From: a virus
Length of the DNA stretch: 64,000 nucleotides
Reading direction: 5' to 3' (one strand)
Virus record (IMG/VR): IMGVR_UViG_3300017963_000277
Coordinates: 1-64,000 of that record
Shown here in pieces: positions 1 through 64,000 of the stretch (its first letter is position 1; every line of letters starts with the position of its first letter). The position numbers were made by a program, and so were the translations under genes. A model generated the notes under the pieces. It searched no databases. It saw only the letters and a program-made list of their open reading frames with translations, and was not told the origin of the DNA.

Positions 1-438
1 GAAGACGAAGACGAAGACGAAGAACCGGAGTTTGATCCAGACGAAGATATCAACCCGCACGACGCTGGCGAACTCGCAGACGACGGGCACGAAGATTTAG
101 CAGAGAAGCTCACCGAACTCGCAGCGGAGTTCGAGCTTGAACCGGATGACTACCCGACTTGGGTAGAACTCGGTGACGCTATCATCGAAGCTCGTAAAGA
201 AGTCGACGAAGACGACGAAGAAGAAGAAGAAGACGATGAGGAGGATGAAGACGACGACGGCGATGAATTTGTTCCTGAGAAGGAAGAAGTTTACAGCTAC
301 AAGCCGCCACGTTCTCGGAAGTCCTACGACTGCGAGGTAACCGCCGTATTCCCGAAAGCTAAAACGGTTAACCTCAAGAACCACGACAACGGCAAAGTTT
401 ACAAGGGCGTTAGCTGGGACGATCTCAGCGAAGATTGA
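1..438 (+). CDS. C-terminal part of a very acidic protein
   Basis: Open from the first base to a TGA, giving the last 145 residues of a protein whose start lies outside the window. Runs of Asp and Glu dominate residues 1-20 and 65-85. A less acidic tail of about 45 residues (ending SWDDLSED) contains a short Lys- and Val-rich, probably beta-rich stretch. Acidic tails occur on phage single-strand DNA-binding and recombination proteins, but nothing here identifies the family. The strong hairpin terminator just downstream shows this gene closes a transcription unit. The reading frame is sure; the function is unknown. Confidence 0.7.
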   Translation, partial: EDEDEDEEPEFDPDEDINPHDAGELADDGHEDLAEKLTELAAEFELEPDDYPTWVELGDAIIEARKEVDEDDEEEEEDDEEDEDDDGDEFVPEKEEVYSYKPPRSRKSYDCEVTAVFPKAKTVNLKNHDNGKVYKGVSWDDLSED

Positions 439-461
439 TCTTGGTCGTTTCGTTTCTCCGT

Positions 462-527
462 GAGAAGGATACCGGCTTGGTGGGATGTGGGTAACTTGTT
501 GCCGGCTGGTATCCTTCTCTTTTCTTA
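462..527 (+). terminator. Rho-independent terminator
   Basis: A perfect 12-bp stem (GAGAAGGATACC at 462-473 with GGTATCCTTCTC at 508-519), extended by GGC/GCC, is followed by TTTTCTTATTT. It lies directly after the stop codon of the acidic protein. It also argues that the next gene starts downstream of it and not at the earlier GTG at 460. Confidence 0.85.
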
Positions 528-549
528 TTTCTATCTCAGGGCCCAAACA

Positions 550-879
550 GTGGTATCTAATCTAGACGACTTTGAATGCGTTAATAAGATCCTTCGTAAG
601 TTGGATGACCTTTGTTTGATTCAAGAAGCGAATCTAGAAAAACGATTCCAGTTCTTGAAAGACATACTCGTGAGAAATCCTGACCGGATTATCGGGTGCG
701 TTTTAATGCTCTCCGAACTGATGCAAATCAAGACAGGGATCATTTTAAGATTACTAGGTCAGGACTCTAACGCTCTTTTGAATGTAGTTGAATACGAGAC
801 CCAAGAGCTTACCAAGTTCGGCGTAGAGCTTGAGGAGTTTCTGAGGGGCCTCAACCAGACAAAGGAAGATGAGAAGTGA
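550..879 (+). CDS. Hypothetical small helical protein
   Basis: The 109-residue product is predicted mostly helical, with leucine-rich amphipathic stretches (for example LRKLDDLCLIQEANLEK), and has no motif I recognise. The frame stays open back to a GTG at 460, but that start lies inside the terminator hairpin. The GTG at 550, with a weak AGGG upstream, is therefore preferred. The stop overlaps the GTG start of the epimerase gene (GTGA), so the two are probably translationally coupled. Confidence 0.55.
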   Translation: MVSNLDDFECVNKILRKLDDLCLIQEANLEKRFQFLKDILVRNPDRIIGCVLMLSELMQIKTGIILRLLGQDSNALLNVVEYETQELTKFGVELEEFLRGLNQTKEDEK

Positions 880-1919
880 ATATACTTATCCCAGGCGGGT
901 GCGGTTTTGTCGGGACTAATTTGGCTTTGTATTTTACGAAGCTAGGTCATAAAGTTCTCTGCGTAGATCCTATCTACCGACCAGAGAATCAACGTAACTA
1001 TCAGTATCTACGACTCAACGGTATCGCCGTCAAAGAATGCCCTATCGGGGATATGACTGCCTCATATCTAAGCGATGGTTCCAGTAAACCGCATATCATC
1101 CTCAACTGCGCTGCTCAGAGTTCGGCGGTAGCTAGTATGGAGAATCCTACTACTGACTTCGATAACAACGTAGCCGAAGTAGTCTGGATTCTTAAGCTCT
1201 GTCGGGAACTCGACTGTTCTCTGATTCAATGGTCGTCTAATAAGGTCTACCCTGGAGAGTACGTTAACGAGTTTAATCTGGTTGAAGAGCTTACGCGATT
1301 CAGAGTCGAGACTACGTTCAAGGTTTCCGATAGTTACAATGCGGCCTCAGGCTTACCGCGTACTATCTACGGTAACTCTAAGTATGTAGCCGAAGAAGTA
1401 ATCAAGGAGTGGGCCCGGGCTTACGATCTCAGAGTAATCATTAACCGATTCTCTTGTATCGCCGGTCCCAACCAGATGGCTTCGGTAGAGCAGGGTTGGG
1501 CGATGCGTTTAATGCTAGCTCACTACTTTGACTTACCGTTCACTTACTACGGATGGGGAGGTAAGCAGGTCAGAGACGTTCTTTACGTAGGTGACTTGTG
1601 TAGGCTTATCAACGCTCAAGCCCACGCCTTACTCCGTAGTGGTTCTATCTGCGAAACCTACGACGTGGGTGGGGGTATCAATAACACTATTAGTCTTAGA
1701 GAGGCTGCTACCCTCTGCGAAAATATAACGAAGATAGTAGTTGAAAAAGATAACGCCCGTCCACGTCCGTACGATCAACACGTATTCGTTTCAAACATCG
1801 AAAGGATCTCACGGGACTTTGCTTGGGAACCCCGTATATCCGTATGTAATACGTTTGAAAATCTATACGATTGGATAGCGGAACACGAACGGCAACTGAA
1901 GTACTGGCTTAACCTCTAA
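876..1919 (+). CDS. NAD-dependent nucleotide-sugar epimerase (extended SDR family)
   Basis: The 347-residue product is of full length for an extended short-chain dehydrogenase. It shows the Rossmann glycine motif GGCGFVG at residues 7-13, an acidic residue at the end of the second strand (VDP), and the catalytic YxxxK as YGNSK. The C-terminal stretch with SCIAGPNQ, EQGWAM and GKQVRDVLYVGDL resembles CDP-paratose/tyvelose 2-epimerases. It should interconvert a nucleotide-linked sugar in the cytoplasm, possibly feeding the glycosyltransferases encoded near 11 and 51-54 kb. The start is a GTG overlapping the previous stop, with AAAGGAAG upstream. Family is firm, substrate is inference. Confidence 0.85.
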   Translation: MNILIPGGCGFVGTNLALYFTKLGHKVLCVDPIYRPENQRNYQYLRLNGIAVKECPIGDMTASYLSDGSSKPHIILNCAAQSSAVASMENPTTDFDNNVAEVVWILKLCRELDCSLIQWSSNKVYPGEYVNEFNLVEELTRFRVETTFKVSDSYNAASGLPRTIYGNSKYVAEEVIKEWARAYDLRVIINRFSCIAGPNQMASVEQGWAMRLMLAHYFDLPFTYYGWGGKQVRDVLYVGDLCRLINAQAHALLRSGSICETYDVGGGINNTISLREAATLCENITKIVVEKDNARPRPYDQHVFVSNIERISRDFAWEPRISVCNTFENLYDWIAEHERQLKYWLNL

Positions 1920-1930
1920 AGGAGAACGCG

Positions 1931-2089
1931 ATGAATATCATACGTCTTCTAGTTTCGTTTCTGTTCTACTCTAAAATCTGGTTGGACATCTTTCATAGTT
2001 GGGACCCCGACATCATGGGAAAGCTCCAACCCTTCAGGGAAGAAGAGAACAAGGTAGTAGAACAAAGTCGTCGGACGATGTGGGACTAA
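1931..2089 (+). CDS. Hypothetical 52-residue protein
   Basis: A short gene with an excellent ribosome site (AAGGAGAACGCG before ATG), directly after the epimerase gene. The N-terminus (MNIIRLLVSFLFYSKIWLDIF) is a hydrophobic helix that could insert in the membrane or pack amphipathically, and the C-terminal half is charged (REEENKVVEQSRR). No family recognised. The call rests on the ribosome site, coding-like composition and tight packing. Confidence 0.6.
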   Translation: MNIIRLLVSFLFYSKIWLDIFHSWDPDIMGKLQPFREEENKVVEQSRRTMWD

Positions 2090-2156
2090 CTTCTCCCCAG
2101 GATCTACTACCCGAAGATGAGAACTTTACTTGGAAGCTACGAAGGAGAAAACCGAA

Positions 2157-2429
2157 ATGACCGGAGGAAAAAAGGAAACGACCAACAGCACTATCGTCGG
2201 TCTCAACGCAGACGTTGTACCTGGAGTCGATAATTGCTTCGTGTTCGGAGACGACTGTACAGGTAAAGAAGACGGAGAGTATGTAATAGGCTCTCACATC
2301 TTCGGTAGCCCTATCCCACGACGTATCGCTGATTGGATCGAAGAAGACACTGACGCGTTTGTCTGGATACTACGAACTATCGGCACCGCTATAGGCGCAA
2401 GTAGACAAGGAGAACGGGATGATAGTTGA
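2157..2429 (+). CDS. Hypothetical 90-residue protein
   Basis: The start was chosen at ATG 2157 because AAGGAGAAAACCGAA precedes it; the frame is also open from a TTG at 2130. The product mixes beta-like segments (TIVGLNADVV, EYVIGSHIFG) with a C-terminal amphipathic stretch (RIADWIEEDTDAFVWILRTI). It overlaps the next gene by 11 bases. No known family. Confidence 0.6.
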   Translation: MTGGKKETTNSTIVGLNADVVPGVDNCFVFGDDCTGKEDGEYVIGSHIFGSPIPRRIADWIEEDTDAFVWILRTIGTAIGASRQGERDDS

Positions 2430-3084
2430 GTTTACTCTACTGGATTTTGTTTTGGTACTTGCCCTAGTCTGTATCGTAGGGTTTATCATCGTTGCGTTCA
2501 GTTCCGTTAAGTCCGGCACGAAAGCTACGGAGAGAAGAGAGCAACCTACGGTCAAGCTCTACGACTACGCTACGGAGTTAGAGAAACGATTGGAGGCGTT
2601 TGAAGAGCAGCTAACTATTCTGAAAGAAGTTGTCGAACGCTATACGAAGCAAACGCGGGATAGTAACAAAGTCTACAACGAATTTCGAGAGCTACGCGAG
2701 AACCAGCGTAGATTCGAAAACGATTTCAACCACTATCGAAACGTCTTCCAAACGTTATTCTCTCCTACAGTTATGAAGCTAGTAGACGGGCAAAAAGAGG
2801 TCGGCGTAGAGGTAGGCTCCGGAGGTACTGGGACTCCTACGATAGATGGTAAGCACCAAGGTGATACTATCGACTACGGTGGGGCCGAAGTCGTGCTACT
2901 CAATAGGAATGCTGACGTCTTTACTCGTATCTCGGAAACTAATACGGAGCCTACTAAAGAAGAGACTCCATTATTACCTCCGGGAGTACCGTGCTGTGCT
3001 GAAGAGTTCGAGAAGATGGTTGAAGAAGAGACTCGACGTCAACAAAGAAGGAAACTTGCCAGAAAGGGAAAGAAGAGTGAGTGA
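2419..3084 (+). CDS. Membrane-anchored coiled-coil protein
   Basis: The 221-residue product has one transmembrane helix at residues 8-29 (LDFVLVLALVCIVGFIIVAF). A long predicted coiled coil follows at about 45-115 (ELEKRLEAFEEQLTILKEVV and onwards), then a Gly/Thr-rich linker and a basic Arg/Lys-rich C-terminus. The layout suggests a membrane-tethered scaffold with a cytoplasmic coiled coil, perhaps organising early infection or replication at the membrane; that is inference. AAGGAGAACGGG precedes the ATG. It overlaps both neighbours by 8-11 bases. Confidence 0.6.
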   Translation: MIVEFTLLDFVLVLALVCIVGFIIVAFSSVKSGTKATERREQPTVKLYDYATELEKRLEAFEEQLTILKEVVERYTKQTRDSNKVYNEFRELRENQRRFENDFNHYRNVFQTLFSPTVMKLVDGQKEVGVEVGSGGTGTPTIDGKHQGDTIDYGGAEVVLLNRNADVFTRISETNTEPTKEETPLLPPGVPCCAEEFEKMVEEETRRQQRRKLARKGKKSE

Positions 3085-3394
3085 TATACTTAAGTTTGAA
3101 GGGAAGAAGGAAGAACCGGCTGCTGCGGTCAATATAGCGTACGGGACGGATGTTCGCATCTTTCGTATAGCTAAAGCTTCACGGTCTAAGGTAGCTATTC
3201 AACAAAACCAGATCGTCATCGAGGATACGGTTGAGTTGGTACTCGACAAGCATCCCGTCGACTTTATCAAAGAGCTAAAGGAAACCTATGAACGAGAAGG
3301 ACTCGCACCCGTCATCGCCAGAACGTTACAATCAATTCGAACGCCGGATGAGCCAAGCAACGACGGGGCCTCAGGAGAAGAACCAAGTAACTGA
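3077..3394 (+). CDS. Hypothetical 105-residue protein
   Basis: The frame is open well upstream, but only the GTG at 3077 (V-SDILKFEGKK), just after AAAGGGAAAGAA, fits the gene spacing. The middle is beta-rich (DVRIFRIAK, QIVIEDTVELVL) and the end helical (VDFIKELKETYER). The last 100 bases overlap the next gene in another frame, an unusually long overlap even for this compact region. No family recognised. Confidence 0.55.
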   Translation: MSDILKFEGKKEEPAAAVNIAYGTDVRIFRIAKASRSKVAIQQNQIVIEDTVELVLDKHPVDFIKELKETYEREGLAPVIARTLQSIRTPDEPSNDGASGEEPSN

Positions 3395-3665
3395 CCCAAA
3401 AGAACTGAAACAGCTAATGGATAAAGCCTCAAAAGGTATGAAGGCTAACCAACAGCGGATGAACGCTTCGTTAGCTATCGGTATATTAGATTGTTGGAGA
3501 GGACAGATCCACGTTATCAGCAACCCGATGCTATCGGATAACCAAATCATCGTTTCAGAGAACGTGTACGAAGAGTTTCGTAAAGAGGCTGACCGTAGAA
3601 ACCTGCCGAGAAAGGATATAGACGCAGATGGGAGGAGCAAAGAAACTACGCCTGAAGAAGGTTAA
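3288..3665 (+). CDS. Hypothetical 125-residue protein
   Basis: ATG at 3288 with AAGGAAACCT upstream. An in-frame ATG further on (MSQATTGPQ) is a possible shorter start and would shrink the overlap with the previous gene. The N-terminal 40 residues are low complexity. The remainder holds helices (LKQLMDKASKGMKANQQRM) and a segment resembling a small alpha/beta domain. Function unknown. The C-terminus overlaps the next zinc-ribbon gene by 38 bases. Confidence 0.5.
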   Translation: MNEKDSHPSSPERYNQFERRMSQATTGPQEKNQVTDPKELKQLMDKASKGMKANQQRMNASLAIGILDCWRGQIHVISNPMLSDNQIIVSENVYEEFRKEADRRNLPRKDIDADGRSKETTPEEG

Positions 3666-3840
3666 GTGTATCGCGTGTAGCGGCACCGGCGTTAGTAGCT
3701 CCGGAGGTAGATGTGTACCTTGTAACGGTAGCGGTAGCCAATCCCTCTATCGTTGCCTAGACTGTAGGTCTATCTCTTCCAGGAAGCTGACGTGTAAACG
3801 GTGCGGTAGTAGTCGGCTAGAAAGGATTACCAGTGGCTAG
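3628..3840 (+). CDS. Small zinc-finger protein with DnaJ-like CxxCxGxG motifs
   Basis: The 70-residue protein contains CIACSGTG, CVPCNGSG, CLDC and CKRC, i.e. four CxxC pairs able to bind two zinc ions. The first two are DnaJ-type CxxCxGxG repeats; the second pair forms a zinc ribbon. Such small proteins may act as nucleic-acid or protein adaptors. It sits just upstream of an HNH protein gene, overlapping its GTG start. Zinc binding is well supported, the role is not. Confidence 0.65.
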   Translation: MGGAKKLRLKKVKCIACSGTGVSSSGGRCVPCNGSGSQSLYRCLDCRSISSRKLTCKRCGSSRLERITSG

Positions 3841-4384
3841 ATGGAAATGGAAACGTGAGCCTAAACTACTACTTGGATGTAACATACCGAAACCTCTCCA
3901 CGGCGTAGCTCCTAGAGTAGTTTTAGGTACGCCGTGGTGGGATAAAGTTCGGAGAGAGGCATACGAGTCTACGAACTTTCATTGTAAGGCTTGCGGTATT
4001 TCAAAGTACCAAACGAAGCAGGGAGTACTGGACGCTCACGAGCGTTACGAAGTCGACTACCTTAGTGGTAAGCTCTACTACATTGAAGCGGTGCCTCTTT
4101 GTAAAGACTGCCACAACTTTATTCACGACGGTAGACTTCAGTGGCTACTCGATACTAGGAAGATCAGGCACCAAGAGTTTACGCGGATTATCCGCCATGG
4201 TAATACCGTCCTGAGAGAAGCTGGACTAGTACGCCTAACGGCGGCAGAACGAGTCGTAGAGCTTAAGAGTCTAATAGCTAACGGAGCGTTAGCCGCTTGG
4301 GAAGATTGGCGACTAGTCGTAGACGGTAAAGAGTACCCACCGAAATTCAAAACCGAAGCAGAAGCGGATAGACATTATGCCTAA
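3833..4384 (+). CDS. HNH endonuclease-like protein
   Basis: The 183-residue protein carries CKAC at about residue 47, then a His-Glu pair (DAHERYEVDY) and VPLCKDCHNFIH at about 87-98. These are the zinc-coordinating cysteines and the histidines of the beta-beta-alpha-metal HNH fold. HNH proteins cut DNA as homing endonucleases, packaging nicking enzymes or repair nucleases. The position directly before the DNA polymerase gene allows a replication or recombination role. It starts at GTG overlapping the stop of the zinc protein gene and ends 8 bases into the polymerase gene. Confidence 0.7.
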   Translation: MARWKWKREPKLLLGCNIPKPLHGVAPRVVLGTPWWDKVRREAYESTNFHCKACGISKYQTKQGVLDAHERYEVDYLSGKLYYIEAVPLCKDCHNFIHDGRLQWLLDTRKIRHQEFTRIIRHGNTVLREAGLVRLTAAERVVELKSLIANGALAAWEDWRLVVDGKEYPPKFKTEAEADRHYA

Positions 4385-6458
4385 GGTTCTAGCGTTAGAT
4401 ACTGAGACGACTGGTTTAGACCTCTACCACGATGCTATGCCGTACTTCGTTACGACTTGCGACGATAAAGATAACCAACTCTACTGGCACTGGAGAGTCT
4501 GTCCGGCTACGCGTCAACCTATCGTCCCCAGACAAGACCTCATCGAGATTCAAAGACTTATCGACGCTGCGAAAATCGTCGTATTGCAAAACGCTAAGTT
4601 TGACTACCACGCTTTGAGAAACGTATTCGAAGCTAACCACGTAAAGTTTCGTTGGGACTGGTCGAAAGTACGGGATACTCTACTAAGCGGACATCTCTTA
4701 TCGAGTCTTAACCGTCACGACCTCTCTACGATGTCGCTAGTTTATCTAGGTATCGATATAGACGGCTATAACGAAGCTCTAAAGGATGCCTGTCAAAAGG
4801 CTAGGCGGATAGCGAAGAAGGAGTTTCCCAAATGGAAGATCGCTGAGGCAGGTCTGAAGGGAATGCCGAGTGCTAAGGGCAGCGTTTGGAAATACGATGC
4901 CTGGTTACCTAGACAAATAGCTGAAGCGTCAGAGTATCCTCCGGACCACGAGTGGTTTACCGTCCTAGAGAACTACGCGAACATGGATAGTGCCGCTACG
5001 ATTCGTCTCTACAAAAAGCATCTTCGTAAGATGAAGGAACGTAAGCTACTAGCTATCTATAGAGAACGCCTTAAGCTCCTTCCTATCGTTGTCGACATGG
5101 AAGACTTTGGCGTAACCTATTCAGAGTCTAGGTTAAACGAGTTACTAGGAGAGTATCAAAACCAATCAGCTGCCCTTAATGACGATTGCGTTAGTCTATC
5201 TAAAAGTATCGGCAGTGAAGTAACCTTACCAAAGAGCGGTACAAATACCTCTCTATTAGAGTTTGGAGAAAAGTATCTTGAGCCCTTTATGGGGATAGTA
5301 GATGCTTCCGGTTTTGTAGGCTCAGGGGCCAAAGGTAAAGACGTAGCAAAGAGGAAAAACATAAGAACACCGACTGGAAAACTTCGCATGGGTAGGGCGG
5401 ATCTGTTAGCTTGTCTAGAAGCTGCTAAAGTTTTATCCGAAGACCAACGAATACCTAGATTCTTGGAGAGCTTACTAGAGAAGCGTAGACGAGACACGGC
5501 AATAACCTACATGAATAGTTACGTCAAATTCTCTCTCCCTAAAAAGAGAGATGCGAGAGTCCTTCACCCGTCGTTGAATACAACCGGTACAAATACGTTA
5601 CGTTGGTCGAGTAGTAATCCCAACGAACAAAATATCAGTAAGCAAGAGGGTTTCAACCTACGCTACTGTTTTGGTCCGGCTAAAGGTAGAGAGTGGTGGT
5701 CTCTCGACGCTAATAACATCGAACTACGAATACCAGCGTACGAAGCAGAAGAAGATGAGATGATAGTCCTATTCGAGAAACCCGATGAGCCTCCATACTT
5801 CGGTAGCAATCATCTACTCGTATTCGATATTCTTTGGACTAAGCGTCTTAAACTAGATACAAGCGATCCAGAATACCTTCTAAAAGCAAAGAAGAAGTAC
5901 GCAAGTACAAACTACCAATGGACGAAGAATGGAAACTTCGCAGTACAATACGGAGCTGTACCAGAAAGCGGTACGGCGGATAGAGCTTATCATAAAGCCG
6001 GAGCGCAAGAGCTAGTTCAAGCTCGTTTTGCTAAGATGAAAAAGCTCAACGATAGGATGGTAGAACACGCTACGAAGTATGGTTACGTAGAGACGATACC
6101 CGATAAGACCGTAGATCCTTCTAGAGGGTATCCGCTCGAATGCGAAAGACAGTACGGTAGGGTCAAACCTACAGTACCTCTTAACTACCACGTTCAGGGT
6201 ACGGCGATGTGGTGGATGATGAAAGCGATGATACGTTGCTATAACTACCTTACTGATCTCAGTCGTAGACGTCGGAAGGAGTATAAAATGATTATGCAAG
6301 TCCACGACGAGATTGTATTTGACTTTCCGTATAGACCGGATAAACGCAACCTATCAATCGTCAAGAAGGTAGCCAAGCTGATGGAAGAAGGAGGCAACGA
6401 CATCGGCATACCTACGCCGGTAAGTATCGAATACCATAAGAACAACTGGAGTGAGTAG
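4377..6458 (+). CDS. Family A DNA polymerase with 3'-5' exonuclease
   Basis: The 693-residue product has a DEDDy exonuclease domain first: Exo I LDTETTGL (D8, E10), Exo II NAKFDYH, Exo III YANMDSAAT. The polymerase domain follows with motif A LDANNIELRIPAY, a motif B region TKNGNFAVQYGA and motif C QVHDEIVFDF. No 5'-3' flap-exonuclease domain is present, as usual in phage enzymes. It should be the replicative polymerase and would have to accept 5-hydroxymethyl-dUTP if the neighbouring cassette works as proposed. ATG start inside the end of the HNH gene. Confidence 0.95.
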   Translation: MPKVLALDTETTGLDLYHDAMPYFVTTCDDKDNQLYWHWRVCPATRQPIVPRQDLIEIQRLIDAAKIVVLQNAKFDYHALRNVFEANHVKFRWDWSKVRDTLLSGHLLSSLNRHDLSTMSLVYLGIDIDGYNEALKDACQKARRIAKKEFPKWKIAEAGLKGMPSAKGSVWKYDAWLPRQIAEASEYPPDHEWFTVLENYANMDSAATIRLYKKHLRKMKERKLLAIYRERLKLLPIVVDMEDFGVTYSESRLNELLGEYQNQSAALNDDCVSLSKSIGSEVTLPKSGTNTSLLEFGEKYLEPFMGIVDASGFVGSGAKGKDVAKRKNIRTPTGKLRMGRADLLACLEAAKVLSEDQRIPRFLESLLEKRRRDTAITYMNSYVKFSLPKKRDARVLHPSLNTTGTNTLRWSSSNPNEQNISKQEGFNLRYCFGPAKGREWWSLDANNIELRIPAYEAEEDEMIVLFEKPDEPPYFGSNHLLVFDILWTKRLKLDTSDPEYLLKAKKKYASTNYQWTKNGNFAVQYGAVPESGTADRAYHKAGAQELVQARFAKMKKLNDRMVEHATKYGYVETIPDKTVDPSRGYPLECERQYGRVKPTVPLNYHVQGTAMWWMMKAMIRCYNYLTDLSRRRRKEYKMIMQVHDEIVFDFPYRPDKRNLSIVKKVAKLMEEGGNDIGIPTPVSIEYHKNNWSE

Positions 6459-6459
6459 T

Positions 6460-7338
6460 ATGATCCCTGAAGACCCAACCGAACGTTTTCTATACTGGAT
6501 AAAGGAACGCCACGCGATCCACCTACGTAAAGAGAGAGGAGAACCAAAACCCTGGACAACTGATCCGGTTATGCGTGAGTATTTCTTTACCAATCCGTAC
6601 CGCGAAAACGATAAGACGACGGTATGGTTCAGAGAGAATATCCGTGAACCGTTCGCCTACCATCCCGACGTCGATCAAGTGATGGCTACGATTATCTTCC
6701 GTTGGTTTAACTACATACCAACCGGAGAGATACTGCTCGACCAAGGGCTGCTCGTAAAGTGGAGTAAGGCTAAGACTCTCCGTATCTTGGGAAAGATACG
6801 AGACCGTAAAGAGAAAGTATTCACCGGAGCGTTTATGATAAACTCTCCAGCGGGTAAGCCTAAGCTGGAAGCTATCTGCGAGCGTATTCAGAACGTCTGG
6901 GTAGATCGTAAGAACTTAACCGCGAAGATTGTAGAGGTATCTTCTCTCCAGGAAGCTCACGAAGCGTTAACCGCTTACGACGGGCTAGGCGGATTCATGG
7001 CTTACGAAGTCGTGTGCGACCTCCGGTATACGAACCTACTAAGAGACGCTACGGACGTTCTGACGTGGTGTAACCCTGGTCCCGGAGCTATACGCGGTCT
7101 ATACCGTATCGCTGAGGAGCCAACCGGTAAAGCTAACAACTCTAGTTCTCCGGCGTGGCCTAAGGATTGGCTAAAGCGTATGAAGAAACTTCTCACGTTA
7201 GCTCGTAAGAAGATTCATACGAAGCCTAGGCTGGAGATGCGAGAGATAGAGCATAGCCTCTGCGAGTTCGATAAGTACGAACGAGCTAGGCTAGGCGATG
7301 GTAAGATGAAGAGGAGATACAATGGTTATTCAGATTAG
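6460..7338 (+). CDS. 5-hmdU DNA kinase helical-domain protein (DNA base hypermodification)
   Basis: The roughly 292-residue helical protein has the pattern PKPWTTDPVMREYFFTNPYR followed by ENDKTTVWFRE near residues 30-60. I recognise this as the signature of the all-helical domain found fused to, or next to, the P-loop kinase acting on 5-hydroxymethyl-dU in phage DNA. The next gene encodes exactly such a P-loop kinase and overlaps this one by 17 bases, so the fusion of other phages appears split here. ATG 6460 is preferred over GTG 6451 because GGAG lies 9 bases upstream of it. Family fairly sure; exact contribution to the reaction is inferred. Confidence 0.75.
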   Translation: MIPEDPTERFLYWIKERHAIHLRKERGEPKPWTTDPVMREYFFTNPYRENDKTTVWFRENIREPFAYHPDVDQVMATIIFRWFNYIPTGEILLDQGLLVKWSKAKTLRILGKIRDRKEKVFTGAFMINSPAGKPKLEAICERIQNVWVDRKNLTAKIVEVSSLQEAHEALTAYDGLGGFMAYEVVCDLRYTNLLRDATDVLTWCNPGPGAIRGLYRIAEEPTGKANNSSSPAWPKDWLKRMKKLLTLARKKIHTKPRLEMREIEHSLCEFDKYERARLGDGKMKRRYNGYSD

Positions 7339-7873
7339 GGGCACGAGCGGTAGCGGTAAGACTACCGTCATGCGTAAAGTTATGGAGGAGTACAAGTGGG
7401 CTAAGCACTTTATCGACGGTAGAAAGAATCCACTATTTTACACAGCGAAGAAAGGAAAGATTGCGGTCTTAGGTCATTACGAAGGACTAGCGTGCGGCGG
7501 TTGCGATACAATAGGTAGTGCTCGCCAAGTCTTCGACGTGATGAAAGAGGTAGACGCTGAAGTTATTCTCGCTGAAGGATTACTCCTAAGCGAAGATACG
7601 AAGTGGGCGTTACAGATGGGGGATGTCTTAGGAGAGTCTCTACAGGTTGTATTCCTAACAACCCCACTCGACCAGTGCTTAGATAGAATAAAACAAAGGA
7701 GAAGTGCCGCTGGTAATACTAAACCACTAAACCCAGCCAATACGACCAATCGGGTAGGAGTTATTGAACGGGCTAGAGTTAAGCTAACTGCCGCGAACAT
7801 AAAATGCGTACGTAGAGCATCGACTCAAGCTCATCGAACAGTTCTCAAGTGGGTAGATCAGGCTTCACGCTGA
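7322..7873 (+). CDS. P-loop kinase, probable 5-hydroxymethyl-dU DNA kinase
   Basis: The 183-residue P-loop NTPase has Walker A GTSGSGKT at residues 7-14, followed by strands and an acidic Walker B-like DAEVILAEGLLL and a lid-like segment (RIKQRRSAAG). In hypermodified phages this kinase phosphorylates the 5-hydroxymethyl group of dU in polymerised DNA and creates the leaving group for later steps. The assignment to DNA substrates rests on the neighbours (helical partner, aGPT-Pplase-type, radical SAM and PLP enzymes); by sequence alone it could be a small-molecule kinase. GAGGAGATACA precedes the ATG. Confidence 0.75.
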   Translation: MVIQIRGTSGSGKTTVMRKVMEEYKWAKHFIDGRKNPLFYTAKKGKIAVLGHYEGLACGGCDTIGSARQVFDVMKEVDAEVILAEGLLLSEDTKWALQMGDVLGESLQVVFLTTPLDQCLDRIKQRRSAAGNTKPLNPANTTNRVGVIERARVKLTAANIKCVRRASTQAHRTVLKWVDQASR

Positions 7874-7885
7874 TAGGAGAAAGAA

Positions 7886-9265
7886 ATGGATCAGGAACAA
7901 TCTTGGATAACGACGAAGATGGTTGGAGAAGACGACAACGCTGCCGCCACCAACTACGAATATTTTATGCGTCCTGAACCTAGGGATAACTTAGGTCCGA
8001 TCAAGACTGTTTACGACAAGGTCTTGAAAAGAAAGATCAAGGTACGAGAGATCAAGATCGGCATGACGCGTAACGCATCTGAGGAGAATCGCAAAACCGT
8101 CTTAGCCTACTTAGAACCGTACCCTCATATGAGGATTGATAAAGCGAAACCTCTTCAGGGTTGGTATAAGAATAAGCACGAACCAAAGGGTGTTAGACCA
8201 AGACCGTGTTTTACTGAGGCTATTCTTACTGAACCCTACGGCGGTTGGTGCGCGGTAGGCTGCGCGTTCTGCTACGTAAACTCTGGATTTCGCGGATACC
8301 GTGGTACCGGCCTTATAACCGTTCCGAATAACTACGGCGAACAGATTAGGAAGCAGCTGCGTCCAGTACGTCGTGGAGCGGCAGTTTACTTCAGTAGTTT
8401 TACTGATCCGTTTCTTCCACTAGAAGAACTCTACCATAACTCAGAGGAGGCAGCTGAAGCTTGCGTAGAAGTGGGGTTGCCTATCTTCTTCTTGAGTCGA
8501 CTGCGCTACCCTTCTTGGGCTATACGTCTTCTTCGAAAGAATAAGCATAGCTACGCGCAGAAATCGATTAACACTTGTAGTAGCTCCGACTGGAGAAAGC
8601 TATCTCCAGGTGCTCTACCGTTAGCCGACCACTTCAAAGATATACGACGGCTAAAGAAAAACGACATCTACGTTTCTATACAAGTCAACCCGATCATACC
8701 GGGAGTGACTACGCACGGTCACGTTAAGTCTCTATTTCGCAAGTTAGCGAACGCCGGAGCAGATCACGTCATCGTTAAGTTCGTTGAAGCTGGATACTCT
8801 TGGGCCCCAGCGATGGTAGATCGTATTACTAAACGCTTCGGCCCAGAGCGTGGCGGAGCATTCGAGTCTCTCTTCCAGGAGAATATCGGCGGACAACGGA
8901 CAGTAAACGAAGCGTATAGAATGGCGGCTCACGATAAGTATATTCGTTGGGCTTCTGACTACGGGTTAACGTACTCCGTTTGCTATGAGTATCGTTACGA
9001 GCGAAACGAAAGTGGTAAAATCGTCGACAAGACCGGAGTTAGTATCGGTAGAGAGTATACGACTTCGGACCAGTGCCACGGCCATCGCGTTCCTGTCTAT
9101 ACGCGGAGTAGTTCCGAAGAAAAGTTCAAACCTCTATCGGTTTGTCCCCCAAGCGGTTGCCTCTATTGCGTAGACGATAACGGTGAACCGCCGTGCGGAG
9201 ATGAGTTAGCCGGCACGGCTATCGCGATCAAGCCTAAGCATCTTAAAATTCCGATGGGGGGTTAG
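7886..9265 (+). CDS. Radical SAM enzyme, candidate base-hypermodification isomerase
   Basis: The 459-residue protein has the canonical CxxxCxxC cluster motif as GWCAVGCAFCYV near residue 130, which binds a 4Fe-4S cluster and S-adenosylmethionine. The C-terminus adds a cysteine-rich tail (VCPPSGCLYC, PPCGDE), suggesting a second Fe-S or zinc site. The core resembles the spore-photoproduct-lyase-like branch of DNA-acting radical SAM proteins. In phages with aminoalkyl-thymidines a radical SAM enzyme rearranges the amino-acid side chain on the base. Placement between the kinase and the transferase supports the same role. The exact reaction is inference. Confidence 0.8.
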   Translation: MDQEQSWITTKMVGEDDNAAATNYEYFMRPEPRDNLGPIKTVYDKVLKRKIKVREIKIGMTRNASEENRKTVLAYLEPYPHMRIDKAKPLQGWYKNKHEPKGVRPRPCFTEAILTEPYGGWCAVGCAFCYVNSGFRGYRGTGLITVPNNYGEQIRKQLRPVRRGAAVYFSSFTDPFLPLEELYHNSEEAAEACVEVGLPIFFLSRLRYPSWAIRLLRKNKHSYAQKSINTCSSSDWRKLSPGALPLADHFKDIRRLKKNDIYVSIQVNPIIPGVTTHGHVKSLFRKLANAGADHVIVKFVEAGYSWAPAMVDRITKRFGPERGGAFESLFQENIGGQRTVNEAYRMAAHDKYIRWASDYGLTYSVCYEYRYERNESGKIVDKTGVSIGREYTTSDQCHGHRVPVYTRSSSEEKFKPLSVCPPSGCLYCVDDNGEPPCGDELAGTAIAIKPKHLKIPMGG

Positions 9266-9266
9266 T

Positions 9267-10055
9267 ATGGACGTGCTAGAGTTCGGTAAGATCCTAGTCA
9301 CGACCGAAGACTTGGATCCACTGTACGTTGCTCTCTATCGAGCGAAGATGCCGAAACGTAAATTAGACCGGTGGCTAGTAGCCTACTGGTGCTATTACCA
9401 CGCGGGTTTATGTTCGAGAGTAGCTGAGAGCAGAGACTTCTTCGGAGAGTTACGGAAAATAGCCCTAGGAGGTACGCTATACCCACGCGGTACGGAGCGT
9501 AGACACTTTCGGGGTAAACTAGCCGAAGATTCCGTAGAGTCTCTTAGGCAGCGATTCTCGGACGCTACGGAGATAGTAGAGTGGCTCCTAGAAGTCGGAC
9601 CTAGGGCCGATAAGATCATGAAACGGGTAACGGAGTTACACGGCTTCGGAGAATGGATAAAGTGGAAAGTGCCCGACATGCTAGATCGATTGGAGGTAGG
9701 TAGGGTTGAGTTTCGTACCGAAGACTTGCGACAGATGTTTAAGACGTCTAAGCAAGGAGCTGAGGTAACTTGTGAAGCGTGCGGTATCGACTCCGCCGAT
9801 TCGCTTCTTTCCGCTCACGAATACCTCATTGAAAACTTAGGGTATCTAACCGCCCCACCTATTCACGAGCGTACTATCAACGTTCAGGAAACAGAGACTA
9901 TTTTCTGTAAGTGGAAATCTCATCTAGGGGGGCACTACCCGATTGGAAAAGATACGAGAGAACTAATCCACGGTTGTCTTAAGTTCCCTTGCTCTACTAA
10001 TAAGAAACTGGTGGGAATCCTCAAAGCTATCCGAAGGAGATTACCAAGTGGCTAA
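9267..10055 (+). CDS. aGPT-Pplase clade 3-like / amino acid:DNA transferase
   Basis: The 262-residue protein has YPRGTERRHFRG at residues 71-82 and a helix-hairpin-helix-like ELHGFGEWIKWKVPDMLDRL segment. Both are hallmarks, as I remember them, of the alpha-glutamyl/putrescinyl thymine pyrophosphorylase superfamily, which has a DNA-glycosylase-like fold. Members displace the phosphate-activated 5-hydroxymethyl group of dU with an amine or amino acid. A CEAC pair lies in the C-terminal third. The ATG follows the radical SAM stop by one base and the gene end overlaps the PLP gene, so all act as one operon. Substrate unknown. Confidence 0.75.
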   Translation: MDVLEFGKILVTTEDLDPLYVALYRAKMPKRKLDRWLVAYWCYYHAGLCSRVAESRDFFGELRKIALGGTLYPRGTERRHFRGKLAEDSVESLRQRFSDATEIVEWLLEVGPRADKIMKRVTELHGFGEWIKWKVPDMLDRLEVGRVEFRTEDLRQMFKTSKQGAEVTCEACGIDSADSLLSAHEYLIENLGYLTAPPIHERTINVQETETIFCKWKSHLGGHYPIGKDTRELIHGCLKFPCSTNKKLVGILKAIRRRLPSG

Positions 10056-10875
10056 GATTATCGCTCAAGGCATGCTAGTACGCGGTACGCCTGTCGAAGA
10101 CCATCGTAGCAAGTACCAACTTCTAGTAAAACGCGAAGACAAGAGTTGTACGCCCCCAGGTCCGTACTTCTCGAAAACCAGAGGAGTTTACGCCCACGTC
10201 AAGAAACTCGATGCTCTCATCCCTGTAGGAGTTCTCGATACGTATCACTCTCAAGCAGGTCATGCGGTAGCTCGTGCCTGTAAGATCCTGGGAAGAAGGT
10301 GTATAAACTTCTACCCTGAGTATAAGTACGAACCGGGACCAAGACCTCCCCAGCTTCAAGCGAAAGCGTTAGGAGCGGAGCTAGTGGGTTTACCAGCTGG
10401 GCGTTCGGCTATTCTCTTTCACCAAGCTCGAAAGATCTGCGAAGGAGAAGGTGGCTACATGATGCCTAACGCTCTGAAGCTTGAAGAGTCGGTAATCGAA
10501 ACCGCGAAAGAGGTGACTAGAGACTTAGCCAAAGTTCGTCGGGTTATCATTCCAGCTAGTAGTGCTACGTTAGCTGCCGGAGTGATTAAAGGCTTTCTAA
10601 AACTGGGTCGAACACCTCCGATGTTTATAATCCATTTAGGTTATACTCGTTCCCACGACCAAGTGGATCGATACATTCGCCAAAAGACTAATCTACCGGC
10701 GAAGTATCCACTAACGATTATCGACGAAGGTTACGCTTACAAAGACAAAGCGGTATCCGGACCAAGTCCCCCATGGCCTTGTAACCCATACTACGATCTC
10801 AAAGCGTTTCGTTGGTGGATGAGAGAGCATAACAATTTTAAGAAGTACCTAACACTTTTCTGGAATATAGGCTAA
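10048..10875 (+). CDS. Fold-type II PLP-dependent enzyme (tryptophan synthase beta-like)
   Basis: The 275-residue protein has the fold-type II layout. PYFSKTRGVY (Lys43 is the likely PLP Schiff base) corresponds to the SxKxRG motif. YHSQAGHAVARACKILG matches the phosphate/substrate loop, and IPASSATLAAGVIKGF matches the glycine-rich PLP phosphate cradle. Free-living members are lyases and beta-replacement enzymes. In thymidine-hypermodifying phages a PLP enzyme acts on the amino acid attached to the base, for example by decarboxylation. The GTG start follows GAAGGAGATTACCAA. The enzyme class is solid; action on DNA is inferred from context. Confidence 0.78.
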   Translation: MAKIIAQGMLVRGTPVEDHRSKYQLLVKREDKSCTPPGPYFSKTRGVYAHVKKLDALIPVGVLDTYHSQAGHAVARACKILGRRCINFYPEYKYEPGPRPPQLQAKALGAELVGLPAGRSAILFHQARKICEGEGGYMMPNALKLEESVIETAKEVTRDLAKVRRVIIPASSATLAAGVIKGFLKLGRTPPMFIIHLGYTRSHDQVDRYIRQKTNLPAKYPLTIIDEGYAYKDKAVSGPSPPWPCNPYYDLKAFRWWMREHNNFKKYLTLFWNIG

Positions 10876-11666
10876 TGTATTTTCGCAACGTAGTCGTCGT
10901 TATTCCGGCTAAACGACCAGCCCCAATCAAGACTTTAGTTAACCACCGACCATCCTGTAAGGTATGGGTAATCTCTGATCCAGAAGTCTACGCCGATCAT
11001 CGACGTTGGGTGAAGGAACAGAATTTCAAAAACGTAGAGGTGAAGAAAGGTCGTAGCGGGCTCACCGCTCAAATAATTCACTGCTATCGTCTCGTTAAGC
11101 GTAGTAAGTTTCGCTATGCGTTCCGTATGGATGATGACTTGGATAGTAAAACGATAACGATGCGTAAGCCTTTCTACACTGACGTCGATACGCTTATAAG
11201 TATTTCACGACGGTGTATGGAGGAGCACGACGTAACGCTAGTAGGTCCGAATTCTACATCTAATCGAACTTGGTTGAAACCCGGTTACGGTAGATCGGCC
11301 GGTCATATCTCCGGGGGTCTTCAGATGTTTAGGGTAGTTCACCCTCCAGAGTTCTACTTAGATCCTAGAATCATCTACACCGAAGACGTTTATAGAGTCT
11401 GCGCTCACCGAGAGGCAGACGGTGCGGTAGGGCGGATACACTATATCGGTTTCGATAAGACTAGAGCGGTACAGAACCCTGTACGACCTAGAGAAGGGAG
11501 TTTAGTAGACGCTAAGATAGATGAAGAGATTATCTTAGAACGCTTCGCAGGATCAGTAAAACTCAACGGCTATCGTAAGGTTATGGTTGGTCCTAAGCAT
11601 AAGAGAGAAGAAGTAGACGTGCCCAACTGGCGGCAGGTAGGTAGAGCAAAACCGGCAAGGAGTTAG
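10875..11666 (+). CDS. GT-A-like glycosyltransferase in the modification cassette
   Basis: The 263-residue protein opens with a nucleotide-binding strand (VVVVIPAKR) and has MDDDLDS at residues 85-91, a DxD-type metal/UDP-sugar motif. HISGGLQMFR and YTEDVYRVCAHRE follow, as in acceptor/catalytic loops of GT-A enzymes. It is embedded in the base-modification operon (ATG overlaps the PLP stop), so a hypermodified base in DNA is the likely acceptor. Glycosyltransferases of the TAGT type associate with such systems, but I cannot confirm membership. Lipid or protein acceptors remain possible. Confidence 0.65.
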   Translation: MYFRNVVVVIPAKRPAPIKTLVNHRPSCKVWVISDPEVYADHRRWVKEQNFKNVEVKKGRSGLTAQIIHCYRLVKRSKFRYAFRMDDDLDSKTITMRKPFYTDVDTLISISRRCMEEHDVTLVGPNSTSNRTWLKPGYGRSAGHISGGLQMFRVVHPPEFYLDPRIIYTEDVYRVCAHREADGAVGRIHYIGFDKTRAVQNPVRPREGSLVDAKIDEEIILERFAGSVKLNGYRKVMVGPKHKREEVDVPNWRQVGRAKPARS

Positions 11667-11668
11667 TA

Positions 11669-12643
11669 ATGAAAACTAAATCTAACGTTAAGTATTGGAC
11701 CTACGGCGTGGAACTAGAGTATGCCGATTGGGATACTAGAAACGGTTGGGAAGGATACGAACGCGATCCAGAACCGAACATCTGTAATAGCAACGGCATC
11801 GCGGCAGATCCTAGACTCATCTCGTATCCATTCGGAGGAGAAATCAATACACCACCTACGGATACGGTTGACGAACAAGTCGACTTGATGACTAGGTTTC
11901 TTCGTCGGTATCCTAGAGCCACGGTGAACTATCGTACCGGGATGCAAGTTCATATCCGGATACCTGGACTGTCGAAGGATCTTAAGCTACTTAAGCGGAT
12001 TCAAAAGTACGTGTCGGAAAACTATGAGGTCTTTGACTTAGTTGATCCGCTACCGTACCCAACCGGAGAACAGTATCCGGAGAAGGAAGAACTCAAGGCG
12101 GCACGTAAGCGTTACCACTGGATGCGTATGAGTCACTTTTCTAGGATACCTCTCAACCGAGTGGAGAAGCAGCTGGCGGCATCGACGGTTCAAGAGTTCT
12201 TAGAAGCAGAAGTGCCGCGAAGTAGAGAGGGTAAAGTTTTGTGGCACGCTCAAGCTAGAGCGGCAGTTAACCTTCGTCAGCTTCTCCAAACCGATACGAT
12301 TGAGTTTCGACACTTTCCGGGAGTCGTTGACGAGACCGAACTCTACAACTCAATCTCCTGGTGTCGCGACTATCTTGAAGCCGCACTAGAAGGACACTCG
12401 GCAACGAAACTCTTCAACGCTTACTACGCTGACGTTGACTTTCCTAAGCTCGATAGAATCTACGAGCACTGGATGGAGAAGCGTTGGAAAGCTACGTCGA
12501 TTTCAAAAACGAAACGTCCGGAGGTAGAGGCGAACGTAGCGACGATTCTTGACGGAGAGTTCGATGACGTAAGCGAACGGTACGAGTGGCTGAACCCAAA
12601 GTATCAGTCACCTAATCCTCTCGGGATAGACTGTTATTCTTGA
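11669..12643 (+). CDS. Amidoligase-family (carboxylate-amine ligase) protein
   Basis: The 324-residue protein starts with YGVELEYADWD and continues with GGEINTPPTD, TGMQVHIRIPG, AVNLRQLLQTDTIEFRHFPG. This is the pattern of the amidoligase family with a glutamine-synthetase-like fold: acidic metal ligands in ELEY and GGEI, the HVH-like motif, and the TIEFR strand. These ATP-dependent enzymes join a carboxylate to an amine. As the last gene of the hypermodification operon it could extend the base side chain by an amide bond, or make the donor molecule beforehand. Family well supported; substrate unknown. GGAGTTAGTA precedes the ATG. Confidence 0.75.
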   Translation: MKTKSNVKYWTYGVELEYADWDTRNGWEGYERDPEPNICNSNGIAADPRLISYPFGGEINTPPTDTVDEQVDLMTRFLRRYPRATVNYRTGMQVHIRIPGLSKDLKLLKRIQKYVSENYEVFDLVDPLPYPTGEQYPEKEELKAARKRYHWMRMSHFSRIPLNRVEKQLAASTVQEFLEAEVPRSREGKVLWHAQARAAVNLRQLLQTDTIEFRHFPGVVDETELYNSISWCRDYLEAALEGHSATKLFNAYYADVDFPKLDRIYEHWMEKRWKATSISKTKRPEVEANVATILDGEFDDVSERYEWLNPKYQSPNPLGIDCYS

Positions 12644-12647
12644 GACG

Positions 12648-12674
12648 AAAAAAGCCCGTCGATTAGGACGGGCT
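12648..12674 (-). terminator. Leftward Rho-independent terminator
   Basis: AGCCCGTC (12653-12660) pairs with GACGGGCT (12667-12674) around a 6-base loop. Read leftward, the stem is followed by TTTTTT (A-run at 12648-12653). It ends the single leftward gene just to its right. On the + strand no T-run follows, so it should not stop the rightward cassette. Confidence 0.85.
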
Positions 12675-12694
12675 GAGGCGAACGGCGGTGGCCG

Positions 12695-13099
12695 TTAGAC
12701 TTTCTTCTTTCCTGCGGGAGTTATCGTATAGACGACGACTTTTTTGCCGTCTACTTCTGCTTCGGACTTCCGAACGAGCTTGCGGTTGATGAGGTTATGA
12801 GCGTGAACCTTTCGTTGATTGATTTCGTCGTTGACGTAACCGGTTTGGTTACCGAAAACTTCCGTTCGAAGGTCGATAGCTTCGCAGACCTGCGGGCGGG
12901 TAACGGACTTACGAACCTTCTTGAGGTAAGCCAGAATCCTCAGCTGAGTACCGGTAAGCTCTCCGACCTCTTTCTTAGCGGTAGCTTTCTTCGTCGTCGT
13001 CTTCTTGACCGTCTTCTTCGCCGTAGCTTTCTTCGCCGTAGCTTTCTTCGCAACCGTCTTCTTCGCCGCCACTGCCTTCGTCGTTTTCTTCGTAGCCAT
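12695..13099 (-). CDS. Histone H1-like protein: Lys/Ala repeat tail plus winged-helix-like C-terminus
   Basis: Residues 1-43 are AKK/TKK repeats (for example TVAKKATAKKATAKK), like bacterial Hc1/H1-type nucleoid proteins. Residues 46-134 look like a winged-helix domain (TGTQLRILAYLKKV, SVTRPQVCEAI, KVHAHNLINRKLV, VVVYTITPAGKK). It probably coats or bridges DNA and may also repress transcription. It is the only leftward gene in a long rightward block, with its own AAGGAGCGGCAAA ribosome site and a private terminator, so it is likely regulated separately. Confidence 0.8.
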   Translation of the reverse strand: MATKKTTKAVAAKKTVAKKATAKKATAKKTVKKTTTKKATAKKEVGELTGTQLRILAYLKKVRKSVTRPQVCEAIDLRTEVFGNQTGYVNDEINQRKVHAHNLINRKLVRKSEAEVDGKKVVVYTITPAGKKKV

Positions 13100-13197
13100 T
13101 TTGCCGCTCCTTAAAAGGAAAGAGTAAAAAGTAGTAACCGACTACCTACTAGTATCGGGATAGAGCACCCAAAGTAAATAGGGATAGACCCAGAAAA

Positions 13198-13770
13198 ATG
13201 AAAAATTCCAGGATTATTTTCGTAGACATAGACGAAGTTTTAGCGGATTTTACTACACCCGCCGTAGAAATCCACCGCTGGACGAGAAATCAACTCGAAC
13301 GAGAGCGGAGTCCAGGCCAGTGGAGTATCGAGAAAACGATGGGCTTGAGTACGAACGAATTTTGGGAGCCTATCAACGCTTTAGGTACGCGGTTTTGGAT
13401 CGACATAAAACCGCTACCTTGGTTCGAAGAACTACTAGCAGTTCTTGAAGGACTTAACGACCAAACGGAGTCGGAATGGTTTCTCTTGTCGAGTCCTTCG
13501 GTATCTCCTTCAGCTCATCTAGGAAAGTGTATTTGGATACGCAACTACTTCGGCACGCAGTTCGATAGGTTCTTCATCACTCCGTACAAAGAACTCTTCG
13601 CCCAAGCGGATAGAATCCTCATAGACGATAGCGAAGAGAACTTGTTTAAGTTCGAACGTCATGGAGGTAAGGGCGTTCTATTTCCAAGTAGAGGTAACGC
13701 GATGTTTCACGAAGCGGCAAACCCGATTCCTTACGTAAAGGAGCAACTCAATGCACTTGTACTATCCTAA
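13198..13770 (+). CDS. HAD-family 5'-deoxyribonucleotidase-like phosphatase
   Basis: The 190-residue protein has HAD motif I as FVDIDEVLADF (nucleophile Asp near residue 10), a motif II-like LLSSPS, and motif IV as ILIDDSEENL. The spacing matches 5'(3')-deoxyribonucleotidases. It would dephosphorylate deoxynucleoside monophosphates. Directly upstream of the TS-family gene, it may drain dTMP or another unwanted monophosphate so that a modified nucleotide replaces it; this is inference. The upstream 98-base gap to the divergent histone-like gene must hold both promoters, but I see no convincing -35/-10 pair. Confidence 0.7.
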   Translation: MKNSRIIFVDIDEVLADFTTPAVEIHRWTRNQLERERSPGQWSIEKTMGLSTNEFWEPINALGTRFWIDIKPLPWFEELLAVLEGLNDQTESEWFLLSSPSVSPSAHLGKCIWIRNYFGTQFDRFFITPYKELFAQADRILIDDSEENLFKFERHGGKGVLFPSRGNAMFHEAANPIPYVKEQLNALVLS

Positions 13771-14815
13771 CGTCAATCACGCTTTCCGTGGACTAGTTCT
13801 CGACATGAACGAGCAGATTAGAATCCACAACCATCCGGAGAAGACTAGCCTCAAAATCGTAGCAACGCCTAGCCGGTATGGGGACGTCTACGCTTACCGT
13901 GACCCCGTAACCGTGACGTACGTTAGCCCAACCCAAAGAGTCTTATTCAACGAAGGTAGAGACTGTAATCCGTTCTTCCATCTGTTCGAATCCATCTGGA
14001 TGTTAGCTGGTCGCCAAGACGTCGACTCATTGGCTTACTTTCTTCCCAGGATGCGAGAGTTCTCCGATGACGGAGAAACATTTCACGGAGCGTACGGCTA
14101 TCGTTGGCGTCATCAGTTCGGATACGATCAGTTGAAAGTCATAATCGAAGAACTAAAGAAGGATCCAACGAGTCGTCGCTGCGTTATACAGATGTGGGAT
14201 GCTTCAGATATAGAACGTATCTATAGGGATGAAAAACGACACGACCTTTGGACGGCTACTCACGGCGGTAAAGACGTACCTTGTAATACCCAGGCTTACT
14301 TTCGAGTAGTGAACGATAGGTTAGACATGACCGTTACTAATCGGTCTAACGATATGGTCTGGGGTATGCTAGGAGCGAACGTCGTACACTTCTCCTACCT
14401 ACAGGAGTATGTAGCTAACTGTATAAAGTTGCCGGTAGGTTACTACCACCAATTTACTAACAACCTTCACGTCTACAAAAAGACGTGGACTCCAGAGAAG
14501 TGGAAAGTAGGTTCTTTGGTTTCTGACCTACGCTTCGCTGCGGATAAATCTTGTCCGATACCTTTAGTTGAAGACCCAGATAGATTCTTCGACGAAGCCA
14601 ACGCTTTTATCGACGGCAACGAAACCCTACTCCATGAACCCTACTTAGCTAGGGTAGTCTCTCCGATGGTACTAGCTTTCCGCCACCATAAGGAACGGGA
14701 CTATCAAAGAGCTTTCGAAGCTGTGAATCTAGTTTTGGACGAACAGTGGAGTATAGCCGGTAAGGCTTGGCTCAGGAAACGAGAAGAGAATTGGAGAAAG
14801 AAGAATGGAAACTAA
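13751..14815 (+). CDS. Thymidylate synthase family, probable dUMP hydroxymethylase
   Basis: The 354-residue protein has the TS landmarks: the GAYGYRWR folate/dimer segment, phosphate-binding arginines in SRRCVIQMWD, the catalytic Cys at residue 178 in DVPCNT, and TVTNRSNDMVWGMLGAN. Asn210 sits where TS enzymes recognise uracil; dCMP hydroxymethylases carry Asp there, so dUMP is the predicted substrate. The usual His after the catalytic Cys is Asn (PCN, not PCH). With the downstream-type base-modifying genes nearby, 5-hydroxymethyl-dUMP formation is more likely than plain dTMP. A true ThyA is the alternative. AAAGGAGCAACTCA precedes the ATG. Confidence 0.8.
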   Translation: MHLYYPNVNHAFRGLVLDMNEQIRIHNHPEKTSLKIVATPSRYGDVYAYRDPVTVTYVSPTQRVLFNEGRDCNPFFHLFESIWMLAGRQDVDSLAYFLPRMREFSDDGETFHGAYGYRWRHQFGYDQLKVIIEELKKDPTSRRCVIQMWDASDIERIYRDEKRHDLWTATHGGKDVPCNTQAYFRVVNDRLDMTVTNRSNDMVWGMLGANVVHFSYLQEYVANCIKLPVGYYHQFTNNLHVYKKTWTPEKWKVGSLVSDLRFAADKSCPIPLVEDPDRFFDEANAFIDGNETLLHEPYLARVVSPMVLAFRHHKERDYQRAFEAVNLVLDEQWSIAGKAWLRKREENWRKKNGN

Positions 14816-15368
14816 GTATAAACCGGTACTAACCAAAAAGGATTTCGTTAGGAGATATGAGAAGGGAGAGTTTGGTAACCGTTCTCCTACTTGGCCGACG
14901 ATAGAGGCTTGGGCTTGTTCTATGCCTAGTCCTAGAACGCTATACCATATCCGTAACCGGATAGCCGGAGGAGAGACGTGGTACGACGTACCGGGGTATA
15001 ATATACCTAGGCTTTGGTATCGAGCGAAGAAGAAAATCGGAGAGTCTAATCTGTATATCTCTGCGATGGCTCCTACTAAGCTCACCGTGATCCAAGGAGA
15101 AGTCCGAAGAAGTGTTGACTACTTGGATCTAACTTATAGTACGGTTGTAGCTCCGATGCGTACGGCGTTAGCTACGGAGACAAAACACGCGAACTGGTAC
15201 GGAGCGTATAACCTTCTCAGGGCAAACCTAGATGATAACAGCTGGTGGTGGTTGTGGGAACTACTTAACCGCTACCTAGACCACGTCGTTGAATTCTCTA
15301 CCTACTCCAAACCTTGGGGAACACTACCTAACTTCAATACAGTCTTTTGGGAAGTGAGAAAATACTGA
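14805..15368 (+). CDS. Hypothetical 187-residue protein
   Basis: A soluble alpha-helical protein rich in Trp and Tyr (SWWWLWELLNRYLDHVVEF near the end), with no motif I can name. It overlaps the TS-family gene by 11 bases and its TGA shares bases with the ATG of the MazG-like gene, so it is part of the nucleotide/modification operon. It may serve the hypermodification pathway, but nothing in the sequence proves this. Confidence 0.65.
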   Translation: METKYKPVLTKKDFVRRYEKGEFGNRSPTWPTIEAWACSMPSPRTLYHIRNRIAGGETWYDVPGYNIPRLWYRAKKKIGESNLYISAMAPTKLTVIQGEVRRSVDYLDLTYSTVVAPMRTALATETKHANWYGAYNLLRANLDDNSWWWLWELLNRYLDHVVEFSTYSKPWGTLPNFNTVFWEVRKY

Positions 15369-16039
15369 TGGACCCGTTCGAATATCAGAAGCTGGCGAAG
15401 CGTACAGAGTGTAATCAAAGTAGATCCTACGACCGTATCGGGGAAGAAGGTCCAACGGCGATACGAATGATCCACGCGGCGTTAGGTCTAACCTCTGATG
15501 CCGGAGAAGTCGCTGCTTGTATAGAGCGTTGGCTCTACTACGGTAGAGACTTCGATAGGCTGAACCTCATCGAAGAACTTGGCGACTGTCTTTGGTATAT
15601 CGCCCAGATGTGTAACGCTCTCGATATAGACATGGGAAACGTTATGGCGACTAACATCGCCAAGCTCAAGAAGCGTTACCCTGATAAGTTTATCTCAGAG
15701 CTGGCCGACGAAGAACGTAGAGACCGTAAGGAAGAGATACAAGCGGTCAGCGATACTCTAGAGGTTACTTCTCCGGATGCCTGTAGCTGTCCTTCCTGCG
15801 GATCGGAGGAACGAGTACATGACGTTACCGACATGGAGACGGAGCTACGCATTCTTTGTAGTAATAAGAACTGCCCTACCTGCGGTACGCCGGTTAGTGA
15901 CGCTGTAGTCAAACGAGTCTACCTTGGGCTTACTCCTAACGGCGGTTGCCCTAACTGCGAAGGTCAGTTCGAAGTAGAGACAAAGATAAATGTAACGACT
16001 GGTAAAATAGAGCGGCTGAATCTGAAGAGGTCTAACTGA
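15368..16039 (+). CDS. MazG-like NTP pyrophosphohydrolase with C-terminal zinc ribbons
   Basis: The start was set at ATG 15368 (TGATG overlap with the previous stop). Residues 1-115 form a MazG-like all-alpha domain: GLTSDAGEVAACIERW, then LIEELGDCLWYIAQM with the metal-binding ELGD, then AKLKKRYPDKF. Residues 130-220 hold three CxxC pairs (CPSC, CPTC, CPNC) that look like zinc ribbons, an unusual fusion. MazG enzymes hydrolyse dNTPs to dNMPs and could remove canonical dTTP or dUTP in a phage with a modified base. Confidence 0.75.
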   Translation: MDPFEYQKLAKRTECNQSRSYDRIGEEGPTAIRMIHAALGLTSDAGEVAACIERWLYYGRDFDRLNLIEELGDCLWYIAQMCNALDIDMGNVMATNIAKLKKRYPDKFISELADEERRDRKEEIQAVSDTLEVTSPDACSCPSCGSEERVHDVTDMETELRILCSNKNCPTCGTPVSDAVVKRVYLGLTPNGGCPNCEGQFEVETKINVTTGKIERLNLKRSN

Positions 16040-18180
16040 TGGGAAAGAAGGAACTGCCGGATAGTCTTAAGCTATACGATTTTCACGGAGTCAACCTAGA
16101 GTATAGAGAAGGGAATCTAAGATGCGGTGGAGAGTGTCCGTGGTGCGGAGATACTGAGAAGTTTCGCGTAAACGTTGAAAAAGGTGTAGGCCAATGCTTT
16201 CGTTGCGGCGGGTTTAACCAAGCTACGTTTATTGAGCGTCTATGGAAGGAGAGTCTAAAGACGACTACCACGGCAGATTATAAACGCCTAGCTACTGAAC
16301 GTGGGCTGGTACGGACTAGTACGCTTAAACGTTGGGGAGTCGTTAAGTCAGCTATCAGTAGTAAGTGGCTGATTCCGGGACATACTTACTCAAAGAAGCA
16401 AGGTAGTTGCGTTTTAGCCAACCTCTACAAGTACGAGTCGAAGTGTTTTAGTAGCCCGCTAGTTTTCGACGACGGTAGCCATCGACTCCGGACGTGTCTG
16501 TTCGGTCGTAAGCTCTATCGAAAGTCTAACCAAGTTGTAGTATTAGTTGAGGGAGCTTGGGACGCTATGGCGTTAGATGAGGTATTCAGATCTCATAGCG
16601 TACCTTATACGGTCGTAGCTACTCCCGGTTGTAAGATATTCAAGGAAGAATGGCTACGCCTATTCAAGGGTAAAGAGGTCTGGGTGTTATTCGATAACGA
16701 CCACCCAACAAAGCATAACCCTGAGCCGGCAGCGTTAGCTGGTATAAAGAAAGTAGCCAACGCTCTCTACGGTACGGCTAGTGACGTTAGGTATTTAGAT
16801 TGGAGTGCTAAAGGCAACCAATGGAACCCTGAGCTTTCTTCTGGCTACGATATTCGAGACTACCTAACTTCGAAGAAGACGACTATCAGAAGGTTGGATA
16901 AGTTCAACGAGCTTTCCGACGACATCCGCTCAGTACCTAACGAGTGGGTAGATCCAAACGATAAGACTTCTAACAAAGAGACCGTCAACCCGTTAAACTG
17001 TAAAAGCTATAGAGCGTTGACGATGTCGTGGAAGAGAGCGTTAAAGTGGACCGATGGTCTAGACTACGCTTTATCGGTTATGCTTGCTAGCGTAGTCTCT
17101 ACGAAGATGCAAGGAGACCAGCTTTGGCTGAAAGTTATCGGTCCTGCTAGCTGCGGTAAGAGTACCCTATGCGAAGCGTTGAGTACTAACCTTACTCACG
17201 TTATCCCTAAGAGTACGATACGCGGGTTCCATAGTGGCTATGGGGACGGAAGCCAAGATAACTCGTTGATAGATCGGTTACGCGGTAAGACGCTAGTAAC
17301 GAAAGACGGCGACACGCTTCTTCAAACTCCTAACCTAGGACAGATCCTAGCAGAGGCTAGAGACATCTACGACGGTACGAGTAGGGCTCATTATCGTAAC
17401 CGCGTTCAAAACGACTACAACGGTATCCGAATGACTTGGATACTCTGCGGTACGAACTCCTTGCGCTCTATCGACTCCAGCGAACTAGGAGAACGCTTTC
17501 TTGACTGCGTTATCATGGATCGTATCGACCAAGATATGGAACGAGAGATAGCAATTAGAAAGGCTATCAAGGCTTGGCAGTCAGTTAACGTAGAAGCGAA
17601 CGGTAAACCCGAAAGCCAACAAGAACCGGAGCTAACGAAAGCGATGGCGATGACCGGAGGTTATATTAACCATCTCAAAGAGACGGCGATAGAAACGTTG
17701 AACGGGATGGGCGATATAACAGAAGAGTTCGCTGAATACATCTATTGGCTAGCTAAGTTAGTAGCGGTTATGCGTGCTAGACCTTCGAAGATGCAGGACG
17801 AAAGCGTTGAGAGAGAAGTATCTACCCGCCTCACCTCTCAACTGATTAGACTCTCTAAGTGTCTAGCCGTAGTTCTCAATCGGGACGTTAACGACGAGCT
17901 AGTTACCGAACGAGTAGCTAGGGTAGCTCTCGATACGAGTAGAGGTCCGACGCTAGAGATATGTAAGCATCTTTACGCTTTCGACGACGGCGTATCTAAC
18001 GAGTCGATCCACGTACTTACCGGACTTAACCGCTCTAAAGTTTCTGGTCTACTCTCGTTCCTTCGTAAGATAGGAGCGGTACGTTGCGTGAAGAAGGATA
18101 ACAAAAAAGTTTGGAAGTTAGATCCGACGACAGTAGAGATGCTAGAAGCAGTCGACAATGACGCCAAGGTACTTTTGTAA
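16039..18180 (+). CDS. Primase-helicase (zinc finger, TOPRIM, P-loop ATPase)
   Basis: The 713-residue protein has an N-terminal zinc finger (CGGECPWC and CFRC, residues 28-57). A TOPRIM region follows with VLVEGAWDAMALDE and VWVLFDNDHP (catalytic Glu and DxD). From about residue 360 there is a helicase-type ATPase with Walker A GPASCGKST and a sensor-like WILCGTNSLRS. It would unwind the fork and prime lagging-strand synthesis for the upstream DNA polymerase. The last 150 residues look like a helical/winged-helix module. TGATG overlap with the MazG-like gene. Confidence 0.85.
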   Translation: MGKKELPDSLKLYDFHGVNLEYREGNLRCGGECPWCGDTEKFRVNVEKGVGQCFRCGGFNQATFIERLWKESLKTTTTADYKRLATERGLVRTSTLKRWGVVKSAISSKWLIPGHTYSKKQGSCVLANLYKYESKCFSSPLVFDDGSHRLRTCLFGRKLYRKSNQVVVLVEGAWDAMALDEVFRSHSVPYTVVATPGCKIFKEEWLRLFKGKEVWVLFDNDHPTKHNPEPAALAGIKKVANALYGTASDVRYLDWSAKGNQWNPELSSGYDIRDYLTSKKTTIRRLDKFNELSDDIRSVPNEWVDPNDKTSNKETVNPLNCKSYRALTMSWKRALKWTDGLDYALSVMLASVVSTKMQGDQLWLKVIGPASCGKSTLCEALSTNLTHVIPKSTIRGFHSGYGDGSQDNSLIDRLRGKTLVTKDGDTLLQTPNLGQILAEARDIYDGTSRAHYRNRVQNDYNGIRMTWILCGTNSLRSIDSSELGERFLDCVIMDRIDQDMEREIAIRKAIKAWQSVNVEANGKPESQQEPELTKAMAMTGGYINHLKETAIETLNGMGDITEEFAEYIYWLAKLVAVMRARPSKMQDESVEREVSTRLTSQLIRLSKCLAVVLNRDVNDELVTERVARVALDTSRGPTLEICKHLYAFDDGVSNESIHVLTGLNRSKVSGLLSFLRKIGAVRCVKKDNKKVWKLDPTTVEMLEAVDNDAKVLL

Positions 18181-18190
18181 GGAGTCTCCA

Positions 18191-18442
18191 GTGATCGATT
18201 CTAAAGTCAGCTGCGATTACTGCGGAGCGTTAATGCGAGAAGGAGCCAACACCTGTTCTAGGTGCGGCTTCTACCAACCTAGCGAACAGTATATTGAAGA
18301 AGCTACGGCTAGGATACGGATGGGTTGGTCTAATCGGGAACACCTCTCCAGAGCAGGTATAACTCAAGAGAAGAGAGTAGAAACGAAAATAGCTACCTTC
18401 GTAACAAACGGTAGAGTTGATAGGAGAGAGTATCGTGACTAA
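18191..18442 (+). CDS. Small zinc-ribbon protein
   Basis: GTG 18191 is chosen because AAGGAGTCTCCA precedes it; the frame is open from ATG 18158 without a ribosome site. The 83-residue protein starts with a zinc ribbon (CDYCGAL and CSRCGFY). A helical segment typical of a short DNA- or protein-binding tail follows. Its end overlaps the sulfotransferase start. Function unknown. Confidence 0.6.
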   Translation: MIDSKVSCDYCGALMREGANTCSRCGFYQPSEQYIEEATARIRMGWSNREHLSRAGITQEKRVETKIATFVTNGRVDRREYRD

Positions 18443-19088
18443 GTTCGTCTACGTAACCGGCCAAGGTCGTAGTGGTTCGCTATTTCTAGCTACGCTTCTA
18501 AACCAAGCGAAGAACGCTACGATATACCATGAGCCTCTTAACGATGCCCTACCCTACTCCGTTTCGACTAAGAGCGAAGCTCAAGCGAAGAACTTTGCTA
18601 GCGTTCGCTCTCGGTGGATAAAGGCTCAAGCTAAGAAGGTGGGTACGCCTATCTTCGGTGAGGTTAACTCGTTCCTTCGTAGGACGGTCCCGCACTTTAA
18701 GGGCTTACTGGGACCGCTACTAACGTTCCATCTCGTTAGGGACGGTAGAGACGTGGTACGCTCGATGGTTAGTCGTAACGTACTAGGCGGAGACTTTACC
18801 GCCGTATGTCGCTACTGGGGGACTGAGGTAGAGTATGTTAGCCGTTACGTAAAGACGGCGATACGCTTGGAGGATCTACTCTCGGGCTATCCTTCCTTCA
18901 GGAAACATATCCTGGAGCCTACCGGGATAAAGTTAGACGAGTACACCTGGACCTCGATGAAGAAGGAGAAGCTCAATAAGTGCTACGAATATACGATACC
19001 TTCGTGGGACGATTGGGATGCTAAGCAGCGAACTACATTTAAGTTGTACTGCGGTAAGATGATGTTGAAGTTCGGTTACTGGAAATAA
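18435..19088 (+). CDS. PAPS-dependent sulfotransferase
   Basis: The 217-residue protein starts at GTG 18435, with AGGAGAG 6-12 bases upstream. The 5'-phosphosulfate loop is VTGQGRSGSLFLATLL at residues 6-21 and the 3'-phosphate site is HLVRDGRDVVRSMVSR, both diagnostic of the sulfotransferase fold. It transfers sulfate from PAPS to an acceptor hydroxyl or amine. Placement between the primase gene and small accessory genes does not name the acceptor; the modified base, a cell-surface glycan or a small molecule are all possible. Confidence 0.8.
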   Translation: MTKFVYVTGQGRSGSLFLATLLNQAKNATIYHEPLNDALPYSVSTKSEAQAKNFASVRSRWIKAQAKKVGTPIFGEVNSFLRRTVPHFKGLLGPLLTFHLVRDGRDVVRSMVSRNVLGGDFTAVCRYWGTEVEYVSRYVKTAIRLEDLLSGYPSFRKHILEPTGIKLDEYTWTSMKKEKLNKCYEYTIPSWDDWDAKQRTTFKLYCGKMMLKFGYWK

Positions 19089-19104
19089 TCCGAAGGAGAA
19101 AGCT

Positions 19105-19488
19105 GTGGAAAGAATCACTAGTCATAAAGTAAATGGTCTGAACAAGACTCTAGAGATTTCAGTGTTAGATGAGCCTGGGAAAGGTAACGCTTGTCATGCT
19201 TATACCATTTACTGTCCGAATGACGAGTTCAACGAAGAACTAAATGGTTCGGTCATATGTAATATTGGATTTCAGAAAGGTCCGATTCAAGAGGTTGGGG
19301 TAAACGGTATTAGTAACGAAGCGTTACTCGCAGTTGTAGAGCATCGTCTCCAAGGTTTTCAATCAGGAGAATACGCTTGTAGGGAAAACGCTTTGGCTCT
19401 AACTAAGTTACAAGAGGCGATGATGTGGCTTCATAAGCGTACACGTGATCGCGTTGCTAGAGGCGTAGAGGGTACTTACGAAAAGTAG
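19105..19488 (+). CDS. Conserved phage accessory protein, possible anti-defence association
   Basis: The 127-residue protein shows a run of motifs I have seen in many phages: IGFQKGPIQEVGVNGI, LLAVVEHRLQGFQ, YACRENALALTKLQEA and RVARGVEGTY. Members are often labelled ABC transporter ATPase without reason (no Walker motif). In other phages they lie next to, or fused to, the Acb2/Tad1 hairpin domain that sequesters cyclic nucleotide signals. That link is from memory and the activity of this family is not established to my knowledge. GAAGGAGAAAGCT precedes the GTG start. Confidence 0.6.
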   Translation: MERITSHKVNGLNKTLEISVLDEPGKGNACHAYTIYCPNDEFNEELNGSVICNIGFQKGPIQEVGVNGISNEALLAVVEHRLQGFQSGEYACRENALALTKLQEAMMWLHKRTRDRVARGVEGTYEK

Positions 19489-19508
19489 ATAGTCCGAAGG
19501 AGAGCGGC

Positions 19509-19766
19509 ATGAATCAACACGAGAAGTTTAAGAACGCGGTGGCTAATTTCGAGCAGGCTGAAGTGTCGGCTAGAGAAGCGGAGATGGCGGCGAAGTTGGC
19601 CGGAGAAACAAGAGACTCTATGAGGACTAAGTTGACTAAGACAGTCCACGCGGTATTCGGAGATAGACCGGTCATCTATAAGGGTAAGCGGTATTCTGTG
19701 GTTGTACTAACCGACGGACCTGTCCTGAACATTACCAACGCCCAAGAAGCTATCGTGGAGGACTAA
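19509..19766 (+). CDS. Hypothetical coiled-coil protein
   Basis: The 85-residue protein begins with an Ala/Glu-rich helix (FEQAEVSAREAEMAAKLAGE) likely to form a coiled coil. A short beta-like domain follows (VIYKGKRYSVVVLTDGPVL). GAAGGAGAGCGGC precedes the ATG. Its stop overlaps the next ATG. No family recognised. Confidence 0.6.
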   Translation: MNQHEKFKNAVANFEQAEVSAREAEMAAKLAGETRDSMRTKLTKTVHAVFGDRPVIYKGKRYSVVVLTDGPVLNITNAQEAIVED

Positions 19767-20176
19767 TGATGTCGGATCTTATAGAACGCATTGATCAAGC
19801 GTTGGCTTTACTCAGCCCTACTAATCGAATGGTGGGTATCGAGTGCGAGTGCGATATAACCGTAGGTCATATCTGCGAAGAATGCTTCCTACACTCGACG
19901 TTAAGTGAAGCACGTCGAGAGCTGCTCAGGCCTAGGGGAATGTTACTTCAGGTGAAGATAAGAGAGGTACTAGTCGAACCAAGAGCGACAGCTGACTATC
20001 AGCCGTTTCTTGAAGAGTTGGTAGCGTTCTCTCTTCACTACGGTTGTCGAGTACGAAGTAGTTGGGACGGTAAACCGATAGTGATTGACCCAGAGGTAAC
20101 GCGGGATATACTCAAGGTTTGTAAGGAGTCTCCAGCTAACTTGGATCCTAACTTCTACAGTTTCGACGCTGGATAG
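19766..20176 (+). CDS. Hypothetical 136-residue protein
   Basis: Start at ATG 19766 (TAATG overlap); a second ATG follows at once. A Cys cluster (IECECDITVGHICEECF) at residues 27-43 could bind metal. The rest is alpha/beta without a known motif. It is the last gene before the packaging block, separated from terS by 35 bases that contain a strong AAGGAGG. Confidence 0.6.
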   Translation: MMSDLIERIDQALALLSPTNRMVGIECECDITVGHICEECFLHSTLSEARRELLRPRGMLLQVKIREVLVEPRATADYQPFLEELVAFSLHYGCRVRSSWDGKPIVIDPEVTRDILKVCKESPANLDPNFYSFDAG

Positions 20177-20211
20177 TCCTATAGTATATAGAGTAAGGAG
20201 GATAGTGAAAG

Positions 20212-20829
20212 ATGGGGAGTAGTATTGAACCGAAGCTGAGAGGAGCCAATTTAGCTAGGCTAAAGGGTATGCAAAGAGTCTTCGTTGAGGAGCTACTTGC
20301 TGACGAGTCGTTTAATGCTACTTCAGCTGCGAGGAAAGCTGGGTATAAGAATCCATCGGTAGCAGGTGCTAGGAACTTGAAAAACGCTGTCGTTAGAGCG
20401 GCAATCGGTAAAGCTCTTCAAGAGCGTATCGAGCGGTGTAAGTTGACGTCAGACGAAGTTCTTAAGCACCTAGCTGCCGCTTTGTTTTTAGATCCTATCG
20501 ACTTGATGGAAGTAGGCAACGACGGTTCTCAAGTAGTTAAGAATCTAGAGGATATACCGCCGCACGTTAGACGTTGTATAACGAAGATCAAGCAACGTAC
20601 TCGATACGTAGACGGCGAACCGGACGTAACTACTGAAGTAGAAGTTATGAGTAAGGACTCCGCGTTGACTAACGCTCTTAAGCATCTAGGGCTAGTCTCT
20701 CCAGAGGGTAATACGAACAATCTAGTCATAGCTCCTAACTTTCTAGGAGAACTCCTAGAGAAAGTAGAAGCAGAGCGCAAGGTTATCGATGGGGACTATA
20801 TTGAAGCGAAAGCGAAAGAGCGAAAATGA
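20212..20829 (+). CDS. terS: Terminase small subunit
   Basis: The 205-residue protein has an N-terminal helix-turn-helix (FVEELLADESFNATSAARKA, GYKNPSVAGARNL) typical of terminase_2-type small subunits. A helical oligomerisation region follows, then a charged C-terminus that would contact the large subunit. It recognises the packaging site on concatemeric DNA. It lies directly before terL, overlapping it by 4 bases, which supports the call. Confidence 0.85.
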   Translation: MGSSIEPKLRGANLARLKGMQRVFVEELLADESFNATSAARKAGYKNPSVAGARNLKNAVVRAAIGKALQERIERCKLTSDEVLKHLAAALFLDPIDLMEVGNDGSQVVKNLEDIPPHVRRCITKIKQRTRYVDGEPDVTTEVEVMSKDSALTNALKHLGLVSPEGNTNNLVIAPNFLGELLEKVEAERKVIDGDYIEAKAKERK

Positions 20830-22415
20830 TAAGACGAAGTGAGACGGAACTCCTTACTGACCCTCTAGCGTTTCAGACGGCGTTGTGGCCTAACGTTAGA
20901 TTCTACGATAAACAGCAGGACGTTATCCAAAGCGTAGTCGACGACGATATGACGGTTGTTCCCGCAGGGAATATGCTAGGAAAGGATTTCGTAGCAGCGT
21001 TTATAGCTGTATGGTACTTCCTTAGTCGTAAGCCTTGCCGTATCGTTACTACGTCGGCTAAAGACGACCACCTTAGAGTTCTCTGGGGCGAAATAAACAA
21101 CTATATCCAGACGTCTAGTTTTCCGCTTACCGTCGATAAAGGCGGACCTCTAATAGTTAACCATCGAGAGATAAAGCGTAGGCTACCGGACGGTAGTATC
21201 TGTCCCGTATCCTATATTCGCGGTATGGTAGCTAGTGCCGATTCTATAGCGTCGATGCAGGGCCATCACGTAGCGAACGTAGGAGACGGCATACCGCGTA
21301 CTCTCTTTATCGCTGACGAAGCTAGTAGCGTTCCGGACGATTATTGGAAGATGGCTCGTACTTGGGCTAAGCGTGCTTTGATAATCGGTAACCCGTGGGA
21401 CTGTGCTAACTTCTTCTTCAAGAGCGTTAAAGGTGACCCGTCTATCAATGATCCTGGAGGGAATCTATTTAGCGAAGACGGCAGGCGTTGCTATCGTAGA
21501 GTCATTCGTATTAGGGCCGAAGATTCTCCAAACGTTCGCTTGGGTCTTAGTGAAAAGGCTAAAGGTAGAAAGCCAAGCTATCGCCAAATCATACCGGGAG
21601 TCAAAGACTTAGAGGAGTACGAGAAGAACCGACTAACGTGGGACCCTATTCAGCAGTGCGTATCTCTCGATGGAGATTTCTACGAAGGGTCAGAGGTTAG
21701 GCTCTATCCTCCGGATTGGTTACGTAAGGCTCAGAAGGTTGGTAACGCTCTAGACGTTCGCCGTAGACCAAAGAATAGGTGGATGGGTATCGACGTAGGA
21801 GAAGGTGGAGACGATACCGTATGGACGGTTATCGACGAGCAGGGTATTCTCTTCCAGGAAGCTATCAAAACTCCGGATACGTCAGTTATACCTACCCAAA
21901 CGATAGACCTTATAAAGCAGTATCAGATAGATCCTAAGAACGTCCTATTTGATAGAGGTGGAGGAGGGTACGAGCATACAAACTACTTACGTAAGATCGG
22001 TTATCAAGTTCGCTCTATGGGCTTCGGAGAAGCTGCTACTGACCCGTTTATCTCTAGGCGGATGAAATCGACTCAGGAGCGTACGGAGCAAGTCGAAGTT
22101 AAGTACGTCTACCGCAATCGTAGAGCGGAGATGTACGGTATGCTCCGAGAGCTTATCAATCCGATGCTAAGAGAGAAACCGTTTGGTATTCCTTCCCAGT
22201 ATACCGAACTACTAAACCAACTACGTCCGTTACCTCTACAATTCGATCAGGAAGGGCGGATGTATTTACCACCAAAGGATAGACGCTCAAAAGACTCTAA
22301 AGAGCAAACGCTGAAAGAGATGCTAGGTTGTTCTCCCGATGAGGCGGATAGCCTAGTATTAGCTACGTTCGCTATGGAACGCGTCAAGCGCAAGCTCGTA
22401 CTCAAGTCATACTAA
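20826..22415 (+). CDS. terL: Terminase large subunit
   Basis: The 529-residue packaging motor has a deviant Walker A VVPAGNMLGKDF (Lys53) and Walker B TLFIADEAS (Asp164, Glu165), followed by a coupling motif. The RNase H-like nuclease begins with WMGIDVGEGGDDT (Asp323) and carries further acidic residues (LFDRGGGG, DEADSLVLA). It hydrolyses ATP to drive DNA into the prohead and cuts the concatemer. Length and motif order are normal. ATGA overlap with terS. Confidence 0.95.
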   Translation: MIRRSETELLTDPLAFQTALWPNVRFYDKQQDVIQSVVDDDMTVVPAGNMLGKDFVAAFIAVWYFLSRKPCRIVTTSAKDDHLRVLWGEINNYIQTSSFPLTVDKGGPLIVNHREIKRRLPDGSICPVSYIRGMVASADSIASMQGHHVANVGDGIPRTLFIADEASSVPDDYWKMARTWAKRALIIGNPWDCANFFFKSVKGDPSINDPGGNLFSEDGRRCYRRVIRIRAEDSPNVRLGLSEKAKGRKPSYRQIIPGVKDLEEYEKNRLTWDPIQQCVSLDGDFYEGSEVRLYPPDWLRKAQKVGNALDVRRRPKNRWMGIDVGEGGDDTVWTVIDEQGILFQEAIKTPDTSVIPTQTIDLIKQYQIDPKNVLFDRGGGGYEHTNYLRKIGYQVRSMGFGEAATDPFISRRMKSTQERTEQVEVKYVYRNRRAEMYGMLRELINPMLREKPFGIPSQYTELLNQLRPLPLQFDQEGRMYLPPKDRRSKDSKEQTLKEMLGCSPDEADSLVLATFAMERVKRKLVLKSY

Positions 22416-22425
22416 GGAGATCGTT

Positions 22426-24054
22426 ATGGCTACTCGAATAACAAAGAACCAGTTAGCGAAGAAAGATCAAGAACTGAAAGAACGTCGGCTAGTCGTCGAT
22501 GAGCTTATAGCCAATGCTATGACTCAACGTTCGAACTATATGAATCGTCTCTTAGACGCTAGGCGGGACATCGACGCTGAATGCGGATATACCCGCGTGT
22601 CCGATCTAACGCTAGAGCACTACCAGACGATGTATGACGCCGAAGGAATAGCCCAACGAGTCGTCGAAGTACTTCCTGAAGAAACGTGGAAGGTGCAACC
22701 TAGTATCTACGAAGATGAAGACCCAGATTCATCTACGTCGTTTGAAGAGTCCTGGACAGAATTCTGTAGAGGTTTACTAGGCGAAGAATCTTGGTATGGA
22801 GACGAAGCTGGTAATCCCGTATGGGAGTACCTAGGGAGAGTCGACAAACTAAGCGGTATCGGCTACTACGGCGTACTCCTCTTAGGACTAGACGACGGTA
22901 AACCCCTCAACGAACCGGTAGAAGGTAACGCCCACAAGGTAACGTTCCTACGTTGCTTTAGTAACCATCTAGCGTCTATCGCTGCGTTCGAAACGGATCC
23001 AAGCCTACCTCGATACGGTAAACCGACGTCCTACAATCTAAAGTTCTCCGATCCTTCGAAGGTTTCCGACGTCGTAGCATTCGAACCTTCGGAGACCGTT
23101 AACGTTCATTGGACTAGAGTACTCCACGTAGCAGATACTCTAGAGAGTAGCGAAGTCTTTGCCGTACCTAGAATGCGTCCGGTATTCAATCGTCTCCAAG
23201 ACCTCCAAAAGCTCTACGCTGGATCAGCGGAGATGTATTGGCTAGGAGCGTTGCCGGGTTTAGCGTTCGAGACGCATCCTCAGCTAGGTGCCGATTGGTC
23301 CGACGATTCTCTAGAGGGCGTACGAGAAGCGGTCATGGCTTATAAGGATGGTCTTCAACGTCACCTAGCCGTAGCCGGTACTCAAGTTAAGACGTTAGCT
23401 CCGCAGGTGGTAGATCCTTCAGCCCAGATCGACAAGATACTAGAGGCTATCTGTATCAAGTTAGGTATCCCTAAGAGAGTCTTTATGGGTAGCGAACGCG
23501 GAGAACTCTCTAGCGGTCAAGACAAAGACACGTGGAACGAGCGTTTAGTTGGTAGACAGAAGAACTACGTAACTCCACGTATCATCGTACCCTTTATTGA
23601 TCGACTAATCATGCTAGGCGTTCTTCAAGAACCTAAAGAGGAATACCACATCGAATGGCCTGATCTCGACGAACTACGCCCGAAGGATCAAGTTGAAATC
23701 GCTGCTCGTAAGACCGAAGCTATCGTCAAGTACGTCGGAGGCAACGGAGATAACCTCATAGAACCTGAGATGTTTCTGACTAAGATCCTAGGTATCGAAG
23801 AAGACGAAGCCAAAGAGATTATCGACGCTACGGCAGAGTACGTTGAAGAGCAAGAACCAACTACGGCGGAGCTACTCGAACAGCAGCAATTAGAGCAAAG
23901 CCAAGCTACCTTCGAAAGAGAGCAAGGAGAGTCTAATGGCGACAATAACCCGTTCGGAAAGAAAGCCAAAGAAACCCCGAAGGGTAAACCCGCTGAAGGT
24001 GGATCCGACAAGAACGGTGATGCTCCGAAAGCGTTTCGTAAGGGAAATGAATAA
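22426..24054 (+). CDS. Portal protein
   Basis: The 542-residue protein follows terL by 10 bases, with AAGGAGATCGTT before the ATG. It resembles the DUF1073-type portal family: an N-terminal helical region, an EGIAQRVVEVLPEETWK segment, a central clip/wing domain and the GSERGELSSGQDKDTWNERL stretch. The C-terminal 60 residues are Glu/Gln-rich and disordered. It forms the ring at the capsid vertex through which DNA passes. The final 119 bases are shared with the MuF gene in another frame. Confidence 0.88.
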   Translation: MATRITKNQLAKKDQELKERRLVVDELIANAMTQRSNYMNRLLDARRDIDAECGYTRVSDLTLEHYQTMYDAEGIAQRVVEVLPEETWKVQPSIYEDEDPDSSTSFEESWTEFCRGLLGEESWYGDEAGNPVWEYLGRVDKLSGIGYYGVLLLGLDDGKPLNEPVEGNAHKVTFLRCFSNHLASIAAFETDPSLPRYGKPTSYNLKFSDPSKVSDVVAFEPSETVNVHWTRVLHVADTLESSEVFAVPRMRPVFNRLQDLQKLYAGSAEMYWLGALPGLAFETHPQLGADWSDDSLEGVREAVMAYKDGLQRHLAVAGTQVKTLAPQVVDPSAQIDKILEAICIKLGIPKRVFMGSERGELSSGQDKDTWNERLVGRQKNYVTPRIIVPFIDRLIMLGVLQEPKEEYHIEWPDLDELRPKDQVEIAARKTEAIVKYVGGNGDNLIEPEMFLTKILGIEEDEAKEIIDATAEYVEEQEPTTAELLEQQQLEQSQATFEREQGESNGDNNPFGKKAKETPKGKPAEGGSDKNGDAPKAFRKGNE

Positions 24055-25321
24055 GAGGTTTCGTCTACTCAAAGGACAGATCCTCAAACTTATTATCGAC
24101 GAAGATGCTCTAGGCTTACGCTCTAGGCGTACGCCCGTAACTAACCGCTGGCAATTTCGCAGCGATAGCGAAGGTGTAGAAGCGTTCCACGACTGGGTTC
24201 TTCAACAGTCTAACGAAGGAGTCATTGGTAGTAACGTATCCGGCGATAACTGGATGACTAACTACATCGAAGAAGCTCACGAGAAAGGAAAGGCCAGAGC
24301 TTTCGATGACTATCGTAAAGGTTACGCCCAGGATGCTTCTACGGCTGACTTCTACCTAGGTTCCAAACAGGAGTTTCTACGTAGTGCGTTTGACCGAGCA
24401 GTCTCCGCCGACAAGGTAAGACTCTTAGCCTCCAGAGCCTATACGGACTTAGTAAACGTAACGGCTACTATGGCTACTCAGATGCGACGTACGCTTACAG
24501 ACGGTATCATACGCGGAGACTCACCCCGTAAGGTAGCTAGAGAGCTTAACCGTACCGTAGACAAGATAGGAGCGACACGAGCTAGGACGATAGCTAGGAC
24601 GGAGACTATACGAGCGCACGCCGAAGGCCAACTAGATGCCCTAGAGAAGCTGGGCGTAGAGGAGCTAGGCGTACTAGTCGAATGGTCTTCTACTGGAGAC
24701 GATAGAGTTTGTCAACTCTGCCTACCTCTAGACGGCGTAACGCTAAAGCTCAAAGAAGCTCGTGGTATGTTACCGCGTCATCCTAACTGCCGCTGCGCTT
24801 GGATACCGGCTAACGTCGGAGAGAAGAAGAAACTATCCCAACGTAAGTCTAAGGCACGTATTGAACGAGCCAAGGATAAGTCGTTGACCGCCGAAGCTCC
24901 TAAATACGATCCAAAGGATCCACGTACGATAAAGCAGGGTAAGCGAAAACTTACCAAGAAAGAACGTTTAGCCATCGGTAGGAAGAAGTCTAGTTGGTAC
25001 GGTGCCGATCTTAGCGTTTCCAAAGTACGTCCTAAAGCTCTAGTAGGAGAAAGCCTAAAGAGCCAAGCTAAACGTCATGCTAGTTTAGCTATCAAGGCCG
25101 GTAATCTTGGACCTACCCTAGCTACGGAAATAGCCAAGGAAGCAGGCGTGTCTCCTACCGTAGCCAAGATGGCTCTAACCGCTGCGACTATCGGAGACTT
25201 TACCGTTCCAGGGTTACCGGTAGGCTCTGTAGCTGTATCTCTTCTAGCCTCTGCTAAGAGCCCAGCTGCTATGTCGAGGGTAGCCCGTAAGATCGTACAC
25301 GAACTAATGAGGCTTTACTAA
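23936..25321 (+). CDS. MuF-type head morphogenesis protein
   Basis: The 461-residue protein has a classic MuF domain at about 200-290: RARTIARTETIRAHAEGQL, then VEWSSTGDDRVCQLC, and LPRHPNCRCAW. It is a minor head protein bound near the portal and often ejected or used in assembly. The C-terminal 150 residues are basic (KQGKRKLTKKERLAIGRKK) and end in a hydrophobic Ala/Val-rich helix, beyond the usual domain. CAAGGAGAGTCTA before ATG 23936 fixes the start inside the portal gene. Confidence 0.85.
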   Translation: MATITRSERKPKKPRRVNPLKVDPTRTVMLRKRFVREMNKRFRLLKGQILKLIIDEDALGLRSRRTPVTNRWQFRSDSEGVEAFHDWVLQQSNEGVIGSNVSGDNWMTNYIEEAHEKGKARAFDDYRKGYAQDASTADFYLGSKQEFLRSAFDRAVSADKVRLLASRAYTDLVNVTATMATQMRRTLTDGIIRGDSPRKVARELNRTVDKIGATRARTIARTETIRAHAEGQLDALEKLGVEELGVLVEWSSTGDDRVCQLCLPLDGVTLKLKEARGMLPRHPNCRCAWIPANVGEKKKLSQRKSKARIERAKDKSLTAEAPKYDPKDPRTIKQGKRKLTKKERLAIGRKKSSWYGADLSVSKVRPKALVGESLKSQAKRHASLAIKAGNLGPTLATEIAKEAGVSPTVAKMALTAATIGDFTVPGLPVGSVAVSLLASAKSPAAMSRVARKIVHELMRLY

Positions 25322-25506
25322 TGCCTTCTACACTAGAAACAAAACGAGTAGCTTTACAAACTGCGTTAAGAGCTAAAGCTTGGGTCGGAGATGAAGAACG
25401 TTGGTTCTTCGGCTACTTCGCAGCTAGAGACGAACAAGCTACTCACGACGAAGCGATGGATATAGCAGACCGTTATATGGAGAAACTTAAGCAGGAGGAA
25501 AAATGA
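25321..25506 (+). CDS. Hypothetical 61-residue protein
   Basis: A small helical, acidic protein (AKAWVGDEERWFFGYFAARD, DEAMDIADRYMEKL) in the head block. TAATG overlap with the MuF stop and a 4-base overlap with the next gene show translational coupling. No family recognised. Confidence 0.6.
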   Translation: MPSTLETKRVALQTALRAKAWVGDEERWFFGYFAARDEQATHDEAMDIADRYMEKLKQEEK

Positions 25507-25757
25507 GCGGCACTAAATTTACTCCTACGGAGAAGAAGATGCTAGAGATACTTAGTGATGGTAGACCTCACCGCCGCAAAGAGCTACACGCTTGTTGCGG
25601 ACCTAGCTCTGAAAGAGGAACGGTCTATAGACACGTATCCTCGATACGTACTAAGCTAAAACCTAAGGGAGAAAACATTGTTTGCGTTCTCCTCAATAGG
25701 TCGGTACATTACCAACACGTAAGACTCTTGCAAAGTCCGTATGACGGTAGGTCGTAA
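25503..25757 (+). CDS. Winged-helix DNA-binding protein
   Basis: The 84-residue protein reads as a compact winged helix: FTPTEKKMLEILSDGRPHRR, KELHACCG, SERGTVYRHVSSIRTKLKPK (recognition helix) and a beta wing (NIVCVLLNRSVHYQHV). It may regulate late transcription or bind the host genome. AAGCAGGAGGAAAA precedes the ATG. A position inside the head genes is unusual for a regulator. Confidence 0.65.
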   Translation: MSGTKFTPTEKKMLEILSDGRPHRRKELHACCGPSSERGTVYRHVSSIRTKLKPKGENIVCVLLNRSVHYQHVRLLQSPYDGRS

Positions 25758-25853
25758 GCCTTAAACCTACTTTCTTTCTATCCACTCTACGCAGCCTATA
25801 TCGACCTAGCTATATCAAGTAAGAAGAACCATAATAGTAGTAAGGAGAACGCT

Positions 25854-27071
25854 ATGGAAACCTTGGTTGCTAACTTTACCGGTACTATCCGTCGAGAGAC
25901 GATGGGCGGTAGGGAATACATCGTAGCTCCGCTTACGATGATCGTTCCTGGCGTACTAGCCGGTAGCGATGGACCGCTATACTATCCCGCTGAGGAGATA
26001 TCAGCTAACTACCGCTCTTGGGATCATATCCCTATCGTCGTCTACCATCCGGTGAAGGAAGGCAAAGCGGTATCGGCTAGGACTCCCGAAGTTCTCAATA
26101 AACAAGGCATCGGCGTTATTCTAAACGCTCATCTTTCCCAGGACGGTAGCGGAAAGCTTCAAGCTGAAGGTTGGTTCGACGTAGAGCACGTTCAGAGAGT
26201 TGATAGCAGAGTATACGATTCTCTGACGAACAATACGCCTATCGAGTTAAGTACTGGGCTAGGTCTCGACCAGAAAGAAAAGCCTGGCGTATACGCAAGC
26301 AAAACCTACAAGGCTATAGCTACGAACTACCGACCTGATCATCTAGCTATCCTCCCAGACCAACTTGGAGCTTGTTCTCTGAAGGATGGCTGCGGAGTTC
26401 TCATAAATAAGAAAGAAACCGACCCAACAAAGGAGAATACTCTCATGGGTAAGAAAGAGGACTTGATTGCTTCGCTTATCGCCAACTGCGATTGCTGGAG
26501 CGAAGACGACAAGGAGATTCTCAACGGTATGTCCGAAGAGAAGCTTCAAACGCTGAACGAGCACGTTACTCGTTCCAACGAAGCAGTTGAAGTAGCTAAC
26601 GCTGCGCGTAAAGGCTTCGAAGATAAGACCATCAAAGTGGTCGTCAATTCCAAAGGAGAGTTTGACGTGAAGAAGAAAGAGGAGAAACCGCCGGAAGTCA
26701 AGCCGACAGTTAACAAAGCTCCGGCTAGTCCGCCTGCTCCTCAGACCGAAGACGAATGGTTTGCGAGTGCTCCGGAGTCGGTACGCCGAACGGTAGCGAA
26801 CGCCGTACAGATGGAGCAGAAAGCGAAAGCTGACGCTATCGAAGTCATTACGAAGAACGAGACAAACCCGTTCTCAAAAGATCAACTGGAAGCCATGGAC
26901 GTCGATACCCTTCAAGGTATGGCGAAACTCGCCAAGCCGGAAGCCAAGCCGACCATCGCGAACTATCTTGGGGCGTCGACTCCTGCTCCTACCGGAGGAG
27001 TAGCGAACCAGAACGAAGAAACTGAACCGTTGATTCCGCCCACTATCAACTGGGCTGATACTGACGAGTAG
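25854..27071 (+). CDS. Prohead protease / scaffold fusion (DUF2213-like)
   Basis: The 405-residue protein has an N-terminal domain of about 190 residues (REYIVAPLTMIVPGVLAGSD, DHIPIVVYHP, ELSTGLGLDQ, NYRPDHLAILPDQLGACS) matching the DUF2213-type head maturation protein. The C-terminal 210 residues are Lys/Glu/Pro-rich and helical, as in scaffolds. It would shape the prohead and be cut during maturation. I cannot name the catalytic residues with certainty. It sits before the decoration and capsid genes as expected. An internal in-frame start is listed separately. Confidence 0.7.
   Translation: METLVANFTGTIRRETMGGREYIVAPLTMIVPGVLAGSDGPLYYPAEEISANYRSWDHIPIVVYHPVKEGKAVSARTPEVLNKQGIGVILNAHLSQDGSGKLQAEGWFDVEHVQRVDSRVYDSLTNNTPIELSTGLGLDQKEKPGVYASKTYKAIATNYRPDHLAILPDQLGACSLKDGCGVLINKKETDPTKENTLMGKKEDLIASLIANCDCWSEDDKEILNGMSEEKLQTLNEHVTRSNEAVEVANAARKGFEDKTIKVVVNSKGEFDVKKKEEKPPEVKPTVNKAPASPPAPQTEDEWFASAPESVRRTVANAVQMEQKAKADAIEVITKNETNPFSKDQLEAMDVDTLQGMAKLAKPEAKPTIANYLGASTPAPTGGVANQNEETEPLIPPTINWADTDE
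26445..27071 (+). CDS. Nested in-frame scaffold protein start
   Basis: Within the protease/scaffold gene, AAAGGAGAATACTCTC precedes an in-frame ATG at 26445 (MGKKEDLIASL), exactly where the protease-like domain gives way to the charged helical region. Independent translation would give a 208-residue scaffold, as with the nested scaffold of lambda (C and Nu3). The sequence signal is as strong as that of ordinary genes here. Expression is inferred. Confidence 0.55.
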   Translation: MGKKEDLIASLIANCDCWSEDDKEILNGMSEEKLQTLNEHVTRSNEAVEVANAARKGFEDKTIKVVVNSKGEFDVKKKEEKPPEVKPTVNKAPASPPAPQTEDEWFASAPESVRRTVANAVQMEQKAKADAIEVITKNETNPFSKDQLEAMDVDTLQGMAKLAKPEAKPTIANYLGASTPAPTGGVANQNEETEPLIPPTINWADTDE

Positions 27072-27118
27072 TCAACGGAGTTACTAGACCCAAGCCATCT
27101 TCCTGGAGGATATAATCA

Positions 27119-27598
27119 ATGGCTAAAGGAAATGAAATCATCGTCAGTGCCGAACCGCAAGGAAGGTTTATTGAGGGTATCGTCAGCGGTACTCCGAAGC
27201 CTGGTACTGTGATGCAAGTTAAAGCGGCAACCGCCGCAGATGCTAGCGGAAAGCATACGTGGGAAGTCTATAACGCTGCCGCCGACGGCAACCAACGACT
27301 TATCGCGGTTCTGCTTCCTGACGCTCTTAGCGGGCAGCTAGCCTCTACCGCGTACGTTACGGCTACGCGATGCTTCCTGTACGTACCTATCGCTGGCGAA
27401 GAGCTTAACATGCTCTACGCTAATATCTCCGGTACGTCCGATGCGTTTGCTGTTGCCGACATCATGATGGTAGACGATGGAACGGGTAAGCTCGTCGCAA
27501 CTACCGGTACGCCGGAAAGCGAACCGTTCATCTGCCTGGAAGCCCAAACCGCGTTGACCGCCGATGCGCTCGTCTGGAGTATGTTTACCGGCTATTAA
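27119..27598 (+). CDS. Head decoration protein candidate
   Basis: The 159-residue beta-rich, Ala/Thr-rich protein has no charged tails (IIVSAEPQGRFIEGIVSG, GTVMQVKAATAADASGKH). It lies between the scaffold and the major capsid genes, the position of lambda gpD-like decoration proteins. TGGAGGATATAATCA precedes the ATG. The call rests on position and composition. Confidence 0.6.
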   Translation: MAKGNEIIVSAEPQGRFIEGIVSGTPKPGTVMQVKAATAADASGKHTWEVYNAAADGNQRLIAVLLPDALSGQLASTAYVTATRCFLYVPIAGEELNMLYANISGTSDAFAVADIMMVDDGTGKLVATTGTPESEPFICLEAQTALTADALVWSMFTGY

Positions 27599-27652
27599 TG
27601 TTCGCTGGTCTCGCCACGGACTATAACCAAAACCCTCATGGAGGTTTATTCA

Positions 27653-28792
27653 ATGTTTACTGATTACGTTCTCAATGGAGCGGGTCATGGCGACGTAGGC
27701 GAACAACTAGCCGGATGTCGTTTTGAGCCTACGCTCTTACGTCCGTTCGTCGGAAAGGATGGACGCAAATACGTCACGGTCAATACGGGTAGAGTTGGCG
27801 ACGACGGCAAACCGGTTTACCAAAATCGTCTCGTACGCGATATGATTGACTACGGTGTTCCGGAGTTTGTTATCAACGCTACCGCTCTCCGTAAAGACGA
27901 GTGGAAGATGTTCGACCAAGTAGTCATGAAGGCTGCTCGTCAACGATTCCGCGCATGGTCTGACCTTGAAGCCCGCAATTCGTTTGGCGGATTCAACGGT
28001 ATGTCGAAGATGATTCTGGAACACGAAACGATGAGTGATCCGGGTGAAGCCGTCGTCGATATGGACGGTCTGACTCCGGGACGTACGGATGCGCCCGTCT
28101 TCCAGCTGGAAGGTTTGCCGCTTCCTATTACTCACTCTGACTTTTGGTTCTCTAGTCGTCGTTTAGCCGTTAGCCGAAACACCGGTACGCCGTTGGATTC
28201 GACTATGGCCGAAGCCGCAGGACGTCGTGTTGCCGAAGCTATCGAGAAAACGCTCATCGGTATTAACGCTGGCGTTCAATACGGTAACACCTCCGACTAC
28301 GGACAAACGCCGAAGGTTTACGGTTATACGACGCACCCGCAACGTACGACCAAGACCGATATCACAACGCCGACTGGTACCAACTCGAATACGACGTTGG
28401 CCGAAGTTTTGGCGATGCGACAGCTGGCGTACGATAACTACATGTACGGACCTTATATGCTCTACCATTCGAGCGACTGGGACACGTACATGGATAACGA
28501 TTATTATATCACGTCTGGGACTCCTACCCAAACGTTGCGTAATCGTCTTCGTGCGATCGACGGTATTCAAGACGTTCGCCGTTTGGACTTCTTGACGAAT
28601 ACGTTTACTCTCCTTCTCGTCCAGATGACTTCGGACGTAGCCCGTGCCGTTAACGGTATGGAACTTACTACGGTCCAATGGGAGTCCCAGGGCGGTATGA
28701 GAGTCAACTTCAAAGTGATGGCGATCAAGGTTCCGCAGATACGAGCCGACTACAACGGCAAGAGCGGAATCATTCACGGTACCACTTCGTAG
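27653..28792 (+). CDS. Major capsid protein (HK97-fold type)
   Basis: ATG 27653 is preferred over ATG 27638 because GGAGG lies between them, correctly spaced for the second. The 379-residue product has alternating alpha/beta character, a long-helix-like segment (ALRKDEWKMFDQVVMKAARQ), and SSRRLAVSRNTG and AEAAGRRVAEAIEKTL typical of encapsulin-like capsid proteins. No basic or acidic cleaved N-terminal delta domain is apparent. A strong terminator follows, as expected for the most highly expressed gene. Confidence 0.85.
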   Translation: MFTDYVLNGAGHGDVGEQLAGCRFEPTLLRPFVGKDGRKYVTVNTGRVGDDGKPVYQNRLVRDMIDYGVPEFVINATALRKDEWKMFDQVVMKAARQRFRAWSDLEARNSFGGFNGMSKMILEHETMSDPGEAVVDMDGLTPGRTDAPVFQLEGLPLPITHSDFWFSSRRLAVSRNTGTPLDSTMAEAAGRRVAEAIEKTLIGINAGVQYGNTSDYGQTPKVYGYTTHPQRTTKTDITTPTGTNSNTTLAEVLAMRQLAYDNYMYGPYMLYHSSDWDTYMDNDYYITSGTPTQTLRNRLRAIDGIQDVRRLDFLTNTFTLLLVQMTSDVARAVNGMELTTVQWESQGGMRVNFKVMAIKVPQIRADYNGKSGIIHGTTS

Positions 28793-28815
28793 GAGTGGTT
28801 CTCCATCGGACGGGA

Positions 28816-28853
28816 CCAGGGCTAGGCTTTCGGGTTTAGCCCTGGCCTTTTAT
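28816..28853 (+). terminator. Terminator after the capsid gene
   Basis: CCAGGGCTA (28816-28824) pairs with TAGCCCTGG (28837-28845), followed by CCTTTTAT. It isolates high capsid expression from the neck genes. Confidence 0.85.
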
Positions 28854-28876
28854 CTACTCTCTCAAAGGATAGCGGC

Positions 28877-29185
28877 ATGAAGTTTAGAGTACTGGGCGGC
28901 AACCACAGTCAAGATGGTAAGGTCTTTCAAAAAGGCGACATTGTAGAGACCGATAAACCTCTCGACAAAATCATGGCTAACAAGTTCGTGCGGATTCTTG
29001 AAGGAGCATCGGCTACTGAAGAAGCTCCTACTAACAAGCTCGATACCGAAGTAGCCGACGGTTTACAAAACATGACGGTAGCGGAGCTCAAAGCGTTCGC
29101 GGCTGACGAAGAAATCGACTTGGGGACGGCTACGAAGAAAGCGGAAATCCTCAATACAATCCGAGCAGCGTTAGACCTTGCGTAA
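28877..29185 (+). CDS. Neck-region protein with SAP/Rho-N-like C-terminus
   Basis: The 102-residue protein has a beta-rich N-terminus (RVLGGNHSQDGKVFQKGD), a linker, and a helix-extended-loop-helix C-terminus (MTVAELKAFAADEEIDLG, then KKAEILNTIRAAL). This is the pattern of SAP/Rho-N/HeH modules found on phage head proteins. It may bind DNA or capsid. AAAGGATAGCGGC precedes the ATG. Confidence 0.6.
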   Translation: MKFRVLGGNHSQDGKVFQKGDIVETDKPLDKIMANKFVRILEGASATEEAPTNKLDTEVADGLQNMTVAELKAFAADEEIDLGTATKKAEILNTIRAALDLA

Positions 29186-29196
29186 GGAAGTAAGTC

Positions 29197-29610
29197 ATGG
29201 CGATCCGAACTACGCCTACCGAAGTAAAACAAGTCTTGGAGACCGAAGACTCCATTAACATGACTCCGTTTATTGGTCCGGCTAGTAGGCTCGTGGATTG
29301 GCTTTCTTCCCAGGATACGAGCGGAGAGCTGAGTGACGACGTTCTAAAGGACATTGAAACTTATCTCTCCGCTTGGCTCTATAGTCTCCGCGACCAACCG
29401 TTCATGTCTAAGAACACTGGTAGAAGCGGAGCTACGTTCCAAGGCGAGATGGGAAAGTATTTCGAGCTTAACTACTACGGCCAAGCTGCTCTGATGATGG
29501 ATACGACGGGCAGACTCCGGACGTACCAAGAACAGAAGACGAGAGCCAAGGTACTCTGGCTAGGAACTAACTACAAAGACCACGATAGCAACGACCCAGC
29601 TTACGACTAG
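29197..29610 (+). CDS. Head-tail adaptor (connector) protein
   Basis: The 137-residue helical protein has VLKDIETYLSAWLYSLRDQP, then a GRSGATFQGEMGKYFELNYY loop and YGQAALMMDTTGRL, the usual pattern of gp6/gp15-type adaptor proteins that dock under the portal. The order adaptor, then closure protein, fits. Eleven bases after the previous stop, with AAGGAAGTAAGTC before the ATG. Confidence 0.7.
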   Translation: MAIRTTPTEVKQVLETEDSINMTPFIGPASRLVDWLSSQDTSGELSDDVLKDIETYLSAWLYSLRDQPFMSKNTGRSGATFQGEMGKYFELNYYGQAALMMDTTGRLRTYQEQKTRAKVLWLGTNYKDHDSNDPAYD

Positions 29611-29614
29611 AGCC

Positions 29615-29974
29615 ATGCCTAACCTAGAGATCAGTTCACTACACGAGAAAGCGGTGCTGTACGCTAAGTCGAGCTTTAACAAGTTCGGGGAGCAGACAGT
29701 ATCTACCGCCGTAGAGATAGACGCTAGGTGGGAGTTAGGCGTAGCTTTAAACATCGACCTATTCTCTACTACGAAAGAAGCGGATGGAATCGTTTGGGTA
29801 GACCGAGATATAACGAACCACTCACTACTTTACCAGGGCGGTAAGTCCGACCTCCCATCGCCGGTTACCGACCTCTACGAAGTTATCGACTTTACGAAGA
29901 TACCCGACATAAAAGGTAGACACCCGGAACGAGTCTGTTTAGTCCGAAAGTTTAACGACACTCTTCCAAGCTAG
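29615..29974 (+). CDS. Head closure / stopper protein candidate
   Basis: The 119-residue protein contains HEKAVLYAKSSFNKFGEQ and VEIDARWELGVAL. This EIxxRW pattern is common in head-closure (stopper) or neck proteins that follow the adaptor in siphoviruses. The remainder is beta-rich. The ribosome site is weak, so it is probably coupled to the previous gene 4 bases upstream. Confidence 0.6.
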   Translation: MPNLEISSLHEKAVLYAKSSFNKFGEQTVSTAVEIDARWELGVALNIDLFSTTKEADGIVWVDRDITNHSLLYQGGKSDLPSPVTDLYEVIDFTKIPDIKGRHPERVCLVRKFNDTLPS

Positions 29975-29983
29975 GAGCGTAGC

Positions 29984-31417
29984 ATGAAAAGCATAGCGGC
30001 TATTCTGTTGCTGGCTCTTATTCCGTCAACCGGATACGGCCAGTGGGATGTAGGTGGTAGCTGTAGTCCGCAGACTACCACGACGGTCCAGGTTGGATCG
30101 ACCCGTACCAGCGTAACGATCAACAAAGTTCCGATGATCTGTAGGATCCAAACCCAAGATAACTCTCTAGGCTCTGGGGCTTGGTGCTACTCTCCGGTAA
30201 CGAAGCAGTACGCCATCCTGACCGCGTGGCACGTGGTAAGCGGCTGCCCCAGGTCTAAGGTTGATATCTACTTTCCCGCTACCGGCTTTCGGTGTAAGGG
30301 TAAGGTTCACAAATTCTACAAAGAGCATGACGTTTGTAGTATCATCCCGGAGACTACGCCGAACGTTAAGCCAATTAGAGTCTCGACGGTAGACGTCAAA
30401 ATAGGAGAAAGCCTAAACTGCGCTGGACTTGGGGGTAAACCCCGCAAAGGCTTTCTCTGTTGGAGAGGTAGAACCATACAACGGTATAAGTACCGTTCGC
30501 ACTTTAAGGACTATCAAGCTACCGCCGTGACCGTTAGTAAGGCTTGTAGTCAAGGAGATAGTGGAGGGCCGGTTTGGAATTCTACCGGACGTCTAGTCGG
30601 CGTTATAACGGCTGACGAATCTAAGACAAACGTAACCGTCATAACTACCGGGATGGTCCGCCGTAAGTGTCGTCTCTTCCACATGCTATTCCCTTGTAAG
30701 AAACCTCCGCAAACTCAAGTACGTGTAGAGACTAGTCAACCTATCTACGAATACCAAGCTCCGTGTCCGGACCCACCTCCAGTAGATCCTATACCCGATA
30801 CGCCTCCAGTGGATCCGCCGGTTATTTGTCCTCCTCAACAAGTGAGCGTTGACTATGAACGTATCATTAACGAAGTCTACGCGAAGATGGAAGAGAACGC
30901 TGATAAGTTTCGCGGTCCTGCCGGAGCTAATGGTGCGGACGGTGCTATGGGACCACCGGGACAAGACGGCCAGATCACCGCTGAGCATTTGGCGGCTATA
31001 TCTCAAGCTCTAAAGAACGATCAAGAGTTTATCGCGAAGACTACCGGACCTCCAGGCAGAGACGGTACGCCAGCCGACGTTAACGCTCTCGCCACGGAAG
31101 TCCTAGCTATACTTCGTACCAACCAAGAGATAGAACCTAATTGGTCTCATCTAGTCGTCGTAGCTTCCCAAGAAGCTGAGTATTGGGACCGACTAAATAG
31201 CCAGATAGATAAAGCTCAAGACTACTATCATCGTCTTAGGGTTATAGAACCTCCGGACGATAAAGACATTGGGCCGTTACCAGTGATGGTAGCGTATAAC
31301 AAAGGAAAGCCGATCAGGGATTGGTCGGGTTATCGAAACGTAACGGATGCACTTCATAGAATCACCAGGGGGGATTTTGATGACGACATCAAGACTCCTG
31401 GTGAGGACGATTCCTAA
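29984..31417 (+). CDS. Secreted trypsin-like serine protease with collagen-like repeats
   Basis: The 477-residue protein begins with a signal peptide (MKSIAAILLLALIPSTGYG, cleavage near residue 19-20). A chymotrypsin-fold domain at about 45-225 carries the full triad: His83 in LTAWHVV, Asp116 in KEHDVCSI, Ser193 in SQGDSGGPVW. Cysteine pairs could form disulfides. A Pro-rich linker follows at 255-285, then short collagen-like Gly-X-Y stretches (GPAGANGADGAMGPPGQDG, GPPGRDGTP) and a helical tail. It should act outside the cytoplasm, perhaps in lysis, envelope attack or receptor processing. A signal peptide in the neck region is unusual. Confidence 0.85.
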   Translation: MKSIAAILLLALIPSTGYGQWDVGGSCSPQTTTTVQVGSTRTSVTINKVPMICRIQTQDNSLGSGAWCYSPVTKQYAILTAWHVVSGCPRSKVDIYFPATGFRCKGKVHKFYKEHDVCSIIPETTPNVKPIRVSTVDVKIGESLNCAGLGGKPRKGFLCWRGRTIQRYKYRSHFKDYQATAVTVSKACSQGDSGGPVWNSTGRLVGVITADESKTNVTVITTGMVRRKCRLFHMLFPCKKPPQTQVRVETSQPIYEYQAPCPDPPPVDPIPDTPPVDPPVICPPQQVSVDYERIINEVYAKMEENADKFRGPAGANGADGAMGPPGQDGQITAEHLAAISQALKNDQEFIAKTTGPPGRDGTPADVNALATEVLAILRTNQEIEPNWSHLVVVASQEAEYWDRLNSQIDKAQDYYHRLRVIEPPDDKDIGPLPVMVAYNKGKPIRDWSGYRNVTDALHRITRGDFDDDIKTPGEDDS

Positions 31418-31446
31418 AGCTCCGCGATAGCGGTAAGGAGTTAGAA

Positions 31447-31671
31447 ATGGCGTTGGACGAAAACGTTGCTGATCTTCTCAAGATGGAAGGTATGGCTGGG
31501 GCACGCGAGAGTGCTAGGTTGACCGGCGTGGTCGACAGAAACTTGGTTCAAGGTTTGGGCGTTATCAACTCGACGCTCATCCAGCAGGCTGGCGGAGTAG
31601 CCGACGACGCAGCTACGATGGCCGCGTTGCGTAGTTCGGTATACGTCCCGAAGGGTGACGTTGGAGCCTAG
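31447..31671 (+). CDS. Hypothetical 74-residue protein
   Basis: A small helical, Ala/Gly-rich protein (VADLLKMEGMAGARESARLT, LIQQAGGVADDAATMAALRS) with TAAGGAGTTAGAA before the ATG. A terminator follows 45 bases downstream, so it closes a transcription unit. No family recognised. Confidence 0.6.
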   Translation: MALDENVADLLKMEGMAGARESARLTGVVDRNLVQGLGVINSTLIQQAGGVADDAATMAALRSSVYVPKGDVGA

Positions 31672-31715
31672 TCATCGACTGAGACTATAGCCATGTTAAG
31701 GGATGACGGGCTAGG

Positions 31716-31750
31716 GCAGCGGTCTATCTTAGCGGGTGGACCGCTGCTTT
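31716..31750 (+). terminator. Rho-independent terminator
   Basis: GCAGCGGTC (31716-31724) pairs perfectly with GACCGCTGC (31739-31747), followed by TTTACT. The T-run is short, so strength may be moderate. Confidence 0.7.
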
Positions 31751-31770
31751 ACTAAACTGGGAGCGGTACT

Positions 31771-31938
31771 ATGTCTGAAGAAATCGACGAAATTTGGGAT
31801 GAGGCCCTTAAGGAGATAGCCGCCAATCATCAGGTAGGTAAGAATCACCAATACCTTTGCGAAGAAGCAATCGGTAACATCGCGGCGTTGAAAACTATCA
31901 ACGATACGTCCGTGGAGGAGATGTTAAAAAACTCATGA
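31771..31938 (+). CDS. Hypothetical 55-residue acidic protein
   Basis: A short gene after the terminator, with GGGAGCGGTACT before the ATG. The product is helical and acidic (SEEIDEIWDEALKEIAANH). Its TGA overlaps the ATG of the next gene, supporting it as a real coupled gene. No family recognised. Confidence 0.55.
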   Translation: MSEEIDEIWDEALKEIAANHQVGKNHQYLCEEAIGNIAALKTINDTSVEEMLKNS

Positions 31939-32405
31939 ACGATGCGACTATAAATCCAGACGTCCGGAACAAAGTTCTGCGAGTCGCATCCGACGCTATC
32001 GCAGAACGAAACAAGTTAACCCGATTCTTCCGGTATAACGCCCAAGCTAAGCACGGCGTTCCGCAAGATCCAAACGATACTATCGAACCCCAAACGGTAG
32101 AGGTACAGCGGACGGTAGAGGTACCAAGAACCGAACGTATCGTAGTAGAGCACATCAAGTCCGATGTAGCAGAACCGACTACGCCCCAACCGGTAGTAGC
32201 AACCTCAGATACAGATCCTTGGAAAAAAGCAGCTATGGTACTGGGGTCTGCCGCTGCCCTAGTAACCGCTGGGACTCTCGGCTGGTGGGCTGCAGGTACG
32301 AAACCGCCAGAGTCCCAGAGTACACCCGCAGTAGAGAGGCAGGAAGTTCCTCAATACCAGTCTCCGCTTCAGTACCTTGAAGATAGAGGAGAGCACCTAC
32401 CATGA
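31935..32405 (+). CDS. Single-pass membrane protein, lysis or virion accessory candidate
   Basis: The 156-residue protein has a charged N-terminal region, a Val/Thr/Pro/Glu-rich linker with VQRTVEVPRT, and one transmembrane helix at about 97-118 (KAAMVLGSAAALVTAGTLGW). A Pro/Gln-rich C-terminus follows. Position after the secreted protease gene and before a second membrane protein makes a lysis role possible. No motif proves it. Confidence 0.5.
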   Translation: MNDATINPDVRNKVLRVASDAIAERNKLTRFFRYNAQAKHGVPQDPNDTIEPQTVEVQRTVEVPRTERIVVEHIKSDVAEPTTPQPVVATSDTDPWKKAAMVLGSAAALVTAGTLGWWAAGTKPPESQSTPAVERQEVPQYQSPLQYLEDRGEHLP

Positions 32406-32581
32406 CGTACCAAGAGGAGTTCTTAAAAAACCATTTCGAGAAGCAACGTGAGATAGACCGCGTAGCCCTCGACAGCGTTACGAAACTAGCGTCAGAGAAC
32501 AACGAGCTTATCCATAGGCTTGGCGTTATCTCCTCCAGGAGAGTAAGCGATGGCGGACAATCCAGCGAAGAAGATGCTTGA
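32402..32581 (+). CDS. Hypothetical 59-residue helical protein
   Basis: The gene starts at the ATG overlapping the previous stop (ATGA) and ends 32 bases inside the next gene. The product is a probable coiled coil (FLKNHFEKQREIDRVALDSV, LASENNELIHRLGV). It encodes no known domain. Support comes from translational coupling and coiled-coil periodicity. Confidence 0.5.
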   Translation: MTYQEEFLKNHFEKQREIDRVALDSVTKLASENNELIHRLGVISSRRVSDGGQSSEEDA

Positions 32582-32828
32582 AGAGTTAGATAAGATCGAC
32601 GTCGAAAACCAGGTCATGGAACAATCGATGTTTGGAGTTAGCGGACAGCTAAACATCGATCCGAGAGTGACTCAAATTGCTAGTCTCCTTCAACAAAATC
32701 CGATCGTGATTACTCCTGCCTTAAAGTGGGTTCAACAAACGATAGGACGTATCAACCTAGCTCAGCTTAAGGTTCTGTACGGAGAAGAAGAACTAGAGCG
32801 TATGTTAGAAGAGGCAAACAAAACCTAG
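32550..32828 (+). CDS. Hypothetical 92-residue protein
   Basis: A small helical protein (KKMLEELDKIDVENQVMEQS, TPALKWVQQTIGRI, LKVLYGEEELERMLEEANK), preceded by CCAGGAGAGTAAGCG. No family recognised. It is part of the cluster of short genes between the neck and fibre genes. Confidence 0.6.
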   Translation: MADNPAKKMLEELDKIDVENQVMEQSMFGVSGQLNIDPRVTQIASLLQQNPIVITPALKWVQQTIGRINLAQLKVLYGEEELERMLEEANKT

Positions 32829-32838
32829 GAGACTAGTC

Positions 32839-33213
32839 ATGGACGACTTAGATAGATTGTTCGGCCCCAGGCCTAGTCCTCACGACCGTTACGTATACGA
32901 GTTTGCGCCCGTACGTACGATAGATGGAGATACGATAGTCGCAGACATCGACCTAGGGTTTGAAGCTATTCTTCATAACCAAGCCATACGGCTACTCGGG
33001 ATACAGTGCGTTGAACGGTCCGAACGAGTAGCTTGGGACAAAGCCAGAAACAGAGTCATCGAACTCTTAGCTGGCGGCGAAACTTTTCTTATTCGAACGA
33101 TCTACGACAAGCGTGGTTCGTTTAAGCGTATCCTCGCAATCGTGTGGATAGACGGTATTTGTTTAAACCGACGGCTAGTAGAAGAAGGACATGCTGTGCT
33201 ATGGGGTATCTAA
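32839..33213 (+). CDS. Staphylococcal-nuclease-like (SNase/TNase) protein
   Basis: The 124-residue protein has the SNase core order: VRTIDGDTIVADIDLGF (Ca-binding Asp residues), AIRLLGIQCVERSE (catalytic Arg and Glu equivalents), KARNRVIELLAGGE, then DKRGSFKRILAIVW and LNRRLVEEGHAVLW. It would cut DNA or RNA with Ca2+. No signal peptide is visible, so it may be virion-associated or cytoplasmic. A second possible catalytic Arg lies in RGSFKRIL. AGGAGACTAGTC before the ATG. Confidence 0.75.
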   Translation: MDDLDRLFGPRPSPHDRYVYEFAPVRTIDGDTIVADIDLGFEAILHNQAIRLLGIQCVERSERVAWDKARNRVIELLAGGETFLIRTIYDKRGSFKRILAIVWIDGICLNRRLVEEGHAVLWGI

Positions 33214-33581
33214 CTGGACTAATACTGCTAGCGGAAACCGCAGAAGTAGCCTCTTGGGTGAGTATCATCGAACGGGTTGGTATCTCTGTCGTATTACTTT
33301 GCGGCTTAGGCTACATCCTAGGATGGAAGCTAGGTCCACGAGTCGTTGACGGCCACCTAAAGTTTCTGGATAAGACTACAGAAGCTATGGAGAGCTTAGT
33401 TTTATCTCAGAAGAAGATCATCGGCAAACTAGACGACGTAGCCTCAGTAAGCAAAGACACCGACAAGTTTATGGGTATCGTTCAAAAAGAGCACGCTACT
33501 CAAGAGGATAAGATTGACGCGGTCCACGACGACGTTAAGAAGATCAAGTCAGTTGTTGTAGCTAGAGAAGACGAAGAGTAG
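33201..33581 (+). CDS. Membrane protein with coiled coil, holin-like candidate
   Basis: ATG 33201 overlaps the nuclease gene end. The 126-residue protein has an N-terminal hydrophobic stretch, then a clear transmembrane helix (RVGISVVLLCGLGYILGWKL) at about 22-41. A cytoplasmic coiled coil follows (LDKTTEAMESLVLSQKKIIG onward) with a highly charged tail. The size and layout fit some holins or spanin-like proteins, and no other holin is evident nearby. Function is a guess. Confidence 0.5.
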   Translation: MGYLTGLILLAETAEVASWVSIIERVGISVVLLCGLGYILGWKLGPRVVDGHLKFLDKTTEAMESLVLSQKKIIGKLDDVASVSKDTDKFMGIVQKEHATQEDKIDAVHDDVKKIKSVVVAREDEE

Positions 33582-33598
33582 AAACTGTAGGATAGACT

Positions 33599-36500
33599 AT
33601 GACGATAGACGAGCTATTTGATGTTGTAGAAGAGACTACTACAACGACCGGCACCGGAGCGTTAACGGTAGGTGGAGCGACTACTTGGCACGAGTCGTTC
33701 AACGATACCGTTGCGGACGGCGGTGAATGCGTTATCCATATCCGTCACCAAGAAGCAGATGAATGGGAAATCTGCGAGTCCGTCTACACCCACGCTTCTA
33801 CTTCGCTTAGTCGCGGTACGCTCCTTCGTTCCTCTACGGGTTCCAGAGTAAATTTCTCAGCCGGTACTAAAGACGTTTGGCTAGTCGTCGGAGCCAAGCG
33901 AACTATCTTCATGAACGATGAGGGTAGGGTAGCTATCAACGATCTAAATAGCACCGACGTTTTCTACATCTCTCATAACGGAACCTACAACCTATTCGAA
34001 ACGACGGCAGGAGCGTTCCGCTTTACCGGAGACAGTAGCCTAGGCGATGCGATTATCGCGGTAGACGTAGCGGGTGCCGGTAATGAGTACGGTAGGCTCC
34101 GCGTATTCGACGAAGACGATGCAGAGTGGGTAGACATCTACGCTTCTGGAGGCTACGCCGTCGTTCAGTGTAACTCCTCTGGTACCGGAGAAAGCGGATT
34201 AGACCTACAGCTAACCGGAGACTGTGACGCAGCGTTTTTTAGAGGGGTAGCCGATGGCGAGAACCCCTACTTGAGAGTCTACGGCTACGATACGGTAGCA
34301 GGAGCAGCCAAAGCTCTAGCTTTCTTCGTAGCCACGGATGGGGCTGCGTGTTTAGCTTCATCTTCAGGAGAGACTATAGAACTGCGTCCGGAAGGTTCAA
34401 CAGGTTACCGCGTTAAGGTAGAACCTGACGCCCACACCATTATCGTCTCTAATGGCACTATAGGTATTTCCAACCTCGACAATGCTTGGTTGTTAATCGG
34501 AGATTCGACTACCGGCTTAGGGATGGATACCAACGAGATATTCTTTGCCGGATCTGGAACTACTCACTTTGGTAATCTCGACGCCCAAGCCTTACGGTTC
34601 TATACAGACTCAGCCGTTAGGATGTCGCTGGACTCTACTGGAGACCTCGACGTAGCTAACAACATCGACCTCCACGGGAACTTAGAACTTGAAGCTTGTA
34701 TCGGTTCTTCTGCCGGAGTTATTGAAGTAGACGGCAATCGCTTTCTACATAGCTATAGTCATGAGACCGGAGACACTGCGGTACCCGCTGGTAAGAACAC
34801 TTTCTTAGGAGAGTACGCGGGCAACCATACCGGCGGAGCATCTGCGACTAAAGTATATCACGCTTCGTACAATACCGGCTTAGGGGCAAAAGCGTTAGTA
34901 GCTCTAGACAACGGTAGATATAACACAGCAGTTGGTTATCGGGCAGGGTACTCAGTGGAGGATGGTATATCTAACTCCTACCTTGGAGCTAACGCGGGTA
35001 AGAACAACGTCAACGGGGGCTATAACAATCACGTAGGCTTTGGATCTTTCTATACCTCTACAGCCGGAGAGTATAACATCGGGCTAGGTTCGTATACCGG
35101 CTACTACGTATCCTCTGGTAAGAATAACATCTTCATCGGGCATAACGCTGGTCGCTACTACACTGGGAATAATAACCTAGAGACTTCCAACTACTGCGTT
35201 GTAATCGGCGGTGAAGCCGAAGTCCTAGAGGATGGTTCGTCAAACGAAATAGTCATCGGCTACGCAGCGATAGGTCACGGCGATGCTACTTGTACTATTG
35301 GTAACAGTGGGATCACTGAATACTACTTCGCCGGTACTCTAGCCGTAGATACCAATGACGTAGATACGACCTACAAAGGTATCTTCGGTGATCCTTCTTC
35401 GGGTGCGGGAAAGATAGCGTTGGGGCGAGACGGGTTAAGTGAAGGAGGTATCTATTGGTGTCGTACCACTTCGTTTACGGTTGACGCTTCGCTCTATATG
35501 GACGCCGATGAAGACCTCTACTTGAAGAATGATTTTGGTGGGGATGTATACGTTGAGTCTGCCGGGAACGGCTACTTGGATTTCGCAGATCTTAGATTAG
35601 ATGCCGACGACTTTGAATGTTACGCCAAGCTAAACGTCTACGCTGCGAGTGGTGATATTATTATCGCAGACTTCAACGGGCAGAGTAACGGTGAAGCTTA
35701 TGCTCGTATCGTAGTAGATTCAGCCTCTGGAGCAGACTCCCAACTTTCCTTCCAGGAAGCAGGGACCACCCGTTGGACTATCGGGAACGATGGGGACGAT
35801 AGTGACAAGCTAAAGTTCATGGCGTCAGCTGGAGCGTTCGACGGTACGGAAGTTCTCGAACTAGAAAGTGGAGGAGACTTAAACCTACTCGCAGGTAACT
35901 TCGACCTATTAGACACCGACGATTCTAGTGAGGGCGTTATTACTAAAGGCGGGACGCGGTTCTTACACAACTTCCACGACGCGACTGGAGGTGGGGCGGT
36001 ACCAGAAGGTAATAACGTTTTTCTTGGTGAAGATGCGGGCAATTTTACTGTCGGTTCAACAGCTACTCAAACGTACCACGGTTCACGACTAGTTGGGATC
36101 GGAGCTGATAGTTTACAGTCTATCACCACCGGGCATAGCAACGTAGCAGTCGGTAAGACGGCTATGAAGTCAGCTCAAACTTCGCAGTACTGCGTCGCTC
36201 TTGGTCCCTATACTCTAGCGAATATACAAACTGTTCACAACCACGTAGCTATAGGCTATCAAGCGTTAAACAAAATAACCACCGGATCAAGTTCAGTAGC
36301 GGTTGGTTATCGAGCCGGGATGTACTATACCGGTGACCTTGACTTAACTGATTGTTCGAACGGGGTCTATATCGGTAAGAGTACCTTGGCTCTTGAGGAT
36401 GGAGTTGATAATGAAATAGTCATCGGAGCGAATACAACCGGCAACGGTTCTAATACAGTCACGATCGGCAACTCTTCTATCACGGATACCTACCTTCAGG

Positions 36501-39500
36501 GCGATGTGGATATCGAGGGTGGGTTAACGGTAAGTGGTGGGAACTTATACATCACTGGGGCTTACAACCTATACCTTCAAAATGCTGAGTACATTGGTTG
36601 GGAAGATTCTGGCGGGAGTTATCGTAGTACCATCACAGTAAGCAATACTGATAACTTGCTGCTTGGTAATACCAATCTAGACGATGTTATTTTTAAGGTG
36701 GGTACCCTAGGTGAAGCGGTTTGGATAAAGGAAACAACCGGTTACGTTGGTATAGGTACATCTAGCCCATCAGCCCTCTTAGATGCTAGACAATCTGGTG
36801 GGGCTGCCGGTGATCTATTTCACCTACGTGATACCACAGACTCCGTAGATTTATTCTGTCGTTATGATGGGGATAATTATGGCTTGTATAGTGAAAACAG
36901 TGGTGGAGGATATAACTATCTGACTTTTGAAGACACGACTGGTTACATCGGTATCGGTACTGACGATCCTGGTTACCAGCTTGAAGTCAACGGTGATGGT
37001 TATTTTGCCGCCGACCTTACGGTTGCCGGTGATGTTCTTCCTGATGCCACGAACACCTACACTCTCGGAGACAGTACTGATAGATGGCTTGGGGTATACC
37101 TTGAAAGTACAATAAACATCGGTGCGAGTGTAGGTACTATCAGGTCTGAACGTACCACCTACGACCACGACGGTTTAAGAATACGAACACCTAATGAAGC
37201 TGGTACAAGTACTGATCGCCTACAATTTACCACTGGTATGGCTTACGGAGATACTAGTGAGTCACGCATCACGTTCCTTAACTGTTCTAACTACCTCTTC
37301 AAAGATGGTCTTGTTAAGGTGGTAGACGGTAATCTTGAAATCGCAGCCGGTGATATCGAAATTGACGCTGGTGGTGCTATTAAAATCTACGACAGTACCG
37401 ATACTGACTTCATGAATATTAGTCATAGCGGTAGCGTCAACTTATTCGAAACGAATGCGGGAGCGTTCGAGTTTACCGCCGATAGCTCTTTGACTAATGC
37501 GGGTATCACGGTTCAGGTTAAAGGTATCGGGACGGGCTACGGCAGAATCAAAGTCTTTGACGAAGACGACGATGAGTACGTAGACATCTACGCGGATGGG
37601 GGTTACGCTGTAGTCCAATGTAACTCTACCGGTACTGGCGAGAACGGACTTGACCTACAACTTACCGGCGATTGCGATGCGGCTTTCTTTAGAGCAGCCG
37701 GTAGCGGTGAAAACCCCGTACTAAGAGTTTACGGTTACGACACCGGAGAGTCGGCTACACGGGCATTGGCGTTCTACGTAGACGCTACCGGTACAGCGAA
37801 TATAACGACTTCTGGCGGTGAGGATCTAAAACTAGAACCGGGTAATGACGTACTAATCGAAGCGGATACAATCTGGGGAGACGGTAACTCCTTGAAGGTG
37901 GTCGACTCTACGGGCAGCGACTTCTTTAGGATGAGTCATAGCGGTACGGTAAACCTCTTTGAGACAAACGCTGGAGCTTTCGAGTTTACCGGTGACTCGT
38001 CTCTAGGAAACGCGATCATCACCGCCCAAGTAAAAGGAGCAGGTACAGAGTACGGACGGTTCAAAGTCTTCGACGAAGATGACGCGGAGTTTGTTGATAT
38101 CTACGCTTCGGGCGGGTATGCCGTAGTCCAGTGTAATTCTACGGCTACCGGTGAAGCTGGATTAGACTTACAACTCACGGCGGATTGTGACGCGGCGTTC
38201 TTTAGAGCTGCGGCTGCTGGAGAGAATCCTTTCCTCAGGATATACGGAGACGACGGCGGAACAGCTAAAGCGATGGCTCTTTGGGTAGGCACCGATGGTA
38301 CTGCCGCTATAGCCTCTGCTTCTGGGGAGGATATATCGTTACGCCCAGCGGGAACTTCTGCGGATGAGTTACTTATCGAAGCTGGTGGAGCGGTTACGGC
38401 TAACGGAGACCTAACGGTAGACACCGCTGACCTCTACCTAAACGAAACTACCGAAGCGGATCAAACGGGTATCGTTTACAAAGGTTCCAACGCTTGGATA
38501 CACGACTTCACTCCTACCGACTCGGATGGCTTTAACGTATTCATCGGAGAGAACGCCGGTAACTTTACGATGAATCCGACGGTAGCCGGAACCCACTGCG
38601 AAGGTTTAGTTGGTATCGGCTACAACTGCCTCAATTCGATAACGACTGGTTACCGAAACGTAGCCCTTGGTGCGGCTACGATGCCGGCCGCCACAGAAGC
38701 CTTTTACTGTATGGCGATTGGGTACGCTGCTCTTAACGCTTGTACGACCGGTTACGAGAATGTTGCTATCGGTGCGGTATCTCTCTTCGGTACGACTGAG
38801 GGCGTACGTAATACTGCTATCGGTAACGAAGCAGGGCGAACGAACGAGACTGGAAGCTACAACGTTTGGATTGGTAACGAGTCAGGCTACAACGCTTCGG
38901 CAGCAGACGATAAACACTATCAAATTTGCATCGGCCATCAAGCCTACTGTACCGGTCATTACGGAATAGCTATCGGCAAGCAAGTTGTCTCCGCATTAGA
39001 CGAATGCCGTATCGGTTCTTCTGAGATTGAGAATACCTACTTGATGGGTAACTTGATGTTAGACGGAGCCACTGGACCTACAGCTAACAACGATTCAACT
39101 CTTTCGCTGCCGGACAATACCAATGACCCGACTATAACTGCCGGTGAAGTTACTCTATCAAACGTTGATGGAGACTTCGTAGTTAGTACCGACAGCGATA
39201 AAACTTTGCGGTTGGCTAGCGTTGCCTATAAGGATGAGTTGGTTCCACCTAACGCTATCCGCCGTGGTTCGTCGGCACCTGACTGGGAATCGTTTGCTCC
39301 AAGCGGTAACTTGGAAGCCATGGGCTTCGATGATAGTACGGAGCAGGAAGTGTTTTTCGACGTTCAGTTAAACCACGACTACAAAGAAGGAGAGGACATC
39401 TACCCTCACGTCCACTGGTCTCCCGGAGGAACGGGAACTGGAACAGTACGCTGGGGATTAGAATACTCATGGGCGAACGTTGATGCTGCGTTTGCTGCTT

Positions 39501-39733
39501 CAACTACAGTCTACGTCGAAGATGATGGAAGTGGTACCGCTTGGGACCAACAGGTAGCTGCTTGGTCTGCTCTTTCTGGTACCGGCAAAACTATTAGTTC
39601 TATATTGAAGTGTCGTTTGTTCCGCGATGCTAGTCACGCTAACGATGACTATACCGGAGACGCATACTTCAATGGTTTCGATTTTCACATACCAGTGGAT
39701 ACGCTGGGTAGTAGAGAGGAATGGGTTAAATGA
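33599..39733 (+). CDS. Giant modular tail fibre / adhesin
   Basis: The 2044-residue protein starts with a probable virion-attachment domain of about 110 residues. The shaft carries two duplicated modules, each present three times: module A (FETxAGAFxFT, then FDEDDxExVDIYAxGGYAVVQ) and module B, made of YadA/trimeric-autotransporter-like repeats (for example NTAVGYRAG, NNIFIGHNAG, NTAIGNEAG). A C-terminal beta domain (VQLNHDYKEGEDIYPHVHW) probably binds the receptor. It is likely a trimeric fibre. The gene lies between neck and tail-tube genes, unlike the usual position after the tape measure. Confidence 0.8.
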   Translation: MTIDELFDVVEETTTTTGTGALTVGGATTWHESFNDTVADGGECVIHIRHQEADEWEICESVYTHASTSLSRGTLLRSSTGSRVNFSAGTKDVWLVVGAKRTIFMNDEGRVAINDLNSTDVFYISHNGTYNLFETTAGAFRFTGDSSLGDAIIAVDVAGAGNEYGRLRVFDEDDAEWVDIYASGGYAVVQCNSSGTGESGLDLQLTGDCDAAFFRGVADGENPYLRVYGYDTVAGAAKALAFFVATDGAACLASSSGETIELRPEGSTGYRVKVEPDAHTIIVSNGTIGISNLDNAWLLIGDSTTGLGMDTNEIFFAGSGTTHFGNLDAQALRFYTDSAVRMSLDSTGDLDVANNIDLHGNLELEACIGSSAGVIEVDGNRFLHSYSHETGDTAVPAGKNTFLGEYAGNHTGGASATKVYHASYNTGLGAKALVALDNGRYNTAVGYRAGYSVEDGISNSYLGANAGKNNVNGGYNNHVGFGSFYTSTAGEYNIGLGSYTGYYVSSGKNNIFIGHNAGRYYTGNNNLETSNYCVVIGGEAEVLEDGSSNEIVIGYAAIGHGDATCTIGNSGITEYYFAGTLAVDTNDVDTTYKGIFGDPSSGAGKIALGRDGLSEGGIYWCRTTSFTVDASLYMDADEDLYLKNDFGGDVYVESAGNGYLDFADLRLDADDFECYAKLNVYAASGDIIIADFNGQSNGEAYARIVVDSASGADSQLSFQEAGTTRWTIGNDGDDSDKLKFMASAGAFDGTEVLELESGGDLNLLAGNFDLLDTDDSSEGVITKGGTRFLHNFHDATGGGAVPEGNNVFLGEDAGNFTVGSTATQTYHGSRLVGIGADSLQSITTGHSNVAVGKTAMKSAQTSQYCVALGPYTLANIQTVHNHVAIGYQALNKITTGSSSVAVGYRAGMYYTGDLDLTDCSNGVYIGKSTLALEDGVDNEIVIGANTTGNGSNTVTIGNSSITDTYLQGDVDIEGGLTVSGGNLYITGAYNLYLQNAEYIGWEDSGGSYRSTITVSNTDNLLLGNTNLDDVIFKVGTLGEAVWIKETTGYVGIGTSSPSALLDARQSGGAAGDLFHLRDTTDSVDLFCRYDGDNYGLYSENSGGGYNYLTFEDTTGYIGIGTDDPGYQLEVNGDGYFAADLTVAGDVLPDATNTYTLGDSTDRWLGVYLESTINIGASVGTIRSERTTYDHDGLRIRTPNEAGTSTDRLQFTTGMAYGDTSESRITFLNCSNYLFKDGLVKVVDGNLEIAAGDIEIDAGGAIKIYDSTDTDFMNISHSGSVNLFETNAGAFEFTADSSLTNAGITVQVKGIGTGYGRIKVFDEDDDEYVDIYADGGYAVVQCNSTGTGENGLDLQLTGDCDAAFFRAAGSGENPVLRVYGYDTGESATRALAFYVDATGTANITTSGGEDLKLEPGNDVLIEADTIWGDGNSLKVVDSTGSDFFRMSHSGTVNLFETNAGAFEFTGDSSLGNAIITAQVKGAGTEYGRFKVFDEDDAEFVDIYASGGYAVVQCNSTATGEAGLDLQLTADCDAAFFRAAAAGENPFLRIYGDDGGTAKAMALWVGTDGTAAIASASGEDISLRPAGTSADELLIEAGGAVTANGDLTVDTADLYLNETTEADQTGIVYKGSNAWIHDFTPTDSDGFNVFIGENAGNFTMNPTVAGTHCEGLVGIGYNCLNSITTGYRNVALGAATMPAATEAFYCMAIGYAALNACTTGYENVAIGAVSLFGTTEGVRNTAIGNEAGRTNETGSYNVWIGNESGYNASAADDKHYQICIGHQAYCTGHYGIAIGKQVVSALDECRIGSSEIENTYLMGNLMLDGATGPTANNDSTLSLPDNTNDPTITAGEVTLSNVDGDFVVSTDSDKTLRLASVAYKDELVPPNAIRRGSSAPDWESFAPSGNLEAMGFDDSTEQEVFFDVQLNHDYKEGEDIYPHVHWSPGGTGTGTVRWGLEYSWANVDAAFAASTTVYVEDDGSGTAWDQQVAAWSALSGTGKTISSILKCRLFRDASHANDDYTGDAYFNGFDFHIPVDTLGSREEWVK
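33968..34430 (+). repeat. Fibre module A, copy 1
   Basis: Residues 124-277 of the fibre. Shares ISHxGxxNLFETxAGAF and GGYAVVQCNSxxTGE with copies at 37418-37867 and 37931-38395. The latter two are nearly adjacent and closer to each other than to this one, pointing to a recent tandem duplication after an older one. Confidence 0.75.
34724..35340 (+). repeat. Fibre module B, copy 1 (YadA-like head repeats)
   Basis: Residues 376-580. RFLHSYS, KNTFLGEYAGN, then repeats of about 20 residues with N-x-x-x-G-x-x-A/S-G (NTGLGAKAL, NTAVGYRAG), ending in SNEIVIGYAA and TIGNSGITEYY. Related to 35930-36495 and 38468-39055. Confidence 0.75.
35930..36495 (+). repeat. Fibre module B, copy 2
   Basis: Residues about 778-966. 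RFLHNFHDATGGGAVPEGNN, NVFLGEDAGNFT, then SSSVAVGYRAG, NEIVIGANTTGNGSNTVTIG. Same order as copy 1, with substitutions and small length changes. Confidence 0.75.
37418..37867 (+). repeat. Fibre module A, copy 2
   Basis: Residues 1274-1423. SHSGSVNLFETNAGAFEFT, VFDEDDDEYVDIYADGGYAV, DLQLTGDCDAAFFRAAGSGE. Lies 63 bases before copy 3. Confidence 0.75.
37931..38395 (+). repeat. Fibre module A, copy 3
   Basis: Residues 1445-1599. SHSGTVNLFETNAGAFEFTG, VFDEDDAEFVDIYASGGYAV, DLQLTADCDAAFFRAAAAGE. Leads directly into module B copy 3. Confidence 0.75.
38468..39055 (+). repeat. Fibre module B, copy 3
   Basis: Residues about 1624-1819. Starts WIHDFTPTDSDGFNVFIGEN, then NVALGAATM, NVAIGAVSL, NTAIGNEAG, NVWIGNESG, and closes with CRIGSSEIENTYLMG, matching the endings of the other B copies. 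Confidence 0.75.
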
Positions 39734-40038
39734 GTGACGCTATTGTAATCACAGATCCGACTGAAGCCGAACTTCTTCGACGCTGGAGAAGGAAAGGACC
39801 AACCGCCCAAAAGGATGCACCGCTACAGACTGGTAAACGTTACGTAGCTCTACTTATCGAGATGACCGACGATACGCCGTTGGCTACTATCGAAGCGTTT
39901 CTGGAGAACAATGATAAGGTCTCTGACGCTTTAGCTTTGGCTGAGTATACTACGCCGGAAACGATACCCGACAACACCGCTCTTCAAGCTCAGGTACGTA
40001 TGAGAGTCCAACTTCGAAGCCAGCCCGAAGAAGAGTAA
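39730..40038 (+). CDS. Hypothetical 102-residue fibre-associated protein
   Basis: ATGA overlap with the fibre stop shows coupled translation. The protein is acidic at its ends, with LLIEMTDDTPLATIEAFLEN and TALQAQVRMRVQLRSQP. It may be a chaperone or partner of the fibre, judging only by position. Confidence 0.6.
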   Translation: MSDAIVITDPTEAELLRRWRRKGPTAQKDAPLQTGKRYVALLIEMTDDTPLATIEAFLENNDKVSDALALAEYTTPETIPDNTALQAQVRMRVQLRSQPEEE

Positions 40039-40071
40039 CCAAACCAGTAGCCGCCTAACCGGAGAGTACCG

Positions 40072-41700
40072 ATGTTGCTATACCCTCGAAACGCTTTGTA
40101 TCCGCCGGCAGTTTATGCCAAGCCCAGAAACGCAGCGGACAATCTAGGCATTGGCAGCGGGGTAACCGGATACCACATCGTTACTGATCCGGTTACGGGT
40201 GCTACTACTCGAACAGCTACGGCTAACGGTAATCCCTCCCACGTCGCTGGCGGGCTTTGGAAGTACGTACCGACTCAAGGTGAGACCGACTACGAAGAGT
40301 TCGCCATCGAGTTCTATAAGAATACCGCATCGGGTTACGGCGAGATAGTTCCTATCATTACCGCCGACGAACCTCTTACTAAAGCAGCGAAGCAACTGTA
40401 CGGCGTACGGGATTGGCCGATCTACAAAAAGACTATTCTGTTCGCTACTGAACCGGACGACAACGGACTGGCTACTTGGCCCTATATCGTCTACGACCAA
40501 GACGAAGAACCAGCCCCATGGCGATGCTACTACACTGCCAGAGATGGGAATGGCAAGTACTGCATCCGCGTTCGTACTTCTAGTGACGGCTTGACTGGCT
40601 GGTCTACTGGAACTACCTGCGTCTCAGCCGGTGGTTCTGGCGAGTGGAACGAAGACGGCGTATGGTGTGGTATCCCGACAAGGGTTGGTAGTGGCGATTG
40701 GCGAATGATTGCTACCGGACGTAACGCAGCCCAAACCGTTGTATCGGTAGGTTACTACTCATCGTCATCCGGGTTGGCGGGTTGGCTCGGTCCGAACGGT
40801 CATTGGTTGAACATCGAAGGGAACAACCCGGTTATGTCTCCGTCGTTAGGCTGGGAGCACGATAGCTGCGAATGCACCGGACTTATCTACGATGACGACA
40901 TCAATAAGTATGTTATGTACTATACTAATCTAGCGACTACCGCTCAGCGTCTAACGTTTCCGGCGTTCGCTCGTAAGGTCGGCAGAGCTACCTCTACTAA
41001 TATGGAAGACTGGACTAAAGACGGTGACCCGATATTCGGAGCCAGCGATACTGGCTACGAACGGCAACCCTATCACGGCTACTACTCGGGCAACGCTTTT
41101 CGTAACGGTTCAACCGGTCTATTCAATATCGCCGTAGCGGAGTACGGACCTAACAGCGACTACTCCCAATTTCGTTTGTACGAATGTCCTACGTCGGACT
41201 TTCCGAGAGATAAGCGGAGGCCGGTTAGCACGATTATGTCTACTCAAGACTTCGAATATCCTAACCAAGAGGTAGACATCCTTTCGTTCGCAGGAGATGA
41301 TATCCGCAACCAAGAGTTTACTCAGGCCGGAGAGATCAGAGCCTACTTCGGTTGTAAGCACGATGGGACTTGGAGTATCGCCGTTATGAAACAACCGTCG
41401 ATGCTAGAAGCTCTACGCTGGGTACCGAATATCGCAGAAAGGCTCACGCCGTTCCTAGATAGTCAACGCTGGGATAAAGCAACTGAAGAGATACTTACGA
41501 CGGCTAGAACGGAGAGCTACGCAAGTCAAGGAAGTGAAGCTTCAGTCGTTGAACTGCTTTACATGCTTCAGCAGTTCCTAACTCAGTTTGCTATAACAAA
41601 CGGAAGGAGAACAGTCTACCAACTCGATGGAACCTCAATAGCAGGTAAGTTTGACTACAACCACGTCTCCAATCCTACTTCGCTGGAGAGAGTCGAATGA
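40072..41700 (+). CDS. Beta-propeller glycosidase-like virion protein
   Basis: The 542-residue protein shows propeller-blade repeats around Trp/Tyr and acidic residues: ILFATEPDDNGLATWPYIVY, YYTARDGNGKYCIRVRTSSD, CTGLIYDDDINKYVMYYTN, VGRATSTNMEDWTKDGDP. This resembles the GH43/GH32-type five-bladed propellers with alternating S-x-D-x-x-x-W motifs. It may trim capsular or envelope polysaccharide during adsorption. The N-terminal 30 residues look like an attachment segment and the C-terminal 100 are helical. Catalytic acids cannot be placed with confidence. Confidence 0.65.
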   Translation: MLLYPRNALYPPAVYAKPRNAADNLGIGSGVTGYHIVTDPVTGATTRTATANGNPSHVAGGLWKYVPTQGETDYEEFAIEFYKNTASGYGEIVPIITADEPLTKAAKQLYGVRDWPIYKKTILFATEPDDNGLATWPYIVYDQDEEPAPWRCYYTARDGNGKYCIRVRTSSDGLTGWSTGTTCVSAGGSGEWNEDGVWCGIPTRVGSGDWRMIATGRNAAQTVVSVGYYSSSSGLAGWLGPNGHWLNIEGNNPVMSPSLGWEHDSCECTGLIYDDDINKYVMYYTNLATTAQRLTFPAFARKVGRATSTNMEDWTKDGDPIFGASDTGYERQPYHGYYSGNAFRNGSTGLFNIAVAEYGPNSDYSQFRLYECPTSDFPRDKRRPVSTIMSTQDFEYPNQEVDILSFAGDDIRNQEFTQAGEIRAYFGCKHDGTWSIAVMKQPSMLEALRWVPNIAERLTPFLDSQRWDKATEEILTTARTESYASQGSEASVVELLYMLQQFLTQFAITNGRRTVYQLDGTSIAGKFDYNHVSNPTSLERVE

Positions 41701-41984
41701 GTATAGCTAGTGTAGTTCTTAACGGGATGGGACCTTGGGGTGTAGGTAGTATTTATCTGGTAGCTACTATGGGGATGTTAGATAGTACCGACACGGCGTA
41801 TGACTTCGTTCCTGGAGTAGAGTTAACCGTAGAGGATAACCGCCCTCATTATCTTCTCCAGGATAATCGGCCCCAACTTACAGTAGAGGATAACCGCCCC
41901 CACGAGACAGTAGAGGATAACCGACCCCACTACAGCGTACCGGATAACCGCCCCCATCTATCGGTTAGGGAGACAAGCCAATGA
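41697..41984 (+). CDS. DNRPH tandem-repeat protein
   Basis: The 95-residue protein has a hydrophobic N-terminal half (IASVVLNGMGPWGVGSIYLV) that may be a membrane or packing segment. Five consecutive units of the pattern xTVEDNRPHx follow, plus a partial one. Repeats of this kind are rigid or beta-stacked in surface proteins. ATGA overlaps link it to the propeller gene and the next gene. Function unknown. Confidence 0.6.
   Translation: MSIASVVLNGMGPWGVGSIYLVATMGMLDSTDTAYDFVPGVELTVEDNRPHYLLQDNRPQLTVEDNRPHETVEDNRPHYSVPDNRPHLSVRETSQ
41829..41966 (+). repeat. Tandem repeats of about 27 bases encoding TVEDNRPH units
   Basis: The core GAGGATAACCGCCCC (or close variants such as CAGGATAATCGGCCC) recurs five times at a spacing of 24-30 bases. 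Units 3 and 4 are almost identical, the sign of slippage or unequal exchange. Confidence 0.8.
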
Positions 41985-42322
41985 CTTTAGAATTGTCTGA
42001 AATATTTACGCTAAGTGAAGGAGATACCGAAGCGGTAGCCCTCGACTACTCCGACTGGTTGGACGAAGGAGAGCTACTTACTGGTACTCCTACAGTCGTA
42101 GAAGTTACCACGACAGACCTTACCCTAGCTAGCAAAAGAGTTAATACAACTGCTTTTGAGCACGCTCATACGGGTAACCAAGTGGCTGTAGGACAAGCGG
42201 TTCAGTTTACCGTTACAGGAGGTAGTTCAAGCAGTAGCCCTTACTCAATAAAGGTGACGGTGTCTACGGACGCTACGCCTGCGCGTACGAAAGAGGTTAT
42301 TGTAAAACTGAACTTTACGTAG
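41981..42322 (+). CDS. Hypothetical beta-sandwich-like protein
   Basis: The 113-residue, beta-strand-rich, Thr/Ser-rich protein (VEVTTTDLTLASKRVNTTAF, AVQFTVTGGSSSSSPYSIKV) with a C-terminal strand KEVIVKLNFT is reminiscent of small Ig-like phage domains. ATGA overlap with the repeat gene. It probably belongs to the virion surface or baseplate. Low specificity. Confidence 0.55.
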   Translation: MTLELSEIFTLSEGDTEAVALDYSDWLDEGELLTGTPTVVEVTTTDLTLASKRVNTTAFEHAHTGNQVAVGQAVQFTVTGGSSSSSPYSIKVTVSTDATPARTKEVIVKLNFT

Positions 42323-42323
42323 T

Positions 42324-42494
42324 ATGGAACGTATAGATTCTCGTGGAATGGCTAGCAGATCTTTGGAACAAGCTAAACTAATAGAACGGGTTAAGAAGTT
42401 AGAAACGAAGCTGGACGAAGTTTCGACGAAGTTAGATGAGCTCAGGAGTTGGTTAGAGAGGGTTCAACGGGATGGCTGTAATTGTAGACAGTAA
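42324..42494 (+). CDS. Short coiled-coil protein
   Basis: The 56-residue product has a perfect heptad-like stretch (RVKKLETKLDEVSTKLDELR, then SWLERVQ) and ends with a Cys pair (CNC). It starts one base after the previous stop and overlaps the next gene by 23 bases. The heptad pattern supports real coding. Confidence 0.55.
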   Translation: MERIDSRGMASRSLEQAKLIERVKKLETKLDEVSTKLDELRSWLERVQRDGCNCRQ

Positions 42495-42900
42495 AGGGGT
42501 AGACAAAGCTATAAAGAAGCTCCGCCTCAAAGCTCGTAAAGAGAATCGTGAGGACGTTATCGTAGCGTATACTCAGAACTACGCTATGCACGTCCACGAG
42601 AATCTAGGAGCCTACCATCACGTAGGGCAAGCGAAGTTCCTAGAGAAACCTTTCAGGGAACTAGGACGAGAACTAGTCAGGCTTATCGCGTCAGTTTACA
42701 AGCAGAGGGGTTCACTAACAGATGCTCTAGTCTACGCAGGATTACGGCTACAAAGGGAAAGCCAACTGCTAACGCCGGTAGATACCGGAGCGTTAAAGGC
42801 CAGTGCCTATACCGCGAAAGAGTCTAACGCCCAAGCGGCTGCGGGTAGAGCTTGGGCTGAATCAGAACAGAAGAAACATGGAGCGGACCCATACCGCTAA
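42472..42900 (+). CDS. Tail completion protein (HK97 gp10-like)
   Basis: The 142-residue protein has YAMHVHENLGAYHHVGQAKF (HExxG-like region) and SQLLTPVDTGALKASAY, the canonical VDTGxLxxS motif of HK97 gp10/lambda gpZ-like proteins. These join the head neck to the tail terminator. Position before the terminator and tube genes agrees. Confidence 0.8.
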   Translation: MAVIVDSKGVDKAIKKLRLKARKENREDVIVAYTQNYAMHVHENLGAYHHVGQAKFLEKPFRELGRELVRLIASVYKQRGSLTDALVYAGLRLQRESQLLTPVDTGALKASAYTAKESNAQAAAGRAWAESEQKKHGADPYR

Positions 42901-42912
42901 AGGAGATAAACG

Positions 42913-43374
42913 ATGACTGGCTTTTTATTCCATTCGCCCGCAGAGGTAATCCACCAAGCTCTGTTAGATTTATCCCTAGCCAACGAGCCTAGCTACGGCT
43001 ACGATTGGCCTGCTTTCGTAGACCACCTACCGGAAGAAGACGACGATTCCATCTGCGTCTATAACACCGAAGGTACGATACAAGGTAGAATCCAACACGA
43101 CGGAGAGCCAGTAGAGTTTCACGGCATTCAAGTAGCCGTACGCTCCGCTGGTAAAGCGAACGGGCGTCTCAAGGCTCATCGGATAGCTAGAGCGTTAGAT
43201 ACTCAGGTACGGCGTACGGAAGTGACGGTGGGGTCGGTACTCTACCTAATCCAATCGTTTAACCGAACAACCGAAGTCGTCTCTGCCGGCTTCGATAAAG
43301 ATACGAGAAGACACTTACATACCATCAACGGTACGTTAAGCGTAATACAGACTGGAACCGGTTCTTCATCATAG
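42913..43374 (+). CDS. Tail terminator protein
   Basis: The 153-residue protein carries HIARALD-like helices and the pattern GIQVAVRSAGKANGRLKAHR, LDTQVRRTEV, SVLYLIQSFNRTTEV common to lambda gpU-type tail terminators. It sits between the completion and tube genes. AAAGGAGATAAACG precedes the ATG. Confidence 0.72.
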   Translation: MTGFLFHSPAEVIHQALLDLSLANEPSYGYDWPAFVDHLPEEDDDSICVYNTEGTIQGRIQHDGEPVEFHGIQVAVRSAGKANGRLKAHRIARALDTQVRRTEVTVGSVLYLIQSFNRTTEVVSAGFDKDTRRHLHTINGTLSVIQTGTGSSS

Positions 43375-43384
43375 GAGATAAACT

Positions 43385-43837
43385 ATGGTAACCACAAGTA
43401 GAGGTACTCCCGTCGGTACCAAGTTGGGGGACGGCTATCAATGTTTGATCGCGTTCGCCCAAGACGCAGACGTTAGCCTTTGGGAAAAGGCAGTAACTCC
43501 TCCGGGAATAGACGGTGGTGACGCAGTCGAAACTTCGACGATGCATAACACTACCTACCGAACGAAGGCAGCCCGACAGTTGAAGGAGCTTACCGATGCT
43601 TCCTTTACTGCGGCTTATGATCCTGCCGTCTACGATCAGATCGTCGCGTTGATTAACGTCGAAGGTTGGATCACGATTCATTTTCCGGACGGTTCTACCC
43701 TTGACTTTATGGGTTACCTCAAGAGCTTCGCTCCAGGAGAAATTGTCGAGGGTTCCCAACCCGAAGCTGAGTGCGAGATTGTCTGTACGAACGAGAATAG
43801 CACCGGAGCTGAGACTGGACCGACCTATACCGCGTAG
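43385..43837 (+). CDS. Major tail tube protein
   Basis: The 150-residue beta-rich protein with GTKLGDGYQCLIAFA, a conserved long loop, and TLDFMGYLKSFAPGEI has the size and position of siphovirus tube proteins. The strong terminator after the gene and its optimal ribosome site (AGGAGATAAACT) fit very high expression. Confidence 0.8.
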   Translation: MVTTSRGTPVGTKLGDGYQCLIAFAQDADVSLWEKAVTPPGIDGGDAVETSTMHNTTYRTKAARQLKELTDASFTAAYDPAVYDQIVALINVEGWITIHFPDGSTLDFMGYLKSFAPGEIVEGSQPEAECEIVCTNENSTGAETGPTYTA

Positions 43838-43854
43838 GGCCGCCGGTAGGTGCT

Positions 43855-43898
43855 CCCTAGGCTCCTGTATTCCCGCACGGGAGCCTAGGGCATTTTTA
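43855..43898 (+). terminator. Terminator after the tail tube gene
   Basis: CCCTAGGCTCC (43855-43865) pairs perfectly with GGAGCCTAGGG (43880-43890), followed by CATTTTTATT. It lowers expression of the chaperone and tape-measure genes relative to the tube. Confidence 0.9.
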
Positions 43899-43925
43899 TT
43901 AGCGGGTATCTACTAGGAGCGGCAA

Positions 43926-44291
43926 ATGACCGATCTAATTCAAGGTATCGAGTTTGATTCGTTGGAACCTATTCGCGTACCCGTTAAGCTCGCAGGAAAG
44001 CACTACGTCCTGAGAGAAGCTACGGGTCACGTGGCGGCCCAATATAAGAATAAGCTCATGGCGTCTACGGAGCTTGGTCCTGACTCAAAGCCGGTAAAGG
44101 TTAGAAACCTTGCCGACCTCGACCCATGGATCGTAGCGAACTGTCTTAGGGATGAGAACGATCTACCCGTCAAAGAGCAGACGGTACGTAGTTGGCCGAG
44201 CCATATCGTTGAAGCGTTAGCTACTAGAGCTAAACGTATCAGCGGCATCGATACCTCCGACGAAGACGAAGAAGAAACAAAAAACGAGTAA
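43926..44291 (+). CDS. Tail assembly chaperone, G product
   Basis: The 121-residue protein resembles lambda gpG-type tail assembly chaperones in size, acidic C-terminus (SDEDEEETKNE) and position just before the tape measure. It stops at TAA 44289. A slippery heptamer lies four codons before the stop, so part of the ribosomes should shift to make the longer GT product. Confidence 0.75.
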   Translation: MTDLIQGIEFDSLEPIRVPVKLAGKHYVLREATGHVAAQYKNKLMASTELGPDSKPVKVRNLADLDPWIVANCLRDENDLPVKEQTVRSWPSHIVEALATRAKRISGIDTSDEDEEETKNE

Positions 44292-44617
44292 AGGCTTGGG
44301 ACGGTTGGTTTAGACTCGCCAAGTTTTTGGGTATGTCGTTAGGCGAGTGTATGGATAAGGTTAGTTCTAGGGAGTACGAACTTTGGCAGGAGTGGTTTAA
44401 GCTCGATGCTAATTCGCCCAGTAGAACCGATCACTATCTGATGCAGATTACTCAAGACATACGCGGTCTATTCGCCAAACGTAGACCCAAGCTAGATGAT
44501 TGTAAAATCAAGTTCGAATGGTCCGACGACGATAAGCCAAAAGGTATCGGACCGAACTTGATGAAAGCGGCTAAGTCCGTTTGGTTTGCTCGCAGCGGTT
44601 ATAAGGGACCCAAGTAA
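43926..44617 (+). CDS. Tail assembly chaperone GT fusion by -1 frameshift
   Basis: A -1 shift at 44279-44285 joins the G frame to the open frame encoding RVKAWDGWFRLAKFLGMSLG and then CMDKVSSREYELWQEWFKLD. The latter matches T-domain sequences of gpGT chaperones (WxxWxxR-like start, REYxxW). The fused protein would have about 230 residues. The T frame has no good independent ribosome site and runs to the ATG of the tape measure (overlap at 44617). This mirrors lambda and HK97, which set the G:GT ratio this way. Confidence 0.8.
44279..44285 (+). promoter_or_regulatory. -1 ribosomal frameshift site A AAA AAC
   Basis: The heptamer AAAAAAC is in phase with the G frame (codons AAA 44280-44282 and AAC 44283-44285), exactly the X XXY YYZ arrangement, four codons before the stop. 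The -1 frame is open from here to the tape-measure gene. Confidence 0.85.
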
Positions 44618-47316
44618 TGGCGTCTACTCAAAACGTCGGAAACCTACTAGTCAAACTTCTAGGTGACGACAGCCAATATCAGAAGATGCTTAAGAAGGTA
44701 AGTGCCTCTACGATGCGTTGGGGTAAGCAACTTACCATGGCCGTAACCGGTCCCATTCTGGCTGGTCGTGGATTAGCTGTTAAAGCGTTCGCAGACTTCG
44801 ATCAAGCTATGGTAGAGTCTACCTCTATCATGTCTGCTAGTGAAGAGCAAACTAAGCGGATGGAACAAACCGCTCTTAACTTGTCTAAAACTTCTACGAA
44901 AGGTCCAGCTGAACTTGCGAAGTCTTACTACTTCCTAGCCTCTGCCGGTTTAGACGCAGAGAAGTCTATGGCGGCGTTACCTACGGTGATAGACTTCGCA
45001 ACGGCTGGAGCTTTTGATATGGCCCAAGCTACCGACTTACTTACCGACGCCCAAACGGCGTTAGGTATAGAAGTTGACGACGCTGGCGCAAATATGAGAG
45101 GTCTTGGAGACCATATCGTTTTAGCCGCACGACAAGCCAACGCATCCGTACAACAGTTTTCTGAGTCTATTACGGCTGACGCGGGTGTAGCTGCTAGAAA
45201 CTTCGGTATGGAAATCGAAACGACGATGGCCGTGCTAGGTGCCTACGCCTCTGCCGGTAAGAAGGGTGCTGAGGGCGGTAACCTTATGGGCCGTGCTACT
45301 CGGTTGCTTACTAAGGCATCTAGAGAAAATGGAGAGGCGTTTAAGAAGTATGGTATCGATGTAGTCGACAAGTCTACGGGTAAGTATCGAAACTTCATCG
45401 AGATCATAGGAGATATGGAGAAGGCATTCGAGGATATGCCTGAACCTATTCGGGACGCTGCTCTAGAAGAACTTGGATTCGCTGCGTTGGCCCAGAAGTC
45501 AATTACGCCGTTACTTGGTATGACCGACGTGATGAAGGAGTTTGAAGCCGGTCAGAGAAAAGCAGCCGACACGATGGAAGAAGTGAAGGAAAAGCAGATG
45601 AAATCCTTCGCTAACCAGTGGAAGCTACTTAAGAACGAAGTCACGGTGGCGATGATCGAGATAGGTAAAATTCTTGCTCCGACTCTTATGAAGTTGAGGG
45701 AACTACTTTCCAAAGCTATCAAAGAATGGTCGAAGCTATCACCCGAAGTAAAGAAGAACGCCGTAGCCGTCACTGGTGTCGTGGCGGCTATCGGTCCAGC
45801 GTTGATAAGTTTCTCGCTGATGGTTACCGCCGTCAAGTCCGTAGGTACCAGCGTACTCTTTATGACGAAAGCGTTTCAAGCGGCAAAAACTATGCTAACT
45901 TCGTTAACGGTTACGACTCAGATTGCTACCGTTACCATGGGAGGTCTTAAGAAAGCTATCACCGCTGTAAAGATCGGGCTAGCTACTATGCTGGGTCCAA
46001 TCAGTCTAACTATCGCAGCGGTAACTGCTATCATAGCCGTCGTTATCGAAATGACTGTAGGTTGGGATGGAGCGTTAGAGGCTATAAAGAACTGGGCTAA
46101 AGTAGGTCTTGGGTTTATACAAAACTTTTCGACTAACGTTAAGATCCTTTGGGACTGGCTCAAAGAGAATTGGCTTAAGCTCCTTAAGGCTTTGGTTGTG
46201 GCTTGGGCTAAGACACAACTCTTTCTCTGGAAGTCCGTAGCCGCAGCCTTTCGTATCATCCTACGCATCGTCATAACCGCATGGGGAGCTTGGTTGAAAA
46301 TCCAAGCCAAAGCCATCCAGTTTATGTTTAAGATGATCGCCAAGATACCAGGGTTCATTGCTAAGGTATTTATGAGCGTCCTCAAAATAATCTGGTCGGT
46401 ACTTTCTAAAATACCAGCGATGGTAGGCACCGTATTCAAAGCGGCGTGGGGAGTAATCAAAGCTCTACCTGGATTAGTATTCAAAGCGGTAGGTGCTATC
46501 ATCAGCGGCATCGTTAAGATGTTTAAGGCTTGGGTCAACTTTCAAGTTACTATCTTCAAGAAACTCTTCACCGGAGACTTAGTAAAGTGGGCTTGGGAAG
46601 GTCTCAAGTCTGTGCTTACTTTCTTCGCGGACATGGCGAAGAAGGGATGGGATATTCTTAAGAGCATCTTCACCGGAGAGTGGGTAGACTTAGGGAAGTT
46701 TGGAGACGACTTTAAGACCGGTTTTGAAGAAGGTACTAACCCAGCCGGTCTAATGGATCAAGTTAAAAAGATTATCGAAGAAGAAACCGCTGGCCTAGAG
46801 AATCCCCTCAACGGTGTCTTCGACGACTTAGATATGCCGGAGTTCGAGACGGAGTTTGCGGGTATGGCGAATGAGGTCGGTGATCTAGCTGGAGAGAATC
46901 TCGCCAAAGGCACAGGTGATCCGACTAACTATGGAGAAGTCTTCAACGGAGTTAAAGGCTTTCTAGGAGACGTCTGGGATGAAGCTAACAAGATGGCGAT
47001 AGACGGAGTAAAGACGGGCACCGACAAAGCCGGAGAGATGGCGGACGCTACCAAGAAGAAACTTCAAGAAGTTTTCGTTGGACCCAACGCAGCCGTTACT
47101 AAGGGAAGTCAAGAATACTACGACTTACTCTCTAAGGTACAGCCAGCGACTACTCCAGCTACGGCTACGCCGGTTCAATCCGCCGAAGCTACTAATCAGA
47201 AACAACTGACGGTCACCGAGCACATTTCTAGGGGTATTAGCGAACTCGTAAAGCTAACCCAAAAGATGGTAACCAAACCCCAAGTAGAAGTTCAAGAAGC
47301 AGGACTAACCTCATGA
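44617..47316 (+). CDS. Tape measure protein
   Basis: The 899-residue protein sets tail length. The N-terminal 330 residues match the TP901-type tape-measure domain (FDQAMVESTSIMSASEEQTK, FLASAGLDAEKSMAALPTVI, ITADAGVAARNFGMEIETTM). Two or three hydrophobic segments at about 380-480 and a basic Trp-rich helical region at about 500-680 follow, as in proteins that enter the host membrane with the DNA. The C-terminal end is acidic and disordered. It is the longest gene in the tail block, after the GT pair. Confidence 0.92.
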   Translation: MASTQNVGNLLVKLLGDDSQYQKMLKKVSASTMRWGKQLTMAVTGPILAGRGLAVKAFADFDQAMVESTSIMSASEEQTKRMEQTALNLSKTSTKGPAELAKSYYFLASAGLDAEKSMAALPTVIDFATAGAFDMAQATDLLTDAQTALGIEVDDAGANMRGLGDHIVLAARQANASVQQFSESITADAGVAARNFGMEIETTMAVLGAYASAGKKGAEGGNLMGRATRLLTKASRENGEAFKKYGIDVVDKSTGKYRNFIEIIGDMEKAFEDMPEPIRDAALEELGFAALAQKSITPLLGMTDVMKEFEAGQRKAADTMEEVKEKQMKSFANQWKLLKNEVTVAMIEIGKILAPTLMKLRELLSKAIKEWSKLSPEVKKNAVAVTGVVAAIGPALISFSLMVTAVKSVGTSVLFMTKAFQAAKTMLTSLTVTTQIATVTMGGLKKAITAVKIGLATMLGPISLTIAAVTAIIAVVIEMTVGWDGALEAIKNWAKVGLGFIQNFSTNVKILWDWLKENWLKLLKALVVAWAKTQLFLWKSVAAAFRIILRIVITAWGAWLKIQAKAIQFMFKMIAKIPGFIAKVFMSVLKIIWSVLSKIPAMVGTVFKAAWGVIKALPGLVFKAVGAIISGIVKMFKAWVNFQVTIFKKLFTGDLVKWAWEGLKSVLTFFADMAKKGWDILKSIFTGEWVDLGKFGDDFKTGFEEGTNPAGLMDQVKKIIEEETAGLENPLNGVFDDLDMPEFETEFAGMANEVGDLAGENLAKGTGDPTNYGEVFNGVKGFLGDVWDEANKMAIDGVKTGTDKAGEMADATKKKLQEVFVGPNAAVTKGSQEYYDLLSKVQPATTPATATPVQSAEATNQKQLTVTEHISRGISELVKLTQKMVTKPQVEVQEAGLTS

Positions 47317-48266
47317 GTGCTACTGTTAAAGGAAGAATAGATTGGGGATTAGACCGAGACAACGAAGGTCATCGTACGTACAAGCTACAGAGCTTAGTCA
47401 AATGTTCTTCTTCTCTCGATGGTCCGGCTACGGTTATGACCGCAAGCGGTCTACCCTCTATAGGCTCCTTCTGGGCGTTCGGTAACGAGACCGACCCCTG
47501 GGCGTTCTGCTATCCGACGATGAAGGTTACTCCGGTCAATACCGGCGAACCTAACATCTGGTGGGAAGTAGAACAGACGTTCTCAACGAAACCCCTAAAT
47601 CGTTGTCAGGATGAGTCCGTAGATGATCCGCTCCTAGAACCTCCGAAGATTAGCGGTAGCTTCGCACGGTTCCAAAAGGAGATAGAACGTGACCGCAATA
47701 ACGCTCTTATCAAGAGTAGCTCTCACGAGATAGTACGCGGTATCGAGAAAGACGCGTCACGCCCGCAAGTAAATATCTCGTTTAACTCTCCGATCCTAGC
47801 TCTAGACACTATCTCTAGTATGATAGACGGCGTTAACTCCGTACCGATGTGGGGCCTAACCACGAGAAAGATCAAGCTAACTACGGTCTCCTGGGAAAGG
47901 AAGATGAATGGCCTTTGTAACTACTACTACACGAAGAATCTTCAATTCGAAGTACGCTACGAAGGTTGGGACGTAGAAGACTTAGTAGACAAAGGCTTCA
48001 AGTGTTTACGGGGTAAGTGGAATAAAAGCGGTACGGGAGATGGAGCTACCTACTCCTGGGAACAAGACTCTGGCTTAGACCCCGAAGACCCAGACCACTT
48101 TATCGTAGCCAAAGACGCTAACGACGAGAACGCCCCTCAAGAGACTCTTTTAGACGGCAGCGGTGGGCGTCTAACCGATCCCAACAGTCCAGTCTTTCTA
48201 AGTACGGTAGAACTCTACCACGAATACAATTTTCTAGAGTACGGTGTCCCAGCCGTCTTAGCTTAA
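47313..48266 (+). CDS. Tail tip protein (unassigned)
   Basis: The 317-residue protein overlaps the tape measure stop by 4 bases. It is beta-rich with several Trp and Cys (GSFWAFGNETDPWAFCYPTM, WWEVEQTFSTKPLNRCQDE). It follows the tape measure where distal-tail proteins usually lie, but I do not see a diagnostic Dit motif. Most likely part of the tail tip. Confidence 0.6.
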   Translation: MSATVKGRIDWGLDRDNEGHRTYKLQSLVKCSSSLDGPATVMTASGLPSIGSFWAFGNETDPWAFCYPTMKVTPVNTGEPNIWWEVEQTFSTKPLNRCQDESVDDPLLEPPKISGSFARFQKEIERDRNNALIKSSSHEIVRGIEKDASRPQVNISFNSPILALDTISSMIDGVNSVPMWGLTTRKIKLTTVSWERKMNGLCNYYYTKNLQFEVRYEGWDVEDLVDKGFKCLRGKWNKSGTGDGATYSWEQDSGLDPEDPDHFIVAKDANDENAPQETLLDGSGGRLTDPNSPVFLSTVELYHEYNFLEYGVPAVLA

Positions 48267-48276
48267 GGAACATACA

Positions 48277-48693
48277 ATGGCTAACGAAGCGCAGATTCGC
48301 AGTAGTCTACAAATAACCACGACTAACATCGAGCATCGTTCGTACCCTACGGCGTTTAACGCCGACGTCACCGGAGAGCTAGGCCCCACCCCTGGAGCTT
48401 TCCTAGCTACGGTAGCCGGTACGGACGTAGATATGTCCGAGATAACTACACCGGGTTTCTGCGAAGTAAAGAACTACGACGCAACAAACTTCGTTGAGGT
48501 AGGAGTCTACGACGACGGCGGTTTCCATCCGCTCTTAGAAGTAGGCCCAGGAGAGTTCTATACTATCAAGCTCTCTCGAAACCTAGGAAGCCAATTCGGT
48601 ACGGGAACAGGCACGACCGATACCGGCGTTACTCTCCGCGTTAAAGCGGATACAGCGGCATGTAAAGTTTACGTAGGAGCTTTCGAAAGATGA
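48277..48693 (+). CDS. Hypothetical tail-region protein
   Basis: The 138-residue beta-rich protein contains FCEVKNYDATNFVEVGVYDD, LLEVGPGEFYTIKL and VTLRVKADTAACKVYVGAFE, a jelly-roll-like strand pattern. Probably a baseplate or tip component. TAAGGAACATACA precedes the ATG. ATGA overlap with the next gene. Confidence 0.6.
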   Translation: MANEAQIRSSLQITTTNIEHRSYPTAFNADVTGELGPTPGAFLATVAGTDVDMSEITTPGFCEVKNYDATNFVEVGVYDDGGFHPLLEVGPGEFYTIKLSRNLGSQFGTGTGTTDTGVTLRVKADTAACKVYVGAFER

Positions 48694-49220
48694 GCGGCAC
48701 GATATTCGAAGGTAGTGAAGAGAGAGGATCAATTACCGGCAGAGATAACGAGATTATCTACAAAGGTAAACCAGTCCAGCCTCTTAACTCTACCCAACCG
48801 GAACGTAATCTACTAACCGTAGTCCATACGGTACATCACCAACTAGAAGGAGAACAACCGCGTACAGTCCAGGACTCGTATACTACAGAACTTACTACTC
48901 CTCAGGAAACCTACTCACGAAGTCAGTTAGCTACTACCGATTGGGTTAGTCTAGACTTCGGTTGGTTAGAACCTCACGAAGTAGGTATGATAGTCATCCA
49001 AAATCTAGAGGGTAGACGCCACCAAGTAAATCCTTCGAACGCGGAACTAGAGCATATCAACTCTCGGATCATAGAACTTACCCACCTCGGTCAAGAAGAA
49101 ACGCCGTGGCCTATCTTCCCCAAACGTTCGTTCGTAGCTCATACGGAGTACGCCGACAAACTAATCATCCGATGTAGATACCAACAAGCTAAGTTTCGTT
49201 TGACTCTTATACCTAAATAG
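48690..49220 (+). CDS. Hypothetical tail-region protein
   Basis: The 176-residue protein has hydrophilic N- and C-terminal beta segments (DWVSLDFGWLEPHEVGMIVI, YADKLIIRCRYQQAKFRLTL). It is tightly coupled to the previous gene. No family recognised; tail tip component by position. Confidence 0.55.
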   Translation: MSGTIFEGSEERGSITGRDNEIIYKGKPVQPLNSTQPERNLLTVVHTVHHQLEGEQPRTVQDSYTTELTTPQETYSRSQLATTDWVSLDFGWLEPHEVGMIVIQNLEGRRHQVNPSNAELEHINSRIIELTHLGQEETPWPIFPKRSFVAHTEYADKLIIRCRYQQAKFRLTLIPK

Positions 49221-49227
49221 GTAAACC

Positions 49228-49875
49228 ATGACCGCTCTTTATACTCTTTCTGAAAGCGATGTAGATGTACTAAGACGGATAGTACATATGTATCGTAATA
49301 TGAATAGCCTCCAAAAGAAGCGGTGGCTAGATAAGAGCCAGACTGCGAACGACATCTACATCGCCAAGGTAACTTCTGAAGGTATCCAAGCTCTCTCAGA
49401 TACAACCCCTGGCTCTGCTGTCTGCGACATCTATCGAATAGATCCACTTACTCCTAGCATCACTGAAGTAGGTATCGAACGAGAGATATTCAACGTTAGC
49501 GAAGACGAGATTGAAGAGGGCTACGTTCCAGTACTAAGGACAAAGGGCGGACCTTGGATAGCTTCGGGCGTACCCTCTGAAGAATCGACCCGGATGAAGA
49601 AGTTCTGTAGGTGGATCGCTGAAGAAGATTTTACCCAGGAAGATGAGTGGTGGTGGGCTACTATAGAAGTTCAATACGGTCCTGGAACAGCTCATACCGA
49701 AGGTGGTACGGGTACGGGCTCAGGAACTAGCGGTATCTCTATTAAAGTTTACAACCTTCTTCGTCACGACGGCTCAAGTGATACGTATGAATTCTACGCC
49801 GACGAAGGTGATAGAGGTACGGCGTTTTGGCATCAAGAAGAAGAGTGGATCTGTATCTTGCCGGAGTGTCCCTAA
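49228..49875 (+). CDS. Hypothetical tail-region protein with Gly/Thr linker
   Basis: The 215-residue protein has a helical N-terminus (DVDVLRRIVHMYRNMNSLQK), a beta middle with FTQEDEWWWATIEVQYGPG, then a Gly/Thr/Ser linker (GGTGTGSGTSG) and a small C-terminal beta domain with DEGDRGTAFWHQEEEWICIL. The two-domain layout with a flexible linker suits a surface tip protein. No family recognised. Confidence 0.55.
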   Translation: MTALYTLSESDVDVLRRIVHMYRNMNSLQKKRWLDKSQTANDIYIAKVTSEGIQALSDTTPGSAVCDIYRIDPLTPSITEVGIEREIFNVSEDEIEEGYVPVLRTKGGPWIASGVPSEESTRMKKFCRWIAEEDFTQEDEWWWATIEVQYGPGTAHTEGGTGTGSGTSGISIKVYNLLRHDGSSDTYEFYADEGDRGTAFWHQEEEWICILPECP

Positions 49876-50567
49876 TGGCTGGAAGCGGTTGGTGGTGTTG
49901 TTGTTCCGAGTGTATTATTTTCCAAGACGAGTTTACTCGCAGCGGTACGGGTACGTACACGTCAGAGCTAGGTCCGGACTATACCGAACAAGACGATACT
50001 ATCGCAGAGATAGTAGACCACCGCTTGAAGATTACTAAAGGAGCGGTTCTAGTTAACACCGTCTTGGACGATAAGCAAGGAGCGTTCTATCTAGATATTT
50101 ACTTTGCTGAGATCAAGTTAGGTAACTGGATTGAATTCTGGTTCTATCACGAGAGTCCTTCCGTTCCGGCACTAAAAGCTTCATTCGCTGCTAGTCCTGC
50201 CGTAGGTTCTGGTACCGACTTTTGGATAGCGTCTCTTTGGGATCTAAAGCAAGGATGGTACCCAGACAACGTAGAGCTAATACCGGATTGTAATACTAAC
50301 CAGATGCCGGTAGCCGAAGACAGTACAAAACGAGTAACTATCTCATACGACCGTACCACCTTTCGAATAAACGAAGGACCAACCCCTACCGGATACCACT
50401 ACGAACTCTGGCGTTGCTATGATCCCCCTAAAGAAGCATCTACTCAGGTTATGATCGTTAACGCCGGCACTAATCCTATCTACCTCGATACTCTCTGGTG
50501 GTCCGACCATGAGGTCCATGATCCGCTTTGTCCGTGGGCCGGTTGTTTCTGTGAGGCTCTTGAGTAA
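49875..50567 (+). CDS. Cys-rich tail-region protein, lectin-like fold possible
   Basis: ATG 49875 (TAATG overlap) is used; the frame is open further upstream without a ribosome site. The 230-residue protein opens with a Cys-rich stretch (SGWWCCCSECIIFQDEFTRS). A beta-sandwich pattern follows (KQGAFYLDIYFAEIKLGNWI, TKRVTISYDRTTFRINEGP) like concanavalin-type lectin domains, then CPWAGCFCEALE at the end. It may bind surface glycans. Fold prediction is tentative. Confidence 0.55.
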   Translation: MAGSGWWCCCSECIIFQDEFTRSGTGTYTSELGPDYTEQDDTIAEIVDHRLKITKGAVLVNTVLDDKQGAFYLDIYFAEIKLGNWIEFWFYHESPSVPALKASFAASPAVGSGTDFWIASLWDLKQGWYPDNVELIPDCNTNQMPVAEDSTKRVTISYDRTTFRINEGPTPTGYHYELWRCYDPPKEASTQVMIVNAGTNPIYLDTLWWSDHEVHDPLCPWAGCFCEALE

Positions 50568-51172
50568 TGGTTTCTAGATTCCCTATCTCTGACGCTCCTA
50601 TCTCCGGTAAGTCTTCTGGTAAAGGAACTACCCTAGTAGAGTGTCTCACCGGAGACTTAACTTTAACTCTAACTCAGGGGATTGATCCAGGTACGGGTTC
50701 AGAGCTACCCTGCTGCGAACAACTACCTTGGTCTCAGGAATATACGATAAACCAAGTCTACCGTTCGATGGTTTACTGGAGCTCTGATTTAGTAGAGCTT
50801 TACTACCTACCCTGCGCGGCAGGGCCGGAGACCGGAGCAACCTACCACTACATCCAATGGTTCTTTAGATGCGACTACGAAAACGATGCCCTATGGAAAC
50901 TTAGTTGGTGGCCCTACCATGGACAGTACGATGATCGTAGTTGCTTAGAACTACCTGACATGGCGGTAGCACCAACCGATTGGGAGTGGGATTTTATAAG
51001 TGCCGACTGTGATCCGTTTACTATCGAGTTCTCTAAGACGCTATACGTGGGTCCCACAACAGTCCAGGCAGACATAGGTCCTTGCTTTCGAGAAGATCAA
51101 GACACCGACCCTAACAACTGCCTCTACTACGATGACTACTCCTGCCCTCTATTTGTAACGATAACTCAATGA
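50567..51172 (+). CDS. Cys/Trp-rich tail-region protein
   Basis: The 201-residue protein is rich in aromatic residues and cysteine (CCEQLPWSQEYTINQ, YHYIQWFFRCDYE, LWKLSWWPYHGQYD, NCLYYDDYSCPLFV). It shares style with the preceding Cys-rich protein and overlaps it by one base; the two may be partners. Disulfide bonds would be unusual for a phage tail assembled in the cytoplasm. Function unknown. Confidence 0.55.
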   Translation: MVSRFPISDAPISGKSSGKGTTLVECLTGDLTLTLTQGIDPGTGSELPCCEQLPWSQEYTINQVYRSMVYWSSDLVELYYLPCAAGPETGATYHYIQWFFRCDYENDALWKLSWWPYHGQYDDRSCLELPDMAVAPTDWEWDFISADCDPFTIEFSKTLYVGPTTVQADIGPCFREDQDTDPNNCLYYDDYSCPLFVTITQ

Positions 51173-51654
51173 ACCCTTGCGAATGTAAACCCGATCCTAC
51201 CGGTAAAAGTATTTGGTGTCCCCGCCACCGAATGTATAAGGGCCCACGTTGGGTAAAACTTTGTCAAACCAATAAGGTATACTTTGAAGCTTGGGAAACC
51301 GGAGTAGGACCAGGGCAGAATCTAGTTAAAGCTCAAGACGTAGTAAAGAAAACTAAGACGCCAGGTCCAGGAGACTTTCTACATTCACTCCTAGGAAAGC
51401 TAGGCATCAACCCTACGAAGAAGTGTAAGTGTAAATCGCGTATTCATCTAATGAACGTTTGGGGGCCAGACGGTTGTGAGAAGAATCTAGACAAGATCGA
51501 GAATTGGTTAAGAGAAGAAGCCAAAGCTCAGGACTTACCCTATTGGGGTTTCGCGGCAAAACTTTTGATCAGAAGGGCTATTAGTAATGCGAGACGAGCG
51601 GCAAGTAAGGTGGGCGGTGGGAATAACGACAGTACCGAAACGGATCAACGATGA
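51169..51654 (+). CDS. Cys-rich putative zinc protein
   Basis: The 161-residue protein starts CECKPDPTGKSIWCPRHRMY, then has GPRWVKLC and CKCKSRIHLMNVWGPDGC. Together these give at least two plausible metal sites. The C-terminal part is helical (LDKIENWLREEAKAQ). It overlaps the glycosyltransferase gene by 68 bases. The pairing with a glycosyltransferase gene looks conserved in style (WGPDGC, then helices), but I cannot name the family. Confidence 0.55.
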   Translation: MNPCECKPDPTGKSIWCPRHRMYKGPRWVKLCQTNKVYFEAWETGVGPGQNLVKAQDVVKKTKTPGPGDFLHSLLGKLGINPTKKCKCKSRIHLMNVWGPDGCEKNLDKIENWLREEAKAQDLPYWGFAAKLLIRRAISNARRAASKVGGGNNDSTETDQR

Positions 51655-53329
51655 GTTGTTAAACCGCACGATAGAGTCTCTATCTAATGGGGGTTTCAAA
51701 TGCGATGTAGTCTTCGTCGATGGAAACGGAGAAACCGGATTGCTGAAGAATATCAGCCCATCTATCCACGTAGTCCAGAGACAAGCAAAGATTGGAGCCT
51801 TTGGGAATTTCATTCTCGCCGCGTGGGAACTACTCCTGCGTTTCCCGAAGGCAGACCGCTACGCTATATTCCAAGACGACTTGGTTTGCGTACAAAACAT
51901 GCGCCAGTACCTCGAAACATGCGAGCTAGGCAAAAACGAATACTGGAACCTCTACACGTTTCCTCATAACGTTCGACCTACTAACGGTTGGCATCGTTCG
52001 GACCAGATGGGAAAGGGTGCCGTCGGTCTCGTATTCTCTAACCGTTCTCTCCGAATGATGCTAGCCGCAGAGCATATGACTAATCGTCCACGTGGTCGTA
52101 AGAACGATGATCGTTCTATAGACGGTGCGGTTGTAACCTCGATGCGTAAAGCTAACGGCGTAGAGCTAGTTCATACTCCGTCTCTCCTACAGCATACGGG
52201 AGAAGTCTCAGCGATAGGGAACAGCGTTCAGCAGAAAGCCAATACCTTTCCTGGAGAAGACTTCGACGCGATGACGCTAGTTAGTAAAGCTCCGAAGCGG
52301 AGCGTAGATCCTAAGAACTATCGCATCGGACTAGTCGGCTATAACTGCGCTAGCGGGCTGGGTATGCTTAACTACCAAACGGCTACCTACGCAGAGATAG
52401 ACACTTGGTTGGTTAAGCCTCACCGCAACCTAGTGACCAAGCCCCTACACCCAGACGTCGACTCCTTCGTTTGTAGAGGTAACGACAAGCAGAAGATTGT
52501 AGAGTTTCTAGACCGCATAGACGTCCTACTGTTCTTCGAAGTTCCCTACTACCCTCAACTCTTAGAACTAGCTCAGGAGCGAAACAAGCGTATCGTATGC
52601 GTCCCTATGGTCGAGTGGCTACCCGAAAACGTTCATAAGGCTTGGACTAAATATGTAGACCAATTTATCTGTCCTACGGAGCAGTGCTATAACCTTCTCA
52701 AAGATACCCTACCCTGCTCCTACTTTCCTTGGCCGGTAGACACTGGTAGATTCTCCTTCAGGATAAGACCACGATGCGAAAAGTTTCTATTCATCAACGG
52801 ACTAGGCGGGTGGAAAGGTCGTAAGGGATCAGAGTTCGTACGCCAAGCTAAAGAGCTATGGCCGGAGATGCCTTTAGTAATCCGCTCTCAGATTCCCATC
52901 AAGTGGACGGACGATGTTATCTACCACAACAAACGTACAGAACTAGAAACCGACCTCTACGACCTAGGTGACGTCCTACTAGCTCCGCATACCGTAGACG
53001 GTATCGGGCTAGAGATTAGTGAAGCGATGGCTAGCGGGATGCCGGTAATAACTCCTGACGCTCCTCCATGGAATGAGATACCTGCGATACGTCGTCTTAA
53101 GTATCGTCTCAAGTATCAAAAAGTAGGACGTACGATGCCTTGGGTAGAGTGCGATCCAGAGTCGATAGTAGAAGCCTGTAAGTCGATCTACAAAACCGAC
53201 CTAACGGCGGAGAGTCGTAGAGCTTGGGAGTGGGCTAGGGCGGAGCAGTGGAAAGATAGAGCAGCTGCGTTTACCGAACTGGTACGTACCGGTAAGAATC
53301 CCGATCCATTAGTTATCAAGATGAGGTAG
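51587..53329 (+). CDS. Two-domain glycosyltransferase
   Basis: The 580-residue fusion has a GT-A-like N-terminal half (VGITTVPKRINDELLNRTIE, DVVFVDGN, AIFQDDLVCV with a DD motif, GKGAVGLVFSN, RKNDDRSIDGAVV). From about residue 225 a GT-B-type half follows (RIGLVGYNCASGLGMLNY, GLGGWKGRKGSEFVRQAKEL, GLEISEAMASGMPVITPDAP), the last a GT4-type sugar-nucleotide site. The two domains may act in series on virion glycoproteins or host glycans. The end of the tail block suggests fibre decoration, though DNA is possible. Confidence 0.8.
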   Translation: MRDERQVRWAVGITTVPKRINDELLNRTIESLSNGGFKCDVVFVDGNGETGLLKNISPSIHVVQRQAKIGAFGNFILAAWELLLRFPKADRYAIFQDDLVCVQNMRQYLETCELGKNEYWNLYTFPHNVRPTNGWHRSDQMGKGAVGLVFSNRSLRMMLAAEHMTNRPRGRKNDDRSIDGAVVTSMRKANGVELVHTPSLLQHTGEVSAIGNSVQQKANTFPGEDFDAMTLVSKAPKRSVDPKNYRIGLVGYNCASGLGMLNYQTATYAEIDTWLVKPHRNLVTKPLHPDVDSFVCRGNDKQKIVEFLDRIDVLLFFEVPYYPQLLELAQERNKRIVCVPMVEWLPENVHKAWTKYVDQFICPTEQCYNLLKDTLPCSYFPWPVDTGRFSFRIRPRCEKFLFINGLGGWKGRKGSEFVRQAKELWPEMPLVIRSQIPIKWTDDVIYHNKRTELETDLYDLGDVLLAPHTVDGIGLEISEAMASGMPVITPDAPPWNEIPAIRRLKYRLKYQKVGRTMPWVECDPESIVEACKSIYKTDLTAESRRAWEWARAEQWKDRAAAFTELVRTGKNPDPLVIKMR

Positions 53330-53334
53330 ACGCT

Positions 53335-54231
53335 GTGAGGATTTTATACTTCGGTAAGTTCATTGAAGCTTGGCGAACAGAAAACTGGGTACGTTATGCT
53401 TTACAACAACACGGGGTAGAGGTTATCCCTATCCAGTTTACTAATAGAGACCCATCCATAGAAAACGACTTAAGCCAAGTCAGGCACTATCGACCAGACG
53501 TAGTTCTATTCTCCAAAGCGTTCCACCCCTACTATGCTGAGCTTATCTCAAAGCTCAGAGCGTCAGGAATCGTAACTGCTTGTTGGATGTGGGATTTAGT
53601 TTGGGGCTTACGTAACAAAGTCTTTCCGCAGTTTCATTCGGATATACTCTTTACTACCGATGGAGGTAACGAAGATGCTTGGGAGTCTAACGGACTAGCG
53701 CACCACCGCTTACTACGTCAAGGTATCCACGGACCAGAACATCACATCGTTAAGTCTGGGGGATATACTCACGACGTAGCGTTTGTGGGTTCGCTTACTC
53801 CGTATAGCCATCCCAATCGAAAGCTACTAGTAGAGGCTCTTAACGAAGTCTACGATTACAAGTTTCTTCATATACGAACTAAACGCGGTATGAATTTGAA
53901 TCGCTGGATGTCCCGCGTGAAGATCGTAGTTGGAGACTCCTACCCTTCACCCAATTATTGGTCTAATAGAATCTATGAGATGCTAGGTCGTGGGGCGTTC
54001 CTACTCTATCCCCGTACTCCGGGATTGGAAGCGGAGTTCGAAGAAGGTAAACACTACATCGGTTTCGAGCAGTACAACTTCGATGAGATGCTAGAGAAGA
54101 TAACTGAATGGCTACCTAAAGAAAGCGAACGCGAACGAGTACGCCAAGCCGGTTTCGAACGCTGCGGAGAGTTCACGTATACGCGGAGAGTCGAGACGTT
54201 ACTCGCAGCGATCCAACGAAAAATGCCCTAG
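53335..54231 (+). CDS. CgeB-like glycosyltransferase
   Basis: The 298-residue protein has a GT-B layout with RPDVVLFSKAFHPYY, TACWMWDLVWGL, DILFTTDGGNEDAW, DVAFVGSLTPYSHPNR, SPNYWSNRIYEMLGRGAFLL, which match the CgeB/glyco_trans_1-2 family seen in many phages and spore-coat loci. It starts at a GTG 6 bases after the previous stop. It probably works with the upstream two-domain enzyme. Confidence 0.78.
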   Translation: MRILYFGKFIEAWRTENWVRYALQQHGVEVIPIQFTNRDPSIENDLSQVRHYRPDVVLFSKAFHPYYAELISKLRASGIVTACWMWDLVWGLRNKVFPQFHSDILFTTDGGNEDAWESNGLAHHRLLRQGIHGPEHHIVKSGGYTHDVAFVGSLTPYSHPNRKLLVEALNEVYDYKFLHIRTKRGMNLNRWMSRVKIVVGDSYPSPNYWSNRIYEMLGRGAFLLYPRTPGLEAEFEEGKHYIGFEQYNFDEMLEKITEWLPKESERERVRQAGFERCGEFTYTRRVETLLAAIQRKMP

Positions 54232-54280
54232 CCGGTATCCGTCGAGAGAATGCCGCTCCTCTCACGGTACTGGCTAGGGC
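54219..54280 (-). terminator. Leftward terminator at the convergence point
   Basis: GCCCTAGCCGGTATCCGT (54225-54242) pairs with ACGGTACTGGCTAGGGC (54264-54280) with one bulge and one mismatch. Leftward the stem is followed by ATTTTT (AAAAA at 54219-54223). It overlaps the last codons of the rightward glycosyltransferase gene and should stop leftward transcripts from 54.6-62.3 kb. There is no T-run on the + side. Confidence 0.8.
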
Positions 54281-54581
54281 TTAAACCACGTCTGTCGTCT
54301 CTCGTTCGTCCGCGTACGTAGCGTTCGCGTTCGCGTACGGCTATCGACTCGTCTAGGCTTCGGAGAGCTTAGACGGCGAATACGGGCGTTAGACTACGGC
54401 GGTAGCTTCGGGACGTCCGGATAACCCCGAAAATCCCGCGTACAAGCTACCTACATCGAGCGTACTCACGCCTAGATTCTACCGACGATTCGATAGACTT
54501 AGGCGGAGAACGCTGCTTACACGGCGAATACAGAGCTTCTCGACCTTCTACCCCTATTAGAGGGGTATAAAGTCTAGTTCG
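54281..54581. other. Noncoding convergence region
   Basis: No open frame of size or ribosome site is present on either strand. It holds inverted repeats: CGTACGTAGCGTTCGCGTTCGCGTACG near 54312-54338, CGCCTA/TAGGCG around 54470-54505, and TACCCCT/AGGGGTA at about 54550-54568. GGCGAATAC occurs twice. Likely an untranslated 3' region or a structured RNA; I see no tRNA. Confidence 0.5.
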
Positions 54582-54791
54582 CTACTTTACTTTCGGTTTC
54601 TTCGCCGTCCGGAGACCGATTAGCGTGGTAGCTTCTTCGCGATTGAGTAGAAACCTTTTACCACCTTCAATCCGTTCGATACGAGCGAACGGTCCAGAGC
54701 GGTTACTACGTTGGAGGCAACTCAACGCAGCGTCTAACGTTCGATGTCGATGACTACAACTTCGGTTACCGTCTACGACTACGTAATACAT
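54582..54791 (-). CDS. Hypothetical 69-residue protein
   Basis: A basic small protein (MYYVVVDGNRSCSHRHRTLD, LIGLRTAKKPKVK) and the last gene of the leftward block. GGAG lies 8 bases upstream of the start. No family recognised. Confidence 0.55.
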   Translation of the reverse strand: MYYVVVDGNRSCSHRHRTLDAALSCLQRSNRSGPFARIERIEGGKRFLLNREEATTLIGLRTAKKPKVK

Positions 54792-54804
54792 ACCAGACTC
54801 CGTT

Positions 54805-55125
54805 CTACTTGAGAAGGTTGGTGATAGTATCTACCCGACGTTTGAGTTCTTCGACTTCTTCGGTGAGGCTGTCGACTCGTTTGAAGAGAGTAGCCATCGG
54901 TGACTTCTTCTTAACCTCATCCTCATGCCGGAACTTGATCTTGATACCGGCGTTTCTCAGCATCGCTTGGAGGTTGTATCGGGTTACCGTTACTTGGGTT
55001 TTGACTTGGAGGTACTTAAGAAGAGACTCGACACTTTCGAACTCCTTACCATCGTTCTGCGCCAAGATTCGAATCACGGCGTACTTCTCTGCGTCCTTCA
55101 ACTGGTTTACGTTTCGCTTCGCCAT
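54805..55125 (-). CDS. Hypothetical protein with C-terminal coiled coil
   Basis: The start at 55125 (MAKRNVNQLK) follows TAGGAGAATTAGAA; the frame is open 15 codons further. The 106-residue protein has a helical, winged-helix-like N-terminus (DAEKYAVIRILAQNDGKEFE, VTRYNLQAMLRNAGIKI) and a C-terminal coiled coil (LFKRVDSLTEEVEELKRRVD). It could be a DNA-binding regulator that oligomerises. Confidence 0.6.
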   Translation of the reverse strand: MAKRNVNQLKDAEKYAVIRILAQNDGKEFESVESLLKYLQVKTQVTVTRYNLQAMLRNAGIKIKFRHEDEVKKKSPMATLFKRVDSLTEEVEELKRRVDTITNLLK

Positions 55126-55200
55126 TTCTAATTCTCCTATCGAACTTGAACAAACTCTAACCGCCGACAACGTAGTCGACGGTTCAAACTACAAACGTCG

Positions 55201-57234
55201 TTACTCTACGACGTAGGTGAGACGTTGGATAGCTCTAGTGACGGCTACGTACTTGAGGTTCCACTCCTGAAGAACTTGCCACTTGCTACTAGCCATCGGG
55301 TGAGGGAACATCGAACCATCGCACGCAAGTAAGAAGACGTTATCCGCCTCCAAGCCTTTAGCCCGATGGACGGAACTAAAGAGAATACCTTTAGGCGTAA
55401 CGAGTCGAGGTCCGCAAGGGTAACCGCTAAGAGGGTCAGTCTCCGTCTTACAGTCGCGGTTATAGCATCGCTCCGTAGACTCGTCGTAGGTACGTCCGCA
55501 GATAGGGCAGCGTTTACCGGCGAAGACTTTGGAGATGTTTTCTAGTATCTCGTCAATACTCTTCGCGGAGTCTGCGAACGCTTGGATACAGTTAACCCTA
55601 TCCTCCAGGCCGATGAGTTTCGCTTCGGATGGGTTCTTCTTCTTCGACTCCTTCTGGGCTTCCTTGTCGAACCAACTATCGACTTTCTCCAAAAGGTCTC
55701 CGATGTCGGTAGGCTTGAGACGTTTAATGAAATTGATAATCTCCGTACCAAACTCTCTACCGCGAATGACGACTTTCGTACCGCCCTTAAGAAAGCGGAG
55801 AGCGTGGGAGACGAGAGGAGCGTTGACGCGACTAAGAACCATGTCGCCGTCTTCGGCTAAGTCGAGCAGCTTATCTTTCTTGGCGAGTCCTACGTCTCCT
55901 TCAGGATTAGACTCGTGGGCTACGAAGATTGGTTGGCTACCGTCTTCGGCTAACCTAGCTAGAACGTCGTTAGCTTCTTTGACGATAGCTTTGCCGCACC
56001 GTCGAGTCTCCGTAAGGTACATCGTTTCTACTGACTCGCTGAGGAGCGTTCGCATACGCGGGATAGATTCGACGTCTGCTCCGGCGAAACCGTAGATGGC
56101 TTGGTTAACGTCTCCTACGACGATAACGTTACGACCGGCACGACGTACAAACTCCTGCTTACAACGCGGTAAGTCTTGACCTTCGTCGACCATAATAAGA
56201 TCGCACTTGGGTATCGGAAGATTGTTAACGATAGGTAACCAGTTCTGGTCGTTGAAATCTATCTCGTTCCAACGCTTAACGTCTCTCGACAGCTCCAAGA
56301 TAGTGGGGACCGTTTCGTAGACTTTATCGCGGTTGCCGTTTAGATCGATGTCGAAGTGGGAGGTGAGAGCATCTAACGCATCGAAGTCTACGGTGGAGGC
56401 GTCAAAACCATTCTCTTCGGTCCAACCCGTCATCGTTAGCTTACAAAGATCGACTAGCCGGCAGATAGCCGTAACGGTTACCAAGTCTTTACGCTTGAGC
56501 TCTCGAATATCGGTCTTCCAATACTCTGCTAAAATGTTCTCCGTATGATAGCCTCTAGGTGGCTTACGTCCGTAGACTCTCGCGCACGCTTGGTTACCTA
56601 GAGAGTTAACGGTAGAGAACTTGAGGTAGATGCCTACGGTAGAGAGAAGGTCCGGAACGAAACCCCACTTGGTAGCGAAGTCCGAAACGATAGAGCGGTT
56701 AAACGCGCAGTAGACGACGTTGGTAACCTTTCCTTCTAACTTCCGCATGAAGTCCCAGACGGCCTGCTGCTGGTCGCTAGGTACGATGTCGAGGTTAGGG
56801 TTGCCCGTCTCTTCTCGCATCCGGTCCATCAGAGACGGCCAGAGGCTATAGGCTAACGACCAAACGACTCCGACGATCATCGTGAAGGTCTTACCGGTGC
56901 CGGCTAACGCTTCGACGATAAGATGACTACCGCCGTTCCTCGACGCCAGCTTATCCTGGAGGATACTCTTATTACCGATGGGCGGTTTACTGGGCTTGTC
57001 CTTCTTACTTCTGCCGGGTTTGGGTTCGCCGTCTAGAGCTTCTCGTTGGAACTTCATAGCCGACTTGAAGACGACTTCTCGTCCAGTACCTTCGTTGATA
57101 CAAAGGTAGGTAGTACCGCCCTTTCGATACTTAGTCTTTTCCCGTTTGACTATCGACTCGACTTTGACGATAGTACGCTTACCGCTTACCGTTGCGATAT
57201 ACCGACCACCCTCTTTGATTTCTTTCTTCTTCAT
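55201..57234 (-). CDS. SF1 DNA helicase (UvrD/Rep-like)
   Basis: The 677-residue protein has Walker A EALAGTGKTFTM, motif II LIMVDEGQDL, motif III VVGDVNQAIYGFAGA, motif V VHRAKGLEADNVFLL and motif VI YVAVTRAIQRLTYV. A CPICGRTYDE/CYNRDC zinc finger is inserted before motif V, and a basic Lys-rich N-terminal extension of about 100 residues precedes the core. It unwinds DNA in replication or recombination. AGGAGAAGTCCG precedes the ATG. Within a leftward block of tiny genes, it is the main enzymatic gene. Confidence 0.9.
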   Translation of the reverse strand: MKKKEIKEGGRYIATVSGKRTIVKVESIVKREKTKYRKGGTTYLCINEGTGREVVFKSAMKFQREALDGEPKPGRSKKDKPSKPPIGNKSILQDKLASRNGGSHLIVEALAGTGKTFTMIVGVVWSLAYSLWPSLMDRMREETGNPNLDIVPSDQQQAVWDFMRKLEGKVTNVVYCAFNRSIVSDFATKWGFVPDLLSTVGIYLKFSTVNSLGNQACARVYGRKPPRGYHTENILAEYWKTDIRELKRKDLVTVTAICRLVDLCKLTMTGWTEENGFDASTVDFDALDALTSHFDIDLNGNRDKVYETVPTILELSRDVKRWNEIDFNDQNWLPIVNNLPIPKCDLIMVDEGQDLPRCKQEFVRRAGRNVIVVGDVNQAIYGFAGADVESIPRMRTLLSESVETMYLTETRRCGKAIVKEANDVLARLAEDGSQPIFVAHESNPEGDVGLAKKDKLLDLAEDGDMVLSRVNAPLVSHALRFLKGGTKVVIRGREFGTEIINFIKRLKPTDIGDLLEKVDSWFDKEAQKESKKKNPSEAKLIGLEDRVNCIQAFADSAKSIDEILENISKVFAGKRCPICGRTYDESTERCYNRDCKTETDPLSGYPCGPRLVTPKGILFSSVHRAKGLEADNVFLLACDGSMFPHPMASSKWQVLQEWNLKYVAVTRAIQRLTYVVE

Positions 57235-57248
57235 CGGACTTCTCCTAA

Positions 57249-57446
57249 CTAGTTTTCTAACGGACCACGGGCACGACCTCTATTGGATACGTTATCCCGT
57301 ACACGCTTTGTCTCTCGCATCGTTACGTCGTAGAACTTACGACCGTTGACTTCGATGTAGGTAGCTTCCATACTACCTTCTCGAATAAGACGACGGACGT
57401 GACTTTCATCGCAGCCGATTATCGCTGCGGCTTCACTTGGTTTCAT
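57249..57446 (-). CDS. Small helix-turn-helix protein (excisionase-like)
   Basis: The 65-residue protein begins KPSEAAAIIGCDESHVRRLI, a MerR/excisionase-type helix-turn-helix, and continues with EGSMEATYIEVNGRKFYDV (wing). A basic tail follows. It probably binds DNA and may regulate the block. Start overlaps the previous stop (TAATG). Confidence 0.7.
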   Translation of the reverse strand: MKPSEAAAIIGCDESHVRRLIREGSMEATYIEVNGRKFYDVTMRETKRVRDNVSNRGRARGPLEN

Positions 57447-57622
57447 TAGTCTTTATCCTTCGTATGTACCCAAACTCCATCTAGATTTAGGAGTCGGACG
57501 TTATTGATCTGTAGTTCTTCTTCTCCACCGTCCAAGTAGATACGAACTTGAACCCTACCTCTTAGGCCACCGGGAGCTTCGCGAAACTCTACTTGAACGG
57601 TGTCGGCTTCAAACGTTACCAT
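57446..57622 (-). CDS. Hypothetical 58-residue beta-rich protein
   Basis: The start at 57622 (MVTFEADTVQ) has AGGAGTCTAACTAAG upstream; the frame extends further but without a ribosome site. The protein is all beta-like (VQVEFREAPGGLRGRVQVRI, EELQINNVRLLNLDGVWVHT). No family recognised. Confidence 0.6.
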   Translation of the reverse strand: MVTFEADTVQVEFREAPGGLRGRVQVRIYLDGGEEELQINNVRLLNLDGVWVHTKDKD

Positions 57623-57623
57623 C

Positions 57624-57956
57624 TTAGTTAGACTCCTGCGTAATTTGTTGTTGCATACGCTCGTGGATAACGTCGATGGTTTCGAGGATACCCTCAAGGA
57701 TATACTTCCAGTAGGTGACTTCCGCCATGGAAGTAATAAACTCAAGACCGCTCTTTGGGTCTGGGGTTTCGAGACAGGTAATACAAACGCTTACCGTATC
57801 TCCGATGTAAGTAGCTACGGCAGTCCACTCTCTGTCTGTTACGTTCTTCATCGTCTCTACGATGAGATTTTCCGGAGCCAAGTTCTCGATACGGCGGTAT
57901 AGATCCGCATCGTACATCCGAAACATACGGAGCTTGTCTTCGTCGATATTAACCAT
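57624..57956 (-). CDS. Hypothetical 110-residue protein
   Basis: Start at 57956 (MVNIDEDKLR), 7 bases inside the end of the next gene to the right, with GGAAGGAACAACCA upstream. An acidic helical N-terminus (RMYDADLYRRIENLAPE), a beta middle and a C-terminal helix (YWKYILEGILETIDVIHERM). No motif. Confidence 0.55.
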   Translation of the reverse strand: MVNIDEDKLRMFRMYDADLYRRIENLAPENLIVETMKNVTDREWTAVATYIGDTVSVCITCLETPDPKSGLEFITSMAEVTYWKYILEGILETIDVIHERMQQQITQESN

Positions 57957-58251
57957 TGGTTGTTCCTTCCGTTGTGAGTAGAGTGAAAATGAAGCTGAGA
58001 ATACCGCAGATGAATTGCTCGTCTTTGGCGTGCCTCTCTTCTGCATACTTTCCGTTGTAAGCTCCTACGTCTTTACACCAAACGATGATACGTACGGTTT
58101 CGGCGTCAACGGCAACGTCTAACCTAGACTTCCATTCTCCTACCATCTTGGCTTCGGATAGCGTCCTATCTAGAATCAGACCTACGCAGTATTTGAAGTT
58201 GTCGTAGTCTGCTTGGGGAACGGTTATCGACAGGGTCCCAGAGATAATCAT
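57949..58251 (-). CDS. Hypothetical 100-residue protein
   Basis: AAAGGAGTGTAGTC precedes the ATG. It reads as a small alpha/beta protein (IISGTLSITVPQADYDNFKY, VRIIVWCKDVGAYNGKYA) with a hydrophobic C-terminal helix (CGILSFIFTLLTTEG). Function unknown. Confidence 0.6.
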   Translation of the reverse strand: MIISGTLSITVPQADYDNFKYCVGLILDRTLSEAKMVGEWKSRLDVAVDAETVRIIVWCKDVGAYNGKYAEERHAKDEQFICGILSFIFTLLTTEGTTNG

Positions 58252-58253
58252 GA

Positions 58254-58526
58254 CTACACTCCTTTGATCGAGAGTCTAGGGTATTCGGTACGCGGTAGTG
58301 CTTCATAGGCTTCTTCTCCTAACGCTTCGATGAAGGCATCCTTAACCTTCGGTTGACCGGATACGTACGTCCAACGGACTTCGTAACGGTCTCTGATTAC
58401 CGTCTCTCCTTCTGGTAAGGCTTCGATGAGCTTGGCGGTTAACTCCTTCTCTTGGGCTTGGAGTCGTTTGATCTGTCGTTTGAGACAGGCTAACTGAATG
58501 ACGTCTGCTTTGAGTACTCGTTTCAT
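58254..58526 (-). CDS. Hypothetical coiled-coil protein
   Basis: Residues 5-38 are a strong coiled coil (LACLKRQIKRLQAQEKELTA). The rest is alpha/beta (ETVIRDRYEVRWTYVSGQPK). The layout resembles small phage Gam- or Gp157-like proteins, but the match is too loose to name it. GAGGAGTCCG precedes the ATG. ATGA overlap with the next gene to the right. Confidence 0.6.
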   Translation of the reverse strand: MKRVLKADVIQLACLKRQIKRLQAQEKELTAKLIEALPEGETVIRDRYEVRWTYVSGQPKVKDAFIEALGEEAYEALPRTEYPRLSIKGV

Positions 58527-58711
58527 CGGACTCCTCTTGTTCTGTATTTAGTGTAGTAGTCGGCCAGATCCTTTTTGAGGATACGATAGTCGTCCAAGCT
58601 ACCGGGCATGCGATAAGCCTTAAGACGTTTAGTCTCGCACGCGTGGCGTACGGAACTGGGGGAGACGTTCAAAATCTTAGCTGCTTCGCGAACGGTGTAC
58701 TGTTGGCGCAT
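58523..58711 (-). CDS. Excisionase/MerR-type helix-turn-helix protein
   Basis: The 62-residue protein contains YTVREAAKILNVSPSSVRHA, a textbook HTH, followed by CETKRLKAYRMPGSLDDYRI (wing and helix), as in Xis/MerR-like DNA-binding proteins. AGGAGAGTCCG precedes the ATG. Without an integrase in the window a recombination role is unsupported; a regulator is more likely. Confidence 0.72.
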   Translation of the reverse strand: MRQQYTVREAAKILNVSPSSVRHACETKRLKAYRMPGSLDDYRILKKDLADYYTKYRTRGVR

Positions 58712-58720
58712 CGGACTCTC

Positions 58721-58783
58721 CTAAAATCCAAATTGTTTATCGCTGGGAAACGCTTCTTCCAGCGTTCGAGTTTGGATAGCCAT
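58721..58783 (-). CDS. Micro-ORF of 20 residues
   Basis: MAIQTRTLEEAFPSDKQFGF with a strong GAAGGAGAACTAGA ribosome site, tightly packed between its neighbours. The ribosome site is the only support. It may be a leader or a real micro-protein. Confidence 0.4.
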   Translation of the reverse strand: MAIQTRTLEEAFPSDKQFGF

Positions 58784-58784
58784 T

Positions 58785-58868
58785 CTAGTTCTCCTTCAGG
58801 ACTAAGTAAGCGAAGACGGCGGTACCAATGACCGCCGTGATAGTTAGTACGATGAGTAGAGCTTCCAT
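58785..58868 (-). CDS. 27-residue single-pass membrane micro-protein
   Basis: The sequence (MEALLIVLTITAVIGTAVFA, then YLVLKEN) is one transmembrane helix. GGAG lies 8-11 bases upstream of the ATG. Such micro-proteins can tune membrane proteins or act as pinholin-like factors. Its stop is 2 bases before the next micro-gene start region, fitting a micro-operon. Confidence 0.45.
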   Translation of the reverse strand: MEALLIVLTITAVIGTAVFAYLVLKEN

Positions 58869-58882
58869 GCTTCCGGTCTCCG

Positions 58883-59188
58883 TTAAAATTCTCTCTCTTC
58901 TCGATACTCGTTGGGGTCGATGTCGTCGTTTTTAGCGCACGAGTCGCAGAGGTTAACGAAACCCTCTGGATCTTCGTAACCCGACACTAGCTGGGTCGGA
59001 GGAAAACACGTAGCGACTTCTCCGCAAACTTGACAACAGTTTTCGATAACCACTGCCTGGTAACCACACTCCTTCATTAGTTCGGCGGAGCGTAGAGCGT
59101 TCTCGAAACCGTTCCTACGAAACCTGCCGCCTTTGCTACCCAGGTCGTGTTGACCGTAGAGTACGATATACTCGACGTCAGTATTCAT
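58883..59188 (-). CDS. Hypothetical Cys-rich 101-residue protein
   Basis: Contains CCQVCGEVATC and CDSCAKNDD, suggesting a zinc knuckle after an N-terminal helix (GFENALRSAELMKECGYQAV). TAGGAGAGAAGAA precedes the ATG. No family recognised. Confidence 0.6.
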   Translation of the reverse strand: MNTDVEYIVLYGQHDLGSKGGRFRRNGFENALRSAELMKECGYQAVVIENCCQVCGEVATCFPPTQLVSGYEDPEGFVNLCDSCAKNDDIDPNEYREEREF

Positions 59189-59198
59189 TTCTTCTCTC

Positions 59199-59300
59199 CT
59201 AATCGTCTACGTCTTCGATGATACAACCGATAGCTACGACGCAACCGATGAACCCGGCAACGATTGCGACGCCTAACGCGATAAGAAGTCCAACAGTCAT
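59199..59300 (-). CDS. 33-residue membrane micro-protein
   Basis: MTVGLLIALGVAIVAGFIGC, then VVAIGCIIEDVDD: one long hydrophobic helix and an acidic end. AGGAGAAGTAAG precedes the ATG. It is the second membrane micro-protein of this block. Confidence 0.45.
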   Translation of the reverse strand: MTVGLLIALGVAIVAGFIGCVVAIGCIIEDVDD

Positions 59301-59310
59301 CTTACTTCTC

Positions 59311-59514
59311 CTAGATTTGCTGGTCCAAGTAGGCACGAGTACCAGAGTCGTTTACTCTTACTTCTATTCCGACTTCCGACATCAAAATCTCTCTGGCTTG
59401 GAGCTTCGTAATTGGGATAGTTACTGTGTCGTGCTTTCCTACGACGTGTAGGAAGTTCTGTTTTACTTTTCGTACCGCCTGGAGAGCGCAGCCTGTCTCC
59501 GTGATCGTTCTCAT
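59311..59514 (-). CDS. Hypothetical 67-residue protein
   Basis: The start at 59514 (MRTITETGCALQ) follows GTAGGAGAAACGAG. A small alpha/beta protein (VRKVKQNFLHVVGKHDTVTI, LQAREILMSEVGIEVRVND). No motif. Confidence 0.55.
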   Translation of the reverse strand: MRTITETGCALQAVRKVKQNFLHVVGKHDTVTIPITKLQAREILMSEVGIEVRVNDSGTRAYLDQQI

Positions 59515-59536
59515 CTCGTTTCTCCTACGCTGATTA

Positions 59537-59752
59537 CTACTCGTGGGCACGGGTGATAGCAGCTTTAGCCCCCCGCAGTGTACGACCTTTATCCTTGCTC
59601 CTCAAAAAGTTACCGTTACGATCATAAGCAACCCAACATACAACCGTTCGGTCTCGCCATCCCTTGTTCCTACCTTGCCTGATATACACTGGGCGACTGA
59701 TTACTCTTCGCTCGATCCGACCACCGTTAAAGTTGACTACTTTAGTTTCCAT
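59537..59752 (-). CDS. Hypothetical basic 71-residue protein
   Basis: GTAGGAGAAACGAG precedes the ATG, an identical leader to that of the next gene, suggesting duplicated ribosome-site regions. The protein is Arg-rich (GGRIERRVISRPVYIRQGRN, RTLRGAKAAITRAHE) and may bind nucleic acid. Confidence 0.55.
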   Translation of the reverse strand: METKVVNFNGGRIERRVISRPVYIRQGRNKGWRDRTVVCWVAYDRNGNFLRSKDKGRTLRGAKAAITRAHE

Positions 59753-59762
59753 CTCGTTTCTC

Positions 59763-59965
59763 CTACTCGTTATCTTCGTCGAATGTCCGCATACCCCAAC
59801 CGGCCTGAAAGGCTTCGGCTACCAACTCGATAGTCTTCATCTGGGCTACCAAGCGGCAGTCCGTCAGAACGGTATAGAGTCCGGTAGCTTGCTGCTGAAG
59901 GTAGATAGTCGTAACGTCTTCGGTCAGCCAGTCGTCTCTTCGGTCTCGTTAGTCTTGCGACTCAT
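59763..59965 (-). pseudogene. Possible frameshifted small gene
   Basis: AAGGAGATAAACA before ATG (59965) starts a 13-codon frame ending at 59924. The -1 frame continues as WLTEDVTTIYLQQQATGLYT and VAEAFQAGWGMRTFDEDNE to a stop at 59763. The downstream sequence looks coding (helical, ordered codons) but lacks a good start of its own. Either a one-base change broke a 66-residue gene, or translation is coupled or shifted at CTGA. A sequencing error is possible. Confidence 0.45.
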
Positions 59966-59976
59966 TGTTTATCTCC

Positions 59977-60183
59977 TTAGTTATCTTTGCCTGCTTGGTC
60001 GATTCGATCTAGGATACACCCCATCACTTCGCTCTTAACTTCAATCCGCATTGCATTGCCGATAGTTGCAATCCAAATAACTTCGTTATTACAACGAGAC
60101 CATTTCACGATAGTCCAGCTACCGTAGCGAAAAGTTCGTTTGTCAATTCTCTCTACGTAACGTCTTAGCTTTCTCGTTGTCAT
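59977..60183 (-). CDS. Hypothetical 68-residue protein
   Basis: AAGGAGATAGTA precedes the ATG. The basic protein (RKLRRYVERIDKRTFRYGSW, TIVKWSRCNNEVIWIATIGN) reads as a small beta-sheet protein with a helix. It is the first gene of the leftward operon, right after the long noncoding region. Confidence 0.55.
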   Translation of the reverse strand: MTTRKLRRYVERIDKRTFRYGSWTIVKWSRCNNEVIWIATIGNAMRIEVKSEVMGCILDRIDQAGKDN

Positions 60184-60872
60184 TACTATCTCCTTCGGGT
60201 TTCGTTTGGTTACTCGTCAGGGTAGGGTACCAATCCCCACCAACCCGTTCCGAACCAAGTAGGACTTACCGTAGTAATCCAGTGCCTTAGTTCGGCGTAG
60301 GCGAAGTAGCCCCAAGCTCGTCAGCTTGCGTCTTCGGTTAGCATTACTCTCTACTGTTTCGCGTAGTCTCGTTGAGCTTAGTCGTCGTCGTATGGTAAGG
60401 ACTCGACTTAGCCCGTCGTTGACTCTGGTAGCTACTTGAGCTTCTTAGTCGGAAGAAGTCCGAGAGAGTAACCCGCCTCATCCGGCGGTAGGTTAGGTCT
60501 AACCGAAGTAACCCCTATGGGCTACTTCTTAGTTTGCTTTCCGAATCGTTCCGGGTAGAATCCGGTGATCGGGGCTGAGTATTCCGGTTGGCTTTCTCAA
60601 AGGAGCACTAACAGTCGTCTCGACGTTAGGTCTAAGTACGCTCAGGAAAGTTTCCGTTTCCGTCTCAGGCCGTTTAAGTTATCAAAGAGCTAACCGACTA
60701 CTAAGAGGTTAGTCTATTTATCGACTTTCGTAAAGCGAACTACGCCCGTAACGGGTAAAAAAGTCGAGATTTTACGAAAAAAACCACCGGAGACCTTAAA
60801 ACAAGAGGTTTTCGGCGGTATTCGTAGGGCGGTTTTACCCGTTTCGAGCGTATCCTGAGGAGAGTCTAGAAG
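60184..60872. other. Long noncoding region upstream of the leftward small-gene operon
   Basis: About 690 bases without a supported gene. It holds the leftward terminator of the ParB-like gene (60777-60819) and should hold the promoter of the 54.6-60.2 kb operon, though I see no clear -35/-10 pair. Short inverted repeats are common (GCCTCATCCGGCGG, CTAACC/GGTTAG near 60690-60712, CCCGTAACGGG at about 60754). The TAGCCC and GTAACCC/AGTAGCC motifs repeat. A replication origin or structured leader RNA is possible. Confidence 0.5.
60777..60819 (-). terminator. Leftward terminator after the ParB-like gene
   Basis: Read leftward: ACCGCCGAAAACC (60819-60807) pairs with GGTCTCCGGTGGT (60795-60783) with one G-U pair and two mismatches, followed by TTTTTTT (60783-60777). 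Confidence 0.8.
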
Positions 60873-62129
60873 TTATTCGGCGTTTTCTAGTCCGAAGTCG
60901 ATGCCGCCTAGATTGGAAGAGTCGACTAGCCAGGGGATTCCGTGCTCGTCAGTTTCGTAGTCTAAGCTGATTGCGGACTCCGTAACCTTCTTACCGGCTA
61001 TCCAAGTATTCCACGCTTTGACGATGAGCGTTAGACGTTCCTTTAACGATACGCCATACTCGTCTTCGATCATCACCGCCAGTGCGTGCTTAACGGCGGA
61101 GAGGTCCGACGAACCTCCAGCCAGTAACGTCCAAAACTCTTCTGCCTGCTCCCAACGATCTAAGTTGAGAGTTGTCTCTTTCGTTTCTTCCGGAGTAGTT
61201 CCGTACTCCGTATCTTCAGACGTGCTACTAACGCCCATGAGGTAGAGTAAGCCAGCTGCGTAACCGGGAGAAACGAAACGTGATACCTTTCCTTCACTAC
61301 CGTCTTCTTCGTAGACGAACTTAACGGCGTCAACGAGCTTTGGATGGCGTTCTAAAAAGTCAACCGATTCAGAGACGGTACGGATAGGAGCGAACGCATC
61401 ATCTTTAGCTCTGGTTCGATCCCACATGATACGTACTGCGTTACCAGCCATCTTAGATAGCGTGTTGCGATCTTTCTTAGAGATACCCGCAAAGAACTCG
61501 CTGCGGTAAAGTACGTCCGAGATAGATCGTGGCTTACACGTATCCATCGTATTGACGGTTTCGTCGGACTCGTCGATACCTGCGACGATAACTTTCTCTA
61601 GCCAAGGTTCTTCATCCCACTTCGTAGCGTCTGAGTTTTTCTCCCACTTCTCTGCGGCTAAGATGAGAGCAATAAGAGTATGCTGACCGTTAAGAAGCGT
61701 GCCGGTTTTCCCCAGGATAATCGGTTCACCGTTTAGCCTCCAACGCTTTTGAAGTATCTCCTGAACGAGAACTTTAACCCGTCCTAGTTGAAGAGGGCGG
61801 TTAGTAGGATTGTTAAGACAACGTACCTTCTTGCCGCTATCAAGCTTGAAGAGATAATCGTTAGTCCACTTGTCGATATCAGTTTCCTGCTTCCATCCGA
61901 GCAGCTTCTTAGCTTTGTCTACGGTTAACGGATCATCAGTATCCGCTACCATGAGTTCGACTTGAGGATAGACAACCTCTCTCTCGTCGGACTTCGCTTT
62001 AGACTTACCGCTGCTCTTTCGTTTAGGGGTTGACGACGTTTTTGATGTAGTGGACTCCTTCTTACGTGGGCTCCGTTTCGCCGTAGCTGTTGCTTCCGTT
62101 TTCTTTCCGTTCGCTACTTTCTTGATCAT
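60873..62129 (-). CDS. ParB-like (sulfiredoxin-fold) nuclease/regulator
   Basis: The 418-residue protein has a low-complexity Lys/Ser/Thr N-terminus (residues 1-50). The ParB/Srx motif GTLLNGQHTLIALILAAE follows at about 143-160, preceded by VKVLVQEILQKRWRLNGEPI. An ATP/nucleotide-type region (VIVAGIDESDETVNTMDTCK with PRSISDVL) and a long helical C-terminus complete it. ParB-fold phage proteins act as CTPases, nucleases or regulators. This one may bind DNA near the noncoding region to its left. It overlaps the next gene by one base. Confidence 0.7.
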   Translation of the reverse strand: MIKKVANGKKTEATATAKRSPRKKESTTSKTSSTPKRKSSGKSKAKSDEREVVYPQVELMVADTDDPLTVDKAKKLLGWKQETDIDKWTNDYLFKLDSGKKVRCLNNPTNRPLQLGRVKVLVQEILQKRWRLNGEPIILGKTGTLLNGQHTLIALILAAEKWEKNSDATKWDEEPWLEKVIVAGIDESDETVNTMDTCKPRSISDVLYRSEFFAGISKKDRNTLSKMAGNAVRIMWDRTRAKDDAFAPIRTVSESVDFLERHPKLVDAVKFVYEEDGSEGKVSRFVSPGYAAGLLYLMGVSSTSEDTEYGTTPEETKETTLNLDRWEQAEEFWTLLAGGSSDLSAVKHALAVMIEDEYGVSLKERLTLIVKAWNTWIAGKKVTESAISLDYETDEHGIPWLVDSSNLGGIDFGLENAE

Positions 62130-62335
62130 TACTTACTCCTGCGGACTTTCTTAAACGTTACTGGGGTATACTGGTAACCAATCTCTTTCTCCGTCTCTTG
62201 AAGCTTGATCTTTCGTTTCGTCCCTTTCCGCTTCTTACGTGGCTTCGATACTTGTTCGTTCATAGGCAGACCGTCAGCTAACTCATTGGCTGATAAACAA
62301 TCTCCTAGGAACTCCGTAGAGACTACTCGCACCAT
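62129..62335 (-). CDS. Hypothetical basic 68-residue protein
   Basis: GAAGGAGCTAGTA precedes the ATG. The centre is a strong Lys/Arg stretch (KPRKKRKGTKRKIKL) suggesting nucleic-acid binding. It is the first gene of the pair transcribed left from the palindrome region. Confidence 0.55.
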   Translation of the reverse strand: MVRVVSTEFLGDCLSANELADGLPMNEQVSKPRKKRKGTKRKIKLQETEKEIGYQYTPVTFKKVRRSK

Positions 62336-62590
62336 TACTAGCTCCTTCTTCGTTAGGGTACGTATAGCAGAAACCTATTTATACCGTAATAGGCGTAGAG
62401 GGTAAAGAGAGAAGAGACGGCTGCCCTCTACTACTAGATTACTTACGTAATCTTACGTAAGTAGACCGTCCCTCTATTAGTATAATCGATTTCTAACTTA
62501 CGTAAAAGCGGACCTAGAGGCGAACGTTTAGCCGTTTAGAGGTCGGGTATATTAGGTATTAGTTAGTGAGACTAAACAAAGGAGAACGCC
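62336..62590. promoter_or_regulatory. Divergent promoter/operator region with TTACGTAA palindromes
   Basis: The 255-base gap between divergent operons contains three exact TTACGTAA palindromes (62443-62450, 62453-62460, 62498-62505), the first two 10 bases apart, one helical turn. A perfect -10 TATAAT lies at 62481-62486 on the + strand. Facing left, TTTACG (62503-62498) and TATACT (62481-62476) are 16 bases apart. A further TATATT lies at 62548-62553 near the rightward gene. This looks like an operator that controls both directions. The -35 elements are weak. Confidence 0.6.
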
Positions 62591-62824
62591 GTGATTAGAA
62601 GACAGAAGAAAGAGAAAGGTAAACGCGGTCCAGCACCGCTCTATCCGTGGGACTCTTGGTTTAAGCGAAAGAGACCGTTTAGCATCTACCGGCATAGAGA
62701 CTTCGAATGCCAACCACACGCGATGGCTGCTATGTTTCGTACGAGAGCTAGTGAACGCGGTACGTCGGTAAGCATAACAATCGAAGAAGACATGCTAACG
62801 ATTCAGGTAGGAGCTTACGACTAA
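62591..62824 (+). CDS. Hypothetical basic 77-residue protein
   Basis: GTG start after AAAGGAGAACGCC. Basic N-terminus (RRQKKEKGKRGPAPLYPW) and a beta end (SVSITIEEDMLTIQVGAYD). No family recognised. Its stop overlaps the next ATG. Confidence 0.6.
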   Translation: MIRRQKKEKGKRGPAPLYPWDSWFKRKRPFSIYRHRDFECQPHAMAAMFRTRASERGTSVSITIEEDMLTIQVGAYD

Positions 62825-63309
62825 TGATTTATATCGGTATCGACCCAGGTAAGGGTGGTGGGTTGGCCTTTCTAAGAGAAGGTATTCATACGAGCGTTAA
62901 GCTACTACGCTTCTCAGAGATAGGCGTAGCTCCAATGCCTGATACTGAAACCGACATTGCGGAACTTCTAGAAGAGTGGGTAGTAGACGAAGAATGCTGC
63001 GCGGTACTCGAACAAGTAAACGCGATGCCTAAGCAGGGCGTAACTAGCTCGTTTAACTTCGGTCGCAACTACGGATTCATTCGCGGTTGTCTAATCTCTT
63101 TCGGAGTTCCTTTCCAGGAAGCTGTCCCACGTAAGTGGATGAAGGGCTTAGGTATTCGGACTAGGAAGAAAACCGAAACGAGTAGCCAGTGGAAGAACTT
63201 CCTTAAGGGAGCAGCCCAACAGCACTTCGGTAACGCTGCTCCTAAGCTAACGCTAAAGACGTGTGACGCTCTTCTCATCGCGGAGTACTGTTGGAGAACA
63301 AACCGATGA
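62824..63309 (+). CDS. RuvC-like Holliday junction resolvase
   Basis: The 161-residue protein has the RNase H-fold acidic centre of RuvC-like resolvases: IGIDPGKGGGLAF (Asp7), a Glu in AVLEQVNAMPKQGVTSSFNF, and an Asp in KTCDALLIAEYC. It resolves branched recombination or replication intermediates and can clear DNA for packaging. TAATG overlap with the previous gene; the next gene starts inside its stop. Confidence 0.85.
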   Translation: MIYIGIDPGKGGGLAFLREGIHTSVKLLRFSEIGVAPMPDTETDIAELLEEWVVDEECCAVLEQVNAMPKQGVTSSFNFGRNYGFIRGCLISFGVPFQEAVPRKWMKGLGIRTRKKTETSSQWKNFLKGAAQQHFGNAAPKLTLKTCDALLIAEYCWRTNR

Positions 63310-63518
63310 CCTACAAAACCGGCAAGTGTAAGGACCAAGAAGAAGTTGAAGAGAGAATCGAATCTATAAAGGAGATACTCAAAGAACACGAGATAGAAAT
63401 GAACGTTGGCGGTTGCGGCTGTTGTGGTTCTCCGTGGGTTTCGTTTTCCTACAAAGGAGACGTAATCTTAGACGATGAGTGTGGAGCGAACTTTGCTACA
63501 GAAGGTTTCGAAGAATGA
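63306..63518 (+). CDS. Hypothetical 70-residue protein with CGCC motif
   Basis: ATG 63306 overlaps the resolvase stop. A helical N-terminal half (EEVERIESIKEILKEHEIE is the approximate pattern) and NVGGCGCCGSPWVSFSYKGD suggest a metal- or redox-binding loop. Coupled with both neighbours. Confidence 0.55.
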   Translation: MTYKTGKCKDQEEVEERIESIKEILKEHEIEMNVGGCGCCGSPWVSFSYKGDVILDDECGANFATEGFEE

Positions 63519-64000
63519 GCCGATGGACTACTCATAAGAAGAAGTGGAGTAACTGTAAAAAGTGTGAGCTTTGGAAGACTCGAAAGAAGGTAGTGCTATT
63601 GAGAGGTAAGCTACCGTGCGACGTTCTTATGATTGGAGAAGCTCCTGGAGCTAGTGAGAACGTAGTTGGAAATCCGTTCGTAGGTCCAGCGGGTAAACTG
63701 TTGAACGGTATTATCTCCGAAGCTACCGAAGACGTCAGCTGGAGATTCGCTTTTACTAATCTAGTTGCGTGTATTCCTCTGGACGAAGACTCGAACAAGA
63801 TTAGTGAGCCTAGTAAGTCTTGTATTCGTAAGTGTAGAAATCGTCTACGCGAAGTTGTAAGACTAGCTAGGCCCCAAGCTATCGTACGAATAGGTAAGCT
63901 CTCTACTACGTACGCTACGCCAGAGCACCTAGGAACGGACGAACTAGAAGAGTCTATTCTCTTCGCGGATATTATCCACCCCGCAGCTATCCTTCGTGCG
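63515..64000 (+). CDS. Family 4-type uracil-DNA glycosylase (partial, 3' end beyond the window)
   Basis: The first 162 residues show C14 and C17 of the Fe-S cluster (NCKKCELW), the catalytic-loop motif GEAPGASEN at 41-49, FVGPAGKLLNGII (56-67), a third and fourth cluster Cys (LVACIPL C86, SCIRKC C103), and IIHPAAILR at 153-161. It removes uracil, or perhaps 5-hydroxymethyluracil, from DNA. In a phage that likely carries modified thymidine this raises how its own DNA is spared. Frame open to the window edge. Confidence 0.85.
   Translation, partial: MSRWTTHKKKWSNCKKCELWKTRKKVVLLRGKLPCDVLMIGEAPGASENVVGNPFVGPAGKLLNGIISEATEDVSWRFAFTNLVACIPLDEDSNKISEPSKSCIRKCRNRLREVVRLARPQAIVRIGKLSTTYATPEHLGTDELEESILFADIIHPAAILRA

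Follow-up and report, generated by a model that had tools for sequence, protein, structure and literature searches.

The chemistry of only a few thymidine hypermodifications has been worked out. Among the described systems, the gp51-gp58 cassette of Pseudomonas phage M6 and YuA combines an amino acid:DNA transferase (ADDT), a PLP enzyme, a radical SAM (rSAM) enzyme, a split 5-hmdU kinase and a thymidylate synthase homologue (TS), and M6 virion DNA contains 5-(2-aminoethyl)dU, i.e. 5-NedU (PMC6449724). In the cassette of Pseudomonas phage PaMx11, ADDT, kinase, its helical subunit (hel), TS and an HD gene are accompanied by a flavin lyase and an acetyltransferase. CmoX/CmoY of Synechococcus phage S-B43 form an amide on a base of phage DNA at the expense of ATP; there the asparagine-synthetase-like CmoY acts on 5-carboxymethylcytosine and adds glycine (PMC12783734).

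Here we analyse 64,000 nt of DNA from a virus that infects bacteria (the window), in which an earlier note had described a complete-looking thymidine hypermodification cassette with two additions outside the known pathways, an amidoligase (AL) and a glycosyltransferase (GT). The AL differs from CmoX/CmoY in both family and base. We propose, with about even chances of being right, that in the DNA of this phage some of the thymidine is replaced by a 5-(2-aminoethyl)-2'-deoxyuridine derivative, the amine of which would be acylated by AL and to which GT would add a sugar.

An M6-type core cassette

Nine plus-strand genes of a DNA hypermodification cassette were found by profile search or structure model at 6451-14815. 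They are listed here with their neighbours:

4377..6458, +, DNA polymerase A-type (polA), ORF; replication module hosting the cassette
6451..7338, +, 5-hmdU DNA kinase, helical subunit (hel); PF18723 HMUDK_hel, E 9e-55
7322..7873, +, probable 5-hmdU DNA kinase, P-loop subunit (kin); Walker A GTSGSGKT; phrog_800, 3e-18
7886..9265, +, radical SAM enzyme, M6 gp53 type; phrog_9252, 5e-186; CX3CX2C at residue 122
9267..10055, +, ADDT, glycinyltransferase type; PF18724, 1e-14
10048..10875, +, fold-type II PLP enzyme, M6 gp52 type; PALP PF00291, 9e-12; phrog_7093, 1e-59
10875..11666, +, GT-A-fold GT, accessory tailoring gene; AF2/Foldseek
11669..12643, +, AL with GS/GCS fold, accessory tailoring gene; Amidoligase_2 PF12224, 6e-7
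12695-13099, -, lysine-rich gene, antisense, between AL and NT5C-TS
13198..13770, +, 5'-deoxynucleotidase, NT5C type; PF06941, 3e-9
13751..14815, +, TS, predicted dUMP hydroxymethylase; PF00303, 4e-21; phrog_5131, 4e-99
14805..15368, +, small conserved gene after TS; homologues downstream of TS in hmdU cassettes

All nine genes announced by the earlier note are present, and its family assignments were correct. The region was also correctly placed, although its start at 6460 is an internal ATG of an ORF that opens at GTG 6451. The tight packing of the genes from kinase to amidoligase was borne out by overlaps of 1-17 nt and gaps of 1-12 nt: hel and kin overlap by 17 nt, kin and rSAM are 12 nt apart, rSAM and ADDT 1 nt, ADDT and the PLP gene overlap by 8 nt, the PLP gene and GT by 1 nt, and GT and AL are 2 nt apart. 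Moreover, polA overlaps hel by 8 nt and is part of the same gene run, and the order polA-hel-kin is the same in relatives L113, L116 and L117. Catalytic motifs are unbroken throughout (Walker A, CX3CX2C, the PLP lysine block FSKTRG and the GT DDD), and the 15 AL-family invariant residues and the PCN and GAN blocks of TS are also kept.

Every core step of the M6 route has its homologue here, namely the TS-like hydroxymethylase, two-part hmdU kinase, ADDT, radical SAM isomerase and PLP decarboxylase, and for this route 'complete-looking' was an apt description. The radical SAM enzyme is 57% identical to M6 gp53, the PLP enzyme 45% to gp52, TS 41% to gp58, with the PCN and GAN blocks in common, ADDT 39%, hel 35% (gp55) and the kinase 27% to their M6 counterparts. 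Accordingly, thymidine hypermodification in this phage is well supported at the level of sequence, and the radical SAM enzyme, the PLP enzyme and TS are predicted to be the glycinyl-thymidine isomerase, the decarboxylase and the dUMP hydroxymethylase, respectively; we take the GAN block of TS to reflect a preference for uracil. ADDT matches PDB 25qc (4e-47) and 8z2m, 'Glycinyltransferase' (5e-45). The P-loop kinase, which adjoins hel, scored 18.9 bits against HMUDK_HMUD1 (E 0.001), below the cut-off of 27, and is 42% identical to PaMx11 gp49, with hel 43% identical to gp50. Two annotations, 'terminase small subunit' on the P-loop gene (through phrog_800) and 'DNA repair photolyase' on the rSAM gene, were rejected as carry-over conveying no function.

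The gene-order comparison with M6 proposed earlier recovered the same core enzymes in a different order. M6 has neither AL nor GT, and the window has NT5C but not the HD gene of M6. NT5C probably serves nucleotide-pool control and is also found in relatives without AL (L112, L114, L116, L117 and L119).

GT and AL occupy a variable slot

Since the window found no match among phages at the DNA level, relatives were sought by protein. The nearest syntenic relatives keep the same gene order without AL and GT, which are therefore accessory additions to the core. Both lie downstream of the PLP gene, in a slot of variable content that in related phages holds other genes or none.

Profile searches with AL and GT against PDB sequences returned nothing meaningful, and structure models were therefore made for both. 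GT had no family match by sequence, no match by tblastn against phages and only a weak one to phrog_842, the T-even HMC glucosyltransferase (E 0.014). Its AF2 model (pLDDT 81) was matched by Foldseek to the GT-A enzymes RmlT, TarP, TarS and SpsA with E down to 5e-7, and its DDD motif (residues 86-88) is invariant in seven aligned homologues. AL reached 30.1 bits against PF12224 (cut-off 22). The top Foldseek matches of its AF2 model (pLDDT 90) were GshAB, GS, YbdK and GCS, with low TM-scores to GS/GCS of 0.3-0.4. Residues G13, E15, E17, E58, H95, R197, E212 and R214 are invariant in 36 AL sequences, and purely by analogy the acidic ones may be metal/ATP residues.

The absence of both genes from the nearest relatives with the same core would suit a phage making plain 5-NedU like M6, with AL and GT engaged in other work such as protein or surface modification, and the window does hold other glycosyltransferases clearly outside the cassette, at 51.6-54.2 kb. 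We nevertheless regard this as improbable, as GT sits inside the operon, both genes overlap or abut core genes, and both are tied to hypermodification genes elsewhere. GT, which is rarer still than AL, nonetheless occurs with ADDT, hel, hmdU kinase or TS genes in six of seven other independent loci, so that its placing outside the known pathways by the earlier note also needs qualifying.

AL recurs in three kinds of cassette

The AL family matched 96 viral loci and only 2 times in 84,980 cellular genomes, and is thus nearly virus-specific. Sixty non-redundant AL lineages were collected without other cassette genes as query, and in their fetched flanks ADDT and the P-loop kinase were each found in 53/60, which is why we assign AL to DNA hypermodification. 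The earlier view of AL as foreign to known pathways needs qualifying: AL is uncommon in M6-type (rSAM) cassettes (5/81 loci, the window counted), but it recurs in many viral hypermodification cassettes, on three backbones: rSAM plus PLP enzyme, flavin lyase, and TET/JBP plus class II glutamine amidotransferase (GAT-II).

In phage Simon (PQ683277) and the IMG/VR loci L006, L009, L014 and L020, an AL 40-45% identical to that of the window lies within an hmdU cassette. Unlike the window, these use the flavin lyase route, lack GT and pair AL with a low-molecular-weight phosphatase (LMWP), its usual partner, which is absent from the window cassette. The flavin lyase (FAD) matches the solved 'Flavin-dependent lyase' 8z2o. 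On the AL tree the flavin lyase and rSAM-PLP routes interchanged at least three times, with some of these changes resting on weakly supported branches. The order in Simon, L006, L009 and L020 is ADDT-FAD-[AL-LMWP]-kin-hel-TS and in PaMx11 ADDT-FAD-[acetyltransferase]-kin-hel-TS; therefore, AL takes the slot of an N-acyltransferase. PaMx11 itself shares ADDT, kinase, hel and TS with the window and has flavin lyase and acetyltransferase in place of rSAM, PLP enzyme and AL.

Several observations thus suggest that AL acts on an amine: it accompanies two unrelated routes (flavin lyase and rSAM plus PLP enzyme), each leading to a primary amine, it takes the N-acyltransferase slot, the GS/GCS fold stands for carboxylate activation and amine attack, and in Vibrio phage 2.275.O a distantly related AL adjoins QueF, which makes an aminomethyl base. 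A GATase-like gene also lies near this Vibrio phage AL, an observation that speaks against acylation of a base amine.

Ligases of the GS/GCS fold mostly work on free metabolites, and AL might accordingly make a free small molecule (e.g. a gamma-glutamyl amine or a dipeptide), which the ADDT found near it in most cassettes would move onto phosphorylated hmdU, so that AL itself would never act on DNA. This seems quite unlikely to us, since ADDT matches solved glycinyltransferases, a pre-formed conjugate would be incompatible with the later rSAM/PLP or flavin lyase steps, and AL takes an acetyltransferase slot.

The third backbone (L012, L053, L063, L082 and others) shares AL, ADDT and the P-loop kinase with the window and adds LMWP. 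It lacks rSAM, PLP enzyme and flavin lyase alike, and hydroxymethylation there is presumably carried out by the TET/JBP dioxygenase. GAT-II accompanying AL in these cassettes points to ammonia as the amine, which argues against acylation of a base amine. Since GS, a fold relative, likewise uses ammonia, AL in the window could amidate the carboxylate of N-alpha- or C-alpha-glycinyl-thymidine with ammonia or an amine, giving a carboxamide base on a branch alternative to decarboxylation. We consider this unlikely for the window: its M6-type PLP enzyme would strip that carboxylate, and no TET or GAT-II profile match was found in the 66.8-kb contig. Moreover, the 36 GAT-II lineages have neither FAD nor PLP, whereas one of these carboxylate-removing enzymes is present in 21 of the 24 others, the TS-type clade. 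With GAT-II changing just once on the AL tree, this exclusion (Fisher p 2.5e-13) is not an independent test, and we rejected it as evidence on the amine acceptor; the FAD/PLP changes on the same tree are more independent.

A proposed pathway

As the core matches that of M6, whose DNA has 5-NedU, it can be regarded as already known, and AL and GT are probably further enzymes decorating an amine-bearing base, judging from their context. By homology to M6, with its known product, TS would produce hydroxymethyl-dUMP, which would be incorporated as 5-hmdU, and the two-part kinase would phosphorylate 5-hmdU in DNA. ADDT would then swap the phosphate for glycine to give N-alpha-glycinyl-thymidine, the radical SAM enzyme would isomerise the amino acid from its N-linked to a C-linked form, and decarboxylation by the PLP enzyme would yield 5-aminoethyl-dU. 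In the acylation that we favour, AL would activate a small carboxylic acid with ATP, perhaps glutamate as used by its fold relatives, and join it in amide linkage to the primary amine of the base. The missing LMWP, the low TM-scores of the AL model and the P-loop kinase score below the Pfam cut-off count against this reading. Less securely, the GT-A enzyme may glycosylate either the completed side chain or leftover 5-hmdU. The benefit of such a base would be protection against host nucleases, and that close relatives differ in the slot after the PLP gene is what an arms race with modification-dependent host nucleases would lead one to expect.

The cassette thus predicts a new base, 5-aminoethyl-dU with an amide and possibly also a sugar attached, and points to AL and GT as the genes behind these additions. 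More broadly, the AL family connects three kinds of phage cassette, and we tentatively suggest, as a possibility short of a probable one, that the GS-fold AL, an almost purely viral family, serves as a general tailoring enzyme wherever DNA hypermodification is of the amino-acid type. It would form amides on all three backbones, either acylating base-linked amines (lyase or decarboxylase) or amidating carboxylates (GAT-II), and its product here would also be glycosylated, an undescribed base. A testable rule follows: an amine-making route with AL would mean N-acylation, and GAT-II with AL a carboxamide. An amide-forming ligase that acts on DNA would also be valuable for labelling. No amidoligase in thymidine hypermodification was found in a full-text search of a limited body of literature, and an earlier mention is therefore possible.

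Genes flanking NT5C and TS

A plus-strand ORF at 12797-13114 and the u30 ORFs of relatives were rejected as genes, since they seem to be mirror frames of the lysine-rich gene. The gene at 14805..15368 has no Pfam match, and its homologues follow TS in L021, L102, L114, L115, L117-L119 and L177.

Organization of the cassette

The earlier note had described a thymidine hypermodification cassette in the window, and its family assignments are borne out in nine plus-strand genes, the glycosyltransferase being matched by structure. The tight packing it reported also holds, with genes from the DNA polymerase (4377) through the amidoligase (12643) overlapping or abutting (gaps ≤12 nt).

6451-14815 (+): nine cassette genes, for the helical and predicted P-loop subunits of 5-hmdU DNA kinase, radical SAM protein (rSAM), amino acid:DNA transferase (ADDT), fold-type II PLP enzyme, glycosyltransferase (GT), amidoligase (AL), deoxynucleotidase (NT5C) and predicted dUMP-hydroxymethylase-type thymidylate synthase homologue (TS)
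10875-11666 (+): GT, GT-A type
11669-12643 (+): AL
12695-13099 (-): lysine-rich gene

AL is followed by the antisense lysine-rich gene and then by the overlapping deoxynucleotidase, TS and a conserved small gene. Catalytic motifs are unbroken in the cassette genes, the virus record is 66,846 bp long, and the cassette is an observation well beyond chance.

The antisense gene, between AL and the deoxynucleotidase, encodes a lysine/alanine-rich histone-H1-like tail and then a winged-helix-like part; similar-looking genes occupy its place in viral comparison loci L115 and L118. Also near the cassette are an NDP-sugar epimerase/dehydratase (876-1919) and a sulfotransferase-like GRSG protein without a Pfam match (18417-19088), which are possible donor-making or tailoring enzymes. 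Two group 1 type glycosyltransferases downstream of structural genes (51587-54231) are apparently unrelated to the cassette GT.

A known core with an apparently new branch

The core is the M6/YuA route, which is already known. Identities to phage M6 proteins are 57% for rSAM (gp53), 45% for the PLP enzyme (gp52), 41% for TS (gp58), 39% for ADDT (gp51) and 35% for the helical subunit (gp55), and ADDT matches the solved structures 8z2m ('glycinyltransferase', E 5e-45) and 25qc ('amino acid:DNA transferase', E 4e-47). The window TS, like its M6 and PaMx11 counterparts, retains the Asn of the GAN block, which goes with a preference for uracil over cytosine. Lee et al. 2022 reportedly found that the M6 pathway passes through glycine, with a radical SAM protein as isomerase and a PLP enzyme as decarboxylase. 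What is established for the window is gene content and order, homology, predicted folds and family distribution; the steps from hmdU to 5-(2-aminoethyl)deoxyuridine, which is present in M6 DNA (PMC6449724), would by homology also take place in the window phage.

The branch formed by AL and GT appears to be new; the literature searched, outside which the field's main papers lie, contained no earlier description of it. When the radical SAM family was used as query, 79 new viral loci came up in addition to L005, and in the resulting 81-locus set, where M6 is counted once, AL occurs in 5 loci and GT in the window only (1/81). GT and AL are accessory genes. The nearest relatives, L112-L119 (rSAM 68-74% identical), share the order helical subunit, kinase, rSAM, ADDT and, where contigs reach, have polA upstream and TS, small gene and primase downstream as in the window; AL and GT are absent between their PLP enzyme and deoxynucleotidase/TS. 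The region after the PLP enzyme is a variable slot: L115 and L118 have there a gene that on inspection looks methyltransferase-like (for L118 Pfam gives only 0.04, for L115 nothing), and in L005 the PLP enzyme is followed by a gene whose GRSG motif resembles that of sulfotransferases, unmatched in Pfam, and then by AL. In L117 the PLP enzyme itself is replaced by a flavin enzyme and an aldo/keto reductase (PF00248, 5e-28).

L117 (10197-11944), L146 (5967-7785) and L161 (5855-7745) have ADDT, aldo/keto reductase and flavin enzyme close to an M6-type rSAM, without the PLP enzyme, and are a further cassette variant.

The glycosyltransferase

By sequence, GT gave no convincing family match. Its AlphaFold2 model (pLDDT 81) resembles the GT-A enzymes RmlT, TarP, TarS and SpsA, with E values as low as 5e-7. 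Seven aligned homologues all keep a DDD motif. The viral search gave nine loci, about seven of them independent, and six of these have ADDT, helical subunit, kinase or TS nearby; none was seen at L106. L019 (12522-16408) has a tandem array of five diverged paralogues from this GT-A family, each 26-31% identical to the window GT, between AL-LMWP (low-molecular-weight phosphatase) and the hmdU kinase; this suggests that a sugar chain is assembled step by step or that the copies differ in specificity. A sugar role is supported by L101, where GT is followed by a UDP-sulfoquinovose synthase relative (NF041015, E 9e-97, below the family cut-off) and a second glycosyltransferase; base glycosylation by the window GT may tentatively be proposed.

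The same two genes stand directly 3′ of GT at L100 (8719-9951) and L101 (8783-11232), both with a TS and helical-subunit cassette.

The amidoligase

The best solved relatives of the AL model (pLDDT 90) are bifunctional glutathione synthetase, glutamine synthetase, YbdK and gamma-glutamylcysteine synthetase; TM-scores are low, yet the top matches all belong to one superfamily, whose members use ATP to activate a carboxylate that an amine then attacks. The alignment scan found 96 viral relatives, of which 80 were retained, against 2 contigs among 84,980 bacterial and archaeal genomes. After dropping repeats and near-identical proteins, 60 lineages were left; 53 of them carry ADDT, 53 a P-loop kinase and 52 an LMWP, and most belong to cassettes of three backbones.

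Backbone 1: TS, ADDT, flavin lyase, AL, LMWP (phage Simon, L006, L009, L014, L020, others)
Backbone 2: TS, ADDT, rSAM, PLP enzyme, AL (window, L007, L017, L154; L005 as far as its short contig shows)
Backbone 3: TET/JBP, class II glutamine amidotransferase (GAT-II), AL, LMWP, ADDT, kinase (TET/JBP within range in 26 lineages)

Representatives of backbone 3 match TET/JBP (PF12851, 9e-23), ADDT (PF18724, 2e-22) and GAT-II (PF13522, 1e-9), and the flavin enzyme matches the solved 'Flavin-dependent lyase' 8z2o (E 3e-73). AL and an LMWP domain are fused in a single ORF in L007 (9986-11347); the window cassette, unlike the 52 lineages with this phosphatase nearby, has no LMWP.

AL accompanies either flavin lyase or rSAM plus PLP enzyme. 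The AL tree shows at least three changes between the two, one of them within the supported pair of L011 (FAD) and L017 (PLP). These chemistries are unrelated and have a common end, a primary amine on the base with the amino acid carboxylate removed. Moreover, PaMx11 has an acetyltransferase between flavin enzyme and kinase, whereas Simon, L006, L009 and L020 have AL plus LMWP there. N-acyl transfer by AL is the simplest common reading.

A distant AL (30%) in Vibrio phage 2.275.O (L022, 8866-13123) fits this reading: it adjoins QueF (QueF_N, 9e-33), whose product is an aminomethyl deazaguanine, in a deazaguanine gene cluster. Counting against the reading are a weak GATase_6-like protein encoded close by in this phage and the pairing of GAT-II with AL in TET/JBP cassettes, which point to ammonia as the amine in those settings. 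Across the 60 lineages GAT-II was never found together with FAD or PLP enzymes: 36 have GAT-II and neither of these, 21 have FAD or PLP without GAT-II, and the remaining 3, of which two are short contigs, have none of these. Since this exclusion is a single change on the AL tree, it is consistent with AL acting on the base-linked amine and is no test of it. For the window, we infer from gene context that AL acylates the base-linked amine.

The cassettes of L011, L032, L044, L075 and L021 carry the P-loop hmdU kinase gene in duplicate or triplicate.
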